Assembly (NCBI RefSeq): GCF_024508275.1
Contig: NZ_CP101989.1
Coordinates: 1,550,001 to 1,614,000, forward strand
Length of the DNA: 64,000 nt
Reading direction: 5' to 3'
Source of the DNA: Cellulomonas wangsupingiae
GTDB taxonomy: Bacteria > Actinomycetota > Actinomycetes > Actinomycetales > Cellulomonadaceae
Numbering within the stretch: the first letter of the stretch is position 1; each line of letters begins with the position of its first letter. This document shows, in pieces, positions 1 to 64,000 of the stretch. The notes under the pieces were generated by a model. The model was not told where the DNA came from. It did not search any database and was given only the letters and a program-made list of their open reading frames with translations. A program made the translations under genes and the position numbers.

Positions 1-2
1 TG

Positions 3-2000
3 GTCGACGTCGCGCAGCGTGGCCGGTCGCTCGGTCTGCACCTCGTGCTGGCCACGCAGCGGCCCGCGGGCGTCATCAAGGACAACCTGCGCGCGAACAC
101 CAACCTGCGCGTCGCGCTGCGGATGGCCGACGAGGCCGACTCCGCCGACGTCCTCGGCACGCCCCTGGCCGCGGGGTTCGACCCGGCCGTGCCGGGCCGC
201 GGCGCCGTGCGCACCGGCCCGGGGCGGCTCGCGCTGTTCCAGGCGGGCTACGCCGGCGGCCGGTCGCGCACGACGACGCCGCGGGTCGCCGTCGGCCTGG
301 AGTCGCTCGAGTTCGGGCCCGGCGAGCCGTGGGACGTGCCGCTGGCCCCCGACGGCGTGCCCGTCGACGACGACGGGCCGACGGACCTCGCGCGGACCGT
401 GCGGAACCTGCGGGCCGCCGCCCGCGCCGAGGCGATCCCGCCACCGCGGCGCCCGTGGCTGCCGGAGCTCCCGGCCGTCCGGGCGCACGAGGAGGTCGTG
501 GACCCGGGGCAGACGGGGCTCGTGCTGGGCGTCGTGGACCGGCCGGCGCGCCAGGAGCAGCACCCGTGGGTGTGGGACCCCGACGCGGAGGGGTCGCTGG
601 TCGTCCTGGGCACGAGCGGGGCGGGCAAGTCCGCGACGCTGCGCACCCTCGCGGTGAGCGCGGCGCTCGGTGCCCTGGGCGCCGGGGGGCCCGTGCACGT
701 CCACGGCCTGGACCTCGGGTCCGGCGGGCTGGCCATGCTCGACGAGCTGCCGGTGGTCGGGTCCGTCGTCGACGGTGCGGACACCGAGCGCGTGCAGCGG
801 CTGATGCGCACGCTGCGCGACGCGCTCGACGAGCGCGCGACCCGCTACGCGGCCGTGCGCGCGGGGTCGCTGACCGACTACCGCGCGTTGACCGGACGGG
901 CGGACGAGCCGCGGCTGCTGCTGCTCCTGGACGGGCTCGCGGCGTTCCGCGAGGCGCACGAGGCGGACCCCGGGCGCACCGGCGCGTGGTCGGTGCTGCA
1001 GCGTCTGGTCGCCGAGGGCAGGCCGCTGGGGGTGCACGTCGCGATGTCCGCCGAGCGCCCTGGCGCCCTGCCCACGTCGCTCGCCGGCAGCGTCGCGCGG
1101 CGCCTCGTGCTGCGCCAGGCGGACGAGGGTGCGTACGGCGTCCTCGACGTGCCCAGGGACGTGCTCGGGCCGGCGTCGCCCCCCGGGCGCGGCGTCTTCG
1201 CCGGTGAGACCGACGAGGTCCAGGTCGCCGTGCCCGGCGGGCGCGCCGCACCGGCCGAGCAGGCCGCGGCCGTCGCGGCCGTCGCGCGCAGGCTGCGCGC
1301 GGCGGGCGTCGCGGCGACGCCGCCGGTGCGACGGCTGCCGACGGTCGTCGCCGCGTCGAGCCTGCCCGCCACCGTCGACGGGCTGCCGGTGCTGGGCGTC
1401 GCGGACGACACCCTGCAGCCCTGCGGGTTCGCACCGCGCGGCACGTTCCTGCTCGCCGGCATGCCGGGGTCGGGCCGCACGACGGCCCTCGTCGCCCTCG
1501 GTGACGCACTGCGCCGCGCACTGCCGGCCGCCCCGCTCTACTACGTCGGGGCGCGCCGCTCACCGGTGCGGGAGCGGGTCGCGTGGACGGCGACCGCCGG
1601 CACGCCCGAGCAGATCGCGACCCTCGCGCGGGACCTGCTGCCGGAGCTGGGTGCGGCACCCGCCGACGGCGCGCCGGTCGTGCTCGTCGTGGAGGCGATC
1701 GCCGACCTGCTCGGCGGGCCGGCCGAGCAGGCGCTGACGGAGGCCGTGCGCACGGCGCGGCGCAACGACCACTTCGTGCTCGCGGAGTCCGAGACCAGCA
1801 CCTGGGGCTCGTCGTGGCCGCTGGTGGCCGAGGTGCGCAACGGGCGACGCGGGCTCGTCCTGCAGCCGGACCACCTGGACGGGGACGCGCTGTTCCGCAC
1901 CACGTTCCCCCGCACGGGGCGCGCCGAGTTCCCTCCCGGTCGGGGCGTGCTGGTGGAGCACGGGAGGCTGCGCCGCGTCCAGCTGCCCGTCGCGGACTGA
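3..2000 (+). CDS. eccC: Type VII secretion FtsK/SpoIIIE-type ATPase (EccC-like), 5' end outside window
   Basis: Motor ATPase of a type VII (ESX/WXG100) secretion system, expected at the cytoplasmic membrane. The 665 visible residues open inside an upstream FtsK domain (the LATQRP stretch at codons 15-20 is typical of its end). A second ATPase domain has an intact Walker A, GTSGAGKS, near visible residues 203-210. A third carries a degenerate one, GMPGSGRT, near residues 486-493 with Arg for Lys. In EccC proteins the later domains bind substrates and are often catalytically weak, so the degenerate third site fits. The reading frame is open at base 3 and stops with TGA at 2000. Two WXG100-like genes and a T7SS-signal protein follow, which supports the assignment. 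The true start and membrane anchor lie upstream of the window. Confidence 0.88.
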   Translation, partial: VDVAQRGRSLGLHLVLATQRPAGVIKDNLRANTNLRVALRMADEADSADVLGTPLAAGFDPAVPGRGAVRTGPGRLALFQAGYAGGRSRTTTPRVAVGLESLEFGPGEPWDVPLAPDGVPVDDDGPTDLARTVRNLRAAARAEAIPPPRRPWLPELPAVRAHEEVVDPGQTGLVLGVVDRPARQEQHPWVWDPDAEGSLVVLGTSGAGKSATLRTLAVSAALGALGAGGPVHVHGLDLGSGGLAMLDELPVVGSVVDGADTERVQRLMRTLRDALDERATRYAAVRAGSLTDYRALTGRADEPRLLLLLDGLAAFREAHEADPGRTGAWSVLQRLVAEGRPLGVHVAMSAERPGALPTSLAGSVARRLVLRQADEGAYGVLDVPRDVLGPASPPGRGVFAGETDEVQVAVPGGRAAPAEQAAAVAAVARRLRAAGVAATPPVRRLPTVVAASSLPATVDGLPVLGVADDTLQPCGFAPRGTFLLAGMPGSGRTTALVALGDALRRALPAAPLYYVGARRSPVRERVAWTATAGTPEQIATLARDLLPELGAAPADGAPVVLVVEAIADLLGGPAEQALTEAVRTARRNDHFVLAESETSTWGSSWPLVAEVRNGRRGLVLQPDHLDGDALFRTTFPRTGRAEFPPGRGVLVEHGRLRRVQLPVAD

Positions 2001-2015
2001 ACGCCGCCGGGGACA

Positions 2016-2431
2016 CCCCGGGGCTGTGGACGAACCCGGACGAGTCGTGACGAGAAGGGCTAGCGTCGGCTCCGGTGCGCGGCACCGGCGGCCGGGGGCG
2101 GACCCCGCCGGACCAGGAGGCAGGGGAGAGCCACATGGCCAACATCGACGTCAGCTACCAGGAGATGCGGGACGCGGCGACGCGCCTGACCGCCGGGCAG
2201 GACGAGATCACGAACCGCCTGGGTGAGCTGCGGGCCTTCATCGAGTCCCTGGTCTCCTCCGGGTTCGTGACGGACCAGGCGTCCGTCGCCTTCGGGGAGT
2301 CGTACCGGCAGTTCACGCAGGGCGCGACCGACACGGTCTCCGCGCTGACGTCGCTGGGGGAGTACCTGCGCGCGGCCGCAGCCACCCTGGAGGACGCCGA
2401 CGCCCAGCTCGCGGCGGGCCTGCGCGGCTGA
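2016..2431 (+). repeat. Direct repeat, copy 1 (416 bp): WXG100 gene plus upstream region
   Basis: Bases 2016-2431 recur at 3376-3791, exactly 1,360 bases further on. I see only a handful of substitutions, all outside codons or synonymous (near 2068, 2340 and 2416). The block holds about 120 bases of upstream DNA and a whole WXG100 gene. In copy 1 the upstream part is intergenic, following the ATPase stop codon. It includes a possible -10 hexamer, TAGCGT, at 2061-2066. Confidence 0.95.
2135..2431 (+). CDS. WXG100-family type VII secretion protein (copy 1)
   Basis: A 98-residue, mostly helical protein of the WXG100/ESAT-6-like size class, expected to form a helical hairpin and to be exported by the adjacent ATPase. 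The ATG at 2135 was chosen because a purine-rich ribosome site (AGGAGGCAGGGGAGAG) sits just before it; the longer GTG-started frame at 2075 would run through untranslated leader. There is no tryptophan, and the usual WxG turn is replaced by an SGFVT segment near residues 41-45. I find no clear YxxxD/E export motif at the C-terminus. It is identical in protein sequence to the gene at 3495. It could be a structural partner or chaperone rather than a secreted effector. Confidence 0.85.
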   Translation: MANIDVSYQEMRDAATRLTAGQDEITNRLGELRAFIESLVSSGFVTDQASVAFGESYRQFTQGATDTVSALTSLGEYLRAAAATLEDADAQLAAGLRG

Positions 2432-2436
2432 CCACG

Positions 2437-2583
2437 ATGTCCGCACGCCTCGTCGACGGCACCGGGCGGCTCGCCGGGAACGTTCAGCACACCGGCTGCC
2501 TCGGCGAGGCGTGCGGGCGCGTCGGTGGCACCTCGGCCGCGCTCGACGACGCCATCGCGGCGAGGCCGCGAGGGCCGGTGTGA
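2437..2583 (+). CDS. Small hypothetical protein in type VII cluster
   Basis: A 48-residue reading frame starts with ATG five bases after the WXG100 stop and ends in a GTGA overlap with the next gene. That overlap argues that it is translated and coupled. The protein has no membrane segment or motif I recognise. Small helical ESX-associated proteins are usual at this spot in T7SS effector loci, and this one looks short for that class, so it may be a truncated remnant. There is no strong ribosome site before the ATG, so translation would depend on the upstream gene. Confidence 0.45.
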   Translation: MSARLVDGTGRLAGNVQHTGCLGEACGRVGGTSAALDDAIAARPRGPV

Positions 2584-3410
2584 CGCGGCCCTCGGACTGG
2601 TACCCGCTGGCGGTGACGGACCCGGTGGCGGGGGACCCGCAGCGGGTGCGCGCCGCAGGCGAGGAGTACGCGGCCGTGGCGCGGCAGATCGAGGCTGCGG
2701 TCGGCGAGCTGCGGGCCATCGCGGCGGCGGAAGGTGGGTCGCTGGCGGTCGACGAGGTGCGGACCAGGGCCGCGCGACTCGCGGCCACGATCGAGCGGGC
2801 GCACGGTCGTTACGCGGTCACCGGCGAGGCCCTGCTGACGTACGCCGGTGCGCTGGCGCACGCACAGGAGGCCTCCCTGCGCGCGCACGCCCGGGCGGTG
2901 TCGGCGTTGCACGCGCAGGACGAGGCGTTGGTGAGCGTCGCGTGGTGGACGCGCTTGGCGGAGCGCGCCGCCGATCCGGCGGTCCGCGACCAGTACGTGG
3001 CGTCGGCCGAGGACGCGCGGGCCGACCTGCTGGCGGCCGACGCCCGGCTGGACCGGGCGCGGGCGGACCTGCGTGTGGTGGTCGCACAGGTGGACGGTGC
3101 CGTCGACGCAGCGCGCGCGACGATCCGTGGGGCGACGGTGCGCGACGACCTGCACGACACGGCCGGGCAGGAGGTGGGTGGGCGCGCCGACGAGGGCAGG
3201 TCGGCGGTGTGGAGCAGCGCGGACGAGATCTCGGCGGGTTCGGCGCTGCTCTCGGTGGTGCTGCGCCGGATGTCGGCGGTCGACGTCTCGCTCGGGGCGT
3301 CGATGACGGTCGCCGAGGTGCTGACGCACTCCCGGGACCCGGCGGACGCCCCCACCGGCCGGTCGGGCGACGACGCCCCGGGGCTGTGGACGAACCCGGA
3401 CGAGTCGTGA
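2580..3410 (+). CDS. Type VII secretion substrate, N-terminal signal region only (possibly truncated toxin)
   Basis: A 276-residue helical protein beginning with GTG at 2580, overlapping the previous stop by four bases. Near the N-terminus it reads DWYPLAVTDPVAGDP, the W..L...DP..GDP pattern of the T7SS-signal domain found at the front of large secreted polymorphic toxins. Residues of about 20-230 look like long Ala/Arg/Glu-rich helices. There is no recognisable C-terminal toxin. The last dozen residues (ending GLWTNPDES) are encoded by DNA that in copy 1 of the repeat is non-coding leader. The gene therefore appears to have had its 3' end replaced when the block was duplicated. It may now be a decoy, a scaffold or a pseudogene. 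Confidence 0.6.
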   Translation: MTRPSDWYPLAVTDPVAGDPQRVRAAGEEYAAVARQIEAAVGELRAIAAAEGGSLAVDEVRTRAARLAATIERAHGRYAVTGEALLTYAGALAHAQEASLRAHARAVSALHAQDEALVSVAWWTRLAERAADPAVRDQYVASAEDARADLLAADARLDRARADLRVVVAQVDGAVDAARATIRGATVRDDLHDTAGQEVGGRADEGRSAVWSSADEISAGSALLSVVLRRMSAVDVSLGASMTVAEVLTHSRDPADAPTGRSGDDAPGLWTNPDES

Positions 3411-3791
3411 CGAGAAGGGCTAGCGTCCGCTCCGGTGCGCGGCACCGGCGGCCGGGGGCGGACCCCGCCGGACCAGGAGGCAGGGGAGAGCCACATGGCC
3501 AACATCGACGTCAGCTACCAGGAGATGCGGGACGCGGCGACGCGCCTGACCGCCGGGCAGGACGAGATCACGAACCGCCTGGGTGAGCTGCGGGCCTTCA
3601 TCGAGTCCCTGGTCTCCTCCGGGTTCGTGACGGACCAGGCGTCCGTCGCCTTCGGGGAGTCGTACCGGCAGTTCACGCAGGGCGCGACCGACACGGTCTC
3701 GGCCCTGACGTCGCTGGGGGAGTACCTGCGCGCGGCCGCAGCCACCCTGGAGGACGCCGACGCCCAGCTCGCGGCCGGCCTGCGCGGCTGA
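3376..3791 (+). repeat. Direct repeat, copy 2 (416 bp)
   Basis: Second copy of the block at 2016-2431. Its first 35 bases supply the last codons and the TGA of the T7SS-substrate gene. The rest is the leader and complete WXG100 gene. Near-identity shows that the duplication is recent or is kept uniform by gene conversion. Confidence 0.95.
3495..3791 (+). CDS. WXG100-family type VII secretion protein (copy 2)
   Basis: Encodes the same 98 residues as the gene at 2135, from the second copy of the repeat, with the same ribosome site and ATG. It lacks the Trp of the WxG turn. It is the last gene of the type VII cluster here; the next gene is on the opposite strand. A paired identical copy may raise dosage or may be a by-product of the duplication that also truncated the intervening substrate gene. 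Confidence 0.85.
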   Translation: MANIDVSYQEMRDAATRLTAGQDEITNRLGELRAFIESLVSSGFVTDQASVAFGESYRQFTQGATDTVSALTSLGEYLRAAAATLEDADAQLAAGLRG

Positions 3792-3883
3792 GCGACGCCG
3801 TGCGGAGCGGGGTCGCCCACCGGGTGCCCGGCGCACGCCCGCACGGCTGGACCCTCGACCCGTGGCCGCACCGTCCCGGGCGC

Positions 3884-4507
3884 TCAGCCGGGTCGGACCA
3901 GCTCCGCGAAGACGACCACGTTCGCCTCGTAGTGCCGGACGGTCCGGTCCCACTCGCCGCCGCAGGTGATGAGGCGGAGCCCGGCGTGGTCGATGTCGCC
4001 GTAGACCGCGTCCGTCGGGAACTGGTCCTTCGGGTGCTCCTCGACAGCCGTGACCTGGAACACCGGGGCCGTTCCGTCCGTGCGGGTGACCCGGATCTCG
4101 TCCCCCACGGCGAGGTTCGCGAGCTCGTAGAACACCCCGGGGCCGGAGGCCCAGTCGACATGGCCGGCGATGACCGCGGGGCCGAGCTCACCGGGTGTCG
4201 GCGCGCCGTCGTACCACCCGGCGGGGAAGCCTGCCGGGGGAACCTCCAGGGTGCCGTCGTCCTGCAGGCCCAGCCTCATCAGCTCGGAGTCGACGCCGAT
4301 CGCGGGGATCTGCAGGCGCACCGGGACGGAGGCCGCCATCCGCACCGGCCCGCCCGTCCGGGCCGGAGCCGGCGCGGGCACCGCGGTGACCGCTGGGGCC
4401 GTCGCGCGGGTGGCCGGGTCAAGGGCTTTCGGCGCCGCGGAGCTGCACGCGGCGGTCGTCAGGACGAGTGCGACCGCCCAGGCGGGCGCACCCGTCCGTC
4501 CCGTCAC
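3884..4507 (-). CDS. Class F sortase, predicted lipoprotein
   Basis: A 207-residue transpeptidase that should join sorting-signal proteins to the cell surface. The N-terminus has a hydrophobic segment ending in TTAAC, a lipobox with Cys21, so the enzyme is probably lipid-anchored outside the membrane. A variable linker leads to the sortase barrel from about residue 60. Candidate catalytic residues are His116 (in AGHVDW), Cys182 (in LITCGG) and an Arg at 188 or 191. The GTG start overlaps the stop of the DUF3494 gene by four bases, so the two are translationally coupled, and that protein is the obvious substrate candidate. Length fits class F (about 200 residues). Confidence 0.88.
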   Translation of the reverse strand: MTGRTGAPAWAVALVLTTAACSSAAPKALDPATRATAPAVTAVPAPAPARTGGPVRMAASVPVRLQIPAIGVDSELMRLGLQDDGTLEVPPAGFPAGWYDGAPTPGELGPAVIAGHVDWASGPGVFYELANLAVGDEIRVTRTDGTAPVFQVTAVEEHPKDQFPTDAVYGDIDHAGLRLITCGGEWDRTVRHYEANVVVFAELVRPG

Positions 4508-5592
4508 GCGGTGGGCAGCCGGCGACGGGCACGCAGTCCGGCCGCCCCGGCGACGACGGCGCCGCCGAGCAGTGCGGCCCCGTGGAGTGCGTCCCCGGTC
4601 GACCCGGCGTCGATGCTGCTGCCGTCACCGGTCGCGACACCCCCGACGGGCACACGACCGACCTGCGGGGACGAGGCTGCGTCCTCACCCGATCCCGTGC
4701 CGGGGTCGTTGCCCGGGCCCGCGTCGGGGCCGTTGCCGGAACCCGCGTCGGGGGCGGTGGTCTCGTCGCCACCCGGGACGGGGGCGGTGCTCGGGCCGGG
4801 TGTCGCACCGGGCGTCGGAGAGGCGCTCGTGCTCGTGCTCGGCGAGGCGCTCGGGGTCGGCGACGTGCACAGCGGACGGGTGACGGTGTTGGAGTCCAGC
4901 GTGACCGCGCCGTTGCGGGCGAGGACCCGGCCGTCGACCGTCGCCCCGGTGGTGAGCGTGATGGAGGTCAGCGCCAGGATCGTGCCGGTGAAATCGCTCC
5001 GGACGCCGAGCGTCGCAGAGCTGCCCACCTGCCAGTAGACGTTGCAGGCCTGGGCGCCACCGATCAGCTCGACCGCGCTGTCCGTCGCGGTGATCAGCGT
5101 CGACGGCGTCTGGAAGACGAACACCGCGTTCGGGTCGCCCTCGCCGTCCAGCGTCAGGGTGCCCGTGATCCCCAGCTCGCCGCCCGAGGAGTACACCCCC
5201 GACGTCAGCGTCAGCCCGCCGAGCTCGACGGGTGCCGCGAGCACGGGACCCTGCCCCGCGGCGGCGTCGTACGCGGTCACGAGGTCTCTCTTGGCCCGGT
5301 CCGCGACCTCGTCCGCGGCGTGGGTCGCCCCGGTCTGCGTGATCGAGCCCGCCCCGGAGATGGCCGGCGTGGGGAACGTGCCGATGTCGCCCGCAACCGT
5401 GGTGGGTCCGGTGTTCGTGATGCCGGAACCGGCGAGGATCGCGAAGCTCCCCGCCGTGGCGAGCGGCACCGGGACGGGTGCGGCCTGGGCGTTCGACGCC
5501 AGGGCGACGATGACGGCGACGGTCGCGGCGACCGCTGCCAGTGCCGCTGTGCGGGGGTGTGTGTGGGTATGCCCACGGGTTGTCGCCTTCAT
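4504..5592 (-). CDS. Secreted DUF3494 (ice-binding-like) surface protein with Ser/Thr/Pro stalk
   Basis: A 362-residue secreted protein. The ATG at 5592 was chosen over a GTG at 5637 because a GGAGGG ribosome site lies about nine bases upstream and a signal peptide (cleavage after ASNAQA) follows. Residues from about 40 to 235 form a DUF3494 beta-helix domain, the family that includes ice-binding proteins; the segments AVFVFQTPSTLITATDS and CNVYWQVGSSATLG are typical. Most DUF3494 members are untested and may act in adhesion. A Pro/Ser/Thr/Gly stalk follows, then a hydrophobic segment and an Arg-rich tail, the plan of a cell-wall sorting signal. The pentapeptide before it is AGSTG rather than LPxTG. 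It is the first gene of a two-gene operon with the sortase. Confidence 0.85.
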   Translation of the reverse strand: MKATTRGHTHTHPRTAALAAVAATVAVIVALASNAQAAPVPVPLATAGSFAILAGSGITNTGPTTVAGDIGTFPTPAISGAGSITQTGATHAADEVADRAKRDLVTAYDAAAGQGPVLAAPVELGGLTLTSGVYSSGGELGITGTLTLDGEGDPNAVFVFQTPSTLITATDSAVELIGGAQACNVYWQVGSSATLGVRSDFTGTILALTSITLTTGATVDGRVLARNGAVTLDSNTVTRPLCTSPTPSASPSTSTSASPTPGATPGPSTAPVPGGDETTAPDAGSGNGPDAGPGNDPGTGSGEDAASSPQVGRVPVGGVATGDGSSIDAGSTGDALHGAALLGGAVVAGAAGLRARRRLPTA

Positions 5593-5778
5593 GCCTGTGC
5601 CCTCCGAGGATGGGGGGCGGTCCACCTCGACCGCCACCGGATTCCGACCTTATGTGCTGGCAGCGAGCCGCTGGCAACGAGGTCGCGAGCACGGCGCGGA
5701 GAGCACGTCGCGGAGCGAAGGTCCTACGCCCCGGCGGACCGCAGGTCTCTGGCCTGCGGGGACGTGCCGGCCGGCGCC

Positions 5779-5822
5779 GTGAGCGCGATGACGGGACGGC
5801 CCGTGCGTGGGTGCGTGCGTCG
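5779..5822 (-). repeat. Stray imperfect copy of the 3' end of the ABC ATPase gene
   Basis: About 44 bases match 5914-5957 (offset 135) at roughly nine positions in ten. The original encodes the last residues of the ATPase, around GRPVIALTG. The copy lies in the non-coding gap downstream of that gene and has no open frame of interest. It may be debris of a small tandem duplication. Confidence 0.6.
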
Positions 5823-5833
5823 CCACCGAGGAC

Positions 5834-5858
5834 CCCGCCGCCGGCGGTGCGCGGCGGG
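5834..5858 (-). terminator. Hairpin downstream of the ABC importer operon
   Basis: Perfect 8-bp stem CCCGCCGC/GCGGCGGG with a nine-base loop, about 30 bases past the ATPase stop on the minus strand. It lacks a U-run, as is usual in high-GC actinobacteria. The rest of the 296-base gap (5593-5888) holds the repeat copy at 5779 and the leader of the DUF3494 gene. Confidence 0.45.
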
Positions 5859-5888
5859 CCGGCCCGGGGAGGCGTGCGGACGCGGGCG

Positions 5889-6689
5889 TCACGGCGGCGG
5901 CGTGACCTGCCCCGTGAGCGCGATGACCGGACGTCCCGTGCGCGGGTGCGTGAGCACGTCGGCGTCCACGCCGTAGACCTCCCGCAGCAGCGCGGGGGTG
6001 AGCACGTCGGCGGGGGGCCCGGCGGCCGCGAGGCGGCCGGCGGACAGCACGATCACGTGCTCGCAGAACGCCGCCGCGAGGTTGAGGTCGTGCAGGGCGG
6101 CGACGCTCGTGACCCCGAGGTCCCGCACGAACGCGAGCATCGAGAGCTGCGCGGCCACGTCGAGGTGGTTGGTCGGCTCGTCGAGCAGGAGGACCTGCGG
6201 CTCCTGGGCCAGGGCGCGCGCGATGTGGACACGCTGGCGCTCGCCGCCCGACAGCGTCGCCCACGCGCGGTCCGCCAGGTGCGCCGCCGACGCCGCCGCC
6301 AGGGCGCGGTCGACCGCGCCCGCGTCGCCGTCGGTGCCCCACAGCGTCCGGTAGGGGATGCGGCCGAGCGCGACGACCTCCCGCACGCTCAACGGCACCG
6401 CCGCGCCGGAGTCCTGCTCGAGCAGGGCGACGTGCCGCGCACGCACGCGTCGCGCCAGGGCGTGCACCGGCACGCTCGGGGTCGGGTCCGCGGCCGCGGG
6501 GTCGCTCACGAGGACGGCGCCCGCCTGCGGCTCCAGGAGTCCTGCGACGAGCCGCAGCAGCGTCGTCTTGCCCGCGCCGTTCGGCCCCAGCAGGCCCGCC
6601 AGGGCACCCGCCGGGGGTGTGGCGTCGACGCCGTCGACCACCCACCGCCCGCCGAGGCGCGTCCCGACCCCCACCATCGTCAGCTCCAC
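5889..6689 (-). CDS. ABC importer ATPase (FecE/BtuD type; possible F420-0 transporter)
   Basis: A 266-residue ATPase powering the adjacent importer. Walker A is GPNGAGKTT at about residues 35-43, the signature is LSGGERQR, and Walker B is LLLDEPTNHLD, followed by a switch His in ALHDLN. The GTG at 6689 gives the typical MELT opening and overlaps the permease stop by ten bases. The FecE/BtuD class handles siderophores, heme and corrinoids. A related subfamily has been named putative F420-0 transporter, and I think this set belongs there. It is the last gene of the three-gene minus-strand operon. Confidence 0.85.
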   Translation of the reverse strand: MELTMVGVGTRLGGRWVVDGVDATPPAGALAGLLGPNGAGKTTLLRLVAGLLEPQAGAVLVSDPAAADPTPSVPVHALARRVRARHVALLEQDSGAAVPLSVREVVALGRIPYRTLWGTDGDAGAVDRALAAASAAHLADRAWATLSGGERQRVHIARALAQEPQVLLLDEPTNHLDVAAQLSMLAFVRDLGVTSVAALHDLNLAAAFCEHVIVLSAGRLAAAGPPADVLTPALLREVYGVDADVLTHPRTGRPVIALTGQVTPPP

Positions 6690-7756
6690 GACGCGCCCCG
6701 TCCCCGGCGCAGCAGCACCGCGAAGACGGGCACGCCGATCAGCGCGGTCACGATGCCGACCGGCAGCTCCCGGGGGTCGAACACCGTGCGCGCCAGCGTG
6801 TCCGCCCAGACCAGGAGGACCGCGCCGGCCAGCGCCGCGACGGGCAGCAGCCGCCGGTGCGCGGGCCCGGTCACCACCGAGACGGCGTGCGGCAGCACGA
6901 GCCCGACGAACCCGATGGCACCCGACACCGCGACCATCGCGCCCGTGAGGAGTGCGACGAGCGTCATCATCGTCCAGCGCGTCCGGTCGACGTCCACGCC
7001 GAGGGCCGCCGCCGCGGTGTCGCCGAACGCGAAGGCGTCGAGCCTCCCGGCGGCGAGCACCACGACCGTGCCGACCACGGCCAGCGCCGCGCCGGAGATG
7101 GCGACGGAGGACCACGTCGCACCCGCGAGCGAGCCCATGAGCCACGACAGGATCTCGCGGTACGAGTCGCCCGTCGCCGTCCAGAAGATGACGAACGACG
7201 TCGCCGCGGCGGCGAGCTGCGACACGGCGAGGCCCGCGAGCACCGTCCGTGCGGGCGTCAGGGTGCCCCCGGTGCGGGCCAGGGCGAGCGTCCCCAGGAG
7301 CGCCGCGAGGGCACCGGCGAACGCGGCGACCGGCAGCAGCAGGCCGACGCCCAGCACGAGGACCGCCACGGCACCGAGCGACGCCCCCGACGACAGGCCC
7401 AGCAGGTACGGGTCCGCCAAGGGGTTGCGCGTGAGCGACTGCATGACCGCGCCCGCCACCGCGAGCCCGGCGCCGACGGCCGCTGCCGTCAGGACGCGCG
7501 GCAGGCGCAGGTCCCACACGATCGCGTCGTGCAGGCGGGGCACGTCGTGCTCCCGCAGGCCGAGGTGAGCGGCGACGGAGCGCACCACCTCGCCGACCGC
7601 GAGGTCCGCCGGTCCGATGGTCACCGCCACCAGGAGGGTCACGACGAGGGCAACCAGTCCGGTGCCCAGCAGCAGCGTCAGGGGCGGGCGCAGCGGCGCC
7701 CGCTGACCGGCGTCGGCGCGGGCGTGGTCGATGGGCGGGCGGCCGGGCACGGACAT
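6680..7756 (-). CDS. ABC importer permease (FecCD/BtuC type)
   Basis: A 358-residue integral membrane permease with about nine or ten hydrophobic segments and the family pattern LPRVLTAAAVGAGLAVAG plus RNPLADPYLLGLSSGA. These mark the FecCD/BtuC class, which forms a homodimeric channel with the ATPase. The ATG at 7756 lies eight bases after the stop of the binding-protein gene. It lies between the binding protein and the ATPase in one operon. The substrate cannot be read from the sequence. Confidence 0.9.
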   Translation of the reverse strand: MSVPGRPPIDHARADAGQRAPLRPPLTLLLGTGLVALVVTLLVAVTIGPADLAVGEVVRSVAAHLGLREHDVPRLHDAIVWDLRLPRVLTAAAVGAGLAVAGAVMQSLTRNPLADPYLLGLSSGASLGAVAVLVLGVGLLLPVAAFAGALAALLGTLALARTGGTLTPARTVLAGLAVSQLAAAATSFVIFWTATGDSYREILSWLMGSLAGATWSSVAISGAALAVVGTVVVLAAGRLDAFAFGDTAAAALGVDVDRTRWTMMTLVALLTGAMVAVSGAIGFVGLVLPHAVSVVTGPAHRRLLPVAALAGAVLLVWADTLARTVFDPRELPVGIVTALIGVPVFAVLLRRGRGASWS

Positions 7757-7764
7757 CGGTGCGG

Positions 7765-8835
7765 TCAGCCTTCCGACGCCGCAGCGGTGCCGCCGTCGAG
7801 CGCGCGCACCGCGTCGGCCACGTCGGCCGCGGCCTGCGCGTTGCGCACGCCCGCCTCGGTCGCGGGGAACGGCACCACGACGTACCGCTGCTCGCGGACG
7901 GCCGTCAGCTGCGACGCGGCGGGGTGGGCGGCGAGGTAGTCCTTCTTCTTCTGTGCGGAGTTCCACGCCGAGTCCACGAGCACCAGGACGTCGGGGTCGG
8001 CGGCGACGACCTGCTCCCACCCGATCGACGTCCACGTGTCGTGCACGTCGGCGAACACGTTGCGCAGCCCCGCGGCCTCGAGCACCATCTGCGGCGCGCC
8101 GATGCCGGCGCCGACGTACGGCGTGTCCGTGCCCGACGACCACCACACGGCCGTGGCGCCGTCGACCGGCTCGACGGCGTCGAGCGTGGCCTGCTGCTCC
8201 TGCACGACCCGGTCCGCCGCCTCGGGCACGCCGAAGACGGCGCCGACCTCGCGGACCTCCGCGAACACGTCGTCGAACGTCAGCGGGTCGGGCTGGTACC
8301 CGGGGCTCTTGCAGGCGGCCGGTGACACGTACGTGGCGATGCCGAGGGCGGCGAGCGCCGGGCGCTCGCCCGCGCCGTCGGCGCTGAGGTTCGACTCCCA
8401 GCCCGCGTAGACCAGGTCCGGCTCCGCCTCCAGCAGCGCCTCGGGCCCCGGCACCTTGTCGGACAGCACGGGCACGTCGGCGACGTCGTCCGCCCACTGC
8501 TCGGGCACGGGGCCGTCGGCGAACGCCGTGCCGACGAGCACGTCGGCGAGCCCGAGCGCGAGCATCGTCTCGGTCGTCGAGGACTTGATGGTCACCACCC
8601 GCTGCGGCGGGGCGTCGAACGTGACCTCGGTCCCGCAGTTGTCGATCGTCACGGGCGTGTACCCGGCGCTCGACGCCTCGCCGGTCGCCGTCGCCGACGG
8701 GCCGGCCGCGGGGGTGCCGGCGCACGACGCGAGCACGAGGGCGCCGGCGACGACGGCGGCGGTGAGCGCCGGGCGACGCCCGTCGCGGGGCTGGGGCGGA
8801 CGGGTGTCGGGGCTGTGACGGCGCGCGCGAGGCAT
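7765..8835 (-). CDS. ABC importer substrate-binding lipoprotein (putative F420-0 or other cofactor/metal complex)
   Basis: A 356-residue lipoprotein. A signal peptide ends in VLASC (Cys about residue 38), followed by a low-complexity linker and a class III (BtuF/FhuD-like) binding fold from about residue 58. The segments QRVVTIKSSTTETMLALGLAD and AGWESNLSADGAGER match, from memory, the family labelled putative F420-0 ABC transporter binding protein. F420-0 is a coenzyme F420 precursor; that role is itself only predicted from gene neighbourhoods. The ATG at 8835 has a GGAGAG ribosome site. An LLM-class, possibly F420-using enzyme is encoded at 14.5 kb, which is suggestive but no proof. Iron-siderophore or corrinoid uptake are alternatives. 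Confidence 0.75.
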   Translation of the reverse strand: MPRARRHSPDTRPPQPRDGRRPALTAAVVAGALVLASCAGTPAAGPSATATGEASSAGYTPVTIDNCGTEVTFDAPPQRVVTIKSSTTETMLALGLADVLVGTAFADGPVPEQWADDVADVPVLSDKVPGPEALLEAEPDLVYAGWESNLSADGAGERPALAALGIATYVSPAACKSPGYQPDPLTFDDVFAEVREVGAVFGVPEAADRVVQEQQATLDAVEPVDGATAVWWSSGTDTPYVGAGIGAPQMVLEAAGLRNVFADVHDTWTSIGWEQVVAADPDVLVLVDSAWNSAQKKKDYLAAHPAASQLTAVREQRYVVVPFPATEAGVRNAQAAADVADAVRALDGGTAAASEG

Positions 8836-8938
8836 GGTCTCTCCGGGAGGTCGCTGCCGCGCACGCCGTCGGGCGCGGAGAGGGAGGGGACGGGCGCACG
8901 TCGCGCCGCGGAGGACCGTCCCAGCACGGGGCGGTGCG

Positions 8939-8979
8939 ACCCGACCAGAGCGACGGTCGGGTTCCGATGCGTCACCCTA
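8939..8979 (-). promoter_or_regulatory. Promoter -10 and leader hairpin of the ABC importer operon
   Basis: On the minus strand a -10 hexamer TAGGGT (8974-8979) is followed within about a dozen bases by a perfect 8-bp hairpin, ACCCGACC/GGTCGGGT (8939-8946 and 8955-8962), near the 5' end of a leader of about 130 bases. I could not match the leader to the cobalamin or any other riboswitch consensus. Confidence 0.4.
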
Positions 8980-9026
8980 GGCGCTCACCCCCGGCGCCGT
9001 GCAAGCGGGCGCCGCGGTGGCGCGCA

Positions 9027-9074
9027 CGGAGGGGCGGCGCGCGCGGACGAAGGTCCGCACCCACCGCCCCTCCG
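9027..9074 (-). terminator. Long hairpin downstream of the esterase gene
   Basis: An 11-bp stem CGGAGGGGCGG/CCGCCCCTCCG encloses an inner 6-bp hairpin GCGGAC/GTCCGC. It lies some 20 bases past the esterase stop codon on the minus strand, between that gene and the importer promoter, and is a good candidate terminator. Confidence 0.6.
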
Positions 9075-9097
9075 AGGGCCGAGCCACCCGCAGCGGG

Positions 9098-10504
9098 TCA
9101 GCCGACGGCGCAGCTCACCGTCGCGCCCGCACCGCTGCCGGTGCCCTGGAACCCGAACGTGGTGCTCTGCCCGGCCGCGAGGCGTCCGTTCCAGCCGGCG
9201 TTCGTCACGGTCGGCTGCGCCCCGCCGGTGGACTGGCCGTTCCACACCTGCGTCGCCGACGCACCGGAGGGCAGCGTCACGGTGACGCGCCACCCGCCGA
9301 TGGCGCTGCTGCCCGCCGTGACGGTGACGTCGGCGACGAAGCCGCCGGGCCAGCTGTTGGCGAGCCGGTAGCTCGCGGTGCAGCCCGCCCCGACCGTCGG
9401 CGACGGGGCGGGCGTCGGCGACACGGTCGGCGTGGGGCTGGGCGTGACGCTGGGCGTCGGGCTCGGCGACACGGTCGGCGTGACGGTCGGGCTCGGCGTC
9501 GGCCCGGGCCCGTCACCCCGCCAGGCATCGGTGAGGAACGCGGCGATCGTGTCCCAGCTCGGGTTCGGGGTGCCCTGCGTGACGGTCTCGCGGCAGCCGT
9601 CGGTGGTGCGGACCGTCTGCTGCCCGTACCGCACCGCGCTGGTGACGTCCGCGTGGCTGTGACCGGCACCGGGCACGGAGAAGAACTGGGTGTCGACGCA
9701 CGCCGCCTTGAGCGCGTCGTAGAGGATCTGGGTCTGCGCGTGGGGCACGACGTTGTCGCTGAGCCCGTGCAGCAGCATCATCGGGGGGTCCTGGGCGTCG
9801 ACGTACGCCAGGGGGTTGGCCTGCTGCGCCTTGGTGCGGCAGGTGGGGATCGCGCACCCCAGGAGCTGGGCCTCCGGAGCGTTCGGGCTGTCGTGGTCGA
9901 TGAAGCCGCCGGGGTCCTGCTCCTTGAGCCGCTGGAAGTCGGTGGGCCCGAAGAAGTCGACGCCCGCCTGCACGGCGCTCGAGACCCCGTAGAGGCCGAC
10001 CTGCCCCTCGAGGGACTCGACGCCGCCGGTCAGGGCAGCCATCGCGGCCACCCAGCCGCCGGACGAGTCGCCCATGGAGGCGAAGCGGTCCGGGTCCAGG
10101 CGGTACCTGTCGGCGTAGGCGCGCAGGTAGCGGATCGCGCCCTTGACGTCGTGGACCTGGGCCGGGAACTTCGCCTGCGAGCTGGACCGGACGCTGACCC
10201 CGGCGACGGCGATGCCGCGGGGGTTGAGCTGCTGGGCGATCGCCGCCGCACCCGACTTCCCGTCGTCCGAGGTCCACGCGGAGCCGGTCGACCAGATCAC
10301 CAGCGGCCACGGGCCGGGGCCGTCGGGCACGTAGAGGTCCAGGAGGTGCCCGCGGCTGCCGGGCGGGTCCGCGGTCGCGTACGGGATGTCGGTGGTGGTC
10401 TGGACGGCCTGCGCGGGGCTGCCGAGCGCGGCGACGGTCCCCGCGGCGGCGAGCGCGATCACCCCCAGCCAGGCGGCGGCTGACCTGCGGCGCGTTCTCG
10501 GCAT
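9098..10504 (-). CDS. Secreted alpha/beta-hydrolase esterase with C-terminal CBM2 module
   Basis: A 468-residue secreted enzyme, probably a carbohydrate esterase acting on plant cell-wall polysaccharide. A signal peptide (cleavage near AQA, residue 33) precedes an alpha/beta-hydrolase domain of the BD-FAE/carboxylesterase type. The nucleophile is Ser147 in GDSSGG, with likely Asp250 (HGLSDN) and His282 (GAGHSH). A Thr/Pro/Ser linker at about 325-370 leads to a family 2 carbohydrate-binding module, residues 370-468, with conserved surface tryptophans (NSWPGG, GGWRV, GWNG) and end cysteines. CBM2 binds cellulose or xylan. The ATG at 10504 is the only start that includes the whole signal peptide. 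It stands alone between the importer and the MocR gene. Confidence 0.9.
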   Translation of the reverse strand: MPRTRRRSAAAWLGVIALAAAGTVAALGSPAQAVQTTTDIPYATADPPGSRGHLLDLYVPDGPGPWPLVIWSTGSAWTSDDGKSGAAAIAQQLNPRGIAVAGVSVRSSSQAKFPAQVHDVKGAIRYLRAYADRYRLDPDRFASMGDSSGGWVAAMAALTGGVESLEGQVGLYGVSSAVQAGVDFFGPTDFQRLKEQDPGGFIDHDSPNAPEAQLLGCAIPTCRTKAQQANPLAYVDAQDPPMMLLHGLSDNVVPHAQTQILYDALKAACVDTQFFSVPGAGHSHADVTSAVRYGQQTVRTTDGCRETVTQGTPNPSWDTIAAFLTDAWRGDGPGPTPSPTVTPTVSPSPTPSVTPSPTPTVSPTPAPSPTVGAGCTASYRLANSWPGGFVADVTVTAGSSAIGGWRVTVTLPSGASATQVWNGQSTGGAQPTVTNAGWNGRLAAGQSTTFGFQGTGSGAGATVSCAVG

Positions 10505-10524
10505 CACGACGGCTCCCCTCGACG

Positions 10525-10542
10525 GTGTGGAACGATCGACAC
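10525..10542 (-). promoter_or_regulatory. Imperfect palindrome upstream of the esterase gene (possible operator)
   Basis: GTGTGGAACGATCGACAC is an 18-bp imperfect palindrome, seven of nine positions paired, about 20 bases before the esterase start. LacI-type sugar regulators in cellulolytic actinobacteria bind palindromes of this kind. A tandem pair of 11-bp repeats (ACCGGGCAGCA, 10601-10622) lies further upstream in the same 137-base gap. Confidence 0.3.
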
Positions 10543-10641
10543 ACTGACGACCCCGCGGGTGCGACGGCCACGGCCGAAACCATTCGTGTCCGGGATCTCC
10601 ACCGGGCAGCAACCGGGCAGCACCGGCCCGCGGTGGCGGCC

Positions 10642-12012
10642 TCACGGCTGCGCGGCCGCCACCAGCGCCGTCGCGACGGACTCCACGTCCTCGCTGCGCA
10701 GCACCCCGACGGTCACGCGCACGAAGCCGCCCGCGTGCGCGAGGTCGGAGAAGAACGGCCGTCCGCGTGCGACGCGCACGCCGGCGGCCTCCAGGCGCGC
10801 GAGCGCGGTCGGCTCGTCGTGGACGGGGACCCACATGTTGATGCCGTCGCCGGGCGGCACGTGCAGCCCTCGGCGCCCGAGCGCGGCGGCCAGGGCGCGG
10901 CGGCGCCCGTGGTAGACCCGCCGGGCGTGGGCGACCGCCTCGACGGCCTGCGTGTCGGTGAGCAGGTCGACGAGCACGTGCTGCAGCAGGCGGCTCGTCC
11001 ACCCGGGCCCCAGCATGCGCCGCGCGACCAACCGGTCCAGCACCACCGCCGGCCCGCCGACGGCGGCGATCCGCAGGTCGGGACCGTGGGACTTGGAGTA
11101 GGAGCGCACGTGCACCACCCGGTCCGGCAGCAGCGGACCCAGGCTGACGTCACGCGACGACGCGACCTCGCCCGAGTGGTCGTCCTCGACCACCCAGACC
11201 GAGGGGGCGGTGCGCAGCACGGTGGCCAGCTCGCGCGCCCGGGTGGGCGTCGTGCTGACCCCCGTCGGGTTGTGCGCGCGCGGTTGCAGCAGGACGACGC
11301 GCACGCCGGACCGCAGCGCGCCGGCGAGGGCGTCCGGGCGCGGCCCGTGGGCGTCCAGGGGGACGGCGACGCGGTCGAGGCCCAGGTGGTCGAGCAGGTC
11401 CAGGAGGGGCGGGAAGCCCGGGTCCTCGACGGCGACCCGGTCCCCGAAGCCGACGACCTGCTCCAGGACGCGGCTCAGCGCGTCCACGGCGCCGTCGACG
11501 ACGGTCAGGCGCTGCGCCCGGAACGGCCAGCCCGTGCGCAGCAGGCGCTCGAGCTCCGGCACCACCGGGTCGTCGAGGTAGCCGGTCGTGCGCGTCGCGG
11601 GCAGCCGGCGGGCCACGCGTGCCAGGGCAGGGGCCAGGTCCGGCAGCAGCTCGGGGTCGGGCGCGCCACCGGCCAGGTCGAGCCGCGCGGCGGGTGCGTC
11701 CGCCAGGTCCCGGTACCGGGGCGGGACGCGGCTCGCGGGTCCGGGCAGGACCGAGGTGCCGGCGCGCCCCCGCGAGATGACCAGGCCGGCGGTCGCGAGC
11801 GTCCGCCAGGCCGAGCCGACCGTCGCCGGGCTGACGCCGAGCGCGCCGGCGAGCTGGCGCACCGTCGGCAGCCGGTCCCCGGGCAGGAGGTCACCGGTGT
11901 GGACGAGCCGCGCGACGGTCGCGGCGATCGCGCGGGGGGACCGGCCCTCGACGAGTGCCGCGAGCTCCTGCGGTGACATGCGGGCATCGTCGCGTGCCGC
12001 TGTTGCGGCCAC
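10642..12012 (-). CDS. MocR/GntR-type transcriptional regulator with aminotransferase-like domain
   Basis: A regulator that joins an N-terminal winged-helix GntR domain (about residues 12-90, including SPATVGSAWRTL) to a fold-type I aminotransferase domain. PLP-binding features are visible: HNPTG near 248-251 and SYSKSHGP with Lys307. MocR proteins sense PLP, amines or amino acids and usually bind direct repeats. It is divergent from the pyrimidine-catabolism operon, which includes a PLP aminotransferase, so it is the likely local regulator. The start is uncertain: GTG at 12012 gives 456 residues, while ATG at 11979 gives 445 and begins closer to the conserved helix. Neither has a clear ribosome site. 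Confidence 0.85.
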   Translation of the reverse strand: MAATAARDDARMSPQELAALVEGRSPRAIAATVARLVHTGDLLPGDRLPTVRQLAGALGVSPATVGSAWRTLATAGLVISRGRAGTSVLPGPASRVPPRYRDLADAPAARLDLAGGAPDPELLPDLAPALARVARRLPATRTTGYLDDPVVPELERLLRTGWPFRAQRLTVVDGAVDALSRVLEQVVGFGDRVAVEDPGFPPLLDLLDHLGLDRVAVPLDAHGPRPDALAGALRSGVRVVLLQPRAHNPTGVSTTPTRARELATVLRTAPSVWVVEDDHSGEVASSRDVSLGPLLPDRVVHVRSYSKSHGPDLRIAAVGGPAVVLDRLVARRMLGPGWTSRLLQHVLVDLLTDTQAVEAVAHARRVYHGRRRALAAALGRRGLHVPPGDGINMWVPVHDEPTALARLEAAGVRVARGRPFFSDLAHAGGFVRVTVGVLRSEDVESVATALVAAAQP

Positions 12013-12081
12013 GTGTCCGGGGTGGGTCGGTGTCCGGACGGGCCGCGGCCGGGAAGTTCACTCCCGCGTGCCGGGAAGTTC
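12013..12081. promoter_or_regulatory. Paired direct repeats between MocR and the pyrimidine operon (candidate operator)
   Basis: Two 12-bp direct repeats GCCGGGAAGTTC start at 12048 and 12070, 22 bases apart, which is two helical turns. A second pair, GTGTCCGG, starts at 12013 and 12030. Direct repeats on one helix face are the usual target of dimeric MocR regulators. The site lies in the divergent promoter region, 120-150 bases before the first catabolic gene. Confidence 0.5.
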
Positions 12082-12200
12082 CCGGGCGGCAAAGGACCCG
12101 TGACGCCGCCGAAATGTCCAAGCCGGACAGTCACGTCCCAACCCGGCGGCAGGCGCACAGCGCCCCCGTGCCGGCCGCCGCTCGTGACACCGGAGGACCC

Positions 12201-13049
12201 ATGACCGTCGTGCGCGTCGCCTTCACCCAGGCCACCTGGACCGGGGACAAGGAGTCGATGATCCGCCTCCACGAGGACTGGACGCGCGAGGCGGCCTCCG
12301 CGGGTGCGCAGGTCATCGCGTTCCAGGAGCTGTTCTACGGCCCGTACTTCGGCATCACGCAGGACACGGCGTACTACGACTACGCCGAGCCCGTGCCCGG
12401 CCCGACCACGCAGCGCTTCAGCGCGCTGGCCGCCGACCTCGGCATCGTCGTCGTGCTGCCGATCTACGAGGAGGACCAGCCCGGGGTCCTGTACAACACC
12501 GCCGTCGTCATCGACGCGGACGGCACCGTGCTCGGCCGGTACCGCAAGCACCACATCCCGCACCTGCCCAAGTTCTGGGAGAAGTTCTACTTCCGCCCCG
12601 GCAACCTCGGGTACCCGGTGTTCGACACCGCGGCCGGGCGCATCGGCGTCAACATCTGCTACGACCGGCACTTCCCGGAGGGCTGGCGCGTGCTGGCCCT
12701 CCACGGGGCGCAGATCGTCTTCAACCCGAACGCCACCGCGCCCGGCATCTCCAACCGGCTCTGGGAGATCGAGCAGCCGGCGGCCGCCGTCGCCAACGGG
12801 TACTACGTCGTCGCCAACAACAGGGTGGGGCTCGAGGACAACGAGTACGGCGACGAGGCCGTGGACTTCTACGGCTCGTCGTACGCGGTGGGACCCGACG
12901 GGAGCTACGTCGGGGAGGTCGGGTCGTCGAGCGAGAACCAGCTCCTCGTCCGCGACCTCGACCTCGACAAGGTCCGCGAGGTGCGCGAGCGCTGGCAGTT
13001 CTTCCGCGACCGCCGGCCCGACGCCTACGCGCCGATCGTCGCCCCCTGA
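12201..13049 (+). CDS. Nitrilase-superfamily N-carbamoyl-beta-alanine amidohydrolase (beta-ureidopropionase)
   Basis: A 282-residue carbon-nitrogen hydrolase expected to split N-carbamoyl-beta-alanine (or a related carbamoyl amino acid) into amino acid, CO2 and ammonia, the third step of reductive pyrimidine breakdown. The catalytic triad is visible: Glu43 (FQELFY), Lys116 (RYRKHHIP), Cys153 (NICYDRHFPE). The segment HLPKFWEKFYFRPG is typical of beta-ureidopropionases. The ATG at 12201 follows a GGAGGA site. It is the first gene of the cluster and is followed 25 bases later by dihydropyrimidinase, which supplies its substrate. D-carbamoylase activity on hydantoin products is an alternative. 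Confidence 0.9.
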   Translation: MTVVRVAFTQATWTGDKESMIRLHEDWTREAASAGAQVIAFQELFYGPYFGITQDTAYYDYAEPVPGPTTQRFSALAADLGIVVVLPIYEEDQPGVLYNTAVVIDADGTVLGRYRKHHIPHLPKFWEKFYFRPGNLGYPVFDTAAGRIGVNICYDRHFPEGWRVLALHGAQIVFNPNATAPGISNRLWEIEQPAAAVANGYYVVANNRVGLEDNEYGDEAVDFYGSSYAVGPDGSYVGEVGSSSENQLLVRDLDLDKVREVRERWQFFRDRRPDAYAPIVAP

Positions 13050-13074
13050 CCGCACGTCCCGAGGAAGGAGCCCC

Positions 13075-14496
13075 ATGCCCACCACGCTCATCCGCGGCGG
13101 CACGGTCGTGTCGGCCACCGGCCGGGTCGCGGCCGACGTGCTCGTCGACGGCGAGACCGTCGCCGCCGTCCTGGCACCCGGCTCGACGCTGCTCGGCCAC
13201 GACCTCGCGGCGTCCGTCGACCGGGTCCTCGACGCCACCGGCCGGTACGTCGTGCCCGGCGGCGTCGACGCCCACACCCACATGGAGCTCCCGTTCGGCG
13301 GCACCGCGGCGTCGGACACCTTCGAGACCGGCACGCGAGCCGCCGCGTGGGGAGGCACGACGACGATCATCGACTTCGCGGTGCAGCGCGCGGGCGAGCG
13401 CGTCCAGGACGGGCTCGCCGCGTGGCACGCCAAGGCGGCGGGGCGCTGCGCGGTGGACTACGCGTTCCACCAGATCATCGGTGGCGTCGACGACGACTCC
13501 CTGAAGGCCATGGCGACCCTCGTGGACGAGGGCATCACGAGCTACAAGCTGTTCATGGCGTACCCCGGCGTGTTCTACGCCGACGACGCGCAGATCCTGC
13601 GCGCCATGCAGCAGGCGGCCGAGCTGGGGCTGCTGACGATGATGCACGCCGAGAACGGGCCGGCGATCGACGTGCTCGCCGCCCAGCTCGTCGAGCAGGG
13701 GAGGACCGGCCCGTACTTTCACGGCGTCGCCCGCGCGTGGCAGCTCGAGGAGGAGGCCACGCACCGCGCGATCATGCTGGCCGACGTCACGCGCGCGCCC
13801 CTGTACGTCGTCCACGTGTCCGCCAAGCAGGCCGTGCAGCAGCTCGCGTGGGCGCGGGACGCCGGCAGGAACGTCTTCGGCGAGACGTGCCCGCAGTACC
13901 TGTACCTCTCGCTGGAGGAGCAGCTCGGCGCCCCCGGCTTCGAGGGCGCGAAGTGGGTGTGCTCGACGCCCCTGCGTGCCCGCGCCGAGGGGCACCAGGA
14001 GCACATGTGGCGGGCCCTGCGCACCAACGACGTGCAGATGGTGTCCACGGACCACTGCCCGTTCTGCTTCAAGGGCCAGAAGGAGCTCGGCGTCGACGAC
14101 TTCCGGGCGATCCCCAACGGCATCGGGTCGGTGGAGCACCGCATGGACCTCATGTACCAGGGCGTCGTGACGGGGGAGATCACCCTGGAACGGTGGGTCG
14201 AGATCACCTCGACGACGCCCGCGCGGATGTTCGGGCTGTACGGGCGCAAGGGCGTCGTCGCACCCGGCGCCGACGCCGACCTCGTCGTCTACGACCCGGC
14301 GGGGCACACGTCCATCGGCGTCGGGGCCACGCACCACATGAACATGGACCACTCCGCCTGGGAGGGGGTCGAGGTCGACGGGCACGTCGACCTCGTGATG
14401 TCCCGGGGCGAGGTCCTCGTCGACGCCGACGGCTACCACGGCCGCCCCGGGCACGGGCGCTACCTGCGGCGCGACCTGTCGCAGTACCTGGTCTGA
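13075..14496 (+). CDS. hydA: Dihydropyrimidinase (D-hydantoinase)
   Basis: A 473-residue cyclic amidohydrolase that opens 5,6-dihydrouracil or dihydrothymine (and hydantoins) to carbamoyl amino acids. The metal site is clear: HTH in DAHTHME near residues 65-68, the carboxylated Lys in TSYKLFMAYPG, His in MHAENG, His in YVVHVS, and Asp in STDHCPF. Length fits the family (about 460-480). The ATG at 13075 has the site GAGGAAGGAG. It lies between beta-ureidopropionase and the LLM gene in one transcription unit. Confidence 0.94.
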   Translation: MPTTLIRGGTVVSATGRVAADVLVDGETVAAVLAPGSTLLGHDLAASVDRVLDATGRYVVPGGVDAHTHMELPFGGTAASDTFETGTRAAAWGGTTTIIDFAVQRAGERVQDGLAAWHAKAAGRCAVDYAFHQIIGGVDDDSLKAMATLVDEGITSYKLFMAYPGVFYADDAQILRAMQQAAELGLLTMMHAENGPAIDVLAAQLVEQGRTGPYFHGVARAWQLEEEATHRAIMLADVTRAPLYVVHVSAKQAVQQLAWARDAGRNVFGETCPQYLYLSLEEQLGAPGFEGAKWVCSTPLRARAEGHQEHMWRALRTNDVQMVSTDHCPFCFKGQKELGVDDFRAIPNGIGSVEHRMDLMYQGVVTGEITLERWVEITSTTPARMFGLYGRKGVVAPGADADLVVYDPAGHTSIGVGATHHMNMDHSAWEGVEVDGHVDLVMSRGEVLVDADGYHGRPGHGRYLRRDLSQYLV

Positions 14497-14507
14497 GGGG
14501 CAGCGCG

Positions 14508-15566
14508 ATGGACTTCGGCGTCGTCCTGCAGACGAACCCCCCGGCCTGGCGCACGGTCGACCTCGCCCGGCAGGCCGAGACCCACGGGTTCTCGCACGTG
14601 TGGACGTTCGACTCCCACCTGCTGTGGCAGGAGCCGTTCGTCATCTACTCCGCGATCCTCGCGGCGACCCGCAAGGTCGTGGTCGGGCCGATGGTGACCA
14701 ACCCGGCCACCCGCGACTGGACGGTCCTCGCGTCGCTGTTCGCGACGCTGAACGAGATGTACGGCAACCGCACCGTCTGCGGCATCGGCCGCGGCGACTC
14801 GGCGGTCCGGACGCTCAACGGCCGCCCGTCAGACCTCGCGACGCTGCGCGAGGCCGTGCACGTCATCCGCGAGCTGGCGAACGACCGGCCTGCCGACCTG
14901 GGCCCGCGCACCGTGCGGTTCCCGTGGTCGACGGGGTCGACCCTCGAGGTCTGGGTCGCCGCCTACGGGCCGCGGGCCCTGGAGCTCACCGGTCAGGTCG
15001 GGGACGGCTTCATCCTGCAGCTGGCCGACCCCGACGTCGCGCGGTGGATGGTCCGGGCCGTGCGCGACTCCGCCGAGGCGGCGGGACGGGACCCCGGGGA
15101 CGTCAGGATCTGCGTCGCGGCGCCGGCGTACGTCGGCGACGGCGCGTCACCGGCCGACCGTGCGCACATGCGCGAGCAGTGCCGCTGGTTCGGGGGGATG
15201 GTCGGCAACCACGTCGCCGACATCGTCCGCCGCTACGGCACCGCCTCGGCGATCCCGCAGGCGCTGACCGACTACGTCCGCGACCGCGAGGGGTACGACT
15301 ACAACGAGCACGGCCGCGCCGGCAGCACGCACGCCGCGTTCGTCCCCGACGAGATCGTCGAGCGGTTCTGCCTGCTCGGGTCGCCCCACGAGCACGTCGA
15401 GCGGCTGCGGGAGCTGCAGGCGCTCGGGTGCGACCAGTTCGCCGTGTACCTGCAGCACGACGCCAAGGAGGAGACGCTGCGGCTCTACGGCGAGCGCGTG
15501 ATCCCCGCGATGGCCGAGCACGTCGTCGCGACGGCGACCAGCACTCCCGCGCGGGCCACCGCATGA
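14508..15566 (+). CDS. LLM-class flavin/F420-dependent oxidoreductase (pyrimidine-cluster type)
   Basis: A 352-residue luciferase-like (TIM-barrel) oxidoreductase. The N-terminal FGVVLQTNPPAWRTVDLARQ, the WTFDSHLLWQEPF segment and GIGRGDSAV are typical of an LLM subfamily that I recall being found beside dihydropyrimidinase genes and annotated as F420-dependent. The reaction is unknown. No dihydropyrimidine dehydrogenase is encoded in the window, so it could perform the reductive first step, or oxidise a different cyclic substrate. The ATG at 14508 is 11 bases after the hydA stop, and its TGA overlaps the ATG of the next permease gene, so it is tied to uptake. Confidence 0.85.
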   Translation: MDFGVVLQTNPPAWRTVDLARQAETHGFSHVWTFDSHLLWQEPFVIYSAILAATRKVVVGPMVTNPATRDWTVLASLFATLNEMYGNRTVCGIGRGDSAVRTLNGRPSDLATLREAVHVIRELANDRPADLGPRTVRFPWSTGSTLEVWVAAYGPRALELTGQVGDGFILQLADPDVARWMVRAVRDSAEAAGRDPGDVRICVAAPAYVGDGASPADRAHMREQCRWFGGMVGNHVADIVRRYGTASAIPQALTDYVRDREGYDYNEHGRAGSTHAAFVPDEIVERFCLLGSPHEHVERLRELQALGCDQFAVYLQHDAKEETLRLYGERVIPAMAEHVVATATSTPARATA

Positions 15567-16512
15567 GCGCGGCCACGGTCCCGGCGTCGACCGCGATCCC
15601 GGCCGCGCCACCCCGCACCGCCGCGGCACCTGCGACCCTGCCCGCGCGGCTGCTGCGCGCGCGGCCGCTCGTCGCGGTCGCGTCGGTGCTCGCCGTCGTC
15701 GCGCTGTGGGAGCTGTACAAGTGGCTGGGCCCGGAGCAGGGGTGGGCGCTCGGCGAGGACCGCGTGCTGCCCCGCACGACCGACCTGGCCATGCCGCACA
15801 CGTGGCAGGTGCTCACCCGCCTGACCGCGCCGGTGTCCGGCGCGACGGGTGCCGACGTGCTGTGGCTGGCGGTGCTGCGGGCGGCCGCGGCCTCCTTCGG
15901 TGTCGCGCTGGTGGGGTGGACCATCGGCGTGCTCGTGGGTGCCGTGCTGGCGGTCGCGATGCAGCGGGTCCGGGTGGTCGAGGCCGCGGTGCTGCCCCTG
16001 GTCGTGCTGTCGCAGACCGTCCCCCTCATCGCGCTCGCACCGCTCGTGCGGTCCTGGGGCGGGCAGCTCGAGCTCGGTGCGTTCGCGTGGCAGCCGTGGA
16101 TGTCCGTCGCGGTCATCGCGAGCTACCTCGCGTTCTTCCCCGTGGCGGTCGGCATGCTGCGCGGCCTGCAGTCGCCCGACGCGATCCACGTCGAGCTCCT
16201 GCGCTCCTACGGCGCGGGGTGGGGGAGCACCCTGCTGCGCCTGCGGCTGCCCGCCGCCGTGCCGTACCTGCTGCCCGCGCTGCGGCTGGCCGCCGCGAAC
16301 GCGGTCGTCGGAACGGTCGTCGCGGAGGTCGCCACGGGGCTGCCGGGCGGGCTGGGGCGGACGATCCTCGAGTTCGCCAACTTCGCCGCGAGCGACCCGC
16401 CCAAGCCGTGGGCGCCGATCCTCGGCGCGGTCCTGCTCGGCCTGGTCGCCGCGGGTCTCGTGGCCCTGCTGGGACGCGCGCTGCGCCGCTACCGCCGCGT
16501 GGAGGTGGCCTC

Positions 16513-16516
<4 letters not shown>
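15563..16516 (+). CDS. ABC importer permease 1 (SsuC/TauC/ThiX type)
   Basis: A 317-residue permease with about six membrane segments. The coupling motif around ELLRSYGAGWGSTLLRLRLP is characteristic of the nitrate/sulfonate/pyrimidine-precursor importer class. Its ATG overlaps the LLM gene stop (ATGA). With the ATPase and second permease downstream it forms a heterodimeric channel. The cluster suggests uptake of a pyrimidine, hydantoin or ureide. Confidence 0.88.
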
Positions 16517-17375
<859 letters not shown>

Positions 17376-17379
<4 letters not shown>

Positions 17380-18146
17380 CCGCCGCGTCCGCCGGCCTGC
17401 TCCGGCAGGTCCTGCCGCCGGTCGTGCTCCTCGCGGCCCTCGTCGGGGCGTGGCACGCGCTCGTCGTGCTCGGTGACGTGCCCGCGTTCGTGCTGCCCGG
17501 GCCGGCGGCGATCCTCGACGAGCTGGTCACGTACCTCGGGCCGATCGCGTCGGCCGCGCGCGTCACCGGCACGAACGCCGCGGCCGGCCTCCTGCTCGGG
17601 TCCGCGCTGGGGGTGCTGCTCGCGGTCGCGGCCGGCCTCGTCCGTGTCGTCGACGCGCTGACCGAGCCGCTGGTCGCGGCGCTGGCCGTCGTGCCGATCG
17701 TCGCGCTGGCCCCCGTGCTGTACGCGATGTACGGCGCCGGCTCCGAGCAGGCCCGCGTCATCGTCGCCGCGCTCGCGGTGCTCGTCCCCGTGCACGTCAC
17801 GACGCTGCGGGGGCTGCGCCAGGTCCGGCCCGTGCACCGCGACCTCATGCGCGCGCTGGCCGTCCCGCGCGTGCGGGCCGCCCGCACCGTGACGATCCCC
17901 ACGGCCGTCCCGTACCTGTTCACGGGGCTGCGCATGGCGTCGTCGCTCGCCGTGATCTCCGCGATCGTCGCCGAGTACTTCGGCGGGCCCCGCTCGGGCA
18001 TCGGGTCGTTCATCACGACCGCTGCCGCCGGCTCCAACTACGCCCGGGCCTGGGCGTACGTGCTCGGCGGCGTCGTCGTCGGCCTGCTGTTCCACGGCGT
18101 CACGGTGGCTGCCGAGCACGTCGTCACGCGTCGCGCCGGCCGGTGA
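17376..18146 (+). CDS. ABC importer permease 2 (SsuC/TauC type)
   Basis: A 256-residue permease with five or six membrane segments and the coupling helix pattern DLMRALAVPRVRAARTVTIP. GTG at 17376 overlaps the ATPase stop (GTGA). A second, non-identical permease indicates a heterodimeric channel. The gap to the binding-protein gene is 85 bases and holds nothing beyond a ribosome site. Confidence 0.88.
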
Positions 18147-18231
18147 GGCCGGCGCGCGCACGTCCTCGACCGGCGGTCCCCGGGACGCCGACCCCCGCAC
18201 CGACACCGCACGTCCGACGAGAGGAGACGAC

Positions 18232-19380
18232 ATGAGGACCATGACGCGCTGGGGGGCGCCCCTGGCGGCGCTCGCCGCCGCAGGGCTGGTGCTGGCGGCG
18301 TGCTCGAGCACCGACGAGGCAGCGGCGACGGGGGACGGGACCGCCGCGGCCGGTGACCTCACGCCCGTCACGCTGCAGCTCCAGTGGCTCACGCAGGCCC
18401 AGTTCTCCGGCTACTACGCGGCCGTGGACCAGGGGTACTACGCGGACGAGGGGCTCGACGTGGAGATCCTGCCGTCGGGCGGCGACGTCGTGCCGCAGGA
18501 CGCCCTCGCGGCCGGCGAGGTCGACTACGCGATCGCCTGGGTGCCCAAGGTGCTCGGGTCGATCGAGCAGGGCGCGGACATCACGCACGTCGCCCAGGTC
18601 TTCGAGCGGTCCGCGACGCTGCAGGTCGCGTTCGCCGACTCCGGCATCGAGACGGTCGCCGACCTCGAGGGCAGGACCGTCGGCTCGTGGGGGTACGGCA
18701 ACGAGTGGGAGCTGTTCGCCGGCCTCAACCAGGCGGGCGTCGAGGACTTCCAGCTCGTCACGCAGGCGTTCGACATGCTGGGCCTGCTCAGCGGCGACAT
18801 CGACGCCGCGCAGGCCATGACCTACAACGAGTACGCGCAGCTCCTGGAGACCGTGGACCCGGACACCGGGCAGCTGTACACGCCCGAGGACTTCACGGTC
18901 ATCGACTGGAACGACGAGGGCGTCGCGATGCTGCAGGACGCGGTCTGGGCCGACGCGGGCCGCCTCGCCGACGACGAGCAGTACCGCGAGACCACCGTCA
19001 AGTTCCTCAAGGCGTCCCTCAAGGGATGGGTGTACGCGCGGGACAACCCGCAGGAGGCCGCCGAGATCGTGACGGCCGCCGGCTCCACGCTCGGCACGTC
19101 GCACCAGCTGTGGATGACCAACGAGGTGAACAAGCTCCTCTGGCCGTCGACCCGGGGCGTCGGGGTCGTCGACCCGGCCGCGTGGGACCGGACGGTCGAG
19201 CTGGCGACGAAGACGCACAACGAGACCGGTGCGACCATCATCACGACGCCGCCGCCCACGACGGCGTACACGACCGAGTACGTCGAGCAGGCCCTGGCCG
19301 AGCTGGCCGAGGAGGGGGTCGACACGTCGGGCGCCGACTTCGAGCCCCTCGAGGTGGAGCTGGCCGAGGGCGGCAGCTGA
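18232..19380 (+). CDS. NMT1/THI5-like substrate-binding lipoprotein
   Basis: A 382-residue lipoprotein: signal peptide, lipobox VLAACSS with Cys near residue 23, a short Ala/Thr linker, then an NMT1/THI5-like fold beginning LQLQWLTQAQFSGYYAA. Binding proteins of this family bring in pyrimidine-type molecules, including thiamine precursors, and sulfonates. Beside dihydropyrimidinase a pyrimidine or ureide ligand is plausible. The ATG at 18232 has GAGAGGAGA upstream. A strong terminator follows, so the main operon probably ends here. Confidence 0.88.
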   Translation: MRTMTRWGAPLAALAAAGLVLAACSSTDEAAATGDGTAAAGDLTPVTLQLQWLTQAQFSGYYAAVDQGYYADEGLDVEILPSGGDVVPQDALAAGEVDYAIAWVPKVLGSIEQGADITHVAQVFERSATLQVAFADSGIETVADLEGRTVGSWGYGNEWELFAGLNQAGVEDFQLVTQAFDMLGLLSGDIDAAQAMTYNEYAQLLETVDPDTGQLYTPEDFTVIDWNDEGVAMLQDAVWADAGRLADDEQYRETTVKFLKASLKGWVYARDNPQEAAEIVTAAGSTLGTSHQLWMTNEVNKLLWPSTRGVGVVDPAAWDRTVELATKTHNETGATIITTPPPTTAYTTEYVEQALAELAEEGVDTSGADFEPLEVELAEGGS

Positions 19381-19395
19381 CCCGCGACCCGAAGG

Positions 19396-19427
19396 TCCTG
19401 GGACGCCGGTCCGCCGGCGTCCCAGGA
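19396..19427 (+). terminator. Strong hairpin after the binding-protein gene
   Basis: Perfect 14-bp stem TCCTGGGACGCCGG/CCGGCGTCCCAGGA with a four-base loop, 16 bases past the stop codon. It probably ends or attenuates the transcript before the aminotransferase gene. Confidence 0.75.
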
Positions 19428-19478
19428 TCGACCGTGGCGTGACGACGACGTACGCCCGAGCGACCCTGGAGCACCGAC

Positions 19479-20813
19479 ATGGCAGCACGCACCGCGGCAG
19501 ACGGCCTCACGCTCGACGCGGAGGCGATCGCGCTCGACCGGGCGCACGTCTTCCACTCCTGGTCCGCGCAGGCGCACGTCGCGCCGTTCGTGGTCGCCGG
19601 CGGGTCCGGCTCGACGGTGTGGGACCACGCCGGGCACCGGTACCTCGACTTCTCGAGCCAGCTGGTCAACACGAACATCGGGCACCAGCACCCGCGGGTC
19701 GTCGACGCGATCCGCGAGCAGGCGTCGGTGCTGGCCACGGTCGCGCCGGCCACCGCGAACCTCACGCGCGGACGGGCGGCCGAGGCGATCCTCGCCCACG
19801 TGCCGGACGCCCTGACGAAGGTCTTCTTCACGAACGCGGGCGCCGACGCGGTCGAGAACGCGATCCGGCTGGCCCGCCTGCACACCGGGCGCGACAAGGT
19901 CGTGTCGCACTACCGGTCGTACCACGGCAACACCGGAGCCGCCGTCGTGGCCACCGGCGACTGGCGGCGGGTGCCCAACGAGTACGCGCGCGGTCACGTC
20001 CACGCGTTCGGCCCGTACCTGTACCGCACGGAGTTCTGGGCGACGACGCCGCAGGAGGAGTGCGCGCGTGCGCTGCACCACCTCGAGCGCGTCGTGCAGA
20101 GCGAGGGCGCGGACTCGGTCGCGGCGATCCTCCTGGAGACCGTGCCCGGCACCGCCGGCGTCCTGGTGCCGCCCGACGGGTACCTGGCGGGCGTGCGCGA
20201 GATCGCGGACCGGTACGGCATCGTGCTGGTCCTCGACGAGGTCATGGCCGGGTTCGGCCGCACCGGGTCGTGGTTCGCGTTCGACCAGCACGACGTCGTG
20301 CCCGACCTGGTGACGTTCGCCAAGGGCGTCAACTCCGGCTACGTCCCTGCCGGCGGTGTGCTCATCAGCTCGCGGATCGCCGCGACGTTCGACGAGCGGG
20401 TATTCCCCGGTGGCCTCACGTACTCGGGGCACCCCCTGGCGATGGCCGCGATCGTCGCGACGATCGGCGCGATGGAGGACGAGGGCGTCGTCGAGAACGC
20501 CGCCGCGATCGGCCGCGACGTGCTCGGGCCGGGCCTCGCGGAGCTCGCGTCCCGGCAGCCCCTGGTGGGTGAGGTGCGCGGCACCGGCGTGTTCTGGGCC
20601 GTCGAGCTGGTCACCGACCGCGACACCCGGACGCCCGCCCCGGCGTCGGTCGTCGGCGCCCTCAAGGCCGCGTGCCTGGCCCGCGGGCTGCTGCCGTTCG
20701 TCGCCGAGAACCGGGTGCACGTCGTGCCGCCGTGCGTCGTCACGCCGGACGAGGCACGCCGCGGCCTGGCGGTCCTCGACGAGGCGCTGACGGAGGTCAC
20801 CGCCACGCGCTGA
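19479..20813 (+). CDS. Class III PLP aminotransferase (probable beta-alanine/omega-amino acid transaminase)
   Basis: A 444-residue fold-type I aminotransferase. FFTNAGADAVENAIR, the LLETVPGTAG and LVLDEVMAGFGRTG segments and the PLP lysine Lys282 (VTFAKGVNSG) are class III hallmarks. In the reductive pyrimidine pathway such enzymes convert beta-alanine to malonate semialdehyde, which fits the position after dihydropyrimidinase, beta-ureidopropionase and the importer. 4-Aminobutyrate or another omega-amine could also be the substrate. The ATG at 19479 lacks a strong ribosome site. It sits behind a terminator, so it may have its own promoter. Confidence 0.87.
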   Translation: MAARTAADGLTLDAEAIALDRAHVFHSWSAQAHVAPFVVAGGSGSTVWDHAGHRYLDFSSQLVNTNIGHQHPRVVDAIREQASVLATVAPATANLTRGRAAEAILAHVPDALTKVFFTNAGADAVENAIRLARLHTGRDKVVSHYRSYHGNTGAAVVATGDWRRVPNEYARGHVHAFGPYLYRTEFWATTPQEECARALHHLERVVQSEGADSVAAILLETVPGTAGVLVPPDGYLAGVREIADRYGIVLVLDEVMAGFGRTGSWFAFDQHDVVPDLVTFAKGVNSGYVPAGGVLISSRIAATFDERVFPGGLTYSGHPLAMAAIVATIGAMEDEGVVENAAAIGRDVLGPGLAELASRQPLVGEVRGTGVFWAVELVTDRDTRTPAPASVVGALKAACLARGLLPFVAENRVHVVPPCVVTPDEARRGLAVLDEALTEVTATR

Positions 20814-20876
20814 CGCGACCGGACCGCGAGAGAGGCCCGTGCCATCCTCGTCCCACCACCGACCCCAGGAGAGCGC

Positions 20877-21641
20877 ATGACCACGTCCACCGACCGTCCC
20901 CGCCGCGCGCTCGTCACGGGCGCCTCGTCCGGGATCGGCGGCGCGACGGTCCGCCGCCTGCGCGCCGACGGCTGGGACGTCGTGGCGACCGCCCGCCGCG
21001 CCGACCGGCTCGCGGCGCTCGCCGAGGAGACGGGTGCCGACACGTTCGTGGCGGACGTGACGGTGGACGAGGACGTCTCCGCGCTGCTCGCGCACGTGCG
21101 CGCGACCGGCGGCCTCGACGCCGTCGTCAACAACGCCGGCGGTGCGTTCGGCCTCGACACCGTCGAGGAGGCGGACCTCGACGGTTGGCGTGCGATGTAC
21201 GAGCTCAACGTGCTCGGCACGCTGCGCGTGACCCAGGGCGTGCTCCCGCTGCTGCGCGAGCGCGGTGCCGGGGACGTGCTGGTCGTCACCTCGACGGCCG
21301 GTCACGGGCCGTACCCCGGCGGCGCGGGGTACACCGGCGTGAAGCACGCCGAGCGGATGCTCGCGACGACGCTGCGCTGGGAGCTGGTCGGGGAGCCGAT
21401 CCGGGTGATCGAGGTCGCCCCGGGCGCGGTCGCGACGGAGGAGTTCTCGCTCGTGCGCTTCGGGGGCGATGCGCAGCGCGCCGCCCAGGTGTACGAGGGG
21501 TACCAGCCGCTCGTCGCCGACGACGTCGCCGACACGATCGCGTGGAGCCTGTCGCGACCTGCGCACGTCAACGTCGACCTGCTGGTGGTGCGCCCGCGCG
21601 CGCAGGCGAACAACACGACGACCGCACGCACGGGCGTCTGA
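20877..21641 (+). CDS. Short-chain dehydrogenase, YdfG-like (candidate malonate semialdehyde reductase)
   Basis: A 254-residue classical SDR. The cofactor motif TGASSGIG is at 14-21, NNAG at 85-88, and the catalytic Ser/Tyr152/Lys156 in GYTGVKHAE. Arg residues after the first strands (TARRADRL) favour NADPH. The C-terminal RPAHVNVDLLVVRPRAQ resembles YdfG-type 3-hydroxy-acid dehydrogenases, which reduce malonate semialdehyde. The aminotransferase 64 bases upstream would make that compound from beta-alanine, so this could be the last detoxifying step. The specific substrate is an inference. The ATG at 20877 has a CAGGAGAG ribosome site. Confidence 0.8.
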   Translation: MTTSTDRPRRALVTGASSGIGGATVRRLRADGWDVVATARRADRLAALAEETGADTFVADVTVDEDVSALLAHVRATGGLDAVVNNAGGAFGLDTVEEADLDGWRAMYELNVLGTLRVTQGVLPLLRERGAGDVLVVTSTAGHGPYPGGAGYTGVKHAERMLATTLRWELVGEPIRVIEVAPGAVATEEFSLVRFGGDAQRAAQVYEGYQPLVADDVADTIAWSLSRPAHVNVDLLVVRPRAQANNTTTARTGV

Positions 21642-21685
21642 CGCGCCACGCGTGGACGCCGGGGTGCGGTGTCGGTGCCGGGACC

Positions 21686-21700
21686 TAGGCTGACCTGGTG
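21686..21700 (+). promoter_or_regulatory. Leaderless-type promoter of the ABC exporter operon
   Basis: A -10 hexamer TAGGCT (21686-21691) lies six bases before the GTG start at 21698. With transcription starting about seven bases after the hexamer, the mRNA would begin at or next to the start codon. No ribosome site is present, which fits. Confidence 0.55.
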
Positions 21701-23569
21701 CCCCCGGCAACTGACGTGTCGACGACGCGCGCGCTCCTGCGTCTCGTGCGCTGGGCCCGCCCCGCGGTGCCCCGCGTCCTCCTGGGCGGCAGCGCCACCC
21801 TCGTGGCCAGCCTCATCGCGCTCGCGGTCCCGCAGGTGATGCGCGGTCTCGTCAACGGCCCGCTCCTGACCGAGGGCTCGCGGACGGCGGTCGTGCAGGG
21901 GGCGCTGCTCGTGCTCCTGCTCGGTGTCCTCGAGGCCGTGCTCGTGTGGTGCCGCCGCGCGCTGATCGCCACGCCCGGGACGGGCGTCGAGCGGACGATG
22001 CGGACGGACCTGTTCCGCCACCTCCTGGACCTGCCGGTCGCGCTGCACGACCGCTGGTCGGGCGGGCAGCTGCTGCAGCGCTCGATGGGGGACCTGCACA
22101 CCGTGCGCCGGTGGATGGTCTTCGGCCTCGTGCAGCTGGTCGTGTCGTCCACGACCGTGCTGGTCGGCGCGGTGCTCATGCTGGTCACCAGCCCGCTGCT
22201 GGGCCTGGTGTACCTGCTGGGAGCCGTCCCGGTGATCCTGCTGGGCTTCCGCTTCCGGCAGGACTACCGGGTCGTCGCGCGGCGTGCCCGCGACCAGGCC
22301 GGCGACCTGGCGACGAGCGTCGAGGAGTCCGTGCACGGCATCCGCGTCCTCAAGGCGTTCGGGCGCGGCGACGACGCCCTCGAGGACTTCGCGCGCCAGG
22401 CGGACGAGCTGCGGGACACCGAGCTCGACAAGGCCCGCGCGCAGTCGCGCATGTCGTTCGCGCTCACGTGGATCCCGGAGACGACCCTGGCGGTCGCGCT
22501 CGGCCTCGGGGTGTGGCTGGCGGCGACCGACCGCGTGAGCGTGGGCGGGCTCGTCGCGTTCTTCGCGACGGCGGCCGTCATGACCCGGCCCGTGGAGAGC
22601 CTCGGGCACCTGCTCGCGATGACGCTCGACGCGCGCGCCGGGACCGACCGCTTCCTCGAGGTGATGGACACCGCCCCCGCCCTGGCCGACCCCGAGCGGC
22701 CCGTCGCGCTCCCGCCGGCGCCCGCGGGCGGCACCCGCGTCGAGCTGCGCGACGTGCGGTTCGCGCACGGCACCACGACGCGCGAGGTGCTGCGCGGCGT
22801 GGACCTCGTGCTGGAGCCGGGCGAGACCATGGCGCTCGTCGGGCTCACCGGCAGCGGGAAGACGACGCTGCTGCAGCTCGTCCCGCGGCTGTACGACGTC
22901 ACGGGCGGCGCGGTGCTCGTCGACGGCGTCGACGTGCGCGACGTGACCCGGCACGACCTGCGCGGTGCGGTCGCCGTGGCGTTCGAGGACCCGATCCTGT
23001 TCTCCGCGTCGGTGCGGGACAACGTGCTGATGGGGGTCCCCGCCGAGAGGCTGGCGGCGATGAGCCCTGAGGAGAGCGACGAGGCCGTGCGCGTGGCGCT
23101 CGACGTCGCCCGCGCGGGGTTCGTGCACCGCCTGCCCCACGGCGTCGACACGGTCATCGGCGAGGAGGGGCTGAGCCTGTCCGGCGGGCAGCGGCAGCGC
23201 GTCGCCCTGGCGCGCGCCATCGCGGGGCGGCCGCGGGTGCTGGTGCTCGACGACCCGCTCTCGGCGCTCGACGTCGCCACCGAGGCCGAGGTGACCGACG
23301 GGCTGCGGCGCGTGCTGCGGGACACCACGACCCTCGTCGTCGCGCACCGGACCTCGACCGTGGCGCTGGCCGACCGGGTGGCGGTGCTGGAGGACGGGCG
23401 CATCACGGGGGTCGGACGTCACACGGACCTGCTCGCGACGCACCCGCACTACCGGTACGTGCTCACGGCCGAGGGCGACGATCCCGCCGGCGAGGGCGAC
23501 GAGGCCGCCACGGAGGTCGGCGGCCCGGCCGCCGTGCCACGCGACGTCCCGCAGGGGGTGCACCGATGA
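21698..23569 (+). CDS. ABC exporter half-transporter A (degenerate ATP site)
   Basis: A 623-residue half-transporter: six-helix membrane domain (about residues 20-310) then an ATPase domain. Walker A is GLTGSGKTT from residue 382 and the signature LSLSGGQRQR is intact, but Walker B ends LVLDDPLSALD: the catalytic Glu is Asp. Its partner downstream has an intact Glu but a changed signature, so the pair matches heterodimeric exporters with one consensus and one degenerate ATP site (TM287/288, LmrCD, BmrCD type). These usually export drugs or lipids. GTG at 21698 is the likely leaderless start. Confidence 0.92.
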   Translation: MPPATDVSTTRALLRLVRWARPAVPRVLLGGSATLVASLIALAVPQVMRGLVNGPLLTEGSRTAVVQGALLVLLLGVLEAVLVWCRRALIATPGTGVERTMRTDLFRHLLDLPVALHDRWSGGQLLQRSMGDLHTVRRWMVFGLVQLVVSSTTVLVGAVLMLVTSPLLGLVYLLGAVPVILLGFRFRQDYRVVARRARDQAGDLATSVEESVHGIRVLKAFGRGDDALEDFARQADELRDTELDKARAQSRMSFALTWIPETTLAVALGLGVWLAATDRVSVGGLVAFFATAAVMTRPVESLGHLLAMTLDARAGTDRFLEVMDTAPALADPERPVALPPAPAGGTRVELRDVRFAHGTTTREVLRGVDLVLEPGETMALVGLTGSGKTTLLQLVPRLYDVTGGAVLVDGVDVRDVTRHDLRGAVAVAFEDPILFSASVRDNVLMGVPAERLAAMSPEESDEAVRVALDVARAGFVHRLPHGVDTVIGEEGLSLSGGQRQRVALARAIAGRPRVLVLDDPLSALDVATEAEVTDGLRRVLRDTTTLVVAHRTSTVALADRVAVLEDGRITGVGRHTDLLATHPHYRYVLTAEGDDPAGEGDEAATEVGGPAAVPRDVPQGVHR

Positions 23570-25386
23570 CCACCACCGCCCCGGGCCGTCCCGCGGCACC
23601 GCCGCCCGACGAGCACGACGACGCCGGACCGCGCGAGGTCCGCCGCCGGTCGCTCGCGCTGCTCGCGTCGCTGCTGCGTCCCGTCGCGCGCCGGGCGTGG
23701 CTCACGGCGCTCGTCGTCGTGGTGGCGCAGCTCGCGCTCGTGGCCGGCCCGGCGCTGGTCGCCCTCGGGATCGACCGGGGCATCCCCGCGCTGCGCGACG
23801 GCGACGCCGGACCGCTGCTGGCGGTCGCGGGCGGCTACGCGCTCACGGCCCTGGTCGCGGGCGTGTTCACCGCCGCCACGGTCCGCGCGGCCGCCACCGT
23901 GAGCCAGGCGGTGCTGCTGGACCTGCGCCGCCGCGTCTTCCGCCACACGCAGCGGCTGAGCCTGGAGTTCCACGAGCGCTACACGTCCGGCCGCATCATC
24001 TCGCGCCAGACCTCCGACCTCGACGCGCTGCGCGAGCTGCTGGACGGCGGCGTCACGACGCTGGCCGCCGGCGGGCTCGCCATGGTCTTCACGGCCGTCG
24101 GCCTCGCGGCGCTGGACTGGCGCAGCGGGCTGGTGCTGCTGGTCGCAGTCGTGCCCGGCATCGTCCTGACCCGGTGGTTCCAGGTGCGCTCGCAGTCGCA
24201 GTACCGGCGCTCGCGCACGGCGGCGGCGCGCGTCATCGTGCGGTTCGTCGAGACGATGACCGGCATCCGCGCCGTCCAGGCGTTCCGCCGCGAGCGCGAG
24301 GTCGCCGCGGTGTACGACGAGGAGGCCGAGGAGTACCGGGCCGCGAACGCCGAGGCCATCCGCGTGAACGGCGTCTTCGACACCGGGCTCGTGCTGATCG
24401 GCAACGTCACGGTCGCCGCGGTGCTCCTCGTGGGTGGCCTGCGCGTGCTGGACGGGGCGCTCGACGTCGGCGTGCTGGTCGCCGCCGTGCTGTACGCGCG
24501 GCGGTTCTTCGCGCCCCTCGCGCAGATCGGCATGTTCTACAACTCCTTCCAGTCCGCGACGGCGGCGCTGGAGAAGCTGTCGGGGCTGCTCGCGCAGGAG
24601 CCGACCGTCCCCGAGCCGGTGCGCGCGGTGCGCCTGCCGCAGCCCCGCGGCGACCTGCGCCTGGACGCCGTGGAGTTCGGGTACGGCGACGGTCCGACCG
24701 TGCTGCCGCACCTCGACCTGCACGTGCCGCCCGGTCAGACGGTCGCGCTCGTGGGGGAGACCGGTGCGGGCAAGTCGACCGTCGCCAAGCTGCTCGCCCG
24801 GTTCTACGACCCGCGCGAGGGGGCGGTCCTCCTCGACGGCGTGGACCTGCGCGACGTCGACCCGGGCGACCTGCGCCGCGCGATGGTCATGGTGACGCAG
24901 GAGGCGTACCTGTTCTCCGGCTCGGTGGCCGCCAACATCGCCCTGGGCCGCCCGGGCGCCACCCGTGAGGAGATCGAGCAGGCGGCACGCGCCGTCGGCG
25001 TCCACGACCTGCTGGCCTCGCTGCCGGACGGCTACGACACCGACGTCGACACGCGCGGCGTGCGGCTGTCCGCGGGGCAGCGTCAGCTGGTGTCGTTCGC
25101 GCGCGCGTTCCTCGCCGACCCCGCCGTCCTGGTGCTCGACGAGGCGACGAGCTCGCTCGACATCCCCGGCGAGCAGCTCGTCCAGGACGGTCTGCGCACG
25201 CTGCTCACCGGCCGGACCGCCGTGGTGATCGCCCACCGGCTGTCGACGGTCATGCACGCGGACCGCGTCCTCGTGGTCGACGCCGGGCGGGTCGTCGAGG
25301 ACGGCAGCCCTGACACGCTCGTGGCCGGCGGCGGGCGGTTCGCCACGCTGCACGCCCAGTGGCAGGACTCGCTGCGCAGCGCCTGA
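23566..25386 (+). CDS. ABC exporter half-transporter B (consensus catalytic Glu)
   Basis: A 606-residue partner of the preceding gene, starting ATGA on its stop. The membrane domain spans about residues 40-340. The ATPase domain has Walker A GETGAGKST, Walker B LVLDEATSSLD with catalytic Glu, and a switch His in IAHRLS. The signature reads LSAGQRQ instead of LSGGQ, as expected for the subunit that completes the degenerate site of partner A. The substrate is unknown; multidrug export is the usual annotation. Confidence 0.92.
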   Translation: MTTTAPGRPAAPPPDEHDDAGPREVRRRSLALLASLLRPVARRAWLTALVVVVAQLALVAGPALVALGIDRGIPALRDGDAGPLLAVAGGYALTALVAGVFTAATVRAAATVSQAVLLDLRRRVFRHTQRLSLEFHERYTSGRIISRQTSDLDALRELLDGGVTTLAAGGLAMVFTAVGLAALDWRSGLVLLVAVVPGIVLTRWFQVRSQSQYRRSRTAAARVIVRFVETMTGIRAVQAFRREREVAAVYDEEAEEYRAANAEAIRVNGVFDTGLVLIGNVTVAAVLLVGGLRVLDGALDVGVLVAAVLYARRFFAPLAQIGMFYNSFQSATAALEKLSGLLAQEPTVPEPVRAVRLPQPRGDLRLDAVEFGYGDGPTVLPHLDLHVPPGQTVALVGETGAGKSTVAKLLARFYDPREGAVLLDGVDLRDVDPGDLRRAMVMVTQEAYLFSGSVAANIALGRPGATREEIEQAARAVGVHDLLASLPDGYDTDVDTRGVRLSAGQRQLVSFARAFLADPAVLVLDEATSSLDIPGEQLVQDGLRTLLTGRTAVVIAHRLSTVMHADRVLVVDAGRVVEDGSPDTLVAGGGRFATLHAQWQDSLRSA

Positions 25387-25493
25387 CCCGCAGGCCGCGG
25401 CCGGTGCCCAGGGGCGTCCGCGCAGGTCGGGGCGTCGGTGGTGCACCGCAGTCGTCGCGGCGCGTCCACCGGCCGCACGGTCGGCGGTGTGGT

Positions 25494-25510
25494 TAGCGTG
25501 ACGCCCCGTG
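25494..25510 (+). promoter_or_regulatory. Promoter of the pnuC-nadR-MoxR operon
   Basis: TAGCGT (25494-25499) lies eight bases before the GTG start of pnuC, so the transcript would be leaderless or have one or two leading bases. I see no other internal promoter in the seven overlapping genes that follow. Confidence 0.45.
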
Positions 25511-26092
25511 GGATGGGTCGAGATCGTCGGGTTCGTGACCGGGGCGGTGTGCGTGTGGCTGGCGACCCGGCAGCACGTCGCGAACTTCCCGGTGGGCATC
25601 GCGAACAACGTGGTGTACGCGCTGCTGTTCTGGCAGTCGGGGATCCTGGCAAACGCGGGTCTGCAGGTCGTGTACCTCGTGCTCGCAGTGCTCGGCTGGT
25701 ACTGGTGGGTCCGCGGCGGTGACGACGCGGGACGCCTGCCGGTCCGCCGCACCCCCCGCTGGGTCTGGCCGGTCGCGGTGGCCGCCGTCGTCGTCCTGAC
25801 CGTCGCGATCGCCGCGCTGCTGACCCGCACGGCGGAGTCGGTGCAGCCCTGGCCGGATGCGGTGACCACGTCGCTGAGCCTCGTCGCGCAGCTGATGCTC
25901 GGGCGCAAGTGGCTCGGGTCGTGGGCGGTCTGGATCGTCACCGACGTCCTGCTCGTCGCGCTGTACGTGAGCCTGGGGCTGTACCTGACCGCCGCGCTGT
26001 ACGTGCTGTTCATCGCGCTGTGCGTGCAGGGCTGGCGCCGGTGGTCCCGCGACCTGCGCGCGGCGCCGCAGCCGGCGGCGGTCCCCGCGTGA
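25508..26092 (+). CDS. pnuC: Nicotinamide riboside transporter PnuC
   Basis: A 194-residue membrane protein with about seven hydrophobic segments. NFPVGIANNVVYALLFW and LGWYWWVRGG are characteristic of PnuC, which lets nicotinamide riboside into the cell by facilitated diffusion coupled to phosphorylation by NadR. The GTG at 25508 gives MGWVEIVGF, the normal family start. Its stop overlaps nadR by four bases, as expected for a transporter-kinase pair. It heads a seven-gene overlapping operon. Confidence 0.93.
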   Translation: MGWVEIVGFVTGAVCVWLATRQHVANFPVGIANNVVYALLFWQSGILANAGLQVVYLVLAVLGWYWWVRGGDDAGRLPVRRTPRWVWPVAVAAVVVLTVAIAALLTRTAESVQPWPDAVTTSLSLVAQLMLGRKWLGSWAVWIVTDVLLVALYVSLGLYLTAALYVLFIALCVQGWRRWSRDLRAAPQPAAVPA

Positions 26093-27141
26093 CGCACGGC
26101 CTGGTCATCGGCAAGTTCTACCCGCCGCACGCCGGCCACCTCGCGCTCGTGCGCGCGGCCCAGGCGCGCTGCACGCGGGTGACCGTGCAGGTGCTCGCGT
26201 CGAGCGCGGAGTCGCTGCCGGGCGAGGTGCGCGCCGCGTGGCTGCGCGAGGAGCTGCCCGGGGTGCGCGTCGTGCACGGCCTGGACGACCACCCCGTCGA
26301 CTACGCGGACCCCGGGGCCTGGGACGCGCACACCGGTGTGATCCGCGGCCTGCTCGACGCGCCCGTCGACCTGGTCGTCACGTCGGACTCCTACGGTGCG
26401 GAGCTCGCGCGGCGGCTCGGCGCACGGTGGCACCAGGTCGACCCCGGGCGCCGCGACCTGCCCGTGTCCGGGACCGCCGTGCGTGCCGACCCCGCCCGGT
26501 ACTGGTGGGCGCTGCCCGCGGCGGTGCGCGCGTGGTTCGTCCGCCGGGTCGTGGTCACCGGGGCGGAGTCCACCGGCACGACCACGCTGGCGCAGGACCT
26601 GACCGCGCACTACGGGCTGCCGGCCGTGGCGGAGTTCGGCCGCGAGTGGACGACCGTGCGCCCCGGCGGGCTCGACGCGCCGTGGCACACGGCGGAGTTC
26701 GACCTCGTCGCGCGCGAGCAGGCGCACCGCGAGGACACCGCCGCCCGGTGCACCCCGCGACCGCTGGTCGTCTGCGACACGGACGTGACGGCGACCGCGA
26801 TCTGGCACGAGCGCTACGTGGGGCACCCGTCGGGCACGGTGGCGGCGCTCGCGGCCGGCCGCGTCCCGGACCTCTACCTGCTGACGGGCGACGAGATCCC
26901 GTTCGTGCAGGACGGCTGGCGCGACGGCGAGCACGTGCGGCACGCGATGCAGCAGCGGTTCCGCGAGGAGCTGGCGCGGCGCAGCGCCACGGACGGTGTG
27001 CCGTGGGTCGAGCTGCGCGGCTCCCGGGCCGAGCGGCGCGCCGCGGCCGTCCGGCTCGTCGACGACCTGTTGCGCCGCCCGCGTGACCTCGCGGACCCGT
27101 TGCCGCAGGTCAACGGCGACCGTGCCACACTCGCGCGGTGA
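26089..27141 (+). CDS. nadR: NadR-type NMN adenylyltransferase / ribosylnicotinamide kinase
   Basis: A 350-residue bifunctional NAD-salvage enzyme. The N-terminal nucleotidyltransferase has GKFYPPHAGH at residues 8-17 and LPVSGTAVRADP at 124-135. The C-terminal domain is the nicotinamide riboside kinase, with a P-loop reading GAESTGTTT at 158-166, so the normal Walker A Lys is Thr164. The CDTDVTATAIWHERY segment is typical of NadR. There is no helix-turn-helix, so it is not an E. coli-type repressor. The GTG at 26089 overlaps pnuC and the TGA overlaps the MoxR gene. Nicotinamide riboside entering through PnuC would be phosphorylated and adenylylated here. Confidence 0.9.
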   Translation: MTHGLVIGKFYPPHAGHLALVRAAQARCTRVTVQVLASSAESLPGEVRAAWLREELPGVRVVHGLDDHPVDYADPGAWDAHTGVIRGLLDAPVDLVVTSDSYGAELARRLGARWHQVDPGRRDLPVSGTAVRADPARYWWALPAAVRAWFVRRVVVTGAESTGTTTLAQDLTAHYGLPAVAEFGREWTTVRPGGLDAPWHTAEFDLVAREQAHREDTAARCTPRPLVVCDTDVTATAIWHERYVGHPSGTVAALAAGRVPDLYLLTGDEIPFVQDGWRDGEHVRHAMQQRFREELARRSATDGVPWVELRGSRAERRAAAVRLVDDLLRRPRDLADPLPQVNGDRATLAR

Positions 27142-28718
27142 GCGAGCGCGACCTGCAGCAGGTCTCCCAGGCACCCACCCGGGCGGGCGTCGCCGGCGCC
27201 GCCCACGTCGGCCTCGACGCGGCGCACCTGTTCGCCGACGAGCACGGGCCCGCCGAGACCACGGGCCCGCGCCTGGACGAGAAGCTGCGCCAGGCGTACT
27301 TCTGGATGGTCAACCACGCGGTGATCAGCCCTCACTACGACGTGGAGTTCTCCGTGCCCGGGCAGCCCCGCACGTCGTACCGCCTGGGGGACTCGCGGGC
27401 CGCGGTCCACCTGCCGACGGACCAGTCCTACTCCTCGTTCGTCCTGCTGCCGCTGCTGACGTTCGCCGTCCGGGGACGCTGCCTGCTCGTCGGCGGGCCC
27501 GGGCGCGGCAAGACCGCGTCGGCGGTCCTCATGGGCGTCATCGCGGGCTACCCGGTGCGGGACGTGCGCCGCGCGATGCAGCACGGCCACCCGCAGCTGA
27601 CGGTCCAGGACATGTTCGGGACCCCGCTGCCGCGCGACCTGGTGAACGCGGAGCGGCTGGCGGACGTCGACGTCGCGTGGCGCGCCTGGCTCGGCATGCG
27701 GGTGAAGATCGTCGACGAGTACAACCGGATCCCCACGCGGACGCAGTCCGCGCTGCTCACGGTGCTGGCCGACGGGTACGTCGAGGTGTTCGACCAGGTG
27801 TACGAGACGGGGGCCTCGGCGTGGTACCTCACGGCCAACGACGACGCCGGCGGGGGCACGTACCAGGTCGTCGACGCGCTCCGTGACCGGATCGACGTGG
27901 TCGTCAAGGCGCTCGCCTTCAACTCCCGGTTCGTCGGGGACCTGGTGGCGCGCGCCGAGCGCGGGGTGCGACCGGAGGAGAACGTGCCCCCCGGCATCGT
28001 CTTCGACGCCGAGGAGCACGACCGGCTGCACCGCGAGGTCCTCGCCGTGCCGCTGCCCACCCCCGTGCGGCGCCGGCTCGAGTTCTTCGCGGCGCAGCTC
28101 GAGCTGCTGGAGCGCGCCGGCCGGCAGCTGGAGTACCGCACCAAGGACACGGCGCGCCTCGCGGGCGCCGACCCGCACGACCTCATGGCGGCGGACGACG
28201 GCCGCGACCGCCGGGACGACGTGGGCGCGCAGACCCTCAACGGGCTGTCCGTGCGCGCGCTGCAGTCCCTGGTCCTGTACGCGAAGGCGATGGCGTACTT
28301 CCGCGGCTCCGCGCAGGTCGACCTCGACGACCTGCGGGCGGTCCTGCCGTTCGTGCTGCACGACAAGCTGCAGCCGGACCTCGACGCCCCCGCCTTCGAC
28401 GACCCCGAGCGCGAGGCGCTGCGCACCGACCGCGTGTCGTGGCTGCGGGAGATCTTCGACTCGGCGTGCCTCCAGTACGACGCCGCCGGCCTGGACGACG
28501 ACGACCCGGTCGGTGACGTCCTGGCCGAGCTGGCGGCCGGGCTGGACGGTGTCGAGGAGCAGACGGTCCTCGCGCGGCTGTCCACGATCGAGCGCATCCT
28601 GTCCGGCTGGCAGCGCGTCAAGCTGCACGGCGACATGTACGACGACGCGCTGGCCCTGAAGTACGCGCACCAGCGGTACTCCTCCTACCTGCGGTGGCTG
28701 CGCTGGGAGTCGACGTGA
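27138..28718 (+). CDS. MoxR-family AAA+ ATPase
   Basis: A 526-residue AAA+ ATPase of the MoxR type, thought to act as a chaperone-like remodeller working with vWA proteins. Walker A is GGPGRGKT at 119-126, Walker B is IVDEYNRIP at 191-199, and the sensor Asn is in YLTANDD. The N-terminal 110 residues and the 200-residue helical C-terminal part are extensions beyond the AAA core. The GTG at 27138 overlaps the nadR stop (GTGA). Its stop in turn overlaps the next gene. With the downstream vWA protein it matches the core of MoxR-vWA ternary systems that comparative genomics has linked to biological conflict. Confidence 0.9.
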   Translation: MSERDLQQVSQAPTRAGVAGAAHVGLDAAHLFADEHGPAETTGPRLDEKLRQAYFWMVNHAVISPHYDVEFSVPGQPRTSYRLGDSRAAVHLPTDQSYSSFVLLPLLTFAVRGRCLLVGGPGRGKTASAVLMGVIAGYPVRDVRRAMQHGHPQLTVQDMFGTPLPRDLVNAERLADVDVAWRAWLGMRVKIVDEYNRIPTRTQSALLTVLADGYVEVFDQVYETGASAWYLTANDDAGGGTYQVVDALRDRIDVVVKALAFNSRFVGDLVARAERGVRPEENVPPGIVFDAEEHDRLHREVLAVPLPTPVRRRLEFFAAQLELLERAGRQLEYRTKDTARLAGADPHDLMAADDGRDRRDDVGAQTLNGLSVRALQSLVLYAKAMAYFRGSAQVDLDDLRAVLPFVLHDKLQPDLDAPAFDDPEREALRTDRVSWLREIFDSACLQYDAAGLDDDDPVGDVLAELAAGLDGVEEQTVLARLSTIERILSGWQRVKLHGDMYDDALALKYAHQRYSSYLRWLRWEST

Positions 28719-29641
28719 CCGCGCGCGTCGCGGCCCTCGTCCGGGAGCACGCGGCGGTGGTCGACCCGTGGCTCCGCGACGCGGCCGGGTGGGGAGTCGA
28801 CGCGGCGACGGCGCGCGCGGCCCTGAGCGACCTGGAACCCGTGCTGGCGGCGCTCGGCGACGATCCCCGCGCCGGGCTGCCCGTGGTGCGCGCCACGCTG
28901 GGGCTCGCGGCGCGCGGGCGCTGGCACGCCGCCGCGGTCCCGCGGGGGGTCGTGCTGCGGGTGGTGCCCCGCCTGGCGGCCTGGGTCCGCGCGTGGCCCG
29001 ACGACGCGGTCCCGGCGCTGCTCGCGTCGTCCCGCGGCGTCGCGCGCGCCGGCGTGCTGGACGCGTGGGCCGACCGGCTCGCCGCGGCCCGTGTGCCGGC
29101 GACGGCGGCCGACGTGCGGCCCTCGCTCCTCGTCGCCGCGTGGCGGTGCGGGCTGGTCCGGTACCGCCAGGCGGCGCTGGACGCGGCGCTGAGCCTGCCG
29201 CACCCCGAGGTGGCCTCCCTGCTCGACGTCCCCGCCGCGACCGTCGGCGACGTCCTCGCGCGGCACCGGGACGACCGGTGGTGGTGGCCCGACCGTCCCG
29301 AGGGCCCGGGCGTCGTGCAGCGGATCGGCGGGTTCGCCGGCTGGGGCGGGCCGTGGGTGCAGGTGCCGCGCGTCGCCGCCGGCGGGCCGACCGGGTGGCT
29401 GGTCCTCGTCGACGGGACGGTGGCGGCGGTGGTCGCGGACGTGCACGGCTCGGCCCTCGTCGGCCTCGCGGACGAGCCGTCGCCGGTCGGTACGCCGCCG
29501 ACCGCGGACCCGCGCGTCCTGCCCGTGCCCTGGGACGACGAGGTGACGGGCGCGGTGCCCGCCGACGACGGGGACGTTCTCCTGGTCGCCCGGGCGCACT
29601 CGTGCACGCTCGACGTGGTGCGACGGGGGGCCGCCGCGTGA
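28715..29641 (+). CDS. Uncharacterised protein of the MoxR-vWA cluster
   Basis: A 308-residue soluble protein I do not recognise. The first 190 residues look helical and Ala-rich with several Arg/Trp-containing helices. From about residue 185 the sequence turns Gly/Trp/Val-rich (DDRWWWPDRPEG, GGFAGWGGPWVQVP, GWLVLVDGTVAAVVAD), which suggests beta strands. Ternary MoxR-vWA systems normally carry a third, beta-propeller-related partner (bpX) at this position, and this could be a divergent one, but I cannot show it. The GTG at 28715 was chosen because it overlaps the MoxR stop; a GTG at 28694 would add seven residues. It is strictly coupled to both neighbours. Confidence 0.75.
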   Translation: MTARVAALVREHAAVVDPWLRDAAGWGVDAATARAALSDLEPVLAALGDDPRAGLPVVRATLGLAARGRWHAAAVPRGVVLRVVPRLAAWVRAWPDDAVPALLASSRGVARAGVLDAWADRLAAARVPATAADVRPSLLVAAWRCGLVRYRQAALDAALSLPHPEVASLLDVPAATVGDVLARHRDDRWWWPDRPEGPGVVQRIGGFAGWGGPWVQVPRVAAGGPTGWLVLVDGTVAAVVADVHGSALVGLADEPSPVGTPPTADPRVLPVPWDDEVTGAVPADDGDVLLVARAHSCTLDVVRRGAAA

Positions 29642-31434
29642 CCGCCGCGGGCCCGGACCTGTCACGGGCGGCGGCGGCGCTGGTCGACCCGTGGCGTGCC
29701 GCGTGGCCCGACGCGCTGGGCGCGTGGGGCCGCACGACGCGGATGCACGCGCCTCGGCTGCACACCGGCCCCGTCCCGGCCGTCCCGTCGTTCGCCTGGT
29801 ACGACTCCAGCACCGTCGAGGTGAACGTCGACCTCGCGCAGGTCGCGCGCCTGGGGCTCGAGGACCACGCCGTGGCCGTGCTCGCGCACGAGGTCGGCCA
29901 CCACGTCCTGGCGCCGGCGGACGGCCGCACCCGCGTGCGGATCGCGGCACGCGTGCGCGCGGGCCTGGTCGACCGGGACGACCTCGTGCCGCTGGTCGCC
30001 AACCTGTGGTGCGACCTGCTGATCAACGACCGGTTGCAGCGCACGGGCGGTGCCGACCTGGTCGCCGTGTGGCGCGCGCTCGGCGGTGCGAGCGACCCGG
30101 TGATGGCCCTGGTGCTGCGCGCCTGCGAGCTGCTGTGGGGCAGGCCGCGGTACGAGCTGTGCGGGACGGCGGTGCCCGTGCGCGAGGACGCGGCGTGGCT
30201 GTGCTCGCGCCTCGTCCGGGCGTACGCGCGCGACCCCGTGGCGGGCAGCGGCGGGTTCGCGGCGCTCGTGCGCACGTCCCTCGCGACCGACCTGCCCGAG
30301 ACCGGTGAGGGCGCGCTCGCGGGCGCCCGCTCGCTGGCCTGCGGCGACGAGGCACCGCTCGACGGCGTGCCGTACGGCGTGGCGGACGACGACTCGCTGG
30401 GCGCCGACGTCCTGCACCCGGCGCTGGACCCCGCGGTCGTGGGGGACGCCGCGGACGTCGGCGACGCCGGTGCGCCCGGCGACGGCAGTGCGCCCGGAGC
30501 TGCGGACGCCGGCACGCCGCAGCACGGCTCCGGGCGTGCCGACGGCCGGGGGGCGCCGCACAGCGGCATCCTGCCGCCCGAGCTGCACGCGACCCTGGCG
30601 GCGCTCGGGTCGTCGGCGACCCTCGAGGACGTCGCCGTCGCCTGGTACCGCGAGCGGGCGGCGCCCCACCTGGTGCCGTTCCGCCGCGCCGCGCGCCCTG
30701 GCGTCCCCGACCCGCTGCTCGGCGGGCTGGAGCCCTGGTCGCTGGGCGAGGACGTCGCCGACGTGGACTGGGTGGGCACCGTCACGGCGTCGCCGGTGGT
30801 GGTGCCGGGCGTGACGACCGTGCGGCGGCACGTCATGGACGACGAGCCGGTCGAGCCGCGGCGCGAGCCGGTGGACCTCGACCTGTACCTCGACTCCTCG
30901 GGGTCCATGAAGGACCCGCGGCAGTTCTCGTGGGTGGCCCTGGCCGGTGCCGTGCTCGTGCTCTCGGCGCTGCGGGCCGGTGCGCGGGTGCAGGCCACCA
31001 CGTGGTCCGGCCCGCACCAGGTCGCCGGCACCGGCGGGTTCACGCGGGACGCGGACGCCGCGCTGCGCGCCGTGGTGGCGTACTTCGGCGGCGGGACGTC
31101 CTTCCCGCTGTGGCTGCTGCGCCGCACCTACCTGGGCGAGGGGACCAGCCGTCCGACGGCCAGGCGCCCCACGCACATCGCTGTGGTGTCCGACGACGGG
31201 GCACGGTCGATGGTCCCGGACGTCGGCTCCGGGATGGAGCGGGACGTCGCGACACGGGCGGTGCAGGCGGCCGGTGGCGGCGGGTCCTTGCTGCTCGACG
31301 TGCCCGCGGGCGCCGTGCCGCGGCTGCAGCAGTGGCTGCCCGAGGGGTACGACGTGCACAGCGTCACCGGGGACGCGGCGCTGGTCGAGTTCGCGCGCCG
31401 GTTCGCGCGCACCACGTGGGGGGAGGGGCGATGA
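29638..31434 (+). CDS. HExxH metallopeptidase-like / vWA domain protein (MoxR partner)
   Basis: A 598-residue protein with two halves. The N-terminal part has a zinc-protease-like motif, HEVGH at residues 84-88, resembling the DUF2201 N-terminal putative metallopeptidase domain. A low-complexity Gly/Ala/Asp linker runs from about 250 to 310. The C-terminal half is a von Willebrand A domain with an intact metal-ion-dependent adhesion site, DSSGS at 419-423, then Thr in GGGTSFP and Asp in VVSDDGA. Such proteins pair with MoxR ATPases. It starts with GTG at 29638 on the previous stop and ends on the next ATG. Whether the HEVGH site is catalytic is unknown. Confidence 0.85.
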   Translation: MTAAGPDLSRAAAALVDPWRAAWPDALGAWGRTTRMHAPRLHTGPVPAVPSFAWYDSSTVEVNVDLAQVARLGLEDHAVAVLAHEVGHHVLAPADGRTRVRIAARVRAGLVDRDDLVPLVANLWCDLLINDRLQRTGGADLVAVWRALGGASDPVMALVLRACELLWGRPRYELCGTAVPVREDAAWLCSRLVRAYARDPVAGSGGFAALVRTSLATDLPETGEGALAGARSLACGDEAPLDGVPYGVADDDSLGADVLHPALDPAVVGDAADVGDAGAPGDGSAPGAADAGTPQHGSGRADGRGAPHSGILPPELHATLAALGSSATLEDVAVAWYRERAAPHLVPFRRAARPGVPDPLLGGLEPWSLGEDVADVDWVGTVTASPVVVPGVTTVRRHVMDDEPVEPRREPVDLDLYLDSSGSMKDPRQFSWVALAGAVLVLSALRAGARVQATTWSGPHQVAGTGGFTRDADAALRAVVAYFGGGTSFPLWLLRRTYLGEGTSRPTARRPTHIAVVSDDGARSMVPDVGSGMERDVATRAVQAAGGGGSLLLDVPAGAVPRLQQWLPEGYDVHSVTGDAALVEFARRFARTTWGEGR

Positions 31435-32066
31435 CGGGCGACGACGCGCGGCTGCCGCGGCCGGTGGTCGCGGCCGAGCCGGTCCCGGGACCCGCACTGG
31501 CCGTCGTGACGCACCGCCTGGCGGCCGCCCCGGCGGCGCTGCGCGACCCGCGCGCCGACGCCTGTGCGGCGCTGGCCGACCTGGCCGTGCTGCTCGACGG
31601 CCGCGTCGTCGACGTCGACGAGCTCCGCGTCCTCGATGGTCGGCTCGGTGGCGCGGACCGCGCGGCGCTCGCGCTGCTGACCGGGTGGGTGGCACTGGAC
31701 CCTGGCCTGCTGGCCGATGCCGGGCTGCGGGACGTCGCGACCCGCTGCGGTGGCCTCAGCCGCCTGGTGCTCCCCGTGGCGCTCCGCGTCGCGGAGGAGC
31801 TGGGGTCGCTGCGCGAGCCGGCTGCCTGGACCGACGACGCGACGGCCCGGGAGGAGCTCGCGCGGGCGGTGCTCGCCGTGCTCGGCCTGCTGCCGTCGGG
31901 GGAGGACGCGGCGCTCGCCGCGGACGGGTGGCGCGTGGTGAGCACGCGGCACCGGCGCGCCGTGGCGGCCGAGCTCGCGGCCGAGGCGCAGCGGGCGGCG
32001 GAGCTGGCGAAGGCGCTGGAGGAGCAGCGGGCGCGGGAGGCGGCGGCGCAGTATGCCAACTACTGA
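31431..32066 (+). CDS. Uncharacterised helical protein of the MoxR-vWA cluster
   Basis: A 211-residue Ala/Leu/Arg-rich protein, probably all helical, ending in a charged coiled-coil-like tail (AAELAAEAQRAAELAKALEE). No catalytic motif or membrane segment is apparent and I recognise no family. ATG at 31431 overlaps the vWA stop by four bases, with a GGGGAGGGG ribosome site just before it. The last 14 bases overlap the ligase gene. It may be an adaptor between the vWA protein and the enzyme. Confidence 0.7.
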   Translation: MTGDDARLPRPVVAAEPVPGPALAVVTHRLAAAPAALRDPRADACAALADLAVLLDGRVVDVDELRVLDGRLGGADRAALALLTGWVALDPGLLADAGLRDVATRCGGLSRLVLPVALRVAEELGSLREPAAWTDDATAREELARAVLAVLGLLPSGEDAALAADGWRVVSTRHRRAVAAELAAEAQRAAELAKALEEQRAREAAAQYANY

Positions 32067-33483
32067 CGGCGTCGGGCTGCCGGCGGACTACGTGCCGATG
32101 GGCTCGCTCGCCCTCACGGACGGCGAGCGCTGGCCGACCCTCCCGGAGTCCGACCTGCGACGGGTGGCCGACGCGCGCGCCCACCCGGCGGCGCCGCACT
32201 GGCAGCACGAGACGGGTGACCGCCTGGAGCCGGCCGATCTCGCGGCCCTCGCGAGCCGGGCGCCGGTGTCCGCGAGTGCCGGCCCGTCACCGCCGGACTG
32301 GGTGGCGGCGCTCGTCGAGCGGGCGCACCGCACCGTGCCGCGGTACCGCGCGGCCGCCCGGGACGGACGCAGCGGCCCGACGACGCCGCTGCGCGACCTG
32401 CCGACGGTGACGCGGCGCGACCTCGTGACCGGGCTCGCGGCGCACGTCCCGCTCGACGTGCCCCTCGACAGGGTCCTGCAGGGCACGAGCTCGGGCAGCA
32501 CGGGCGCGGCGCTGCGGGTCCCGCTGCACCCGCGGACGGTCGCCGCGGACCTGCTGCTGCTGCACGCGCTGGTGACGGGCGCGGGCGCGTCGTGGCCGGC
32601 CGACCGGGCGCGCCTCGGGCTGGTGAACCTGGTCGACCAGCGTGCGGCGTTCACGTACGTGTCGGCGATGTCGGCGTTCCCGCGTCCCGTCGGGAGCCCG
32701 GCGCCCCTCATGGCGCGCGTGAACCTCGACGTCGGCGCGTGGCGCACGCCCGCCGACCGGGAGCGGTGGTTCGCGGAGCACGACCCGCAGGTCGTCAGCA
32801 CGAGCAGCGTGCCGCTGGTGCACCTCCTGGACCTCGCCGAGGCGGGCCTCGCCGTGCGTCCGGTCGCGGTCGTCAACGGTGCCACGCACGTGACGCCGGC
32901 GGTGCGCCGCCGGGTCCGCGACCTGTGGGCCGCACCGCTGGTCGACCTGTACGGGCTGCGCGAGACGGGTCCCGTGGCGGCCGCGTGCGACGCGGGGCGC
33001 GAGCACGCGCTCGTGGCGCGCCGGGTGCACGTGGAGGTGCTGGACCCGGCCGGCCGGCCGCTGCCGGCGGGCCGGCGCGGGGAGGTCGTCGTCACCGTCG
33101 ACGAGAACCCCTACCTGCCGCTGCTGCGGTACCGCACCGGCGACCACGCCGCGCTGGGCACCGACGACGCGGGGCGGCCCGTCCTCCTCGACCTCGAGGG
33201 GAGGGCCGCGGTGCGCTTCCTCGACGCGACCGGCGCCGCCCGCCCGTCCGTGGACGCGACGCAGGTGCTGCAGGCCGCGGGGCTCACCGCGTGGCACCTG
33301 CACCAGGACGCCGACGGCGACGTGCGGCTGAGCGCCGTGGGCGACGCCGCGGCGGCCGCAGCGGCGGTGCGCGCGGTGCGCGAGTGGCTGGGCCGACCCG
33401 TCGGGCTCGAGCTGCTCGGCGACGTGGGCGCGCTCGGGCAGGGCAAGCCGGCACGCTACTCGAGCGCGCTCGACCTGCCCTGA
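32053..33483 (+). CDS. PaaK-like adenylate-forming enzyme at the end of the MoxR operon
   Basis: A 476-residue member of the phenylacetate-CoA ligase (PaaK)-like AMP-forming superfamily. The ATP-binding loop SSGSTGAALR lies near residue 145-154, the A5-type motif YGLRETGP near 300, and LPLLRYRTGDHA near 360. The C-terminal GQGKPARYS would carry the A10-type lysine. It could adenylate a carboxylate for ligation to CoA, an amine or a protein; the acceptor is unknown. There is no adjacent acyl-carrier protein or PaaK pathway gene. The ATG at 32053 overlaps the preceding gene by 14 bases. The 3' end overlaps the convergent PucR gene by 28 bases. Confidence 0.82.
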   Translation: MPTTDGVGLPADYVPMGSLALTDGERWPTLPESDLRRVADARAHPAAPHWQHETGDRLEPADLAALASRAPVSASAGPSPPDWVAALVERAHRTVPRYRAAARDGRSGPTTPLRDLPTVTRRDLVTGLAAHVPLDVPLDRVLQGTSSGSTGAALRVPLHPRTVAADLLLLHALVTGAGASWPADRARLGLVNLVDQRAAFTYVSAMSAFPRPVGSPAPLMARVNLDVGAWRTPADRERWFAEHDPQVVSTSSVPLVHLLDLAEAGLAVRPVAVVNGATHVTPAVRRRVRDLWAAPLVDLYGLRETGPVAAACDAGREHALVARRVHVEVLDPAGRPLPAGRRGEVVVTVDENPYLPLLRYRTGDHAALGTDDAGRPVLLDLEGRAAVRFLDATGAARPSVDATQVLQAAGLTAWHLHQDADGDVRLSAVGDAAAAAAAVRAVREWLGRPVGLELLGDVGALGQGKPARYSSALDLP

Positions 33484-35003
33484 CCCCGCCGGCCGTCCCC
33501 GGCTGCGGCGCCCGTCGCGGGTGACGGTCCGACCAGCCGGTGCGCCTCGAGAGCCAGGGCGAGGGCCGTGCGCGTCCGGGGGTCGTGCAGATCGGCACCG
33601 AGGAGCTCACCGATGCGCTGCAGGCGGTGCTTCATCGTGTTGTAGTGCACGAACAGCCGCCGCGCGGCCTCGGCGGCGTTGCCGAGCCCGAGGAACACCT
33701 CGAGCGTGCGGCACAGGTCGCCGTCGACCTGCAGGTCGTGCCGCAGCAGCGGCCCGACCTGGTCCTCGACGAAGTCTCGCAGCCGGTCGGGGGGCAGGCT
33801 CAGCACGAGCCGCTCGAAGCCGAGGTCGGCGTAGCGGGTCGTCGACCGGTGGGTCACGCCCGCGATGTGCAGGACCTCCTGGGCCGTGGCGTGGCTGCCC
33901 GGCAGCGCGGTCAACGTCGGCGCCGGGCAGCCGGACGCGACCACGGTCGGGCCGGCGCCGGCGCGCTCGAGCGCCTCCCGGAACGCCTCCTCCGCACGGG
34001 CGTGCGCCGGCGCGATCGCGACCACCTGCGTCCCCCGCAGCCACGCCACCGCCGTCGCTCCCAGCGTGCGCCGGGCCGCGGACTGCAGGGACCGTTCCGA
34101 CGGCGCCGTGGTGCACGCGGCCAGGAGCACCGTCGACGTCCCCCCGAGGTCCCACCCGAACAGCCGCGCCCGCTGCTCCAGCGCGTCGGCGTCCAGGCTG
34201 GTGGCGGTGACGAGCTCCTCGAGGAAGACGACGCGCAGGCGGCGGTCGAGCTCGATGCTCGCCAGCGCCTGGGCGATGTGCATCCCCGCCGCGAAGCAGG
34301 CCTGGCGGACCAGCCGGCGTTGCGCGAGCGACGGCTCGTCCTGCCCGCCGACGAGCACGTGCCCGCGTCGTACGCCGGCCACGGTGACGGGGAACTCCCA
34401 GCGCACCGTGCGTCGCCCCGGCGCGGCCGGCGTGTCCTCCGCCGGTGTCTGCGGCGACCCGCCGAGGACGAGAGCGTCGTCGGCCACGACCTCGACCGAG
34501 CGGTCCAGCGCGCCGGCCAGGGTCCGCGCGATCTCCTCCAGGCCGCCGCCGGCCAGCGCGATGCCGGTCAGGCGCTCGCGGATCACCTCGTCGTGGGCGG
34601 GCTCGGGGTCGTGCTCGGCGAGCACGACCCCGAGCACCGCCGTGATGACCTCGTTGAAGGACGTGTCACCGGGCACGACGAGCACCGGGAACGCGAGCTC
34701 GTCGGCGAGCTCGGCGAACCGGTCGGGCAACCGCTCGACGTACCGCAACGGCTTGATCGCGAGGGCCGCCAGGCCGCGGGAGTGCAGGAGGCGGAGCAGG
34801 CCGACGAGGCTCTCGGGCCGGTCCCGCACGGGGTAGGCCGTGGTGAGGAGCAGCTCACCGGGCTTGATGTACGGCTCGATGTCGGGGACCTCCATGACGT
34901 TGACACCGCTGACCAGCCGGTCGATGCCGGAGTCACCCGCCAGCACGTACGTCCCCCGCAGGGGCGCCAGGGTCATGACCTCGCGGACGGTCAGTGTCGC
35001 CAC
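33456..35003 (-). CDS. PucR/CdaR-family transcriptional regulator
   Basis: A 515-residue regulator with an N-terminal PucR purine-catabolism-type sensory domain (about residues 5-125, SGVNVMEVPDIEPYIKPGELLL) and a C-terminal PucR helix-turn-helix (about 430-490, EVFLGLGNAAEAARRLFVHY). PucR proteins control purine, ureide and related nitrogen-catabolism genes. The GTG at 35003 gives MATLTVREVM, the usual start, behind AAGGGGCAGCC. It is divergent from the allH-allF-allG cluster with a 93-base gap, so it is the likely regulator. Confidence 0.9.
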   Translation of the reverse strand: MATLTVREVMTLAPLRGTYVLAGDSGIDRLVSGVNVMEVPDIEPYIKPGELLLTTAYPVRDRPESLVGLLRLLHSRGLAALAIKPLRYVERLPDRFAELADELAFPVLVVPGDTSFNEVITAVLGVVLAEHDPEPAHDEVIRERLTGIALAGGGLEEIARTLAGALDRSVEVVADDALVLGGSPQTPAEDTPAAPGRRTVRWEFPVTVAGVRRGHVLVGGQDEPSLAQRRLVRQACFAAGMHIAQALASIELDRRLRVVFLEELVTATSLDADALEQRARLFGWDLGGTSTVLLAACTTAPSERSLQSAARRTLGATAVAWLRGTQVVAIAPAHARAEEAFREALERAGAGPTVVASGCPAPTLTALPGSHATAQEVLHIAGVTHRSTTRYADLGFERLVLSLPPDRLRDFVEDQVGPLLRHDLQVDGDLCRTLEVFLGLGNAAEAARRLFVHYNTMKHRLQRIGELLGADLHDPRTRTALALALEAHRLVGPSPATGAAAGDGRRGQGRSSALE

Positions 35004-35084
35004 GGCTGCCCCTTGTCCACTTCGGACGACGCGGCCGCCCGACGCCGTCCAGTTCGGACGCAGCGGCGCGGGGGCCTCAATCCC

Positions 35085-35099
35085 TACGGTCACAGTATG
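35085..35099 (+). promoter_or_regulatory. Leaderless-type promoter of the AllH-AllF-AllG cluster
   Basis: TACGGT (35085-35090) stands six bases before the ATG at 35097, with no ribosome site between them. The 93-base divergent gap should also contain the PucR binding site and the regulator's own promoter. CAGTTCGGACG (35050) and ACTTCGGACG (35020) are imperfect direct repeats of TTCGGACG 30 bases apart, which could be operator half-sites. Confidence 0.5.
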
Positions 35100-35969
35100 A
35101 CGAACAGGTGCATCTCGGGCGTCGGGCCGGCGCGGCTCGCCACCGACGCGCCCGTGCCGGACGTCCTCGTCACGGCGAGGGTCGTCCACGTCGGACGCAC
35201 CTCGGTCGTCCTGCGCACGGCGGACGGCACGCTGGTCCCGGTGACGTCGGCCGCCCACGGCCTGGTGCCCGGTGGCGTGTGCCTGGCGGCTGCCGCCGGC
35301 GACCCCGGGCCGGCGCTGCGCGCGGTGGCCGGGGCGGCGCCGAACCGCGACCTGTGGCTGACGTCGCTGCAGGGTGCGCCGCGCGTGGACCTGGTGGTGC
35401 CGAAGGGTGCCGTCGACGCGGGCGCCGCCCGGGCGCTGCTCACCGGTGCGCTCGTCGCGGCGTCGTCCGGTGGTGGGCGGGGTGTCATGGACCCCGGCCC
35501 GGCACGCCGGGGGGCGCGCACCCTGGTCGGTGCCGCCGCCGGGGACGACCCGCGCGGCGTGCGCGCCGTGCTGCACCGGCTCGTCGGCGTGGGACCGGGG
35601 TCGACCCCCAGCGGCGACGACGCGGTCGTCGGCGTGCTCGCGGGCCTCGACCGGCGGGACGACGCCGCCGCCGCGCGCGCCGGTGCGGCGATCCGTCGCG
35701 CGCTGCCCGCCGTCCTGCACCGCACGACGAGCCTGTCGCGCCACGCCCTGGCGGCGGCGCTGCGCGGTCAGGTCGCCGAACGGGTCCAGCTGCTCGTGGC
35801 CGCCACCGCCGACGCGGCGCTCGTGCCCGGCGCGCTCGCGTCGGCGCGCACGTGGGGCGCCAGCTCCGGGCTCGACCTCGCGGCCGGCGTGGGAGCCGGC
35901 GCGCTCGGTGACGCGGCCGCGGCCCACCCGCCGGCCCGGCCCGCCGACGAGCATCGGAGGACCGCATGA
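35097..35969 (+). CDS. allH: DUF2877 protein, oxamate carbamoyltransferase subunit AllH-like
   Basis: A 290-residue DUF2877 protein. GVGPGSTPSGDDAVVGVLAGL in the middle is the signature stretch of this family, whose E. coli member (formerly YlbF) is now described as the AllH subunit of oxamate carbamoyltransferase. The enzyme converts oxalurate plus phosphate to oxamate plus carbamoyl phosphate. The ATG at 35097 lies six bases after a -10 hexamer. Its stop overlaps allF by four bases. Together with AllF, AllG and a carbamate kinase downstream the set is complete, though the true carbamoyl donor here is not known. Confidence 0.8.
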   Translation: MTNRCISGVGPARLATDAPVPDVLVTARVVHVGRTSVVLRTADGTLVPVTSAAHGLVPGGVCLAAAAGDPGPALRAVAGAAPNRDLWLTSLQGAPRVDLVVPKGAVDAGAARALLTGALVAASSGGGRGVMDPGPARRGARTLVGAAAGDDPRGVRAVLHRLVGVGPGSTPSGDDAVVGVLAGLDRRDDAAAARAGAAIRRALPAVLHRTTSLSRHALAAALRGQVAERVQLLVAATADAALVPGALASARTWGASSGLDLAAGVGAGALGDAAAAHPPARPADEHRRTA

Positions 35970-37432
35970 CCACGACCAGCGCCGGCGCGCTGGCGGCGCG
36001 CGTGCTCCCGCGTCTCTACCGCGACTCCGTGACGCTCATGGCGCTGGCGTCGTCGCTCGAGCGCCGCGCGGGGGTGACGCGCGCCGGTGCCGTCATGGGG
36101 ACCCCCGGCAACCTCACCGTGCTGGAACGGTCCGGGATGCGGCCCGTCGGCCTCGCCCCGGCGCCCGACGACCTCGTGCTGGTCGTGCGCGGGCTCGACG
36201 AGGATGTGGTGGCGGCCGCGCTGGACGCCGGCGAGGCGGGCCTCGTGGCGGTGGAGCCGGAGCGCGGCGGCCGGCGCCGGCCCGTCCCGCAGACGGTCGG
36301 CGAGGGCCGGGCGGCCGACCCCGGCGCGACGCTCGCGGTCGTCTCGACGCCCGGCACCTACGCACCGGTCGTCGTCGAGCAGGCCCTGCGTGCAGGGCTG
36401 CACGTCCTGTGCTTCTCCGACAACGTGACGACGGCCGACGAGGTCCGGCTCAAGGCGCTGGCCGTGCGCCGGCGCCTGCTGCTCATGGGACCGGACTGCG
36501 GCACGGCGATCCTCGACGGCGTGCCGCTCGGGTTCGCCAACGCGGTGCGTCGCGGTCCGGTCGGCATCGTCGCGGCGTCCGGCACCGGCGCGCAGGAGGT
36601 CTCCTGCCTGCTGCACCGCGCGGGGACGGGCGTCTCACAGCTGGTCGGCGTCGGCGGCCGGGACCTGTCGGCCGAGGTGGGCGGCACGATGACCGACCTC
36701 GCGCTGGACCTGCTGAGCACGGACGACACCACGGCCGTCGTGGTCGTCGTGTCCAAGCCCCCCGCCGCGCAGGTGGCGCAGCGGCTGCTCGCCCGGCTCG
36801 CGGGGCTCGGCAAGCCCGCGGTGGCGTGCCTGCTGGGGCAGGACGACACCGACGGAGCGGTTCCCGTGCGCGGCACGCTCGAGGGCGGCGCGCGGCTCGC
36901 CGCGACCCTGGTCGGCGCGCCGCTCCACGTCGGGGCCGTCGTGCCGCCACCGGCCCCGGCCGCGCGGGGCGTGCTGGGCCTCTACACAGGGGGGACCCTC
37001 GCCGCCGAGACCCGGGTCGTCCTGGCGCGGGCCGGTGTCGACGCCCAGGTGCTCGACCTCGGGGCCGACGAGTACACCGTCGGCCGGCCGCACCCGATGA
37101 TCGACCCGTCCGCCCGCGCGGAGCGGGTCGCGGCGGCAGGCGGCCGTGCCGACGTCGGTGTCCTGCTCGTCGACCTCGTCCTGGGGTTCGGCGCCGCCGC
37201 CGACCCGGCGACGCCCCTGGCACGGGCCGCCGGGACGGCGGTCGCCGCCGCGCGTGCCGACGGCCGTGACCTCGTCGTGCTCGCGTCCGTGTGCGGCACG
37301 GACGGCGACCCGCAGGGCCTCGACGCCGCACGCCGCACCCTGGAGGGAGCCGGCGTGCTCGTCCACCCGTCCAACGCCGCCGCGGCGCGCACCGCCGTCG
37401 CGCTCGTCGCCGGGGGCGGGGTGCCCGCGTGA
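35966..37432 (+). CDS. allF: FdrA/AllF-like subunit (succinyl-CoA-synthetase-related)
   Basis: A 488-residue protein of the FdrA family, distantly related to succinyl-CoA synthetase alpha and beta subunits. SDNVTTADEVRLKALA, MGPDCGTAIL and AASGTGAQEVS are conserved segments. In E. coli this is the AllF (FdrA) subunit of oxamate carbamoyltransferase. ATG at 35966 overlaps the allH stop, with CGGAGG upstream. It should act with AllG and AllH as one cytoplasmic complex making carbamoyl phosphate. Confidence 0.88.
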   Translation: MTTTSAGALAARVLPRLYRDSVTLMALASSLERRAGVTRAGAVMGTPGNLTVLERSGMRPVGLAPAPDDLVLVVRGLDEDVVAAALDAGEAGLVAVEPERGGRRRPVPQTVGEGRAADPGATLAVVSTPGTYAPVVVEQALRAGLHVLCFSDNVTTADEVRLKALAVRRRLLLMGPDCGTAILDGVPLGFANAVRRGPVGIVAASGTGAQEVSCLLHRAGTGVSQLVGVGGRDLSAEVGGTMTDLALDLLSTDDTTAVVVVVSKPPAAQVAQRLLARLAGLGKPAVACLLGQDDTDGAVPVRGTLEGGARLAATLVGAPLHVGAVVPPPAPAARGVLGLYTGGTLAAETRVVLARAGVDAQVLDLGADEYTVGRPHPMIDPSARAERVAAAGGRADVGVLLVDLVLGFGAAADPATPLARAAGTAVAAARADGRDLVVLASVCGTDGDPQGLDAARRTLEGAGVLVHPSNAAAARTAVALVAGGGVPA

Positions 37433-38802
37433 TCGCCGGCGGCGTGCGGGTCCTCAACGTCGGCCTCCCGGCCGTCGTCCAGGGGGTGCCCGCGCAGGAC
37501 GTCGTCCAGCTCGACTGGCGCCCGCCCGCGTTCGGCGACGTGGCGGCCGCACGTCTCGGCGTCGTCCTCGACGACGACGTCACGCGCGCCGCCAACCGTC
37601 GCGCGCTCGCGGCGGTGCACGCGGTGCGCCCGCAGCTCGTGGCGGTGCGTCCTGCCCGTGACGTCGTCCCGGGCCTCGGGGAGGGACGCACGCTGCTGCA
37701 CGCAGGCCCGCCGCTCGAGGTCGAGCGGATGTGCGGACCGGTCCGCGGCGCGCTGATCGGTGCGGTCCTGCTCGAGGGCTGGGCCGGCACGCCCACCGAC
37801 GCCCTGGCCCTGATCGAGGCGGGCGGCGTCACGCTCGACGCGTGCCACCACCACGGCGCGGTCGGCCCGATGGCGGGTGTGCTGGCCCCGTCGATGCCGG
37901 TGCTCGTCGTGCAGGACGGGGCCCGCCGGGCGTACGCGTCGCTCAACGAGGGCCTGGGGCGGGTGCTGCGGTTCGGCGCGTTCGACGCCGAGGTCGTCGA
38001 CCGGCTGCGGTGGATGCGCGACGTGCTCGGGCCCGTGCTGGACGGCGCCCTGCGGGCCGGCGGGTCGGTGGACGTGACCTCCCTGGTCGCGCAGTCGCTG
38101 ACCATGGGCGACGAGGGGCACAACCGGTGCACGGCCGCGACGCTCCTGCTCGCGCGGCGTCTCGCGCCGTGCGTCGCGGAGCAGGACCGGGGCGTCGAGG
38201 TGCTGCGGTTCCTGGCGGAGAACGACCACTTCGCCCTCAACCTGTCGATGGCCGCGGCCAAGCTGTCCATGGACGCCGCCGTGGGCGTCGAGCACTCCAC
38301 GCTGGTGACCGCGATGGCGCGCAACGGCGTCGAGTTCGGGCTGCGCGTCGCCGGGACGGGGGAGCGGTGGTTCACGGCCCCCGTGGACGCGGCGGACGGC
38401 CTGTTCTTCCCGGGTTACGGCATCGCCGACGCCAACCCGGACCTCGGGGACTCCGCCATCACGGAGACGCTCGGCATCGGCGGCTTCGCGATGGCGGCGG
38501 CGCCGGCGATCACGCTCTTCGTCGGCGGCACCCCCGACGACGCGCTGGACACGACGCGCTCGATGGCGCGCATCACGCTGGGGCCGCACCCGGCGTTCCG
38601 GCTCCCGGCCCTGAACTTCGCCGGCGCACCCAGCGGCATCGACGTCCTCAAGGTCCTCGACACCGGCGTGCTGCCCGTCATCAACACCGGGATCGCGCAC
38701 CGGGAGGCGGGCGTCGGGCAGATCGGCGCCGGGATCGTCGAGGCGCCTGCAGGGGTCTTCCTCCAGGCGGTCCGCGCGCTGCACGAGGTGCGGGTCCGAT
38801 GA
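37429..38802 (+). CDS. allG: DUF1116 protein, AllG-like subunit
   Basis: A 457-residue DUF1116 protein (E. coli YlbE, renamed AllG). [35 protein letters not shown] and [12 protein letters not shown] are typical. It is expected to be a subunit of the transcarbamoylase with AllF and AllH. GTG at 37429 overlaps the allF stop (GTGA) and its TGA overlaps the carbamate kinase ATG, so all subunits and the kinase are translated in a chain. Confidence 0.88.
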
Positions 38803-40499
38803 CCGGCACCGTCCTGCTCGCCGTGGGCGGCAACGCGCTCGTTCTCGACGGGGAGCCGGGGTCGGTCGCCCGCCAGCAGGAGCGCGCGGCGCGCTTCGCC
38901 GACCAGGTCGCCGACCTGGTCGGCGACGGCCGGCAGGTCCTGGTCACGCACGGCAACGGGCCGCAGGTCGGCTTCATCCTGCGCCGCGGCGAGCTCGTCG
39001 CCCCGGACGCGAGCGTCGAGGGCCTGCCGGAGCTGCCGCTGTGGCTCGCGGTGGCCGACTCCCAGGGCGGGATCGGCCACCTCCTGGCGGTGGCCGTCGA
39101 CTCCGCGCTCGAGCGACGCGGGCTCGACTCACGGGCTGTCGCCGTGCTCACGCACGTCGAGGTCGACGCCGACGACCCGGCCTTCGCCCTCCCCACGAAG
39201 CCGATCGGCGCCGCGATGACGAGCTCGACCGCCCGGGCGCGCACCGCCGAGGGCTGGACGGTCATCGAGACCGCGCCGGGGGTCCACCGCCGGGTCGTGC
39301 CCAGCCCCCGGCCCCGACGTGTGGTGGAGGCCGAGCAGATCCGCGCGCTCGTGCACACCGGCGCCGTCGTGGTCGCGGCCGGCGGTGGGGGCATCCCCGT
39401 CGTCCGCGCCGCGGACGGTTGGCACGGCGTGGACGCCGTCGTCGACAAGGACCGCGCCTCGGCGCTGCTCGCGGCGTCCGTCGGCGTCGACACCCTCGTG
39501 CTCGTCACGGGCGTCGATGAGGTGAGCGTCGGGCGGGGGACACCGCGGCAACGGGCGCTGCGCGAGGTCGACCCCGTCGAGCTGCGCGCGCACCTCGACG
39601 CGGGCGAGTTCCCGCCGGGCTCGATGGGTCCCAAGGTCGAGTCCGCGCTGCAGTTCGTCGCCGACGGTGGCAGACGCGCCGTCATCACGTCCCTGCCCCG
39701 CCTGCGCGACGCGCTCGAGGGCCGGTCCGGGACGCTCCTGACCGCCCGGGACCGCCCGGCGCCCCCGACGCCCACAGCCCTCTCGCCCGCGTCGACACCT
39801 GGAGAGCCGATGATCACCCTGGCCGCCGACCCGTTCCCCTACGTCTTCGACCCCCGCCGCGTCGCGCTGCTGTGCATCGACTTCCAGCGCGACTTCATGG
39901 AGGCCGGGGGCTTCGGCGAGTCCCTCGGGAACGACGTGTCGCGGCTGCGCGGCGCGATCGAGCCGACGAGCCGCGTGCTGGAGGTCTTCCGGGACCGCGG
40001 CTGGCCGGTCATCCACACCCGCGAGGGCCACCGCCCGGACCTCACCGACCTGTTCCCCGCCAAGCGGGACCGCGGCAGCCCCACGCTGCGCATCGGCGAG
40101 GACGGCCCGATGGGCCGCGTGCTGGTCCGCGGCTCCGCCGGTCACGGCATCGTCCCCGAGCTCGCGCCCGTCGAGGGCGAGGTCGTCCTCGACAAGCCCG
40201 GCAAGGGGTCGTTCTACGCGACGGACCTCGAGACCATCCTGCGGGCCCGGGGCATCACGAGCCTCGTCGTCACGGGCGTCACCACCGAGGTGTGCGTCCA
40301 GACGACGGTCCGCGAGGCGAACGACCGCGGCTTCGAGTCCCTCGTCCTGTCCGACTGCACGGCGTCGTACTTCCCGCAGTTCCACCGCTCCGCACTCGAC
40401 ATGTTCTGCGCCCAGGGCGGGATCGTGGGCTGGGTCGCCACCTCCGACGCGCTCCTGACCGCCCTGCGCACCACGACGCACGAGGAGGTCCCACGATGA
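38799..40499 (+). CDS. Carbamate kinase fused in frame to a biuret-hydrolase-like cysteine amidohydrolase
   Basis: One uninterrupted 566-codon frame. Residues 1-315 are carbamate kinase ([44 protein letters not shown]), which makes ATP from carbamoyl phosphate. A Pro/Thr linker (about 318-337) joins it to an isochorismatase-fold hydrolase, residues 338-566, with candidate triad Asp361 (CIDFQRDF), Lys466 (DKPGKGSF) and Cys499 (TTEVCV). [10 protein letters not shown] and DKPGKGSF closely resemble biuret hydrolase. An internal ATG at 39810 with GGAGAG upstream could also yield the hydrolase alone (229 residues). No stop codon separates the two parts in the given sequence. The stop overlaps the permease ATG. 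Confidence 0.87.
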
Positions 40500-42463
40500 G
40501 CACTGCCGCACGCGAGGTGTCGACCGCCGACCGTCCCGCCGGCACGCCCGGCCGTCTGCCGTGGTGGACCCCGGGGGACTGGAACGGCCTGTTCGGCCTC
40601 GGCACCAACGTCCTGCTCAACGTCATCGTCCTGACGGGCCTGTGCCTGGCGGTCGTCCAGATCCCGGGCGACACCGTCTACGGGCGGATCCTGCCCGCCC
40701 TGGGCATCGCGCTGCCGCTGGGCAACATCTGGTACGCCGTGCTCGCCCGGCGGCTCGCCCGCCGGGAGGGCCGCTCCGACGTGGCGGCGCTGCCGTACGG
40801 GCCGAGCGTGCCGCACACGTTCATCGTCGTCTTCGTCGTCATGCTGCCGGTGCTGCTGCGCACGCAGGACCCGCTGGCCGCCTGGCGTGCGGGGCTGGCC
40901 TGGGCGTTCATCATCGGCTGCATCGTCCTGCTCGGGGCGGTCTTCGGCCCGTGGATCCGGCGCTGGACGCCGCGGGCGGCGCTCCTCGGCGCGCTCGCGG
41001 GCATCTCGATCACGTTCATCTCGATGAGCCCGGCCGCGCAGATGTGGCAGGCGCCGTGGATCGCGTTCGTGGCCTTCGGTTTCATCCTCGTGGGCTGGCT
41101 CGGTGGGCGTCGCATGCCCTTCGGGGCGCCGGTCGGCCTGGTGGCGGTGCTCGTCGCGACGGCGGTCGCCTGGGCCGCGGTCGCCGCCGGCTGGTCGGGC
41201 ATCCTCGAGCCGAGCGCGGTCACGCAGTCGGTCGCGGACCTCGCGCTGCACCTGCCGCTGCCGTCGGCCGACGTCGTCACAGGGCTGCAGGACATCGCCC
41301 CGCTGCTGGCCTCGGCGATCCCTCTGGGCATCTACAACTTCACCGAGGGCATGACCAACGTGGAGTCCGCCGCCGCGGCGGGGGACCGGTACTCCGCGCG
41401 GCAGGTGCTCACGGCGGACGGGCTCGGGGCCGTCGTCGGCTCGTTCCTCGGCTCGCCGTTCCCGCCCGCGGTGTACATCGGGCACCCGGGCTGGAAGGCG
41501 GTCGGCGGACGCGTCGGGTACTCGCTGGCGACGGGCGTCGTGGTCGGCCTCGTGTGCTTCACCGGGCTGGTCGGCACGTTCCTGGCGGTGTTCCCCATGC
41601 AGGCGCTCGTCCCGGTCCTGCTGTACATCGGCCTCGTCATCGGCGCCCAGGCGTTCGACGTCAACCCGCGACGGTACGCGCCGGCGATCGTGCTGGCGAT
41701 CGTCCCCAGCCTCGCCGAGTGGGCGACCGGGCTGATCGACAACGCGCTCGCCGCCGCGGGCACGTCCGCGGAGGAGGTCGGGACCGGTGCGCTCGTCGCC
41801 AACGGCGTCGTCTACGACGGCCTGCGGCTGCTCGGGCAGGGCGCCGTCCTCGTCGGCATCCTGCTGGGCGCGATCGCGTGCTTCGTGATCGACCGCCGCC
41901 TGTACGCCGCGGCGATCACGTCCGGCATCGCCGCGGTGCTGTCGTTCTTCGGGCTCGTCAACGCGCTCGAGGTGGGCGTCAACGCCTCGCCGGCCGTGAC
42001 GCTGGGCTACGTCCTGCTCGCCGTGCTGCTCGCGTCGTTCGGGTGGCGCCTGCGGCACGAGCGGGACGACGCGCTGGACGACGAGCTGCTCTTCGTCAAC
42101 GGCAGCCTCATGCGCGGGCTCGAGCTGCACGCGCACCTCGACGGCGCCGAGCTGGTGGCGGAGACGACGACCGCACCGCGGTACCGCGTGCACGCCGTCG
42201 ACGGCCGGCACCCGGGCATGTACCGCGTCGCGGACGACGAGGAGGGGGCGGCCGTCCATGGCGAGCTGTACCGCGTGCCGGCCGAGGTGCTGGTGCGGGT
42301 GGTCGAGGGCGAGCCGGCCGGGCTGTACCGGGGGCCCGTGGAGCTCGCGGACGGTCGCCTCGTGCCCGGCATCCTCGACCACCGGGCGAGGGCGCAGGAG
42401 CACCCCGAGATCACGCAGCACGGCGGCTGGCGGGAGTACCTGGCGACGACGTCGCCGGCCTGA
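40496..42463 (+). CDS. NCS2/AzgA-like permease fused to an allophanate-hydrolase C-terminal-like domain
   Basis: A 655-residue fusion. Residues 30-525 form about 12-14 hydrophobic segments of a purine/ureide-permease-like transporter ([35 protein letters not shown]). Residues of about 529-655 are soluble and resemble the gamma-glutamylcyclotransferase-like C-terminal domain of allophanate hydrolase: [44 protein letters not shown], and HGGWREY. In allophanate hydrolases that domain handles the carboxycarbamate product. Fused here it could bind or process the imported ureide at the membrane. ATG at 40496 overlaps the upstream stop. It is the last gene of the cluster. Confidence 0.85.
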
Positions 42464-42484
42464 CGGCTCCGTGGGCGCGGGTCG

Positions 42485-42518
42485 GACCGGCGCGGCTCCT
42501 CGCGGGGCCGCGCCGGTC
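42485..42518. terminator. Bidirectional terminator between the permease and MerR genes
   Basis: Perfect 12-bp stem GACCGGCGCGGC/GCCGCGCCGGTC with a 10-base loop in the 61-base gap between two convergent genes. It can serve both strands. Confidence 0.75.
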
Positions 42519-42524
42519 ACGGCG

Positions 42525-43283
42525 TCACAGGTGACGCGCGGCGTACTCGTGCAGGGCGTCCCGCACGAAGGCGGCACCCCGCTCGTCGTCGCCGTAGACG
42601 CGGGCGAACCGCGGGTCGGCGACGTACATGTCGGCCAGCCCGAGCACGTACCCGCGGGCCGGTGCGTCGCCCTCGCGGGGCGTCCCGGGCACGTCGCGCA
42701 GCCAGTGCACGTGCCGGCGCGCGAGCTCCTGCGCCTCGTCCGACGCGGGGTCGGTGCCCGCGGCCGCCGCCGCCGCCCAGTCCCCGGCGAGCGTCGCCGA
42801 GCGCTCCTGCCACGCGGTCCGCTCGTCGTCGCTCCGGCTGCGCCACCAGGCGTCGCCGGCGGCGTACGCGTCGGCGCCCCAGCGCTCCTCGACCTCCTGC
42901 CGGTGCTGCGTGTGGTCGAACCCGTCGAACATCTCCTCGGCCATGAGACCGGCTCCTTCGTGTCGTGCGGTGAGGGTCCGGAGCACCGACGCGGCCTGGC
43001 GTGCCAGGCGGTCCTGCTCGGCCTCGAGCCAGGCGAGGTGGCGGCGCAGCGCCGTTTCCTCGTCGGTCTCGCGGTCGAGCACGCGGCGGACGTCCGCCAG
43101 GCCGAGACCGAGGTCGCGCAGCAGCAGGATCCGCTGCAGGCGCACGAGGGCGTCGTCGTCGTACCAGCGGTAGCCGTTGGCGCCGACGCGGCTCGGGGTG
43201 AGCAGCCCGATCTGGTCGTAGTGACGCAGCGTGCGGCTCGTCGTGCCGGTCAGGCGCGCGACCTCCTGGATGGACGCCTCCAC
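42525..43283 (-). CDS. MerR-family regulator with TipAS-type drug-binding domain
   Basis: A 252-residue regulator. Residues 1-70 are the MerR winged helix (TSRTLRHYDQIGLLTPSRV, NGYRWYDDDAL), followed by a coiled-coil dimerisation helix to about 110 and a C-terminal TipAS domain (MFDGFDHTQHRQEVEERWG), which in TipA binds thiopeptide antibiotics. The GTG at 43283 has a GGAGGAGCG ribosome site. A promoter with the 19-bp spacer typical of MerR targets lies 40 bases upstream, so autoregulation is likely. There is no obvious drug-resistance gene beside it. Confidence 0.92.
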   Translation of the reverse strand: MEASIQEVARLTGTTSRTLRHYDQIGLLTPSRVGANGYRWYDDDALVRLQRILLLRDLGLGLADVRRVLDRETDEETALRRHLAWLEAEQDRLARQAASVLRTLTARHEGAGLMAEEMFDGFDHTQHRQEVEERWGADAYAAGDAWWRSRSDDERTAWQERSATLAGDWAAAAAAGTDPASDEAQELARRHVHWLRDVPGTPREGDAPARGYVLGLADMYVADPRFARVYGDDERGAAFVRDALHEYAARHL

Positions 43284-43322
43284 CGCTCCTCCTCGTCGGG
43301 TGCTCCGGTGTGGACCTGCTTC

Positions 43323-43353
43323 ACGGTAGGAGCTGACGCGACGTCAAGGTCAA
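43323..43353 (-). promoter_or_regulatory. MerR-type promoter with 19-bp spacer and central palindrome
   Basis: On the minus strand -35 TTGACC (43348-43353) and -10 TACCGT (43323-43328) are separated by 19 bases, too long for normal RNA polymerase use but standard for promoters that MerR regulators untwist. The spacer contains the inverted repeat TGACG-TCG-CGTCA. It drives the merR gene 40 bases downstream. Confidence 0.65.
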
Positions 43354-43372
43354 GCGGTGGTGGCGGGGTTCT

Positions 43373-44233
43373 TCAGGAGGCGGGCGGGTTGTTGCGCAGC
43401 CACCGCGAGTCGTCGTTGACGTACGCGTAGTACAGCCCGATGAGCAGGCCGCCCCCGACGAAGTTGCCGATCAGCGCCAGCCCGACGTTGCCGGCGGCCA
43501 GCCCCACGTCGATGCCCTCCTGCAGCCCGACGATGGTGAACAGCACCGTGTTGGCGACCGAGTGCTCCAGCCCGAGGAAGGCGAAGATGAAGACCGCCAC
43601 GATCATGACGAGCGACTTCGTGAGGTCGTCCTTGATGAGTCCGTTGTAGACGAGCAGCATCGCCAGGTTGATGCAGAAGTTGCACAGCACGGCCCGCACC
43701 ACGAGGTCCGCCCAGCCGGTCGGTCCGTCCGTCACGAACGCGAGCTTGTGCTCCACCGACGCCACCATCTGCGCGAGCGTCGCGCCCTCGGCGAGCGTCG
43801 AGAACCGCACCAGCAGGGCGACCAGGAGCCCGCCGACGAAGTTGCCGACGTAGCACAGGCCGAGCAGCCGCAGCGCGCGGCCCCACGTCGTGCGCCGGTG
43901 GTAGGCGCCGATGGTGACGATCATCATGTTCGAGGTGAGGAGCTCGGAGCGCGAGTAGTAGATGAACACCAGCGCCCAGCCGAACGTGACCGCCGCGACC
44001 AGCCGGCCGAGCTGGTACAGCGTCCCGTCACCGACGGTGACCTGGTCGAACGCCGCGATGACGCCGTAGTGCGCGCCGTACAGCAGGCCGATGATGATGC
44101 CCGCCATCGCCGCGCGCATGAGGTAGCGGCGGCCCAGGGCGCCGGCCATCGTGGACTTGGTCTCGAGCGCCTCCAGCACCGTGCTGATGAAGAACTTGCC
44201 CGGGAACAGCGGGGAATCGGTACCGGCACTCAC
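43373..44233 (-). CDS. Formate/nitrite transporter family channel
   Basis: A 286-residue FNT-family membrane protein with six to seven hydrophobic segments. RSELLTSNMMIVTIGAYH, GNFVGGLLVALLV, LCNFCINLAMLL and FLGLEHSVANTVLF are family signatures; His in LEHSVAN is the central pore His. FNT channels carry formate, nitrite or hydrosulfide. The start at 44233 is GTG and lacks a good ribosome site. No nitrate-reductase or formate-lyase gene is near, so the substrate is open. It is divergent from the phosphoribosyltransferase gene. Confidence 0.88.
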   Translation of the reverse strand: MSAGTDSPLFPGKFFISTVLEALETKSTMAGALGRRYLMRAAMAGIIIGLLYGAHYGVIAAFDQVTVGDGTLYQLGRLVAAVTFGWALVFIYYSRSELLTSNMMIVTIGAYHRRTTWGRALRLLGLCYVGNFVGGLLVALLVRFSTLAEGATLAQMVASVEHKLAFVTDGPTGWADLVVRAVLCNFCINLAMLLVYNGLIKDDLTKSLVMIVAVFIFAFLGLEHSVANTVLFTIVGLQEGIDVGLAAGNVGLALIGNFVGGGLLIGLYYAYVNDDSRWLRNNPPAS

Positions 44234-44287
44234 ACGTCAACGGTGACACACGCGGACGGGTGGCGTCGCGTGCGCGACGATAGGGGG

Positions 44288-44800
44288 ATGACGACGACGG
44301 AGGCCGCACCCGGGCAGGACCTGCCGACCGAGCGCGAGGTGCTGGACTGGACGACGTTCGGCGCCGCGACGCGCGAGGTCGCGCAGACGGTCGTGGACTC
44401 CGGGTACGTCCCCGACGTCGTCGTGTCCGTCGCGCGCGGCGGTCTGCCGCCCGGCGGGGCCATCGCCTACGCCCTGGGCACCAAGGCCGTCGGCACGATG
44501 AACGTCGAGTTCTACACGGGCGTGGACAGCACGCTGCCGGAGCCCCAGCTGCTGCCCCCGCTGCTCGACACCGACGCGCTGGCAGGGCTGCGCGCGCTCG
44601 TCGTCGACGACGTCGCGGACTCCGGTGAGACGCTCGCCCTGGTCGAGCGGCTGCTGTCCGCGCACTGCGCGGAGGTGCGGACCGCCGTGCTGTACGCCAA
44701 GCCGCGCTCGGTGATCGCCCCGGACTACGTGTGGCGCCGCACCGACCTGTGGATCACGTTCCCGTGGTCGGCGCTGCCGCCGGTCCGGCCGGCGCGCTGA
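44288..44800 (+). CDS. Purine-type phosphoribosyltransferase family protein
   Basis: A 170-residue type I phosphoribosyltransferase. The PRPP loop is RALVVDDVADSGETLAL, and VSVARGGLPPGGAIAYALG is the dipeptide-loop region. The size and the TTFPW-type C-terminus suggest the xanthine/guanine PRT-like class common in actinobacteria. It could salvage a purine base, with PRPP, to a nucleotide. The ATG at 44288 is preceded directly by GATAGGGGG. The 3' end overlaps the convergent HAD gene by 47 bases. Confidence 0.85.
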   Translation: MTTTEAAPGQDLPTEREVLDWTTFGAATREVAQTVVDSGYVPDVVVSVARGGLPPGGAIAYALGTKAVGTMNVEFYTGVDSTLPEPQLLPPLLDTDALAGLRALVVDDVADSGETLALVERLLSAHCAEVRTAVLYAKPRSVIAPDYVWRRTDLWITFPWSALPPVRPAR

Positions 44801-45479
44801 TCTCGGCGCGCCCGGGCGTGCGGAGCGTCGCCAGCACCCTGTCGGCCAGGCGGTCGACCGTCGGGACGACCTCGAGCGCCCCGGCGCGCGCGAGCTCGCC
44901 CGGTTGCGCGTAGCCCCACGCGACGCCGACGCAGTCGACGCCGCACGCGCGCGCACCGTGCACGTCGTGCTCACGGTCGCCCACCATGAGCACGGGCCCG
45001 GCGGGTCGCAGCGCGTCCAGGGCCGCCGCGACGACCGTCGCCTTCGACGACGGCACGTGGTCCAGCGGGGCCCCGAACACCCCGTCGAGCAGGGGCGCGA
45101 GTCCGAAGCGCTCGCAGATCGGCCCGGCGAAGACCTCGGGCTTGCTGGTCGCCACGGCCAGCCGCACGCCCGCGTCGTGCAGGACCGCCAGCTGCTCCGG
45201 GACGCCCGGGTAGACGCTGTTCTGCCACATGCCCGTCTCGCGGAAGTACGCGCGGTACGCGGCGATCGCCTCGGGCACGCGGTCGGCCGGGACGTCGAAC
45301 AGGGCGAACGACTCGGCGAGCGGCGGGCCGACGAACCGCCGCAGCGCGGTCGCGTCCGGCACCGGCAGCCCCAGCGCGGTGAACGCGACGCGGGCGCTGG
45401 CGGCGATGCCGGGGTAGGAGTCGGTCAGGGTGCCGTCGAGGTCCAGCAGGACCAGGGGTGCGTGGCTCATCCCGGCCAT
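44754..45479 (-). CDS. HAD-superfamily phosphatase (phosphoglycolate-phosphatase-like), paralogue 1
   Basis: A 241-residue HAD hydrolase. Motif I is DLDGTLTDS (nucleophile Asp), motif II is the Ser/Thr in VATSKP, motif III is the Lys in SSKATVV, and motif IV is MVGDREHDV. A cap domain lies between motifs I and II, as in Gph/PgmB-type phosphatases that act on small phosphate esters. Starts at 45479 or 45470 are both possible. It is 17 bases downstream of a close paralogue, which suggests tandem duplication. Its 3' end runs 47 bases into the end of the opposing phosphoribosyltransferase gene. Confidence 0.88.
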   Translation of the reverse strand: MAGMSHAPLVLLDLDGTLTDSYPGIAASARVAFTALGLPVPDATALRRFVGPPLAESFALFDVPADRVPEAIAAYRAYFRETGMWQNSVYPGVPEQLAVLHDAGVRLAVATSKPEVFAGPICERFGLAPLLDGVFGAPLDHVPSSKATVVAAALDALRPAGPVLMVGDREHDVHGARACGVDCVGVAWGYAQPGELARAGALEVVPTVDRLADRVLATLRTPGRAEISAPAGPAAAPTTGT

Positions 45480-45496
45480 CATCCCAGGGCGCCGGG

Positions 45497-46168
45497 TCAG
45501 CCCGTCACGCGGGCGAGCACCGCGCCGGGGACGTCGGCGGGCGACGCGAGCACCTCGACGGCGCCGGCCGCGAGCAGCTCCTCGGCGCCGCCGTAGCCCC
45601 ACAGGGCACCGAGGCAGGGCAGGCCGTGCTCGGCGGCGCCGTGCACGTCGTGCTCCCGGTCACCGAGCATGACGGCCCGGTACCCGGCGTCTTCGACGGT
45701 CCCGCGCACCCACGCCAGCGCCCGCCCGATGATCTCGCCCTTGGTCTCCGACTCGTCGTCGGGGGCGCCGACCACGTGGTCGAGGAGCGGCGTGAGGCCG
45801 GTCTCGGCGCAGATCGGCTCCGCCCAGCGCAGCGGCTTGGCCGTGGCGACCACGAGCAGCACACCCGCCTCGCGCAGCGCGACCAGGGCCTCGGGGACGC
45901 CGTCGAACACCCGGGTGTCCCACACGCCCTCGCGGCCGAAGTGCTCGCCGTAGCCGGTGATCGCGGCGTCCACCAGGTCGACGGGCACGCCGTGCGTCGT
46001 GAACGACCACGCGATCGGCGGCCCGGCGAACGAGCGCATCGTCGCCTCGTCGGGGGCCGGCAGGCCGACCGCGGCGTAGGCGGTGCGCACCGATGCGACG
46101 ATGCCGGAGGCGGAGTCCATGAGCGTGCCGTCGAGGTCGAGCAGGGCAACGGGTCGAGCGGTGGTCAT
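45497..46168 (-). CDS. HAD-superfamily phosphatase, paralogue 2
   Basis: A 223-residue HAD hydrolase with all four motifs: LLDLDGTLMDS, VVATAKP, ETKGEIIG, and MLGDREHDVHG. It is similar along its whole length to the next gene. The ATG at 46168 is the only sensible start. The two genes form a minus-strand pair divergent from ileS. Substrate unknown; phosphoglycolate or a sugar phosphate is likely. Confidence 0.88.
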   Translation of the reverse strand: MTTARPVALLDLDGTLMDSASGIVASVRTAYAAVGLPAPDEATMRSFAGPPIAWSFTTHGVPVDLVDAAITGYGEHFGREGVWDTRVFDGVPEALVALREAGVLLVVATAKPLRWAEPICAETGLTPLLDHVVGAPDDESETKGEIIGRALAWVRGTVEDAGYRAVMLGDREHDVHGAAEHGLPCLGALWGYGGAEELLAAGAVEVLASPADVPGAVLARVTG

Positions 46169-46242
46169 GGGCCGATCGTGCCTGGTCGGCCGTGGCGGCG
46201 ACGAATCACCGGCGCCTGCCGGGCGCAGCGCGCGCGCCTGGC

Positions 46243-46490
46243 TATGCTGGGTCCACAGGCATCGACCCGGCCATCACCGGTGAGCCTCCGGAAGAACGGG
46301 ATCGCGCGTCCTCGTGGCGCGGGTCCTCAGTAGAACCGGACGGGGCAGGCCCGTCACAGCCGCAGGCGAGAGGCCGGGGACCCGTCCCCGGCAAGCGAGG
46401 TGGTACCGCGGTGGTGCCCGGCCGGTCCGGGTGGCGTCGTCCTCGTGGCCGTACCGCACCCCCGGGTGCGCGAGACCAGGAGCACCGACC
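46243..46490 (+). promoter_or_regulatory. ileS promoter and translational T-box riboswitch
   Basis: A -10 hexamer TATGCT (46243-46248) starts a leader of about 235 bases. An ultrashort stem I shows CCGG-CCATCA-CCGG with the isoleucine specifier ATC at 46273-46275. The T-box sequence AGGTGGTACCGCGG is at 46399-46412, with the TGGT bulge at 46401-46404 that pairs with the uncharged tRNA 3' end. The downstream GC-rich part reaches the ribosome site CCAGGAGC before the GTG at 46491, so control is probably at translation initiation, as in mycobacterial ileS. Uncharged tRNA-Ile would switch on ileS. Confidence 0.9.
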
Positions 46491-49400
46491 GTGGCGTACC
46501 CGCTGCACCGCACCTCCGACGGCACGTCCGCCGGCACTCCCGCGACCGTCCCGCCGAGCCCCGACCTGCCTGCCCTCGAGCAGGACGTGCTGCGGTACTG
46601 GGAGACGGACGACACGTTCCGCGCCTCGGTGGCGCTGCGCCCGACGGGCGAGAACGGCGACAACGAGTACGTCTTCTACGACGGCCCGCCGTTCGCCAAC
46701 GGCCTGCCGCACTACGGCCACCTGCTGACCGGGTACGCCAAGGACGTCGTCCCGCGCTACCAGACGATGCGCGGCAAGCACGTGGAGCGGCGCTTCGGCT
46801 GGGACACCCACGGCCTGCCCGCCGAGCTCGAGGCCGAGCGCAGGCTCGGCATCACCGACAAGTCGCAGATCGACGAGATGGGCATCGCCGCGTTCAACGA
46901 GGCCTGCCGCGAGTCGGTGCTGACGTACACCAAGGAGTGGGAGGAGTACGTCACCCGGCAGGCGCGCTGGGTCGACTTCGAGAACGACTACAAGACGCTC
47001 GACCCGTCCTTCATGGAGTCGGTGATCTGGGCGTTCAAGCAGCTGTACGACAAGGGCCTGGCCTACGAGGGCTACCGCGTCCTGCCGTACTGCTGGCGCG
47101 ACGAGACGCCGCTGAGCAACCACGAGCTGCGCATGGACGAGGACGTGTACGCCTCGCGCCAGGACCCGGCGATCACCGTCGGGTTCCGCCTGGACTCCGG
47201 CGAGCTGCTGCTGATCTGGACGACGACGCCCTGGACGCTGCCGTCCAACCTGGCCGTCGCGGTCGGGCCCGACGTCGAGTACGTCGTCGTCGAGCCGGCC
47301 GCCGGGTCGCCGTTCGGCGAGGCGCACCCCGGGGAGCGCGTGGTGCTCGCCGCGGCGCGCCTGGGCGCGTACGCCCGTGAGCTGGGCGACGAGCCGACCG
47401 TCGTCGCGCGTCTGACGGGCGCCGACCTCGTGGGCCGGCGCTACACCCCGCCCTTCGACTACTTCGCCGGGCACGAGCACGCGCACCAGGTGCTCGCGGC
47501 GGACTTCGTCACCACCGAGGACGGCACCGGCGTCGTGCACCTCGCGCCGGCGTTCGGTGAGGACGACATGGCCGCGTGCGACGCCGCGGGCATCGTGCCG
47601 GTGGTGCCGGTCGACTCCAAGGGCCGGTTCACCGCGCAGGTGAGCGACTACGCGGGCACCCAGGTCTTCGAGGCGAACAAGCAGGTCATCGCCGACCTGA
47701 AGAACGGCACGGGCCCGCTCGCGCGCGTCGACGCCGCCCACCGCGCCGCCCTGGTGCGCCACGAGACCTACGAGCACTCCTACCCGCACTGCTGGCGCTG
47801 CCGGAACCCGCTGATCTACAAGGCGGTGTCCTCGTGGTTCGTGCGGGTCACCGAGTTCAAGGACCGCATGGTCGAGCTCAACCAGGGCATCGAGTGGATC
47901 CCGGGCCACATCAAGGACGGCCAGTTCGGCAAGTGGCTCGAGAACGCGCGCGACTGGTCGATCAGCCGCAACCGCTACTGGGGCACGCCCATCCCGGTGT
48001 GGGTGAGCGACGACCCGGCGTACCCGCGCGTCGACGTCTACGGCTCGTTCGCCGAGCTCGAGGCCGACTTCGGCCGCGTGCCGACCAACGACGCCGGTGA
48101 GCCGGACCTGCACCGGCCCTTCATCGACGACCTCACGCGCCCCAACCCGGACGACCCGACGGGCCGGGCGACGATGCGCCGCATCCCGGACGTGCTCGAC
48201 GTGTGGTTCGACTCCGGGTCGATGCCGTTCGCGCAGGTGCACTACCCGTTCGAGAACCGCGAGTGGTTCGAGCACCACTACCCGGGCGACTTCATCGTCG
48301 AGTACATCGGCCAGACCCGCGGCTGGTTCTACACGCTGCACGTGCTGGCCACGGCGATCTTCGACCGGGCGGCCTTCCGCAACGTCATGTGCCACGGCAT
48401 CGTGCTCGGCGACGACGGCCGCAAGGCCAGCAAGTCGCTGCGCAACTTCCCCGACCCGGTCCTCATGTGGGACAAGTACGGCTCGGACGCCGTGCGCTGG
48501 TCGCTCATGTCCTCCACGATCCTGCGGGGCGGCAACCTCGTCGTCACGGAGGAGGGCATCCGCGACGGCGTGCGTCAGGTGCTGCTGCCGCTGTGGAGCA
48601 CGTACTACTTCTTCACGCTGTACGCCGGCGCGGCCGACGAGGGCCGTGGGTGCACGGCGCAGCGCGTCACGGCTGAGCGTGCCGCCGGTCTGGCGCCCAT
48701 GGACCGCTACCTCCTGGCGCGCACCGGGGACCTCGCGACGCGGATGACCGAGCTGCTCGACGCGTACGACGTCCCCGCCGCGTGCGAGGCCGTGCGCGAG
48801 CACCTCGACCTGCTGACGAACTGGTACGTGCGCACCCAGCGCGACCGCTTCTGGTCGGAGGACGCCGACGCGTTCGACACGCTGTGGACCGCGCTGGAGA
48901 CGCTCACGCGCGTCATGGCGCCGCTCGCCCCGCTCGTCACCGAGGAGGTGTGGCGCGGGCTCACCGGTGGGCGCTCCGTGCACCTCACGGACTGGCCCGT
49001 GAGCGTGCAGCCGCCGGGCGAGGACGCGCCGGTCCTCCAGGGGGAGGGCGGGTGGTACGCCGTGGCCGGCGGTGGGTACGTCGGCGAGGCGCTCCTCGTC
49101 GAGGACCCGGCGCTCGTCACCGCGATGGACGAGGTGCGCGCCGTGGTGTCCTCGGCGCTCGGCCTGCGCAAGGCGCACCAGGTGCGTGTGCGCCAGCCGC
49201 TGCGCCGGCTCACGGTCGCGGTGCCGGACCCCGCGGCGCTCGCGCCGTACACCGACCTGCTGGCCGCCGAGCTCAACGTCAAGCACGTCGACGTGGTCGA
49301 GGCGGACGCCGCGACCACCGAGCGGTTCGGCATCACGCAGCGGCTCGCGGTCAACGCCCGCGCCGCGGGCCCGCGCCTCGGCAAGGCCGTGCAGCAGGTC

Positions 49401-49835
49401 ATCAAGGGCGCCCGCTCCGGTGCGTGGCGGGTCGACGGCGAGACCGTCGTCGTCACCACCGACGCCGGGGACGTCGCCCTCGAGCCGGCGGAGTACGAGC
49501 TGACGACGGTGGTCGGCGAGGGCGCGGGGGCCGACGTGGCCGCCGCCGTCCTGGCCGGCGGCGTGGTCGTCGTCCTCGACCTCGCGCTCGACGACGCGCT
49601 GCGCGCCGAGGGGTACGCCCGCGACGTCGTGCGCGCCGTGCAGGACGCGCGCAAGGCGGCAGGTCTGCACGTCACGGACCGCGTGGACCTCACGCTCACG
49701 GTCCCGACGGCGCACGTGGCGGACGTCGAGGCGCACCGCGAGTTCGTCGCCGCCGAGACGCTGGCGACGTCCGTGACGATCGAGGCCGCCGACGTGGCCG
49801 ACGTCGCCGTGAGCGTCGTGCAGGCCGACGCGTGA
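46491..49835 (+). CDS. ileS: Isoleucyl-tRNA synthetase (type 2, mupirocin-insensitive class)
   Basis: A 1,114-residue class I synthetase charging tRNA-Ile. The HIGH-type motif is HYGH (residues 74-77, in [15 protein letters not shown]) and the KMSKS motif is KASKS (645-649). The editing domain and the C-terminal anticodon domain are present in the expected order. The GLPHYGH form and the length mark the eukaryote-like IleRS2 class, which is naturally less sensitive to mupirocin. The GTG at 46491 follows the CCAGGAGC site at the end of the T-box leader. An upstream GTG at 46314 would lie inside the riboswitch and was rejected. Its stop overlaps folC. Confidence 0.96.
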
Positions 49836-51217
49836 GCCGCGAGCGAGGTGGCGCGGACCACCTGAAGGACGAGGCCGCACGGGCCGCCCGGGAGGCGGCC
49901 GACGAGGTGTACCGCGCGATCCTCTCGCGGGCGCCCGAGCAGGACATCGACCCGTCCCTCGACCGTGTGCGCGACGTGCTGGAGCTGCTGGGGGACCCGC
50001 AGCGCGCGTTCCGCACGGTGCACCTGACCGGCACCAACGGCAAGACGTCGACCGCTCGCATGGTGGAGCGGCTGCTGCGTGAGCACGGTCTGCGCACGGG
50101 GCGGTTCACCAGCCCGCACCTGACGCGCGTCACCGAGCGCATCAGCATCGACGGTGAGCCGATCAGCGACGAGCGGTTCGTCGAGGTCTGGCAGGACGTC
50201 GCGCCGTACGTGCACATGGTCGACCAGCAGCACCTCGAGCGCGGCGGGCAGCGGCTGTCGTTCTTCGAGGTCTTCACCGTCATGGCGTACGCCGCGTTCG
50301 CCGACGCGCCCGTCGAGGTCGCGGTCGTCGAGGTGGGTCTCGGCGGCCGCTGGGACGCGACGAACCTCGTCGACGCCGAGGTCGCCGTGATCACGCCGAT
50401 CGCGATGGACCACGAGCGCTACCTGGGCGACACCCTCGTGGAGATCGCGGGGGAGAAGGTCGGCATCGTCAAGGACGGCGCGACGCTGGTGCTCGCGCAC
50501 CAGACCGACGACGTCGAGGGCGTCGTGCTGGCCGCGGCGGCCGAGCGCGGTGCGCGGGTCGTGCGTGAGGACGTCGACGTCGCGGTGGTCGACCGGCAGG
50601 TCGCCGTCGGCGGGCAGCTCGTCGCGCTGCGCGGGCTGGGCGGCGTGTACACTGACGTGTTCCTGCCGCTGTACGGCGAGCACCAGGCGCACAACGCGCT
50701 GCTCGCGCTCGTCGCCACGGAGGCGCTGCTCACCGGTGGCGCGGCGCTCGACGGTGCGGTCGTGGAGGCGGCGTTCGCGGACGTGACGTCACCGGGCCGG
50801 CTCGAGGTCGTGCGGTCGAGCCCGACCGTGCTCGTCGACGCCGCGCACAATCCCGCGGGCGCCGAGGCGCTGGTCGACGCGGTCACGGAGGCGTTCGAGT
50901 TCACGCGCCTCGTGGGCGTGGTGGGCGTCATGGCGGACAAGGACCCCGAGGGGATCCTGGCGGCGCTCGAGCCGTTGCTGGCCGAGGTCGTCGTCACGCA
51001 GGCGTCGACGTCCCGGGCGCTGGACGTCGACGACCTGGCCGAGATCGCGGTCGACGTGTTCGGCGAGGACCGCGTGCACGTCGCGGCACGCCTGCCCGAC
51101 GCGATCGACCAGGCCGTGCAGCGCGCCGAGAGCGAGGCGGAGCACGGTGCCGGCGTAATCGTGACGGGCTCGGTGCTGCTCGTCGCCGAGGCGCGCATCC
51201 TGCTCGGCCGGGAGTGA
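49832..51217 (+). CDS. folC: Bifunctional folylpolyglutamate synthase / dihydrofolate synthase
   Basis: A 461-residue Mur-ligase-like enzyme that adds glutamate to dihydropteroate and tetrahydrofolates. The ATP loop GTNGKTS is at 67-73; [12 protein letters not shown] and the [15 protein letters not shown] and [12 protein letters not shown] motifs follow. The GTG at 49832 overlaps the ileS stop (GTGA). In actinobacteria folC is normally followed directly by a DUF4233 gene and ndk; here about 5.5 kb of other DNA intervenes. A decayed fragment of this gene's 3' end recurs at 52667. Confidence 0.95.
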
Positions 51218-51222
51218 CGCAC

Positions 51223-51262
51223 GGCGCGGTGGCACGGTTTCACCCTCCGCTGCCACCGCGCC
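51223..51262 (+). terminator. folC terminator
   Basis: Perfect 12-bp stem GGCGCGGTGGCA/TGCCACCGCGCC with a 16-base loop, five bases after the folC stop codon. Confidence 0.75.
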
Positions 51263-51290
51263 GGGGTGTCCCCTTCGCCCGGTCTGTCCC

Positions 51291-51305
51291 TATTCTCGTC
51301 GCGTG
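51291..51305 (+). promoter_or_regulatory. Promoter of beta-helix gene 1
   Basis: TATTCT (51291-51296) is six bases before a GTG at 51303. The transcript would start at that GTG. The more likely translation start is the ATG at 51339, which has GGGGGG upstream and begins the signal peptide. The same promoter recurs at 52863. Confidence 0.55.
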
Positions 51306-51338
51306 CGCACCTGCGCACCGACATGCCGGGGGGCAGAT

Positions 51339-52436
51339 ATGGGCGTCATCATCCGAGCGACCGTCGCGGTCGCGACCGTCGCGGTCACGGTTCTCACGAG
51401 CGGGGCGGCGCCGACGCCCTCGCCCGGTACGGTGCGCTGCGGCGCGACGCTGACGAGCTCGACGACACTGACCGCTGACCTCGTGTGCCGGAACTCGGAC
51501 GTCGGCCTGCGGCTCGCCGAGGGGGTCGTCCTCGACCTCGGGGGCTTCTCGCTCGTCGGGCCGGGGCGGGGTTTCGGGACTGCTGTGACCGGCGGCTACA
51601 CGCCGACCGTGCGCAACGGCACGATCCGCGGGTGGAACACGGGGGTCATGAGCGAAGAGGCCGACGGGGGCGGCGCGATCTCGCACGTCCTGGTGACCAA
51701 CACGCGGCTGGCCATCGGCAGCAGCCTCGGCGGGACGGCGACCGTCGAGTCCTCGACCCTGCGCGGCAACGACTACGGCATCACCACGTTCCAGTCCACC
51801 GCGACCGTGACCGACTCGGTCCTCCGCGACAACGGGAGCGCGGTGGTCGTCGGCTCGGACTACACCACCGTCCGTGTGCAGCGCTCCACCCTCAGGGGCA
51901 ACGACATCGCGGTCGACTGCGAGGGCGGGTCCCTGACCGTCGAGAGTGCGCGCCTGGTCGAGAACGGGACCGGGGTGCGCGTCGACCCGTTCATGTGCGG
52001 CGCGGACGTCGTCGACAGCACGGTGAGCCGCAACGAGGTCGGGGTGTCGTCGTCGAGCACCTTCCCCGAGGGCCTCGGCCTGCTCCTCGAGCGGAACGTG
52101 TTCCGCGACAACACGGTGGCCGTCGACCTGCAGTGGTCTGCGACCGTGAACGACAACGAGTTCCGCGGCAACGCGACCGCGCTGCGCACCCGGACCTCGA
52201 CGGACCCGCAGTGGGGCCCGGTGGTCGTCCGCGTGACGGCCAACGACTTCCGCCGCAACGGGGACGCCGTCGTCATCGACGGTCTCTCGGAGCTCGGCAG
52301 CAACACCGCCGTGCGCAACACCGGCGTCGGCATCTCGGCGCCCGGGGCGACCGACCTCGGGGGCAACGTCGCCTGGGGCAACGGCGTCGAGCCGCAGTGC
52401 GTGGGCGTCGTGTGCGCGGGCCGGCCGGGGGCCTGA
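51339..52436 (+). CDS. Secreted right-handed parallel beta-helix protein (copy 1)
   Basis: A 365-residue protein with a signal peptide (MGVIIRATVAVATVAV, cleavage after about residue 26) and a repeat-rich beta-helix body with many NxFRxN, TVxxSxLRxN and GVxxN turns. The family includes polysaccharide lyases and surface adhesins, but no catalytic residues are obvious. Cys pairs near both ends may cap the helix. ATG at 51339 was preferred over the GTG at 51303, which would prepend 12 Cys-rich residues. It is a paralogue of the gene at 52911: the first 38 and last 25 residues are nearly identical while the middle has diverged. Confidence 0.8.
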   Translation: MGVIIRATVAVATVAVTVLTSGAAPTPSPGTVRCGATLTSSTTLTADLVCRNSDVGLRLAEGVVLDLGGFSLVGPGRGFGTAVTGGYTPTVRNGTIRGWNTGVMSEEADGGGAISHVLVTNTRLAIGSSLGGTATVESSTLRGNDYGITTFQSTATVTDSVLRDNGSAVVVGSDYTTVRVQRSTLRGNDIAVDCEGGSLTVESARLVENGTGVRVDPFMCGADVVDSTVSRNEVGVSSSSTFPEGLGLLLERNVFRDNTVAVDLQWSATVNDNEFRGNATALRTRTSTDPQWGPVVVRVTANDFRRNGDAVVIDGLSELGSNTAVRNTGVGISAPGATDLGGNVAWGNGVEPQCVGVVCAGRPGA

Positions 52437-52479
52437 TCCGGCAGGTCCCGCGGGGCGGCAGACCTCAGGGAGGACGCGA

Positions 52480-52666
52480 GTGAAGAAGCTCGTCAACGAC
52501 CCGCAGGACGTCGTCGCCGAGTCGCTCGAGGGCTTCGGCCTGGCCCACGCGGACGTGGTGCGGGTGCACACCGAGCCGCTGTTCGTCACCCGGGTCGGCG
52601 GCGCCGTGCCCGGCAAGGTCGGGCTCGTCAGCGGCGGTGGCGGCCACGAGCCGCTGCGCACCGGTG
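52480..52666 (+). pseudogene. dhaK: dhaK 5' fragment (truncated copy)
   Basis: About 62 codons matching the start of the intact dhaK at 54216, from the same CAGGGAGGACGCGA leader and GTG through the SGGGGHEP phosphate-binding loop (one Ala codon is missing from that loop). The match ends at 52666, where folC-derived sequence begins. The frame runs on into unrelated codons to 53043 but no kinase follows, so it cannot function. Confidence 0.88.
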
Positions 52667-52789
52667 CTGGCGGAGTTCGTCGTCACGCAGGCGTCGACGT
52701 CCCGAGCGCTGGACGTCGACGACCTGGCCGAGATCGCGGGATCGGTGCTGCTCGTCGCCGCGGCGCGCATCCTGCTCCGCCGGGACTGA
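52667..52789 (+). pseudogene. folC: folC 3' fragment (internally deleted copy)
   Basis: Forty-one codons matching the end of folC in frame ([21 protein letters not shown], joined to SVLLVAAARILLRRD and a stop). About 125 bases between these two parts of the intact gene are absent. It is directly joined to the dhaK fragment and followed by a copy of the folC terminator, which marks the junction of a tandem duplication. Confidence 0.88.
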
Positions 52790-52794
52790 CGCGC

Positions 52795-52868
52795 GGCGCG
52801 GTGGCACGGTTTCACCCTCCGCTGCCACCGCGCCGGGGTGTCCCCTTCGCCCGGTCTGTCCCTATTCT
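52795..52868 (+). promoter_or_regulatory. Duplicated folC terminator and beta-helix promoter
   Basis: The 12-bp stem recurs at 52795-52806 and 52823-52834, and the promoter TATTCT at 52863-52868, each 1,572 bases after the first copy and with essentially no change. Strong conservation here compared with the diverged coding centre suggests recent exchange or selection. Confidence 0.7.
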
Positions 52869-52910
52869 CGTCGCGTGCGCACCTGCGCACCGACATGCCG
52901 GGGGGCAGAC

Positions 52911-54014
52911 ATGGGCGTCATCATCCGAGCGACCGTCGCAGTCGCGACCGTCGCGGTCACGGTTCTCACGAGCGGGGCGGCGCCGACGCCCTCGCCCGGT
53001 ACGGTGCGCTGCGGCGCGACGCTCACCAGCTCGACGACCCTGACCCGCGACCTGGTGTGCCGCAACGGTGACGTGGGGCTGCGGCTCGTGGACGGCGTCG
53101 TCCTCGACCTCGGGGGCCACGCGCTGGTCGGGCCGGGACGAGGGCTCGGGAAGGCGGTCACCGGGGGCTCCACCCCCACGGTGCGCAACGGCACGATCCG
53201 CGGGTGGGACGCCGGGGTGCTGAGCGAGGAGCCCGACGGCGGCGGTGCGATCTCCCACGTCGTCGTGACCGACACTCGGGTCGCGATCGCCGGCGGGCTG
53301 GGCGGGCAGATCACCGTCGAGTCCTCGACCCTGCGCGGCAACGACACCGGCGTCGCGACGTTCATGTCGCCCGCGGTGATCACCGACTCGGTGCTCCGGG
53401 ACAACGGGACCGCGGTCCACGCGGCGGCGGACTACTCCGACGTCCGGGTCCTGCGCTCGACCGTCACCGGCAACGAGGTCGGCGTGTACTGCAACGGCGG
53501 GAACGTGGACGTCGAGCGTTCACGCCTGGTCGAGAACGGGACCGCGCTGCGTCAGGAGACGTGGCAGTGCGGTGCACGCCTCGCGGACAGCACGGTGGCC
53601 CGCAACGAGGTCGGCGTCTGGTCCGCCTCCCACTGGCTGGACGACGGCGGGGACTTCGGCCCGACGATCGAACGGAACGTGTTCCGCGACAACACCTGGG
53701 CCGTGGACACGCACTCCTCCGCCACGGTCACGGGCAACGAGTTCCGGGGCAACGCCACGGCGCTGCGCTCGCGCACTGCGACGGGCGGGGACGCCGAGCC
53801 CCTGATCCGCGTCGCGGCCAACGACTTCCGCACCAACGGGGACGCGGTGCGGGTCGTCGGGCGCTCGGAGCTGAGGGACAACACCGCGGTCCGCAACTCC
53901 GGCGTCGGCATCGACGCGCCCGGGGCGACCGACCTCGGGGGCAACGTCGCCTGGGGCAACGGCGTCGAGCCGCAGTGCGTCGGCGTCGTGTGCGCGGGCC
54001 GGCCGGGGGCCTGA
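52911..54014 (+). CDS. Secreted right-handed parallel beta-helix protein (copy 2)
   Basis: A 367-residue paralogue of the gene at 51339 with the same signal peptide, the same C-terminal NVAWGNGVEPQCVGVVCAG stretch and the same start context. The central repeats (RGNDTGVATFM, RSTVTGNEVGVYCNG, RNEVGVWSASHW) differ at many positions. The pattern of conserved ends and diverged middle suggests that the outer surface or binding face has changed. Function unknown; a wall-associated or secreted carbohydrate-binding role is possible. Confidence 0.8.
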   Translation: MGVIIRATVAVATVAVTVLTSGAAPTPSPGTVRCGATLTSSTTLTRDLVCRNGDVGLRLVDGVVLDLGGHALVGPGRGLGKAVTGGSTPTVRNGTIRGWDAGVLSEEPDGGGAISHVVVTDTRVAIAGGLGGQITVESSTLRGNDTGVATFMSPAVITDSVLRDNGTAVHAAADYSDVRVLRSTVTGNEVGVYCNGGNVDVERSRLVENGTALRQETWQCGARLADSTVARNEVGVWSASHWLDDGGDFGPTIERNVFRDNTWAVDTHSSATVTGNEFRGNATALRSRTATGGDAEPLIRVAANDFRTNGDAVRVVGRSELRDNTAVRNSGVGIDAPGATDLGGNVAWGNGVEPQCVGVVCAGRPGA

Positions 54015-54040
54015 TCCGGCCGGTCCCGCAGGGCCGCGGG

Positions 54041-54067
54041 ACCTGCCGCGGGAGGTCCGCGGCAGGT
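54041..54067 (+). terminator. Terminator after beta-helix gene 2
   Basis: Perfect 11-bp stem ACCTGCCGCGG/CCGCGGCAGGT with a five-base loop, 26 bases after the stop codon. It separates the beta-helix gene from the dha operon. Confidence 0.75.
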
Positions 54068-54107
54068 CGCCGGGGGGTCGGCTGCGGCGCGACGGGCGGG
54101 GTCCGGC

Positions 54108-54136
54108 TTGACGGCCGTTCCGGCGCGCCGGAAGGT
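54108..54136 (+). promoter_or_regulatory. dhaKLM promoter with overlapping 16-bp palindrome
   Basis: -35 TTGACG (54108-54113), a 17-base spacer and a weak -10 GAAGGT (54131-54136). The perfect palindrome TTCCGGCGCGCCGGAA (54118-54133) fills the spacer and touches the -10, so a dimeric repressor bound there would block transcription. It lies 80 bases before dhaK. Confidence 0.5.
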
Positions 54137-54215
54137 GGGCACTGCGAGCGGCGACGTCGCCGGCGGGCGGCCCGCGCCGCCGCGCCCCGCGGGGCCGACC
54201 TCAGGGAGGACGCGA

Positions 54216-55211
<996 letters not shown>

Positions 55212-55245
55212 CGGACGTGCGCGACGGATCAGGGAGGCGGTGCGG

Positions 55246-55887
55246 ATGACGCTGGACGCGGCGTGGGCCGTCGACTGGACGCGGCGGAGCGCGGCGAGCG
55301 TCGCCGAGCACCGGGACGAGCTGGTCGAGCTCGACCGCCAGATCGGTGACGGGGACCACGGGGAGAATCTGAGTCGCGGCTTCCGCGCCGTCGTGGCCAA
55401 GCTCGACGCCCTCGACCCGCCGCCCGCGACGGTGGGCGACGTGCTGCGCATCGTCGCCACCACGCTCATGTCGACCGTCGGGGGTGCCGCCGGCCCTCTC
55501 TACGGCACGGCGTACCTGCGCGCCTCGAAGTCCGGGACCGCGACCGAGCTGGGCCCCGACGGTGTCGTCGCGCTGCTGGAGGCCGCGCTCGACGGCATCG
55601 TGACGCGCGGCAAGGCGACCGTCGGGGAGAAGACGATGGTCGACGCGTGGACGGCCGCGGTGGCCGCTGCCGTGGACGCCGCCGACCACGGGGCACCCCC
55701 GTCGCAGGTGCTCGCCGCGGCGGCGCGCGGCGCGCAGGAGGGCGCCCGGTCGACCGTGCCGCTCGTCGCCACCAAGGGGCGCGCCAGCTACCTGGGTGAG
55801 CGGTCCGCCGGGCACCTCGACCCCGGTGCGCGGTCGAGCGAGCTGATCCTCGCCGCCGCCGCCGAGGCCGCCGCGGACGCGGACTGA
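55246..55887 (+). CDS. dhaL: Dihydroxyacetone kinase subunit DhaL (ADP-binding)
   Basis: A 213-residue subunit that holds ADP/ATP and is rephosphorylated by DhaM. The metal/nucleotide motif LDRQIGDGDHGENLSRGF is near residue 30-46 and GGAAGPLYGTAYLRAS near 80-95. ATG at 55246 was chosen because AGGGAGG lies eight bases upstream; a GTG at 55240 would add two residues. It is 34 bases after dhaK. Confidence 0.95.
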   Translation: MTLDAAWAVDWTRRSAASVAEHRDELVELDRQIGDGDHGENLSRGFRAVVAKLDALDPPPATVGDVLRIVATTLMSTVGGAAGPLYGTAYLRASKSGTATELGPDGVVALLEAALDGIVTRGKATVGEKTMVDAWTAAVAAAVDAADHGAPPSQVLAAAARGAQEGARSTVPLVATKGRASYLGERSAGHLDPGARSSELILAAAAEAAADAD

Positions 55888-55964
55888 CGGACGGGACCGC
55901 CGCCGCCCGCCAAGGTGTGCGGCGCACGACAGCGCGGCGCGGACGTCGCGGGGAAGGGGACCGC

Positions 55965-56693
55965 GTGGCGGACCAGGTGGCTCCGGTGGCGCTCGTGCTC
56001 GTGTCGCACTCGCGAGCGCTCGCGGAGGGGACGGCGCAGGTCGCCGCCCAGATGGCTCCGGGCGTGCTGATCGTGCCCGCGGGCGGGACGGACGACGACG
56101 GACTGGGCACGAGCTTCGACCGGGTGGACGCCGCCCTCGGGGAGGCGACGGCCGGCGGCCGCGGTGCCGTGGTCCTCACCGACCTCGGGTCCGCGGTCCT
56201 CACGACCGAGTCGGTGCTCGAGCTCGCCGATCCGGAGGTGGCCACGCGGGTCCGCATCGCCGACGCACCCTTCGTCGAGGGCGCCGTCGCGGCGGCCGTG
56301 ACGGCCCACGGGGGCGCCGACCTCGCGACGGTCCTCGACTCCGCCCAGGCGGCCGGCACGACCTTCGGGGCCCCGCAGGTCCCGGGCCGTGGCTCCGGGG
56401 ACGCGGCCGCGCCGACCGCTCCGGACGGTGCGGCGCATGCCACCGTCACGCTGCGCAACCCGCTCGGCCTGCACGCGCGGCCGGCGGCCCTCATCGTGCG
56501 GATGCTCGCCTCGTTCGACGCGAAGGTCCAGGTGGACGGCGTGAACGCGGCGAGCGTGCTGGACCTGATGAAGCTCGGCGCCGTCAAGGGCGACGTGCTG
56601 ACGATCACCGCGCAGGGCCCGCAGGCGTCCGAGGCGGTGGAGCGGCTGGTGGCCGACGTCGAGAGCGGGTTCGGCGAGCTGCCACCGGCGTGA
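55965..56693 (+). CDS. dhaM: Phosphotransfer protein DhaM with fused HPr domain
   Basis: A 242-residue PTS protein. The N-terminal EIIA-Man-like domain has phospho-accepting His15 (LVSHSRALAEG). The C-terminal domain is HPr-like with His170 in NPLGLHARPAA. Phosphate would pass from enzyme I to the HPr domain, then the EIIA domain, then DhaL. The third domain (enzyme I fragment) found in E. coli DhaM is absent. GTG at 55965 has a GGGGAAGGGG site. It ends the dha operon. Confidence 0.93.
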   Translation: MADQVAPVALVLVSHSRALAEGTAQVAAQMAPGVLIVPAGGTDDDGLGTSFDRVDAALGEATAGGRGAVVLTDLGSAVLTTESVLELADPEVATRVRIADAPFVEGAVAAAVTAHGGADLATVLDSAQAAGTTFGAPQVPGRGSGDAAAPTAPDGAAHATVTLRNPLGLHARPAALIVRMLASFDAKVQVDGVNAASVLDLMKLGAVKGDVLTITAQGPQASEAVERLVADVESGFGELPPA

Positions 56694-56757
56694 GCGCGTC
56701 GGCGCAGGGACGTGTCCGGCGCCTCCGGGCACGTCCGGGGCGGGCGGCGCCCGCGGC

Positions 56758-56772
56758 TAGCCTGGGGCGATG
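56758..56772 (+). promoter_or_regulatory. Leaderless-type promoter of the DUF4233 gene
   Basis: TAGCCT (56758-56763) is followed by exactly six bases and the ATG at 56770, with no ribosome site. A weak hairpin GGACGTG/CACGTCC (56708-56736) just upstream may terminate dhaM. Confidence 0.6.
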
Positions 56773-57156
56773 AGCACGCAGCCGCCGGCCCCGCCGCGAC
56801 CGAAGCGTCCGGCGAAGCCGCAGTTCACGCAGGCGACCCTGATGCTCGAGGCGTTCCTCGTCGGCTTCGCGACCCTCGTCGCGTACGGGCTGCGCGTCGC
56901 GCCCCCCGCGACGGTGTGGACGCTGGGCGGTGTGACGTGCGTCGTGCTCCTGCTGCTCTCCGGCTACGTGGGGCGGCCCGGGGGGTACGTCGCCGGGACG
57001 CTCGCGCAGGTCGCCGTCCTCGGGTTCGGCGTGCTGGTGCCCATGATGTTCGCCGTCGGCGGTGTGTTCGTCGTGCTGTGGCTGGTCGCGCTGCGGCTGG
57101 GCGGCAGGATCGACCGCGAGCGCGCGGAGTGGGACGCGGCGCACCCCGCCGGCTGA
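56770..57156 (+). CDS. DUF4233 membrane protein
   Basis: A 128-residue protein with four hydrophobic segments (about 25-45, 50-66, 72-92 and 96-108) and basic ends, typical of DUF4233. In actinobacteria it usually sits between folC and ndk; here ndk follows at 40 bases but folC is about 5.5 kb upstream. Function unknown. The ATG at 56770 fits a leaderless transcript. Confidence 0.88.
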   Translation: MSTQPPAPPRPKRPAKPQFTQATLMLEAFLVGFATLVAYGLRVAPPATVWTLGGVTCVVLLLLSGYVGRPGGYVAGTLAQVAVLGFGVLVPMMFAVGGVFVVLWLVALRLGGRIDRERAEWDAAHPAG

Positions 57157-57182
57157 CGCCCGCGCCGCTCTTCCGTCGCCGC

Positions 57183-57198
57183 TAAGGTGGCGGCCATG
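57183..57198 (+). promoter_or_regulatory. Leaderless-type promoter of ndk
   Basis: TAAGGT (57183-57188) precedes the ATG at 57196 by seven bases. The GTG at 57187 overlaps the hexamer and so cannot be the start if this promoter is used. Confidence 0.6.
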
Positions 57199-57630
57199 CC
57201 CGACGCACCCCTCCCGCAGCGCACCCTCGTCCTCGTCAAGCCGGACGGCGTCCGGCGCGGACACGTCGGCGAGGTCCTGCGCCGCATCGAGGCGAAGGGC
57301 TACACGCTCGTCGCCCTCGAGCTCCGCCAGGCCGACGAGGCGCTGCTCACCGAGCACTACGCCGAGCACGCCGGCAAGCCGTTCGTCCAGGCGCTCGTCG
57401 ACTTCATGCGCTCGGGCCCGGTGGTCGCCGCGGTCGTCGAGGGCCACCGCGTGATCGAGGGCTTCCGCTCCCTCGCCGGTGCCACCGACCCGACGGTCGC
57501 GGCGCCCGGCACCATCCGCGGCGACCTGGCCCGGGACTGGGGCACCCGGCTCATCGAGAACATCGTGCACGGCTCGGACGGCGAGGAGTCGGCCGCCCGC
57601 GAGATCGCGCTCTGGTTCCCCGGCCTCTGA
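57196..57630 (+). CDS. ndk: Nucleoside diphosphate kinase
   Basis: A 144-residue enzyme that transfers phosphate among nucleoside di- and triphosphates through His125 (NIVHGSD). [18 protein letters not shown] and the final [10 protein letters not shown] are family marks. The length is normal. The ATG at 57196 was chosen from the promoter position. Confidence 0.97.
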
Positions 57631-57706
57631 GGACCCGCTGCCGGCCCGCGCCGCGCACACGCCCGGACGCCCGGGCCTGCGCGGCGCCGGGCCGTGCGTT
57701 GCCTAG

Positions 57707-57718
57707 GCTGCCGGTGTG
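57707..57718 (+). promoter_or_regulatory. Leaderless-type promoter of smc
   Basis: TAGGCT lies directly upstream (about 57704-57709) with six bases before the GTG at 57716, and no ribosome site. The rest of the 85-base gap after ndk shows nothing else. Confidence 0.5.
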
Positions 57719-60700
57719 CACCTCAAGACCCTGACCCTGCGCGGGTTCAAGTCGTTCGCCTCGGCGACGACGCTGAGCTTCGAGCCGGGGATCACGTGCG
57801 TCGTCGGACCGAACGGGTCCGGCAAGTCCAACGTCGTGGACGCGCTCGCCTGGGTGATGGGGGAGCAGGGCGCCAAGTCGCTGCGCGGCGGCAAGATGGA
57901 GGACGTCATCTTCGCCGGCACGTCCGGCCGCCCCCCGCTGGGCCGGGCGGAGGTGTCGCTGACGATCGACAACGCCGACGGCGCGCTGCCGATCGAGTAC
58001 TCCGAGGTCACGATCTCGCGGACGCTCTTCCGCAACGGCGGCTCCGAGTACGCGATCAACGGCCGTGGCTGCCGGCTCCTGGACATCCAGGACCTGCTGT
58101 CGGACTCCGGCCTGGGCCGCGAGATGCACGTCATCGTCGGGCAGGGGCAGCTCGACGCGGTGCTGCGCGCGACGCCCGAGGAGCGCCGCGGTTTCATCGA
58201 GGAGGCCGCGGGCGTCCTCAAGCACCGCAAGCGCAAGGAGAAGGCGCTGCGCAAGCTGGACTCGATGCAGGGCAACCTGACGCGCCTGGGGGACCTCACC
58301 GCCGAGATCCGCCGCCAGCTCGGTCCGCTCGGGCGGCAGGCCGAGGTGGCGCGCAAGGCCGCCGTGGTGCAGGCGGACCTGCGCGACGCGCGCGCCCGCC
58401 TGCTCGCCGACGACCTCGCCCAGCTGCGGGCCCGGCTCGAGCAGGAGATCGCCGACGAGTCCGCCGTGCGCGAGCGGCGCGAGCAGGTGGAGGCCGACCT
58501 GGCCGAGGCCCGCGGCAGGCTGGGCGCGCTCGAGCAGGAGGCGGCGCAGGCCGCACCCGCCGTCAGCGAGGCCGGCGAGGTCTGGTACCGGCTGTCGTCG
58601 CTGCGCGAGCGTGTGCGCGGCACGGTGTCGCTCGCCGCGGACCGCGCGCGGCTGCTCGGCGCCGTGAGCACCGAGCGCAGCGGCGGGCCGGACCCCGACG
58701 ACCTCGCCGCCCAGGCGCAGCGCGTGCGCACGGCCGAGGCCGAGCTGGCGGCCGAGGTCGACCTCGCACGTGCCGCCGTCGAGGCGGCGGCGGTGGCGCG
58801 GCAGGAGGCCGAGGCGGCCGCGACGGCCGCCGAGCGCGCGCTGGCGGACCTGCAGCGCAGCGCGGCGGACCGCCGTGAGGGCGTCGCGCGGCTCGCCGGG
58901 CAGGTGGCTGCCCGACGCAGCCGCGTCGAGGCGACCGAGGCGGAGATCGGGCGCCTGCGGGCGAGCCTGGCCGCCGCCGAGGAGCGCGCGCGCGAGGCCA
59001 CGACGCAGTTCACCGTGCTCGAGACGCAGGTCGCGGGCGTCGAGGAGGGGGAGGAAGGGCTCGACGCGGAGCACGAGGCCGCCGCCGAGGCGCTGGACGC
59101 GGCGACGGTCCGCGTCGCCGAGCTCGAGGACCAGCTGCGTGCGGCCGAGCGGGAGCGGGACCAGCAGTCGTCGCGCGCCGAGACGCTCGAGATGTCGCTG
59201 GACCGCAAGGACGGCGCGGGCGCGCTGCTCGCCGCGGAGGGCCTGCCGGGCGTCATCGGGTCGGTCGCGGCGCTGCTGAGCGTCGAGCCGCGCGACGAGG
59301 AGGCGGTGGTCGCGGCGCTCGGTGCCGTCGCGGACGCGGTCGCCGTCGAGTCGGTCGACGCGGCCGTGGACGCGATCCGGCACCTGCGCACCGAGGACGC
59401 GGGCCGCGCGACGCTCATGGTGGCGGGTGCGGGGACCGTCACCGCCGTGGACCTGCCGCCCGGCGTGGACCGCGCCGTCGACCTCGTGCAGGCGCCGGCC
59501 GTCGTGCAGGACGCCGTGCGGGCGCTGCTCGCCGACGTCGTCGTGGTCGACGACCTCGCGGCCGCGCGGCCGCTGGTCGCGGCGCACCCGCACCTCGTCG
59601 TGGCGACCCGGACCGGTGACGTGCTGTGCCGCTTCCGGGCGTCGGGCGGCTCGGCCTCGGCACCGAGCGCGCTGCACCTGCAGGCTGCGCTCGACACGGC
59701 CCGTGCCACCGCCGCGACGGCGACCTCGACGGCCGAGCGGCTGCGCTTCGAGCTGGCGACGGCACGCGAGACCCGCGACGCCGCGCAGGCGGACGTCGAC
59801 GCGACGCTCGAGCGGCTCAACGAGTCCGACGCGGCGCTCGCCGCCGTCGCCGAGCAGCTCGGCCACCTCGGGTCCGCGGCGCGTGCGGCACGCGCCGAGG
59901 CGGAGCGTGTGCAGCGCTCGCTGGACGCCGCGGGGACCACCCTGGCCGAGGACCACGCGACCCTCGCCGAGCTGACCCAGCGTCTGGCCGCGGCCCAGGA
60001 CGCGCCGGAGGACACCGAGGCGGCCGTCGAGCAGGCCACGGCCCGCCGCGACGCCGCCGCGGCGGCGGCGACCGCCGCACGGGGACGCGAGACTGAGGCG
60101 CGGCTGACGCTGCGCACCGGGGAGGAGCGGGCGCGCGCCCTCGCCGGCCGCGCCGAGTCGCTCGAGCGTGCGGCGGCCGCCGAGCGGTCGGCGCGCGAGA
60201 AGGCCGCCCGCCGCGAGCAGGAGCGAGCAAGCCAGGCAGCCGTGGCCCGCGCGGTGCACACCGGGGCCGCGTACGCCGGCACCCTGCTCGACCGCGCACT
60301 GCGACGGGCGACGGACGAGCGCGACGCCGCGGAGGCCGCGCGGACCGAGCGGGACGCCGCGCTGTCCGCCGTGCGGGCCCGGGGTGGACGTGCTGGCACG
60401 CGACCTGGCCGAGCTGACCGACGTCGCGCACAAGGACGAGGTCGCGCGCGCGGAGCAGCGGCTGCGCGTCGAGCAGCTCGAGACGCGCGCCGTCGAGGAG
60501 CTCGGGCTGGACCCGCAGGTCCTGCTCGACGAGTTCGGCCCGCACCGCGACGTGCCCGTGGTGCCCGTCCCCGGGACGGAGCCCGACGAGGACGCGCCCA
60601 CGGCCGTGCCCTACGTGCGCGCCGAGCAGGAGAAGCGTCTGCGCGCCGCCGAGCGCGGCCTCGCGCTGCTCGGCCGGGTGAACCCGCTGGCGCTCGAGGA

Positions 60701-61279
60701 GTTCGCCGCGCTCGAGGAGCGGCACCAGTTCCTCGTCGAGCAGCTCGCGGACCTCAAGAGGTCGCGGGCGGACCTCCTGGAGATCGTCAAGGACATCGAC
60801 CAGCGCGTGGAGCAGGTCTTCTCGGACGCCTACCGCGACACCGCGGCGGCGTTCGACGTCGTCTTCCCGCGGCTGTTCCCCGGGGGCGAGGGCCGCCTGG
60901 TGCTCACCGACCCCGACGACATGCTGACGACGGGGATCGAGATCGAGGCGCGTCCGGCGGGCAAGAAGGTCAAGCGCCTGTCGCTGCTGTCGGGTGGGGA
61001 GCGCTCGCTGACGGCCGTCGCGCTGCTCGTCGCGATCTTTTCAAGGCACGGCCGAGCCCGTTCTACGTGATGGACGAGGTCGAGGCCGCCCTCGACGACG
61101 CGAACCTGGGGCGTCTGCTGGAGATCTTCCGTGAGCTCCAGGACGACTCCCAGCTGATCGTCGTCACGCACCAGAAGCGCACGATGGAGATCGCCGACGC
61201 CCTGTACGGCGTCACGATGCGCGGCGACGGGGTGACGACGGTCATCAGCCAGCGGATGGCCCAGGACGTACCCGCCTGA
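57716..61279 (+). CDS. smc: Chromosome segregation ATPase SMC, carrying two compensating frameshifts
   Basis: Codons run from GTG at 57716 to the TGA at 61279. The N-terminal head has Walker A GPNGSGKSN near residue 32-40, then a long coiled coil with a hinge near 500-660. After AALSAVRAR one extra G in the run GGGG at 60381-60384 shifts the frame; the true continuation (VDVLARDLAELTD, the LLSGGERSLTA signature) is in the next frame. At 61038-61044 two extra T (ATCTTTTC for ATCTTC) restore the original frame, giving FKARPSPFYVMDEVEAALDD. About 220 codons are therefore misread as Arg/Gly/Ala-rich nonsense in the apparent 1,187-residue product. SMC is needed for chromosome segregation, so sequencing error is likelier than loss. 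Confidence 0.9.
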   Translation: MHLKTLTLRGFKSFASATTLSFEPGITCVVGPNGSGKSNVVDALAWVMGEQGAKSLRGGKMEDVIFAGTSGRPPLGRAEVSLTIDNADGALPIEYSEVTISRTLFRNGGSEYAINGRGCRLLDIQDLLSDSGLGREMHVIVGQGQLDAVLRATPEERRGFIEEAAGVLKHRKRKEKALRKLDSMQGNLTRLGDLTAEIRRQLGPLGRQAEVARKAAVVQADLRDARARLLADDLAQLRARLEQEIADESAVRERREQVEADLAEARGRLGALEQEAAQAAPAVSEAGEVWYRLSSLRERVRGTVSLAADRARLLGAVSTERSGGPDPDDLAAQAQRVRTAEAELAAEVDLARAAVEAAAVARQEAEAAATAAERALADLQRSAADRREGVARLAGQVAARRSRVEATEAEIGRLRASLAAAEERAREATTQFTVLETQVAGVEEGEEGLDAEHEAAAEALDAATVRVAELEDQLRAAERERDQQSSRAETLEMSLDRKDGAGALLAAEGLPGVIGSVAALLSVEPRDEEAVVAALGAVADAVAVESVDAAVDAIRHLRTEDAGRATLMVAGAGTVTAVDLPPGVDRAVDLVQAPAVVQDAVRALLADVVVVDDLAAARPLVAAHPHLVVATRTGDVLCRFRASGGSASAPSALHLQAALDTARATAATATSTAERLRFELATARETRDAAQADVDATLERLNESDAALAAVAEQLGHLGSAARAARAEAERVQRSLDAAGTTLAEDHATLAELTQRLAAAQDAPEDTEAAVEQATARRDAAAAAATAARGRETEARLTLRTGEERARALAGRAESLERAAAAERSAREKAARREQERASQAAVARAVHTGAAYAGTLLDRALRRATDERDAAEAARTERDAALSAVRARGGRAGTRPGRADRRRAQGRGRARGAAAARRAARDARRRGARAGPAGPARRVRPAPRRARGARPRDGARRGRAHGRALRARRAGEASARRRARPRAARPGEPAGARGVRRARGAAPVPRRAARGPQEVAGGPPGDRQGHRPARGAGLLGRLPRHRGGVRRRLPAAVPRGRGPPGAHRPRRHADDGDRDRGASGGQEGQAPVAAVGWGALADGRRAARRDLFKARPSPFYVMDEVEAALDDANLGRLLEIFRELQDDSQLIVVTHQKRTMEIADALYGVTMRGDGVTTVISQRMAQDVPA

Positions 61280-61292
61280 GCGTGCCGAGGAG

Positions 61293-61318
61293 CACCGCGT
61301 CACCCGGGTGACGCGGTG
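61293..61318 (+). terminator. smc terminator
   Basis: Perfect 26-base palindrome: 11-bp stem CACCGCGTCAC/GTGACGCGGTG around CCGG, 13 bases after the stop codon. Confidence 0.75.
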
Positions 61319-61395
61319 TGAAGGTTGTGCGCGGGTTCGCCCGGCGTGCGGCGGGTGGGCGGGCGGGGTGCGCCGAGCCGTCCGAGAATGAGGGC

Positions 61396-61737
61396 GTGGC
61401 CATCGTGATCTGGATCCTCGTCGCACTGCTCGCTGCCGCGGCGGTGTTCCTCGTCGTGCCCCCGAGCACGCAGGGCGCCGGCCCGCTGACGTCGTTCCGC
61501 CGGGCGTGGCGCGGCCGCAAGCACCCCGACGCCGAGCAGGCGGAGGCGGCGCGTGCCGCCGCCGCGGAGCCCGTCGACCTCTCGCTCGCCGACTTCCTGC
61601 GCGCCACCGCGTCGGAGGGTGACGGCTACCTGCACCCCGAGGAGCTGGCGGAGGACCTGCGGCTCGCGCGCGAGCGGGCCACGCACGTCCTGCGTCCGCG
61701 CCGTGACGCCGCCGAGGCGCACGGCACGACGCGCTGA
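61396..61737 (+). CDS. Small membrane-anchored hypothetical protein between smc and ftsY
   Basis: A 113-residue protein with one N-terminal membrane helix (IVIWILVALLAAAAVFLVV) and a charged cytoplasmic part containing LSLADFLRATASEGDGYL and a helical Arg-rich tail. I do not know its function. The GTG at 61396 starts directly at the helix; a GTG at 61318 would add 26 residues that overlap the smc terminator. Position suggests a link with division or secretion. Confidence 0.7.
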   Translation: MAIVIWILVALLAAAAVFLVVPPSTQGAGPLTSFRRAWRGRKHPDAEQAEAARAAAAEPVDLSLADFLRATASEGDGYLHPEELAEDLRLARERATHVLRPRRDAAEAHGTTR

Positions 61738-61793
61738 GGCGCGGCTGACCTCCCGGGTCGCCGTCCGGTCCCGACGCCCGACACACTGTCCGC

Positions 61794-62999
61794 GTGGACT
61801 TCAACGACCTCCTGCCCTTCCTGATCGGTGCGCCCGTGCTCGCCGCGGGTGCCGTCGCCGCCGTGCAGGTGCGCCGCCGTCGCACGCACACCCCGCCCCC
61901 GCCCGCCGCTGACGAGGTGCCCACCGGCCCGACGGGCTCCGGCACCGCGGTGGCCGAGCACCCGGGTGCCGTGGCGACGCCGGACGTCACGCCCGTGCCG
62001 ACGCCGGACGTCGTGCACGTGCCCGAGGACCTCGCGGCGCCGCCGCTGGAGACGCCCGCGCCCACCGCCGGGCGCCTGCGCCGGCTGCGCGACCGGCTCG
62101 CGCGGTCGGGGTCGCCGCTGGGGACCCGCCTGCTGGGCGTGCTCTCGCGCGACCACCTCACCGAGGACGACTGGGACGAGCTGGAGGAGACGCTCCTGCT
62201 CGCCGACGTCGGCGCCGGCCCGACGGACGAGCTGATCGACGCGCTGCGCACCCGCGTGCGCGTGGAGGGTCTGCGGGACGGCGAGCAGGCCCGCGCGGTG
62301 CTCCGCGAGCAGCTGCTGGCGCTCGTCGACCCGTCCCTCGACCGGACGCTGCGGACGACGCCGACCACGGGGGAGGACGGGCAGCGGCTGCCCGCCGTCG
62401 TGCTGGTGGTCGGCGTCAACGGCACCGGCAAGACGACGACGGTCGGCAAGCTCGCCCGCGTCCTGGTCGCCGACGGCAGCAGCGTCGTCCTCGGTGCCGC
62501 CGACACGTTCCGGGCCGCGGCCGCGGACCAGCTCCAGACATGGGGCTCGCGCGTGGGTGTGCCCACGGTGCGCTCGGACCGCGACGGCGCGGACCCGGCG
62601 GCCGTGGCCTTCGACGCCGTGCGCACCGGCGTGACGGACGGTGCGGACGTCGTCCTGGTGGACACGGCCGGGCGGCTGCAGAACAAGGCCGGCCTGATGG
62701 ACGAGCTCGGCAAGATCACGCGGGTCATCACGCGCACCGCACCGCTGTCCGAGGTGCTGCTCGTGCTCGACGCGACCACCGGGCAGAACGGGCTCAACCA
62801 GGCGCGCGTCTTCGCCGAGGTGGCCGGCGTCACCGGCATCGTGCTGACCAAGCTCGACGGCACCGCCAAGGGCGGCATCGTCGTGGCGGTGCAGCGCGAG
62901 CTCGGCGTGCCCGTCAAGCTCGTCGGCCTCGGCGAGGGGCCGGACGACCTGGCGCCGTTCGACCCCGAGGCGTTCGTCGACGGGCTGCTGCAGGGCTGA
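61794..62999 (+). CDS. ftsY: Signal recognition particle receptor FtsY
   Basis: A 401-residue GTPase that docks the signal recognition particle at the membrane. An N-terminal membrane helix and Pro/Thr/Val-rich linker (to about residue 95) precede the helical N domain and the G domain with GVNGTGKTTT at 207-216, DTAGR at 290-294 and TKLDGTAKGG. The GTG at 61794 lies six bases after a CACACT hexamer at 61782-61787, a possible weak -10. Gene order smc-ftsY is common in actinobacteria. Confidence 0.96.
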   Translation: MDFNDLLPFLIGAPVLAAGAVAAVQVRRRRTHTPPPPAADEVPTGPTGSGTAVAEHPGAVATPDVTPVPTPDVVHVPEDLAAPPLETPAPTAGRLRRLRDRLARSGSPLGTRLLGVLSRDHLTEDDWDELEETLLLADVGAGPTDELIDALRTRVRVEGLRDGEQARAVLREQLLALVDPSLDRTLRTTPTTGEDGQRLPAVVLVVGVNGTGKTTTVGKLARVLVADGSSVVLGAADTFRAAAADQLQTWGSRVGVPTVRSDRDGADPAAVAFDAVRTGVTDGADVVLVDTAGRLQNKAGLMDELGKITRVITRTAPLSEVLLVLDATTGQNGLNQARVFAEVAGVTGIVLTKLDGTAKGGIVVAVQRELGVPVKLVGLGEGPDDLAPFDPEAFVDGLLQG

Positions 63000-63017
63000 C
63001 CCGCCGGCCGGCGGAGC

Positions 63018-63060
63018 GACGCCGCGTCCCGGGCGTGCCCACGCACCGGGACGCGGCGTC
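63018..63060 (+). terminator. ftsY terminator
   Basis: Perfect 15-bp stem GACGCCGCGTCCCGG/CCGGGACGCGGCGTC with a 13-base loop, 18 bases after the stop. Confidence 0.8.
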
Positions 63061-63086
63061 CTGCGCACTGGACATACGCCCAGCAC

Positions 63087-63155
63087 GAAACCCAACGTTT
63101 ACGCGGCGGGGTCGGCTGTCACACGTGCGTAACCGGCGTGCCGGTCCTGCGAAAC
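63087..63155 (+). promoter_or_regulatory. GlnR-like operator upstream of amtB
   Basis: GTCAC-ACGTGC-GTAAC (63118-63133) fits the actinobacterial GlnR half-site pattern GTnAC-n6-GnAAC. A second partial element, GAAAC-n6-TTTAC (63087-63102), and a lone GAAAC at 63151 flank it. The sites lie 60-125 bases before the amtB start, where nitrogen control would be expected. Confidence 0.6.
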
Positions 63156-63212
63156 CACCTCGCTCCACAGTTGTCCCCGTCCGGCCGCCCGGCTGGCGAG
63201 GGGAGTGCAGAC

Positions 63213-64000
63213 ATGGAGTGGGACACCGGAGCCGCAGCCTGGATGCTGACGTCAGCATCCCTCGTGCTCCTGATGACGCCAGGACTGGCGTTCTTCTACG
63301 GGGGCATGGTCAGGGGCAAGTCGGTCCTGAACATGATGATGATGTCGTTCGGCGCCATCGGCGTGGTCGCCGTCATCTACGTGCTGTGGGGCTGGTCGAT
63401 GTCGTACGGCTCGAGCGTCGCCGGGGTCTTCGGCAACCCGTTCGACCAGTTCGGCCTCAGCGGCACGATGTTCGACGCGGCCGGTGAGGCGGTCGCCAGC
63501 CCGCTCGGCAACTACCCGCAGGTGATCGACGTCGCCTTCCAGGTGACGTTCGCGATCATCACGGTCGCGCTGATCAGCGGTGCGCTGGCCGACCGGACGA
63601 AGTTCGGGACGTGGCTCGCGTTCGTCGCCGTCTGGGTGACGGTCGGCTACTTCCCGATGGCGCACATGGTGTGGGGCGGCGGCCAGCTGTCCGGCGCCGA
63701 GGGCTCGATCGCCGCCGCGATGTTCGGCACCACGGACGGCGTCGCGAACACCACGCCGATCGACTTCGCCGGTGGCACGGTCGTCCACATCAACGCCGGT
63801 GTCGCCGCCCTCGTGCTGGCGCTCATCGTCGGCAAGCGCAAGGGCTTCGGCACCGAGGCGATGCGCCCGCACAACCTGCCGTTCGTCATGCTCGGTGCCG
63901 CCCTGCTGTGGTTCGGCTGGTTCGGCTTCAACGCCGGCTCGGCGTTCGGCGCGAACGAGACCGCAGGCCTCGCGTGGGTCAACACGACGACCTGCACCGC
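63213..64000 (+). CDS. amtB: Ammonium transporter AmtB, 3' end outside window
   Basis: The first 262 codons of an Amt/Rh-family channel. MTPGLAFFYGGMVRGKSVLN, SGALADRTKFGTWLAF, FAGGTVVHINAG (with the first pore His) and LLWFGWFGFNAGSA are family signatures. The ATG at 63213 has the ribosome site GAGGGGAG. It is open at the window end. glnB/glnK and glnD often follow in actinobacteria but are not visible. It is probably activated by GlnR under nitrogen limitation. Confidence 0.95.
   Translation, partial: MEWDTGAAAWMLTSASLVLLMTPGLAFFYGGMVRGKSVLNMMMMSFGAIGVVAVIYVLWGWSMSYGSSVAGVFGNPFDQFGLSGTMFDAAGEAVASPLGNYPQVIDVAFQVTFAIITVALISGALADRTKFGTWLAFVAVWVTVGYFPMAHMVWGGGQLSGAEGSIAAAMFGTTDGVANTTPIDFAGGTVVHINAGVAALVLALIVGKRKGFGTEAMRPHNLPFVMLGAALLWFGWFGFNAGSAFGANETAGLAWVNTTTCT

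Follow-up and report, generated by a model that had tools for sequence, protein, structure and literature searches.

Which compound feeds an operon that joins the AllFGH subunits to a carbamate kinase, an isochorismatase and a permease? The window, a stretch of 64,000 nucleotides from Cellulomonas wangsupingiae, contains such an operon, and the initial annotation had suggested that it imports and hydrolyses biuret or a similar ureide and recovers ATP by phosphorolysis.

Gene content of the operon

The operon at 35097..42463 (coordinates of the whole stretch) is real. AllH, AllF, AllG, the kinase, the isochorismatase and AH_C were all found as the initial annotation had listed them, overlapping at four gene junctions by 4-base stop/start overlaps. 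All three AllFGH subunits are present on the + strand: AllH (DUF2877) at 35097..35969 (PF11392, E 4.5e-19), AllF (FdrA) at 35966..37432 (PF00549, 1.1e-25; PDB 3DMY, 6.6e-78; FdrA subfamily model, 2e-126, at 422.7 bits slightly below its cut-off of 433) and AllG (DUF1116), with a GTG start, at 37429..38802 (PF06545, 5.1e-87; PDB 3CLQ, 1.5e-114, spanning query residues 53-451). This AllG is the sole AllG match in the genome. A single 566-aa frame at 38799..40499 (+), with no in-frame stop, holds carbamate kinase (PF00696; subfamily model 3.9e-93) and a TrtA-type isochorismatase (PF00857, 3.1e-44). The last frame, 40496..42463 (+), fuses a membrane permease to AH_C, the C-terminal domain of allophanate hydrolase (42089..42445, +; PF21986, 1.3e-31). 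A PucR-family regulator lies divergently at 33456..35003 (-), its start codon inferred from the sequence; a domain scan run from an inner start gave PF07905 (5.9e-21), PF13556 and PF17853. This regulator may control the operon.

Both fusions were sought elsewhere and recur. The permease-AH_C fusion is in frame in seven of seven related loci (L004-L010), and kinase and isochorismatase domains share one protein in at least nine of the 120 matches listed, our own protein included. A crude hydropathy count gives the permease 13 hydrophobic segments. Scanned against the transporter models of Pfam and NCBIfam, its membrane part gave no hit at E up to 5, and comparing its profile with those of four PF00860-type proteins, with shallow alignments, likewise gave nothing. 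We thus rejected an NCS2/AGZA assignment, the label AGZA-like coming from source names only.

Specificity of the isochorismatase and the AH_C domain

The description of the isochorismatase as biuret-hydrolase-like holds as homology but not as specificity. The enzyme scores 270.5 bits against the curated BiuH model, under the cut-off of 370; this is a weak test, since an enzyme with BiuH residues at locus L077 scores merely 278.3. The catalytic D24, K129 and C162 of TrtA are all present. Using the specificity residues published in PMC7948467, we found five of the five tested TrtA residues (F35, N41, E160, Y187, I205) and none of those of the BiuH references 6AZO and 6XJM (Y, Y, D, T, V). The sixth published TrtA position, A134, is S as in BiuH, a change reported not to be harmful (PMC7948467). 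The tree places the window enzyme with characterised TrtA in a 42-row clade apart from the BiuH references (support 100/100); the tool warned that long branches come together between the Erysipelotrichaceae rows on one side and RhdBiuH plus the BiuH rows on the other. Together, the tree and the residues indicate that the domain at 39807..40499 (+), whose best PDB match is the TrtA structure 6XIX (1.7e-82), is probably a triuret hydrolase, and on them we rejected a biuret hydrolase identity. Elsewhere in the family, K72 and L202 occupy substrate positions in L093, and isochorismatases of Erysipelotrichaceae and Tenericutes carry H160/F187 where TrtA has E/Y.

The predicted allophanate-hydrolase-like domain is there as AH_C, and the amidase domain of allophanate hydrolase is absent beside it in the operon domain scan. 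Allophanate hydrolase activity from AH_C alone is ruled out, as the amidase part is absent; judged by its family and by isochorismatase-fused homologues, AH_C without amidase is probably a decarboxylase. Among the 120 matches listed of 788, at least 14 isochorismatases are fused to AH_C, 12 of these 14 with the exact FNEYI signature and none of BiuH type. In the same 120, an AtzH-like domain (PF11533) replaces AH_C on at least six, five with exact FNEYI and one with Y35. Since the isochorismatase is of TrtA type and AH_C is not an amidase, biuret is here more likely an intermediate that AllFGH would consume.

Distribution of the gene set

TrtA, AllF, AllG, kinase and AH_C co-occur in Burkholderia and in other Actinomycetota, including Mycobacterium; the set found in Erysipelotrichaceae and Tenericutes lacks AH_C. 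Three phylum surveys yielded 74 AllG places, and all seven of those with AH_C also have isochorismatase, AllF and carbamate kinase. Across 21 genomes with a TrtA-type gene, allophanate hydrolase and BiuH each exceed the cut-off in one, and urease alpha is found in just five, which implies frequent loss of urea. A further 13 genomes formed a second panel: allophanate hydrolase exceeds the cut-off in five of them, including four of the 11 that have such an isochorismatase (G1055 has an additional 453-bit partial match), and BiuH in three. A gene between two isochorismatases (L014, L016), considered as TrtB, was rejected: its model match is an ABC transporter ATPase.

In a quick AllG tree the operon's AllG falls in an eight-row clade with TrtA and AH_C, separate from the E. 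coli clade; seven of these eight rows came from a search that used TrtA as query, so that their TrtA is there by construction. The AH_C-bearing AllG rows could form one clade (AU p 0.296), and independent associations of TrtA, AH_C and AllFGH are therefore unsupported. A sign test on this point lacked power, and the chance estimate for the association takes no account of relatedness. We place the operon's AllFGH, on sequence grounds, in the AllFGH family and do not class it as an oxalurate enzyme. In the part of PMC11326118 available to us, activity is proven for oxalurate/oxamate only.

Like E. coli allFGHK (oxamic transcarbamylase and catabolic carbamate kinase), the operon has the three subunits with an adjoining kinase. 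It differs in AllG clade, gene order and partners, lacking AllC, AllD and AllE in the cluster and having a TrtA-type enzyme and AH_C. With the Herbaspirillum/Rhizobium TrtA-TrtB-BiuH-AtzF pathway (PMC7948467) it shares a TrtA-type enzyme and probable carboxybiuret decarboxylation, but BiuH and AtzF over cut-off are missing from this genome, and AllFGH with carbamate kinase are found instead. No allophanate hydrolase exceeds the cut-off here and the isochorismatase is the only one of its kind at E up to 1e-20, so the published BiuH plus AtzF route is not seen. AtzF also has a C-terminal AH_C, whereas here the amidase is absent and AH_C sits on the permease. The accessible portion of a 2025 paper on nitrifiers (PMC12625717) describes allFGHK beside triuret/biuret genes, as here, in comammox and archaeal trtA/biuH/allFGHK neighbourhoods, reads allFGH as oxalurate metabolism, and contains no mention of a permease-AH_C. 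Unlike our operon, comammox have BiuH and AtzF, and archaea BiuH and a GatA-like amidase, according to the same portion.

A proposed route from triuret to ATP and its alternatives

Triuret is a urea polymer that occurs in fertiliser and oxidised uric acid. We give about even chances to a triuret-using, ATP-yielding operon built on AllFGH. The permease would probably import triuret or a related polyurea, and the TrtA domain is predicted from its residues and tree position to convert triuret to carboxybiuret and ammonia. AH_C, judging from its domain family and the TrtA-AH_C fusions, would then decarboxylate carboxybiuret, which has a reported half-life of roughly 20 minutes (PMC7948467), to biuret. 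The acylurea left over would be phosphorolysed by AllFGH; biuret is the likeliest substrate (biuret + Pi to carbamoyl phosphate + urea), with carboxybiuret, allophanate or oxalurate as possible alternatives. Carbamate kinase, by the established reaction of its family, would turn carbamoyl phosphate and ADP into ATP, ammonia and CO2, so that one carbamoyl group of triuret may be conserved as ATP, and urea may pass to urease (two urease-alpha matches lie elsewhere in this genome) or be excreted in urease-less relatives. The earlier idea of a ureide route rather than an allantoin operon, with ATP recovery by AllFGH and the kinase as a possibility, fits the context, much of the gene set recurring in several lineages; biuret as the hydrolysed compound is not supported, given the TrtA residues and clade.

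That earlier order of events, hydrolysis of biuret to allophanate followed by phosphorolysis of allophanate by AllFGH, is very improbable here, given an enzyme with none of the BiuH residues, a reported TrtA activity on biuret of 1.7e-5 of that on triuret (PMC7948467), and a genome search up to E 1e-20 that finds no second member of the TrtA/BiuH isochorismatase family. Such a route is better suited to L077 and L078, where a BiuH-type isochorismatase lies directly upstream of AllH-AllF-AllG-CK, the cluster holds an AtzD gene, and no allophanate hydrolase exceeds the cut-off in either genome. AtzD-family ring-openers, whose products include carboxybiuret (PMC6219798), adjoin AllFGH clusters elsewhere. 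This, with the absence of AH_C from the Erysipelotrichaceae and Tenericutes sets, favours a reading in which AllFGH cleaves carboxybiuret to carbamoyl phosphate and allophanate, from which AH_C then removes CO2. We consider it unlikely: AH_C is fused to the permease or, in L085 within an AllF-AllG-CK cluster, to TrtA, no fusion with AllF, AllG or AllH was seen in the loci and proteins compared, and AH_C acting after TrtA would destroy carboxybiuret first.

The absence of allantoin-pathway genes noted originally is true of the cluster but not of the genome. Near 3.12 Mb, 1.5 Mb from the operon, lie uricase, allantoinase, an M20 peptidase and a class V aminotransferase. A PucG-kind aminotransferase would yield oxalurate, and this locus could supply it. 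AllFGH might then cleave that oxalurate while the isochorismatase and AH_C process other ureides under a shared regulator, in keeping with the activity of E. coli AllFGH (PMC11326118, in the part available) and the nitrifier paper's interpretation of similar neighbourhoods (PMC12625717, likewise). Such a division of labour also appears improbable. The urate-allantoin locus itself encodes an AtzH-like and amidase frame, which might be an oxalurate disposal pair, a role we presume from hpxZ/hpxY. Moreover, allantoinase exceeds the cut-off in three of the 21 TrtA-type genomes and in none of the other 18, though some are incomplete assemblies, and the operon's AllG stands outside the E. coli clade, with the largely TrtA-fetched rows.

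Returning to phosphorolysis of biuret from triuret, the route, if true, is a polyurea counterpart of the arginine deiminase pathway and gives a physiological role to allFGHK clusters labelled allantoin/oxalurate metabolism, those of nitrifiers included. The literature we found on hydrolytic triuret and biuret degradation names no ATP-forming step. More broadly, and with a little less than even confidence, we propose that AllFGH is a family of acylurea phosphorolases and not mainly an oxalurate enzyme (H2N-CO-NH-CO-R + Pi -> carbamoyl phosphate + H2N-CO-R). It would have been recruited to oxalurate, to triuret/biuret (the 35097-42463 operon), to cyanurate and to oxidative pyrimidine breakdown (where AtzD/barbiturase-family enzymes and a molybdenum hydroxylase are its neighbours), gaining ATP from a ureide each time.

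Barbiturase yields ureidomalonate, and carboxybiuret is an isostere of that product.

Operon layout and the isochorismatase

The operon belongs to a 4.12-Mb single-contig genome (G000), of which the window is one part, and two of its proteins share 94-99% identity with the Cellulomonas proteins to which they were compared. AllH (35097-35969), AllF (35966-37432) and AllG (37429-38802) are followed by a carbamate kinase joined to an isochorismatase (38799-40499) and a permease joined to AH_C, the C-terminal domain of allophanate hydrolase (40496-42463). PucR is encoded divergently at 33456-35003 (start inferred), ~93 bases from the operon. The genes had been described as overlapping, and every operon junction indeed has a stop/start overlap of 4 bases. 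A dihydropyrimidinase/D-hydantoinase (13087-14466; 527 bits, cut-off 393) is found ~20 kb from the operon.

Kinase and isochorismatase share a single stop-free frame in the window, and likewise in locus L004. By domain content, both domains occur in nine of the 120 isochorismatases among the matches listed, counting the window's own and P0086, which has only 331 aa. This fusion is narrow, because a stop separates the two parts in L005 and they lie in different frames in L006-L010. The initial annotation had proposed looking for both fusions in other genomes: the permease-AH_C fusion recurs in all seven loci L004-L010, the kinase-isochorismatase fusion only in L004 there.

The isochorismatase had been taken for a biuret-hydrolase-like enzyme. 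Its residues and its place in the tree point instead to the triuret hydrolase (TrtA) type, which is our prediction from sequence. The best solved-structure match is 6XIX (1.7e-82), followed by other chains of the 6XIX enzyme, 6XJM and 6AZO; PMC7948467 gives 6XIX as TrtA and 6XJM and 6AZO as biuret hydrolases (BiuH), and lists residues that tell the two apart. The window has F35, N41, E160, Y187 and I205 (FNEYI), where Y, Y, D, T and V (YYDTV) stand in both BiuH references, and it keeps catalytic D24, K129 and C162 and substrate residues E72, K132 and Q202. At the sixth published position, A134, it carries S, as BiuH does, a change described as not harmful in the same text (PMC7948467). L004-L010 share the five TrtA residues except L008 (V at 35). 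In a tree of 52 rows (fragment L032 omitted), the window's 8-row clade is sister to the 8-row clade of characterised TrtA (94/91 for the joint 16), and these 16 rows are nested in a 42-row TrtA clade (100/100), with a tool warning of long branches that meet, the BiuH rows plus RhdBiuH on one side and the Erysipelotrichaceae/Tenericutes rows on the other. Five listed proteins (P0002, P0004, P0005, P0008, P0027), some green algal by source name, have two tandem isochorismatase domains.

AH_C and a candidate triuret route

The allophanate-hydrolase-like domain reported on the permease is there as AH_C, the C-terminal part of that enzyme; the amidase is absent. In work attributed to Fan and others (2013), the C-terminal part of the yeast enzyme is said to decarboxylate. 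The N and C domains of allophanate hydrolase perform sequential reactions, as stated in PMC5770610. AH_C (PF21986) is also carried by 14 of the 120 listed isochorismatases, 12 with exact FNEYI, P0045 with D160 and P0059 degenerate (N24, Y35, G162). Likewise, an AtzH-like domain (PF11533) is found on six others (five exact FNEYI, one with Y35) and a SnoaL-like domain on one further protein (exact FNEYI). Exact YYDTV occurs in 15 of the 120, with PF21986 or PF11533 on none of these 15; BiuH-type fusions could be under-seen, because the query was of TrtA type, 120 of 788 proteins were listed and tandem proteins were first scored on whichever domain was best. AH_C domains of isochorismatase fusions reach 69% identity to the window's (P0070). 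The module's AH_C activity need not equal that of AtzF (allophanate hydrolase), because the motif NGTLMRGL, present in most aligned module domains, is missing from AtzF of pADP-1. AH_C also occurs on proteins of a second transporter family, PF02133 (P0222, P0223, P0227, P0229).

The observed gene content, residues, trees and recurrence suggest a triuret-using operon that may yield ATP. With transport and regulation that we infer, triuret would be imported and TrtA would strip ammonia from it. AH_C would presumably then remove CO2, converting carboxybiuret to biuret; AllFGH, with biuret as its putative substrate, would phosphorolyse it to carbamoyl phosphate and urea, and the kinase would form ATP. 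Biuret would form in any case, because carboxybiuret decays to it unaided, as allophanate does to urea (PMC6219798). Clusters without AH_C may rely on this decay or use another substrate.

Thousands of proteins are related to the permease part (40496-42060), 7593 of 8000 scored reaching an E-value of 1e-5 or better, but it matched none of the Pfam and NCBIfam transporter models. Relatives with 42-47% identity lie on both sides of TrtA in the Erysipelotrichaceae/Tenericutes-type loci L022-L031.

Recurrence of the gene set

With the fused protein as query, a pattern scan covering 84,980 species genomes returned 32 loci, two of them weak at 28-35% (L034, L035). A panel of 21 genomes comprised G000 and those of L004-L010, L015, L017, L021 and L022-L031; eleven loci outside this panel were annotated only. 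AllF and AllG adjoin a TrtA-type gene in 18 of the 21, window counted, and were not seen beside it in the fetched stretches of L022, L023 and L029, two of which are short or cut contigs; AllH detection by tblastn was incomplete. Among the named hosts are Cellulomonas, Actinotalea, Actinomyces, Salinibacterium, Mycobacterium, Burkholderia, Erysipelotrichaceae, Acholeplasmataceae and Tenericutes. In none of the ten Erysipelotrichaceae/Tenericutes-type genomes (G011-G020) did the allophanate hydrolase model match in the AH_C range. At L025 the carbamate kinase gene and a nucleoside diphosphate kinase gene (4056-4499) overlap, at the end of the former.

To reduce the bias of a TrtA query, AllG (PF06545) was searched alone. 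It was present in 49/396 Actinomycetota genomes, 6/392 of the phylum of G014 and 16/398 of that of Burkholderia G010, at 78 places, 74 of which were read (the window, L025, L021 and one below cut-off make up the rest). Twelve of the 74 have a member of the isochorismatase family within 10 kb and seven have AH_C, all seven also with isochorismatase, AllF and carbamate kinase; several stretches stop at contig ends, where gene absence means little, and the survey's chance figure of 4.4e-7 ignores relatedness. By residues, L078 has the BiuH type alone, L077 both types and the remainder the TrtA type (L093 with K72 and L202). On the AllG tree AH_C requires 2 changes and TrtA 3, and the test does not reject a grouping of all AH_C rows in one clade (AU p 0.296; of 93 rows, 18 were dropped as long or divergent). 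At L067 (5919-8299) and L070 (3718-8111) an AllG-like gene is divergent from a TrtA type and permease, with no AllF detected; at L070 an AtzF-like gene adjoins them.

Other ureide genes and AtzD-family clusters

Allophanate hydrolase and BiuH each exceed the cut-off in one of the 21 genomes, Burkholderia G010, where BiuH, AtzH-like and AtzF genes cluster apart from the TrtA-AllFGH cluster. A second panel comprised 13 genomes, 11 of which carry an isochorismatase of this family; here allophanate hydrolase exceeds the cut-off in five (four of the 11), with a 453-bit partial in G1055, and BiuH in three. Urease alpha occurs in 5/21 genomes, with two places in G000, one confirmed. Allantoinase is over cut-off in 3/21, including G000, and weaker matches, among them related amidohydrolases, occur in 12.

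Co-regulated allantoin-pathway genes elsewhere in the genome had been named as counting against the proposed biuret/ureide route; an allantoinase is present at ~3.12 Mb of G000, with uricase, hydroxyisourate hydrolase, OHCU decarboxylase, an M20 peptidase, a class V aminotransferase, an RpiR-type regulator and xanthine-dehydrogenase-like proteins. Oxalurate from this locus may be served by another enzyme, because an AtzH-like + amidase frame lies there. In comammox and archaea, allFGHK sits next to triuret/biuret genes according to PMC12625717, where it is read as serving oxalurate. Open-licence literature gave this paper alone on triuret together with carbamoyl phosphate, and again on biuret together with carbamate kinase; on barbiturase together with carbamate kinase it gave none, and reports elsewhere are possible. 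Literature on the DUF1116/DUF2877/FdrA family includes PMC12625717 and PMC3364942.

L077 (958-12683) and L078 (948-10440) combine an AtzD-family gene with a BiuH-type enzyme directly upstream of AllHFG-carbamate kinase; L077 also has a TrtA type, and its AtzD-family gene scores 540.8 bits on the cyanuric acid hydrolase model (cut-off 360). Allophanate hydrolase is not over cut-off in either. This arrangement fits allophanate phosphorolysis, and cyanurate use by that means is possible there. The ten Actinomycetota places that have an AtzD-family ring-opener close by (L044, 2588-17671; L043, L046, L049, L050, L052, L053, L056, L058, L097) fall in one 26-row AllG clade, and carbamate kinase was seen in eight of these ten AllFGH clusters with an AtzD/barbiturase-family ring-opener. 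The scanned neighbours at L044 (cytosine-deaminase-like enzyme, xanthine/uracil permease, molybdenum hydroxylase, amidase) are those that breakdown of uracil via barbiturate to ureidomalonate would call for, and from these neighbours alone we infer a barbiturase; the ring-opener also exceeds the cyanuric acid hydrolase cut-off (456.5 vs 360), which counts against it. A phosphorolytic barbiturate route for pyrimidines is possible in such clusters. Ureidomalonate, carboxybiuret and oxalurate have a common H2N-CO-NH-CO- head, and because of it AllFGH might be an acylurea phosphorolase family.

On plasmid pADP-1 (L003, 7798-12448), atzC and a carbamate kinase have near them a membrane protein with homologues in the AllFGH clusters L076, L077 and L078 and next to AtzD in L029; this hints that the surroundings of atzC derive from an AllFGH-type cluster.

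Follow-up and report, generated by a model that had tools for sequence, protein, structure and literature searches.

The locus considered here raises the question of what the three subunits AllF, AllG and AllH do in a cluster that carries no allantoin genes. It lies in a stretch of 64,000 nucleotides of the Cellulomonas wangsupingiae genome (hereafter the window; contig NZ_CP101989.1, positions 1,550,001 to 1,614,000). The original prediction listed AllH, AllF, AllG, carbamate kinase, a hydrolase and a permease with an allophanate-hydrolase-like domain, overlapping and under a PucR regulator, and this layout is borne out by profile matches and coordinates. On the forward strand, the AllH-like subunit of an oxamate-carbamoyltransferase-type complex (35097..35969; PF11392, 69.5 bits, cut-off 25), the AllF (FdrA)-like subunit (35966..37432; NF004760, PF00549 and PF02629) and the AllG-like subunit (37429..38802; PF06545, 291 bits, cut-off 27) are encoded by adjacent genes, as for the oxamate carbamoyltransferase AllFGH. 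AllF reaches 422.7 bits against the FdrA model NF004760, slightly below the cut-off of 433, and its closest solved relative is 3dmy, "Protein fdrA"; the solved relative of AllG is 3clq, titled "Uncharacterized protein". Carbamate kinase occupies 38799..39809 on the same strand as part of the open frame 38799-40499, its 3' boundary being defined by the hydrolase start at 39810. It scores 311.8 bits with NF009007 over residues 1-315 (cut-off 266) and 301.6 bits with TIGR00746, below the 358 of that model. The isochorismatase-like hydrolase (IHL; 39810..40499, forward; PF00857), the permease domain (40496..42055, forward) and the AH_C domain (42056..42463, forward; PF21986, 109.6 bits, cut-off 27) complete the operon, with a 4-base overlap at each of its four start/stop junctions. 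The PucR-family regulator (33456..35003, reverse strand; PF07905 at 106 bits, PF13556 and PF17853) is divergent from the operon. The chosen starts of the PucR and AllH genes are 93 bases apart, the PucR start being the codon that precedes the stretch placed for that gene.

Two gene fusions had been proposed, and they fared differently. The permease-AH_C fusion, which links the two physically, is solid, with PF21986 present in all of the best 120 of 7364 homologue clusters, a ranking that favours full-length fused proteins. For the kinase and hydrolase, the frame 38799-40499 is free of stops, but the hydrolase retains its own ATG start with an upstream GGAG in the frame of the kinase. Of 12 actinobacterial loci, the window counted, 11 have this start and GGAG, even where the kinase is out of frame, and the joint frame is open in 5. 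In E. coli CFT073 and Nissle 1917, the set is unfused.

The hydrolase had been labelled biuret-hydrolase-like, a label that gives way to TrtA (triuret hydrolase)-like by score, residues and tree. It obtains 270.5 bits with the BiuH equivalog model NF050097, short of the threshold of 370, and its best solved match is TrtA 6xix (279 bits, against 253 for a biuret hydrolase). Its diagnostic residues are F35, N41, E160, C162, Y187, Q202 and I205. It holds the TrtA catalytic residues D24, K129 and C162, along with F29, F35, N41, E72, K132, E160, Y187, Q202 and I205. The BiuH residues Y, Y, D, T and V at TrtA positions 35, 41, 160, 187 and 205 are absent, and F, N, E, Y and I stand in their place. 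TrtA A134 is replaced by Ser, a change reported as not deleterious (PMC7948467). Among 42 IHL pieces near AllG, the TrtA signature is complete at all six residues in 33, 4 are partial but consistent with it (two of these are halves of one gene), 2 deviate at one or two positions and 3, every one from Nitrospira, are of the BiuH type. In the hydrolase tree, 36 of 42 rows, including TrtA and the window hydrolase, fall on one side of a 98/91 branch, while 5 BiuH-type rows cluster together (97/83) and RutB is separate. The majority of module IHLs make up a separate group (83/90), next to the branch that holds characterised TrtA, L081, L084 and L136; the window hydrolase belongs to the neighbouring group and is not nested with TrtA, so the substrate of the module IHLs may differ from that of TrtA. 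In three genomes (G000, G237 and G560), the module IHL was the sole match at E 1e-40, with up to seven candidates scored per genome.

The AH_C domain belongs to a module-specific subfamily related to the C-terminal domain of allophanate hydrolase. It shares 40% identity with 5c5z (c4763), and the motif VNGSLMRG replaces the GAH-type motif of AtzF. Where AtzF C-domains have a His, all 29 module AH_C copies have Leu, so the domain cannot be assumed to act as a decarboxylase. The amidase domain and GAH-type C-domain that together mark the allophanate hydrolase AtzF were not found in the window, which holds only the C-domain relative. No AtzF over the cut-off was detected in the genome, and both BiuH and AtzF are missing from the cluster. 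The permease domain has no Pfam match; a UraA/SLC26-type fold is suggested by Foldseek on a predicted model (mean pLDDT 78, pTM 0.64). Its best transporter match is UraA 8oo1 (E 3e-7; TM 0.39 by query and 0.59 by target; rmsd 8.7), with SLC26 and SVCT1 proteins close behind and AZG1 also matched.

The same combination recurs widely. IHL and AH_C without AtzF were found in 28 of 142 AllG neighbourhoods from five phyla; these 28 contain carbamate kinase in every case, AllF in 27 and a detected AllH in 23. AH_C is present at 28 of 39 IHL loci versus 1 of 103 other loci (p 1e-19, kinship ignored). The module is carried by 1542 of 5426 complete E. coli genomes (~28%), Nissle 1917 among them. CFT073 and Nissle 1917 hold the same gene set, and in Nissle 1917 the hydrolase, AllH, AllF, AllG, kinase, AH_C and permease genes are consecutive. 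The AH_C protein of the E. coli set is the solved c4763/5c5z. The AllG proteins of the module separate from K-12 AllG in the tree (100/100).

Judged from these sequences, the conserved genes probably serve to take up a short urea chain, with triuret as the best guess, to clip it and to recover part of its energy as ATP. The window would hold one copy of a widespread module that draws on an acyl-urea, triuret being the likeliest, and recovers energy through AllFGH and the kinase; we give this preferred reading somewhat less than an even chance. A planar ureide may be imported by the UraA-type permease, as its fold suggests. The TrtA-type hydrolase would release one terminal amide as ammonia and yield 1-carboxybiuret, as its residues and the reaction published for TrtA suggest. 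Carboxybiuret is lost by decarboxylation with a half-life of about 20 min (PMC7948467) and is a substrate of AtzEG in Pseudomonas ADP (PMC6219798). Chemistry and gene linkage suggest that AllFGH could act on the carbamoyl group at the far end: HOOC-NH-CO-NH-CO-NH2 + Pi -> carbamoyl phosphate + allophanate. Carboxybiuret can be viewed as oxalurate plus one NH, and the proposed step would parallel the oxalurate reaction of AllFGH, HOOC-CO-NH-CO-NH2 -> oxamate + carbamoyl phosphate. By its family function, carbamate kinase would then convert carbamoyl phosphate and ADP to ATP, ammonia and CO2. The leftover allophanate may pass to AH_C, undergo a second phosphorolysis or form urea spontaneously; the genome holds two ureases. 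Against the reading, module carriers within the family show no enrichment of urease (5/10 versus 57/190, p 0.29). The general scheme of the original prediction (ureide import, amide hydrolysis, carbamoyl phosphorolysis and ATP recovery) fits the occurrence of the set across five phyla, in most cases without adjacent allantoin genes.

Parts of this module resemble known systems. Like the present cluster, the operon of AllFGH and AllK in E. coli K-12 (PMC11326118) combines the three families of subunits with a catabolic carbamate kinase, whereas the window has a TrtA-type hydrolase, AH_C and permease instead of allantoin genes, and its AllG lies in another clade. The first enzyme of the TrtA-(TrtB)-BiuH-AtzF pathway of Herbaspirillum and Rhizobium (PMC7948467) shares catalytic and contact residues with the window hydrolase, but the window cluster has AllFGH, kinase and AH_C where BiuH and AtzF are missing. 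In comammox and AOA loci (PMC12625717, 2025), trtA and/or biuH adjoin allFGHK as in the window; that paper reads oxalurate degradation beside triuret/biuret degradation, whereas we propose a single pathway to which AH_C regularly belongs. Region GR29 of ExPEC (PMC12928451, 2026), with CodB-, YqeA-, YahG-, FdrA- and RutB-like genes, equals the E. coli set L110 by its gene list and is discussed there with pyrimidine breakdown, unlike the present reading. The cyanuric acid pathway AtzD-AtzEG-AtzH-AtzF, as described in PMC6219798, has carboxybiuret and allophanate as intermediates and an AH_C-type domain in AtzF, but its steps are hydrolytic, the genes given include no carbamate kinase and the module AH_C subfamily differs.

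The likeliest of the alternatives, though still improbable, is that the same logic serves another acyl-urea amide, such as a urate photo-oxidation product. The grouping of most module IHLs beside characterised TrtA agrees with this, the permease-fused AH_C may process the imported compound first, and PMC7948467 calls natural triuret sources unknown. However, the TrtA catalytic and substrate-contact residues are identical in the window hydrolase.

The route first proposed, in which biuret is imported, the hydrolase forms allophanate and AllFGH splits allophanate into carbamoyl phosphate and carbamate, now appears improbable. It is weakened because the hydrolase shows the signature of TrtA, an enzyme reported to be roughly four orders of magnitude less active towards biuret than towards triuret (PMC7948467). 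The route also leaves AH_C without an obvious job. A search of 396 actinobacterial genomes gave 7 hydrolases of a non-TrtA type, none of them near AllG, and a BiuH-type IHL is missing from 27 of the 28 module stretches. In its favour, a TrtA-type IHL and the same permease adjoin AtzF without AllFGHK at L208 and L209, and with no more than a lone AllG-like gene at L211. This arrangement also fits an IHL that produces allophanate, and AllFGHK can then look like a substitute for allophanate hydrolase. The comammox locus L136 has BiuH, TrtA, AH_C and AllFGHK with AtzF missing from its 21 kb. Among the loci sampled here, BiuH-type hydrolases adjoin AllFGHK only at three from Nitrospira, but biuH with allFGHK is also reported on archaeal (AOA) contigs (PMC12625717), which favours the route first proposed.

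Just as improbable is an oxalurate branch, in which urate is converted elsewhere in the genome through allantoin, allantoate and ureidoglycine to oxalurate, AllFGH and kinase finish the route, and oxamate-like or other amides are the substrates of the hydrolase and AH_C. A class-V aminotransferase of such kind can make oxalurate. The claim that allantoinase, allantoate and ureidoglycolate genes are absent holds for the cluster, where the allantoin genes that accompany AllFGH in E. coli K-12 were not found, but not for the genome. Purine genes lie 1.5 Mb away, at 3.12 Mb: uricase, allantoinase (536 bits, cut-off 358), a class-V aminotransferase, xanthine-dehydrogenase-type domains and an allantoate-amidohydrolase-like enzyme (475.5 bits, slightly below the cut-off of 479). 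The original prediction had named allantoin-pathway genes elsewhere in the genome, co-regulated with the cluster, as evidence against itself; such genes do exist here, so oxalurate could be present. The PucR-type regulator at the operon and the proven activity of E. coli AllFGH on oxalurate/oxamate (PMC11326118) also speak for this branch. Against it, the purine cluster has its own AtzH-like and amidase frame, K-12 AllG lies in a separate clade, and an allantoinase over the cut-off is missing in 9 of 16 module genomes searched, some of which may be served by another allantoinase family. At the set thresholds, a relative of E. coli AllA/B/C/D/E turned up in just one of the 28 module stretches, the window, where the match is a dihydropyrimidinase (about 13.1-14.5 kb). 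Below the thresholds, L051 has an AllD-like match of 167 bits and L115 an AllB-like match of 87 bits.

It is very improbable that carboxybiuret is first decarboxylated to biuret, by AH_C or spontaneously, with AllFGH then forming carbamoyl phosphate and urea: its short half-life and the two ureases would suit this, but AH_C lacks the AtzF C-domain His, no urease match was obtained in 6 of 16 module genomes and, at L123 and L131, the AtzF that adjoins TrtA-type IHL and AllFGHK would have nothing to do.

The preferred reading, triuret use with ATP recovery, may extend to a broader proposal, which we regard as tentative and likewise put somewhat below even. AllFGH would be the core of an acyl-urea phosphorylase family recovering ATP from HOOC-X-CO-NH-CO-NH2 (oxalurate, carboxybiuret, ureidomalonate), with AllD, the TrtA-type hydrolase and a ring-opening class near Frankia 5hwe as front ends. 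In the TrtA-type module, a urea oligomer would yield ATP through substrate-level phosphorylation, with AH_C as a new enzyme that works with the importer. The product of cyanuric acid hydrolase is carboxybiuret, and the model for this enzyme is passed by 4 of 4 AtzD-like hydrolases tested next to other AllFGH clusters. In a comparison of such AtzD-like enzymes, however, 3 of 3 match Frankia 5hwe, "Barbiturase", better (498-540 bits) than any proven cyanuric acid hydrolase (309-316 bits at most), so carboxybiuret is not settled by these enzymes.

Triuret can arise by urate oxidation and is also an impurity of urea fertiliser (PMC7948467). If the preferred reading is true, triuret would supply both nitrogen and energy to bacteria from several phyla and to a large share of E. 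coli strains, and the E. coli gene set with the solved c4763 would gain a function. The biuret-hydrolase and pyrimidine readings would be corrected. The probiotic Nissle 1917 carries the module, so the reading is testable there. AllFGH would thereby become a wider family of ATP-recovering enzymes.

The cluster consists of five consecutive open frames (35097 to 42463) with 4-base overlaps, and a PucR regulator lies divergent to them; the original prediction had likewise described overlapping genes under a PucR regulator. The first three frames encode AllH, AllF, and AllG. The fourth combines carbamate kinase with an isochorismatase-like hydrolase (IHL), and the fifth encodes a permease that ends in an AH_C domain, a relative of the C-terminal domain of allophanate hydrolase (AtzF). 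Among relatives of AllG and AllF, the structures 3clq and 3dmy, respectively, are available. Both fusions had been proposed as features to look for in other genomes. The permease–AH_C fusion recurs in the relatives of the window, whereas the kinase–hydrolase fusion was rejected as a defining trait, as its frame is open in only 5 of 12 actinobacterial loci, the window included. Immediately downstream (42525-44233), the opposite strand carries one gene for a MerR/TipAS-type regulator and one for a channel of the formate/nitrite type.

The hydrolase had been labeled biuret-hydrolase-like, and this label has to be replaced. In the PDB, the window IHL scores highest against 6xix, which is Herbaspirillum triuret hydrolase (TrtA), with 279 bits and 60.6% identity across 208 residues. 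A biuret hydrolase, 6xjm, reaches 253 bits (57%), and the biuret hydrolase (BiuH) of Rhizobium, 6azo, reaches 219 bits (49%). The BiuH equivalog model gives 270.5 bits, below its cut-off of 370. According to PMC7948467, TrtA carries F35, N41, A134, E160, and Y187, where BiuH carries Y, Y, S, D, and T, and the specificity ratio of TrtA for biuret is 1.7e-5. The window IHL has F, N, S, E, and Y at these positions. In the same paper, A134S does no harm to TrtA and E160D retains half of the activity, whereas F35Y, N41Y, and Y187T leave less than 10%. Among 42 IHL pieces from AllG stretches, 33 have the full FNEYQI signature of six TrtA-diagnostic positions, four are partial but in agreement (two being halves of one Nitrospira gene), two deviate at one or two positions, and three, all from Nitrospira, are of the BiuH type. 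The 42-row tree separates BiuH-type rows (97/83) from TrtA-type rows (98/91), and most module IHLs form a group adjoining the branch of TrtA, the IHLs of loci L081 and L084, and the module IHL of the Nitrospira locus L136. Model score, residues, and tree all speak against the window IHL being BiuH, and this identity was rejected.

The AllG neighborhoods compared numbered 142 after removal of two duplicates: 60 actinobacterial stretches, 78 GTDB-wide loci (from a scan taking the best 80 of 591 confirmed loci), two from E. coli K-12, one from CFT073, and the window. Of these sampled neighborhoods, 28 combine an IHL with AH_C, either free or fused, and have no AtzF. All 28 encode carbamate kinase, 27 encode AllF (the L055 stretch ends there), and AllH was detected in 23. 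The sampled module loci belong to Actinomycetota (14), Pseudomonadota (11), Chloroflexota, Bacteroidota, and Nitrospirota (one each). The remaining neighborhoods contain an AtzD-like ring-opening hydrolase (18), IHL without AH_C (8), a YahJ-like amidohydrolase (6), AllC/AllD (3), IHL with AtzF (3), AtzF (2), AH_C alone (1), or other genes (73, several of them located on short contigs). Proteobacterial modules are mostly ordered IHL-(AllH)-AllF-AllG-kinase-AH_C-permease, with a permease that is CodB-like or of the window's type, and the actinobacterial order of the window's kind is AllH-AllF-AllG-kinase-IHL-permease~AH_C. The fused and unfused versions are thus made up of the same parts. In CFT073, the module AH_C is c4763, with the solved structure 5c5z. 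Of 5426 complete E. coli genomes, 1542 contain the hydrolase-to-AH_C stretch with a coverage of at least 80%, and 127 of 1616 module places in E. coli are on plasmids. E. coli Nissle 1917 has the module together with the permease gene. Three loci from the window's bacterial family (L050, L052, and L062) have YahG-type AllFGH and kinase clusters without IHL or AH_C, two of them with the permease family; these clusters have a different front end.

The association was also examined from the hydrolase side. Querying 396 actinobacterial genomes with the window IHL (E 1e-40, up to 7 candidates scored per genome) gave at least 15 matches in 14 genomes. Eight of the 15 are TrtA-type, and four of these adjoin AllFGH genes. 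The other four have the window's permease family; of these four, three have AtzF or its amidase domain nearby, and two have an AllG-like gene on the opposite strand. Two loci encode an AtzF-like amidase domain without AH_C, adjoining a TrtA-type hydrolase and the module permease (L208:7824-9248 and L209:8027-9592). The seven non-TrtA-type matches comprise six that are BiuH-like at five or six of six positions and one more deviant, and AllG was found near none of them in short and 14.5-19.5-kb stretches. These neighborhoods indicate that AllFGH is linked with TrtA-type hydrolases in these actinobacterial genomes.

Deamination of triuret would give carboxybiuret, which is oxalurate plus one inserted NH. 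AllFGH could release the carbamoyl end of carboxybiuret as carbamoyl phosphate, leaving allophanate. We infer every reaction here, as well as the permease cargo and the fate of allophanate; gene content, residues, trees, and co-occurrence are observed. The half-life of carboxybiuret in the TrtA assay is about 20 min according to PMC7948467. Two loci, L123 and L131, encode a full AtzF beside a TrtA-type IHL and AllFGH with carbamate kinase (AllFGHK), as expected if AllFGH leaves allophanate. In L131, the TrtA-type IHL is in two pieces and BiuH is also present. The full AtzF of L131 follows the TrtA pieces, whereas in L136 (17765-18852) the gene right after TrtA is a free AH_C of the module type, in a locus that also encodes BiuH, AllFGHK, and an ABC transporter ATPase. 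The original prediction offered, as one explanation, that biuret or a similar ureide is hydrolyzed and its carbamoyl group phosphorolyzed, for biuret a route through allophanate. The best remaining argument for the allophanate route is that AtzF can occupy the place of AllFGHK beside a TrtA-type IHL. A further point against the triuret reading is that PMC12625717 places biuH with allFGHK in AOA, which lie outside the present sample. For biuret, IHL and AllFGH would be enough, leaving AH_C idle.

The role of the AtzF-type C-domain histidine is known from the yeast enzyme. This residue, in the G.H motif of seven AtzF C-domain rows (the ADP row counted twice), is leucine in all 29 module AH_Cs, while the glutamate of the ELY/EIW stretch is common to both. 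Module AH_Cs have VNG[ST]LMRG in 28 of 29 cases and VNGTLMKG in the last. The AtzF C-domain function is therefore not transferable, and AH_C was not taken to be an AtzF-type decarboxylase. In the relatives of the window, AH_C and the permease are one fused protein, and in most proteobacterial modules their genes are adjacent, so AH_C may act at import.

The AtzD-like loci are L067, L069, L073, L083, L094, L096-L098, L100, L101, L104, L108, L140, L151, L158, L159, L167, and L174. All four AtzD-like enzymes examined passed the cyanuric acid hydrolase model, whereas the closest PDB entry for all three compared is Frankia 5hwe, "Barbiturase". This disagreement removed them as proof that AllFGH acts on carboxybiuret. 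To our knowledge, the Frankia enzyme has no known substrate. Given their linkage with AllFGH, the enzymes of these loci would be expected to open a ring to yield an acyl-urea, e.g., oxalurate from parabanate.

The module parts are already known, and their co-location has been noted twice. PMC12625717 places allFGHK beside triuret/biuret genes in nitrifiers and interprets allFGHK as oxalurate degradation, and PMC12928451 discusses the E. coli genes in connection with the breakdown of pyrimidines. Among the matches listed from the open-licence literature, only these two report the gene linkage, the latter for the E. coli set, and no paper joins TrtA and AllFGH as one ATP-recovering path. A paper on in vivo expression in UPEC was set aside as module evidence, as it deals with the K-12-type fdrA/ylbE genes.

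The window also contains a likely reductive pyrimidine breakdown cluster (10642-21638) with a MocR-like regulator, an N-carbamoylputrescine-amidase-like protein, dihydropyrimidinase, an NMT1/THI5-like binding protein, an aminotransferase, and a short-chain dehydrogenase. Only the dihydropyrimidinase (528.7 bits, cut-off 393) and the aminotransferase subfamily met a curated NCBIfam cut-off.

A careful AllG tree was built from 72 of 137 rows. K-12 AllG groups with three others, two of which are AllD-linked (100/100), away from the module AllGs. Twelve of the module AllGs make up an actinobacterial group (100/100), that of L115 is separate, and the others are part of a 28-row, mostly proteobacterial group (100/99) that includes TrtA-linked, AtzF-linked, and one AtzD-linked members. 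The AllG of the Bacteroidota module, from Chryseobacterium, groups with Enterobacteriaceae, and this module may be transferred or a contaminant. A single clade for all ureide modules had support of 82 in a quick tree but is absent from the careful tree and was therefore not adopted. The starred branches require at least two changes of module label, so the set was assembled more than once, or was lost and retained unevenly.

At 3.12 Mb, the same genome has a urate/allantoin cluster (L192:4821-19501, from genome 3.11-3.13 Mb). This cluster encodes uricase and allantoinase together with a class-V aminotransferase, xanthine-dehydrogenase-type domains, an allantoate-amidohydrolase-like enzyme, and an open frame of AtzH-like and amidase domains. 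The genome has two ureases and no allophanate hydrolase over the cut-off. In the 16 searched genomes of the 28 module loci, urease was found in 10, allantoinase over the cut-off in seven, and allophanate hydrolase over the cut-off in three; urease enrichment, as support for urea as the end product, was not seen. Six of ten same-family module carriers are without allantoinase over the cut-off, and the module therefore seems to be independent of the allantoin pathway.
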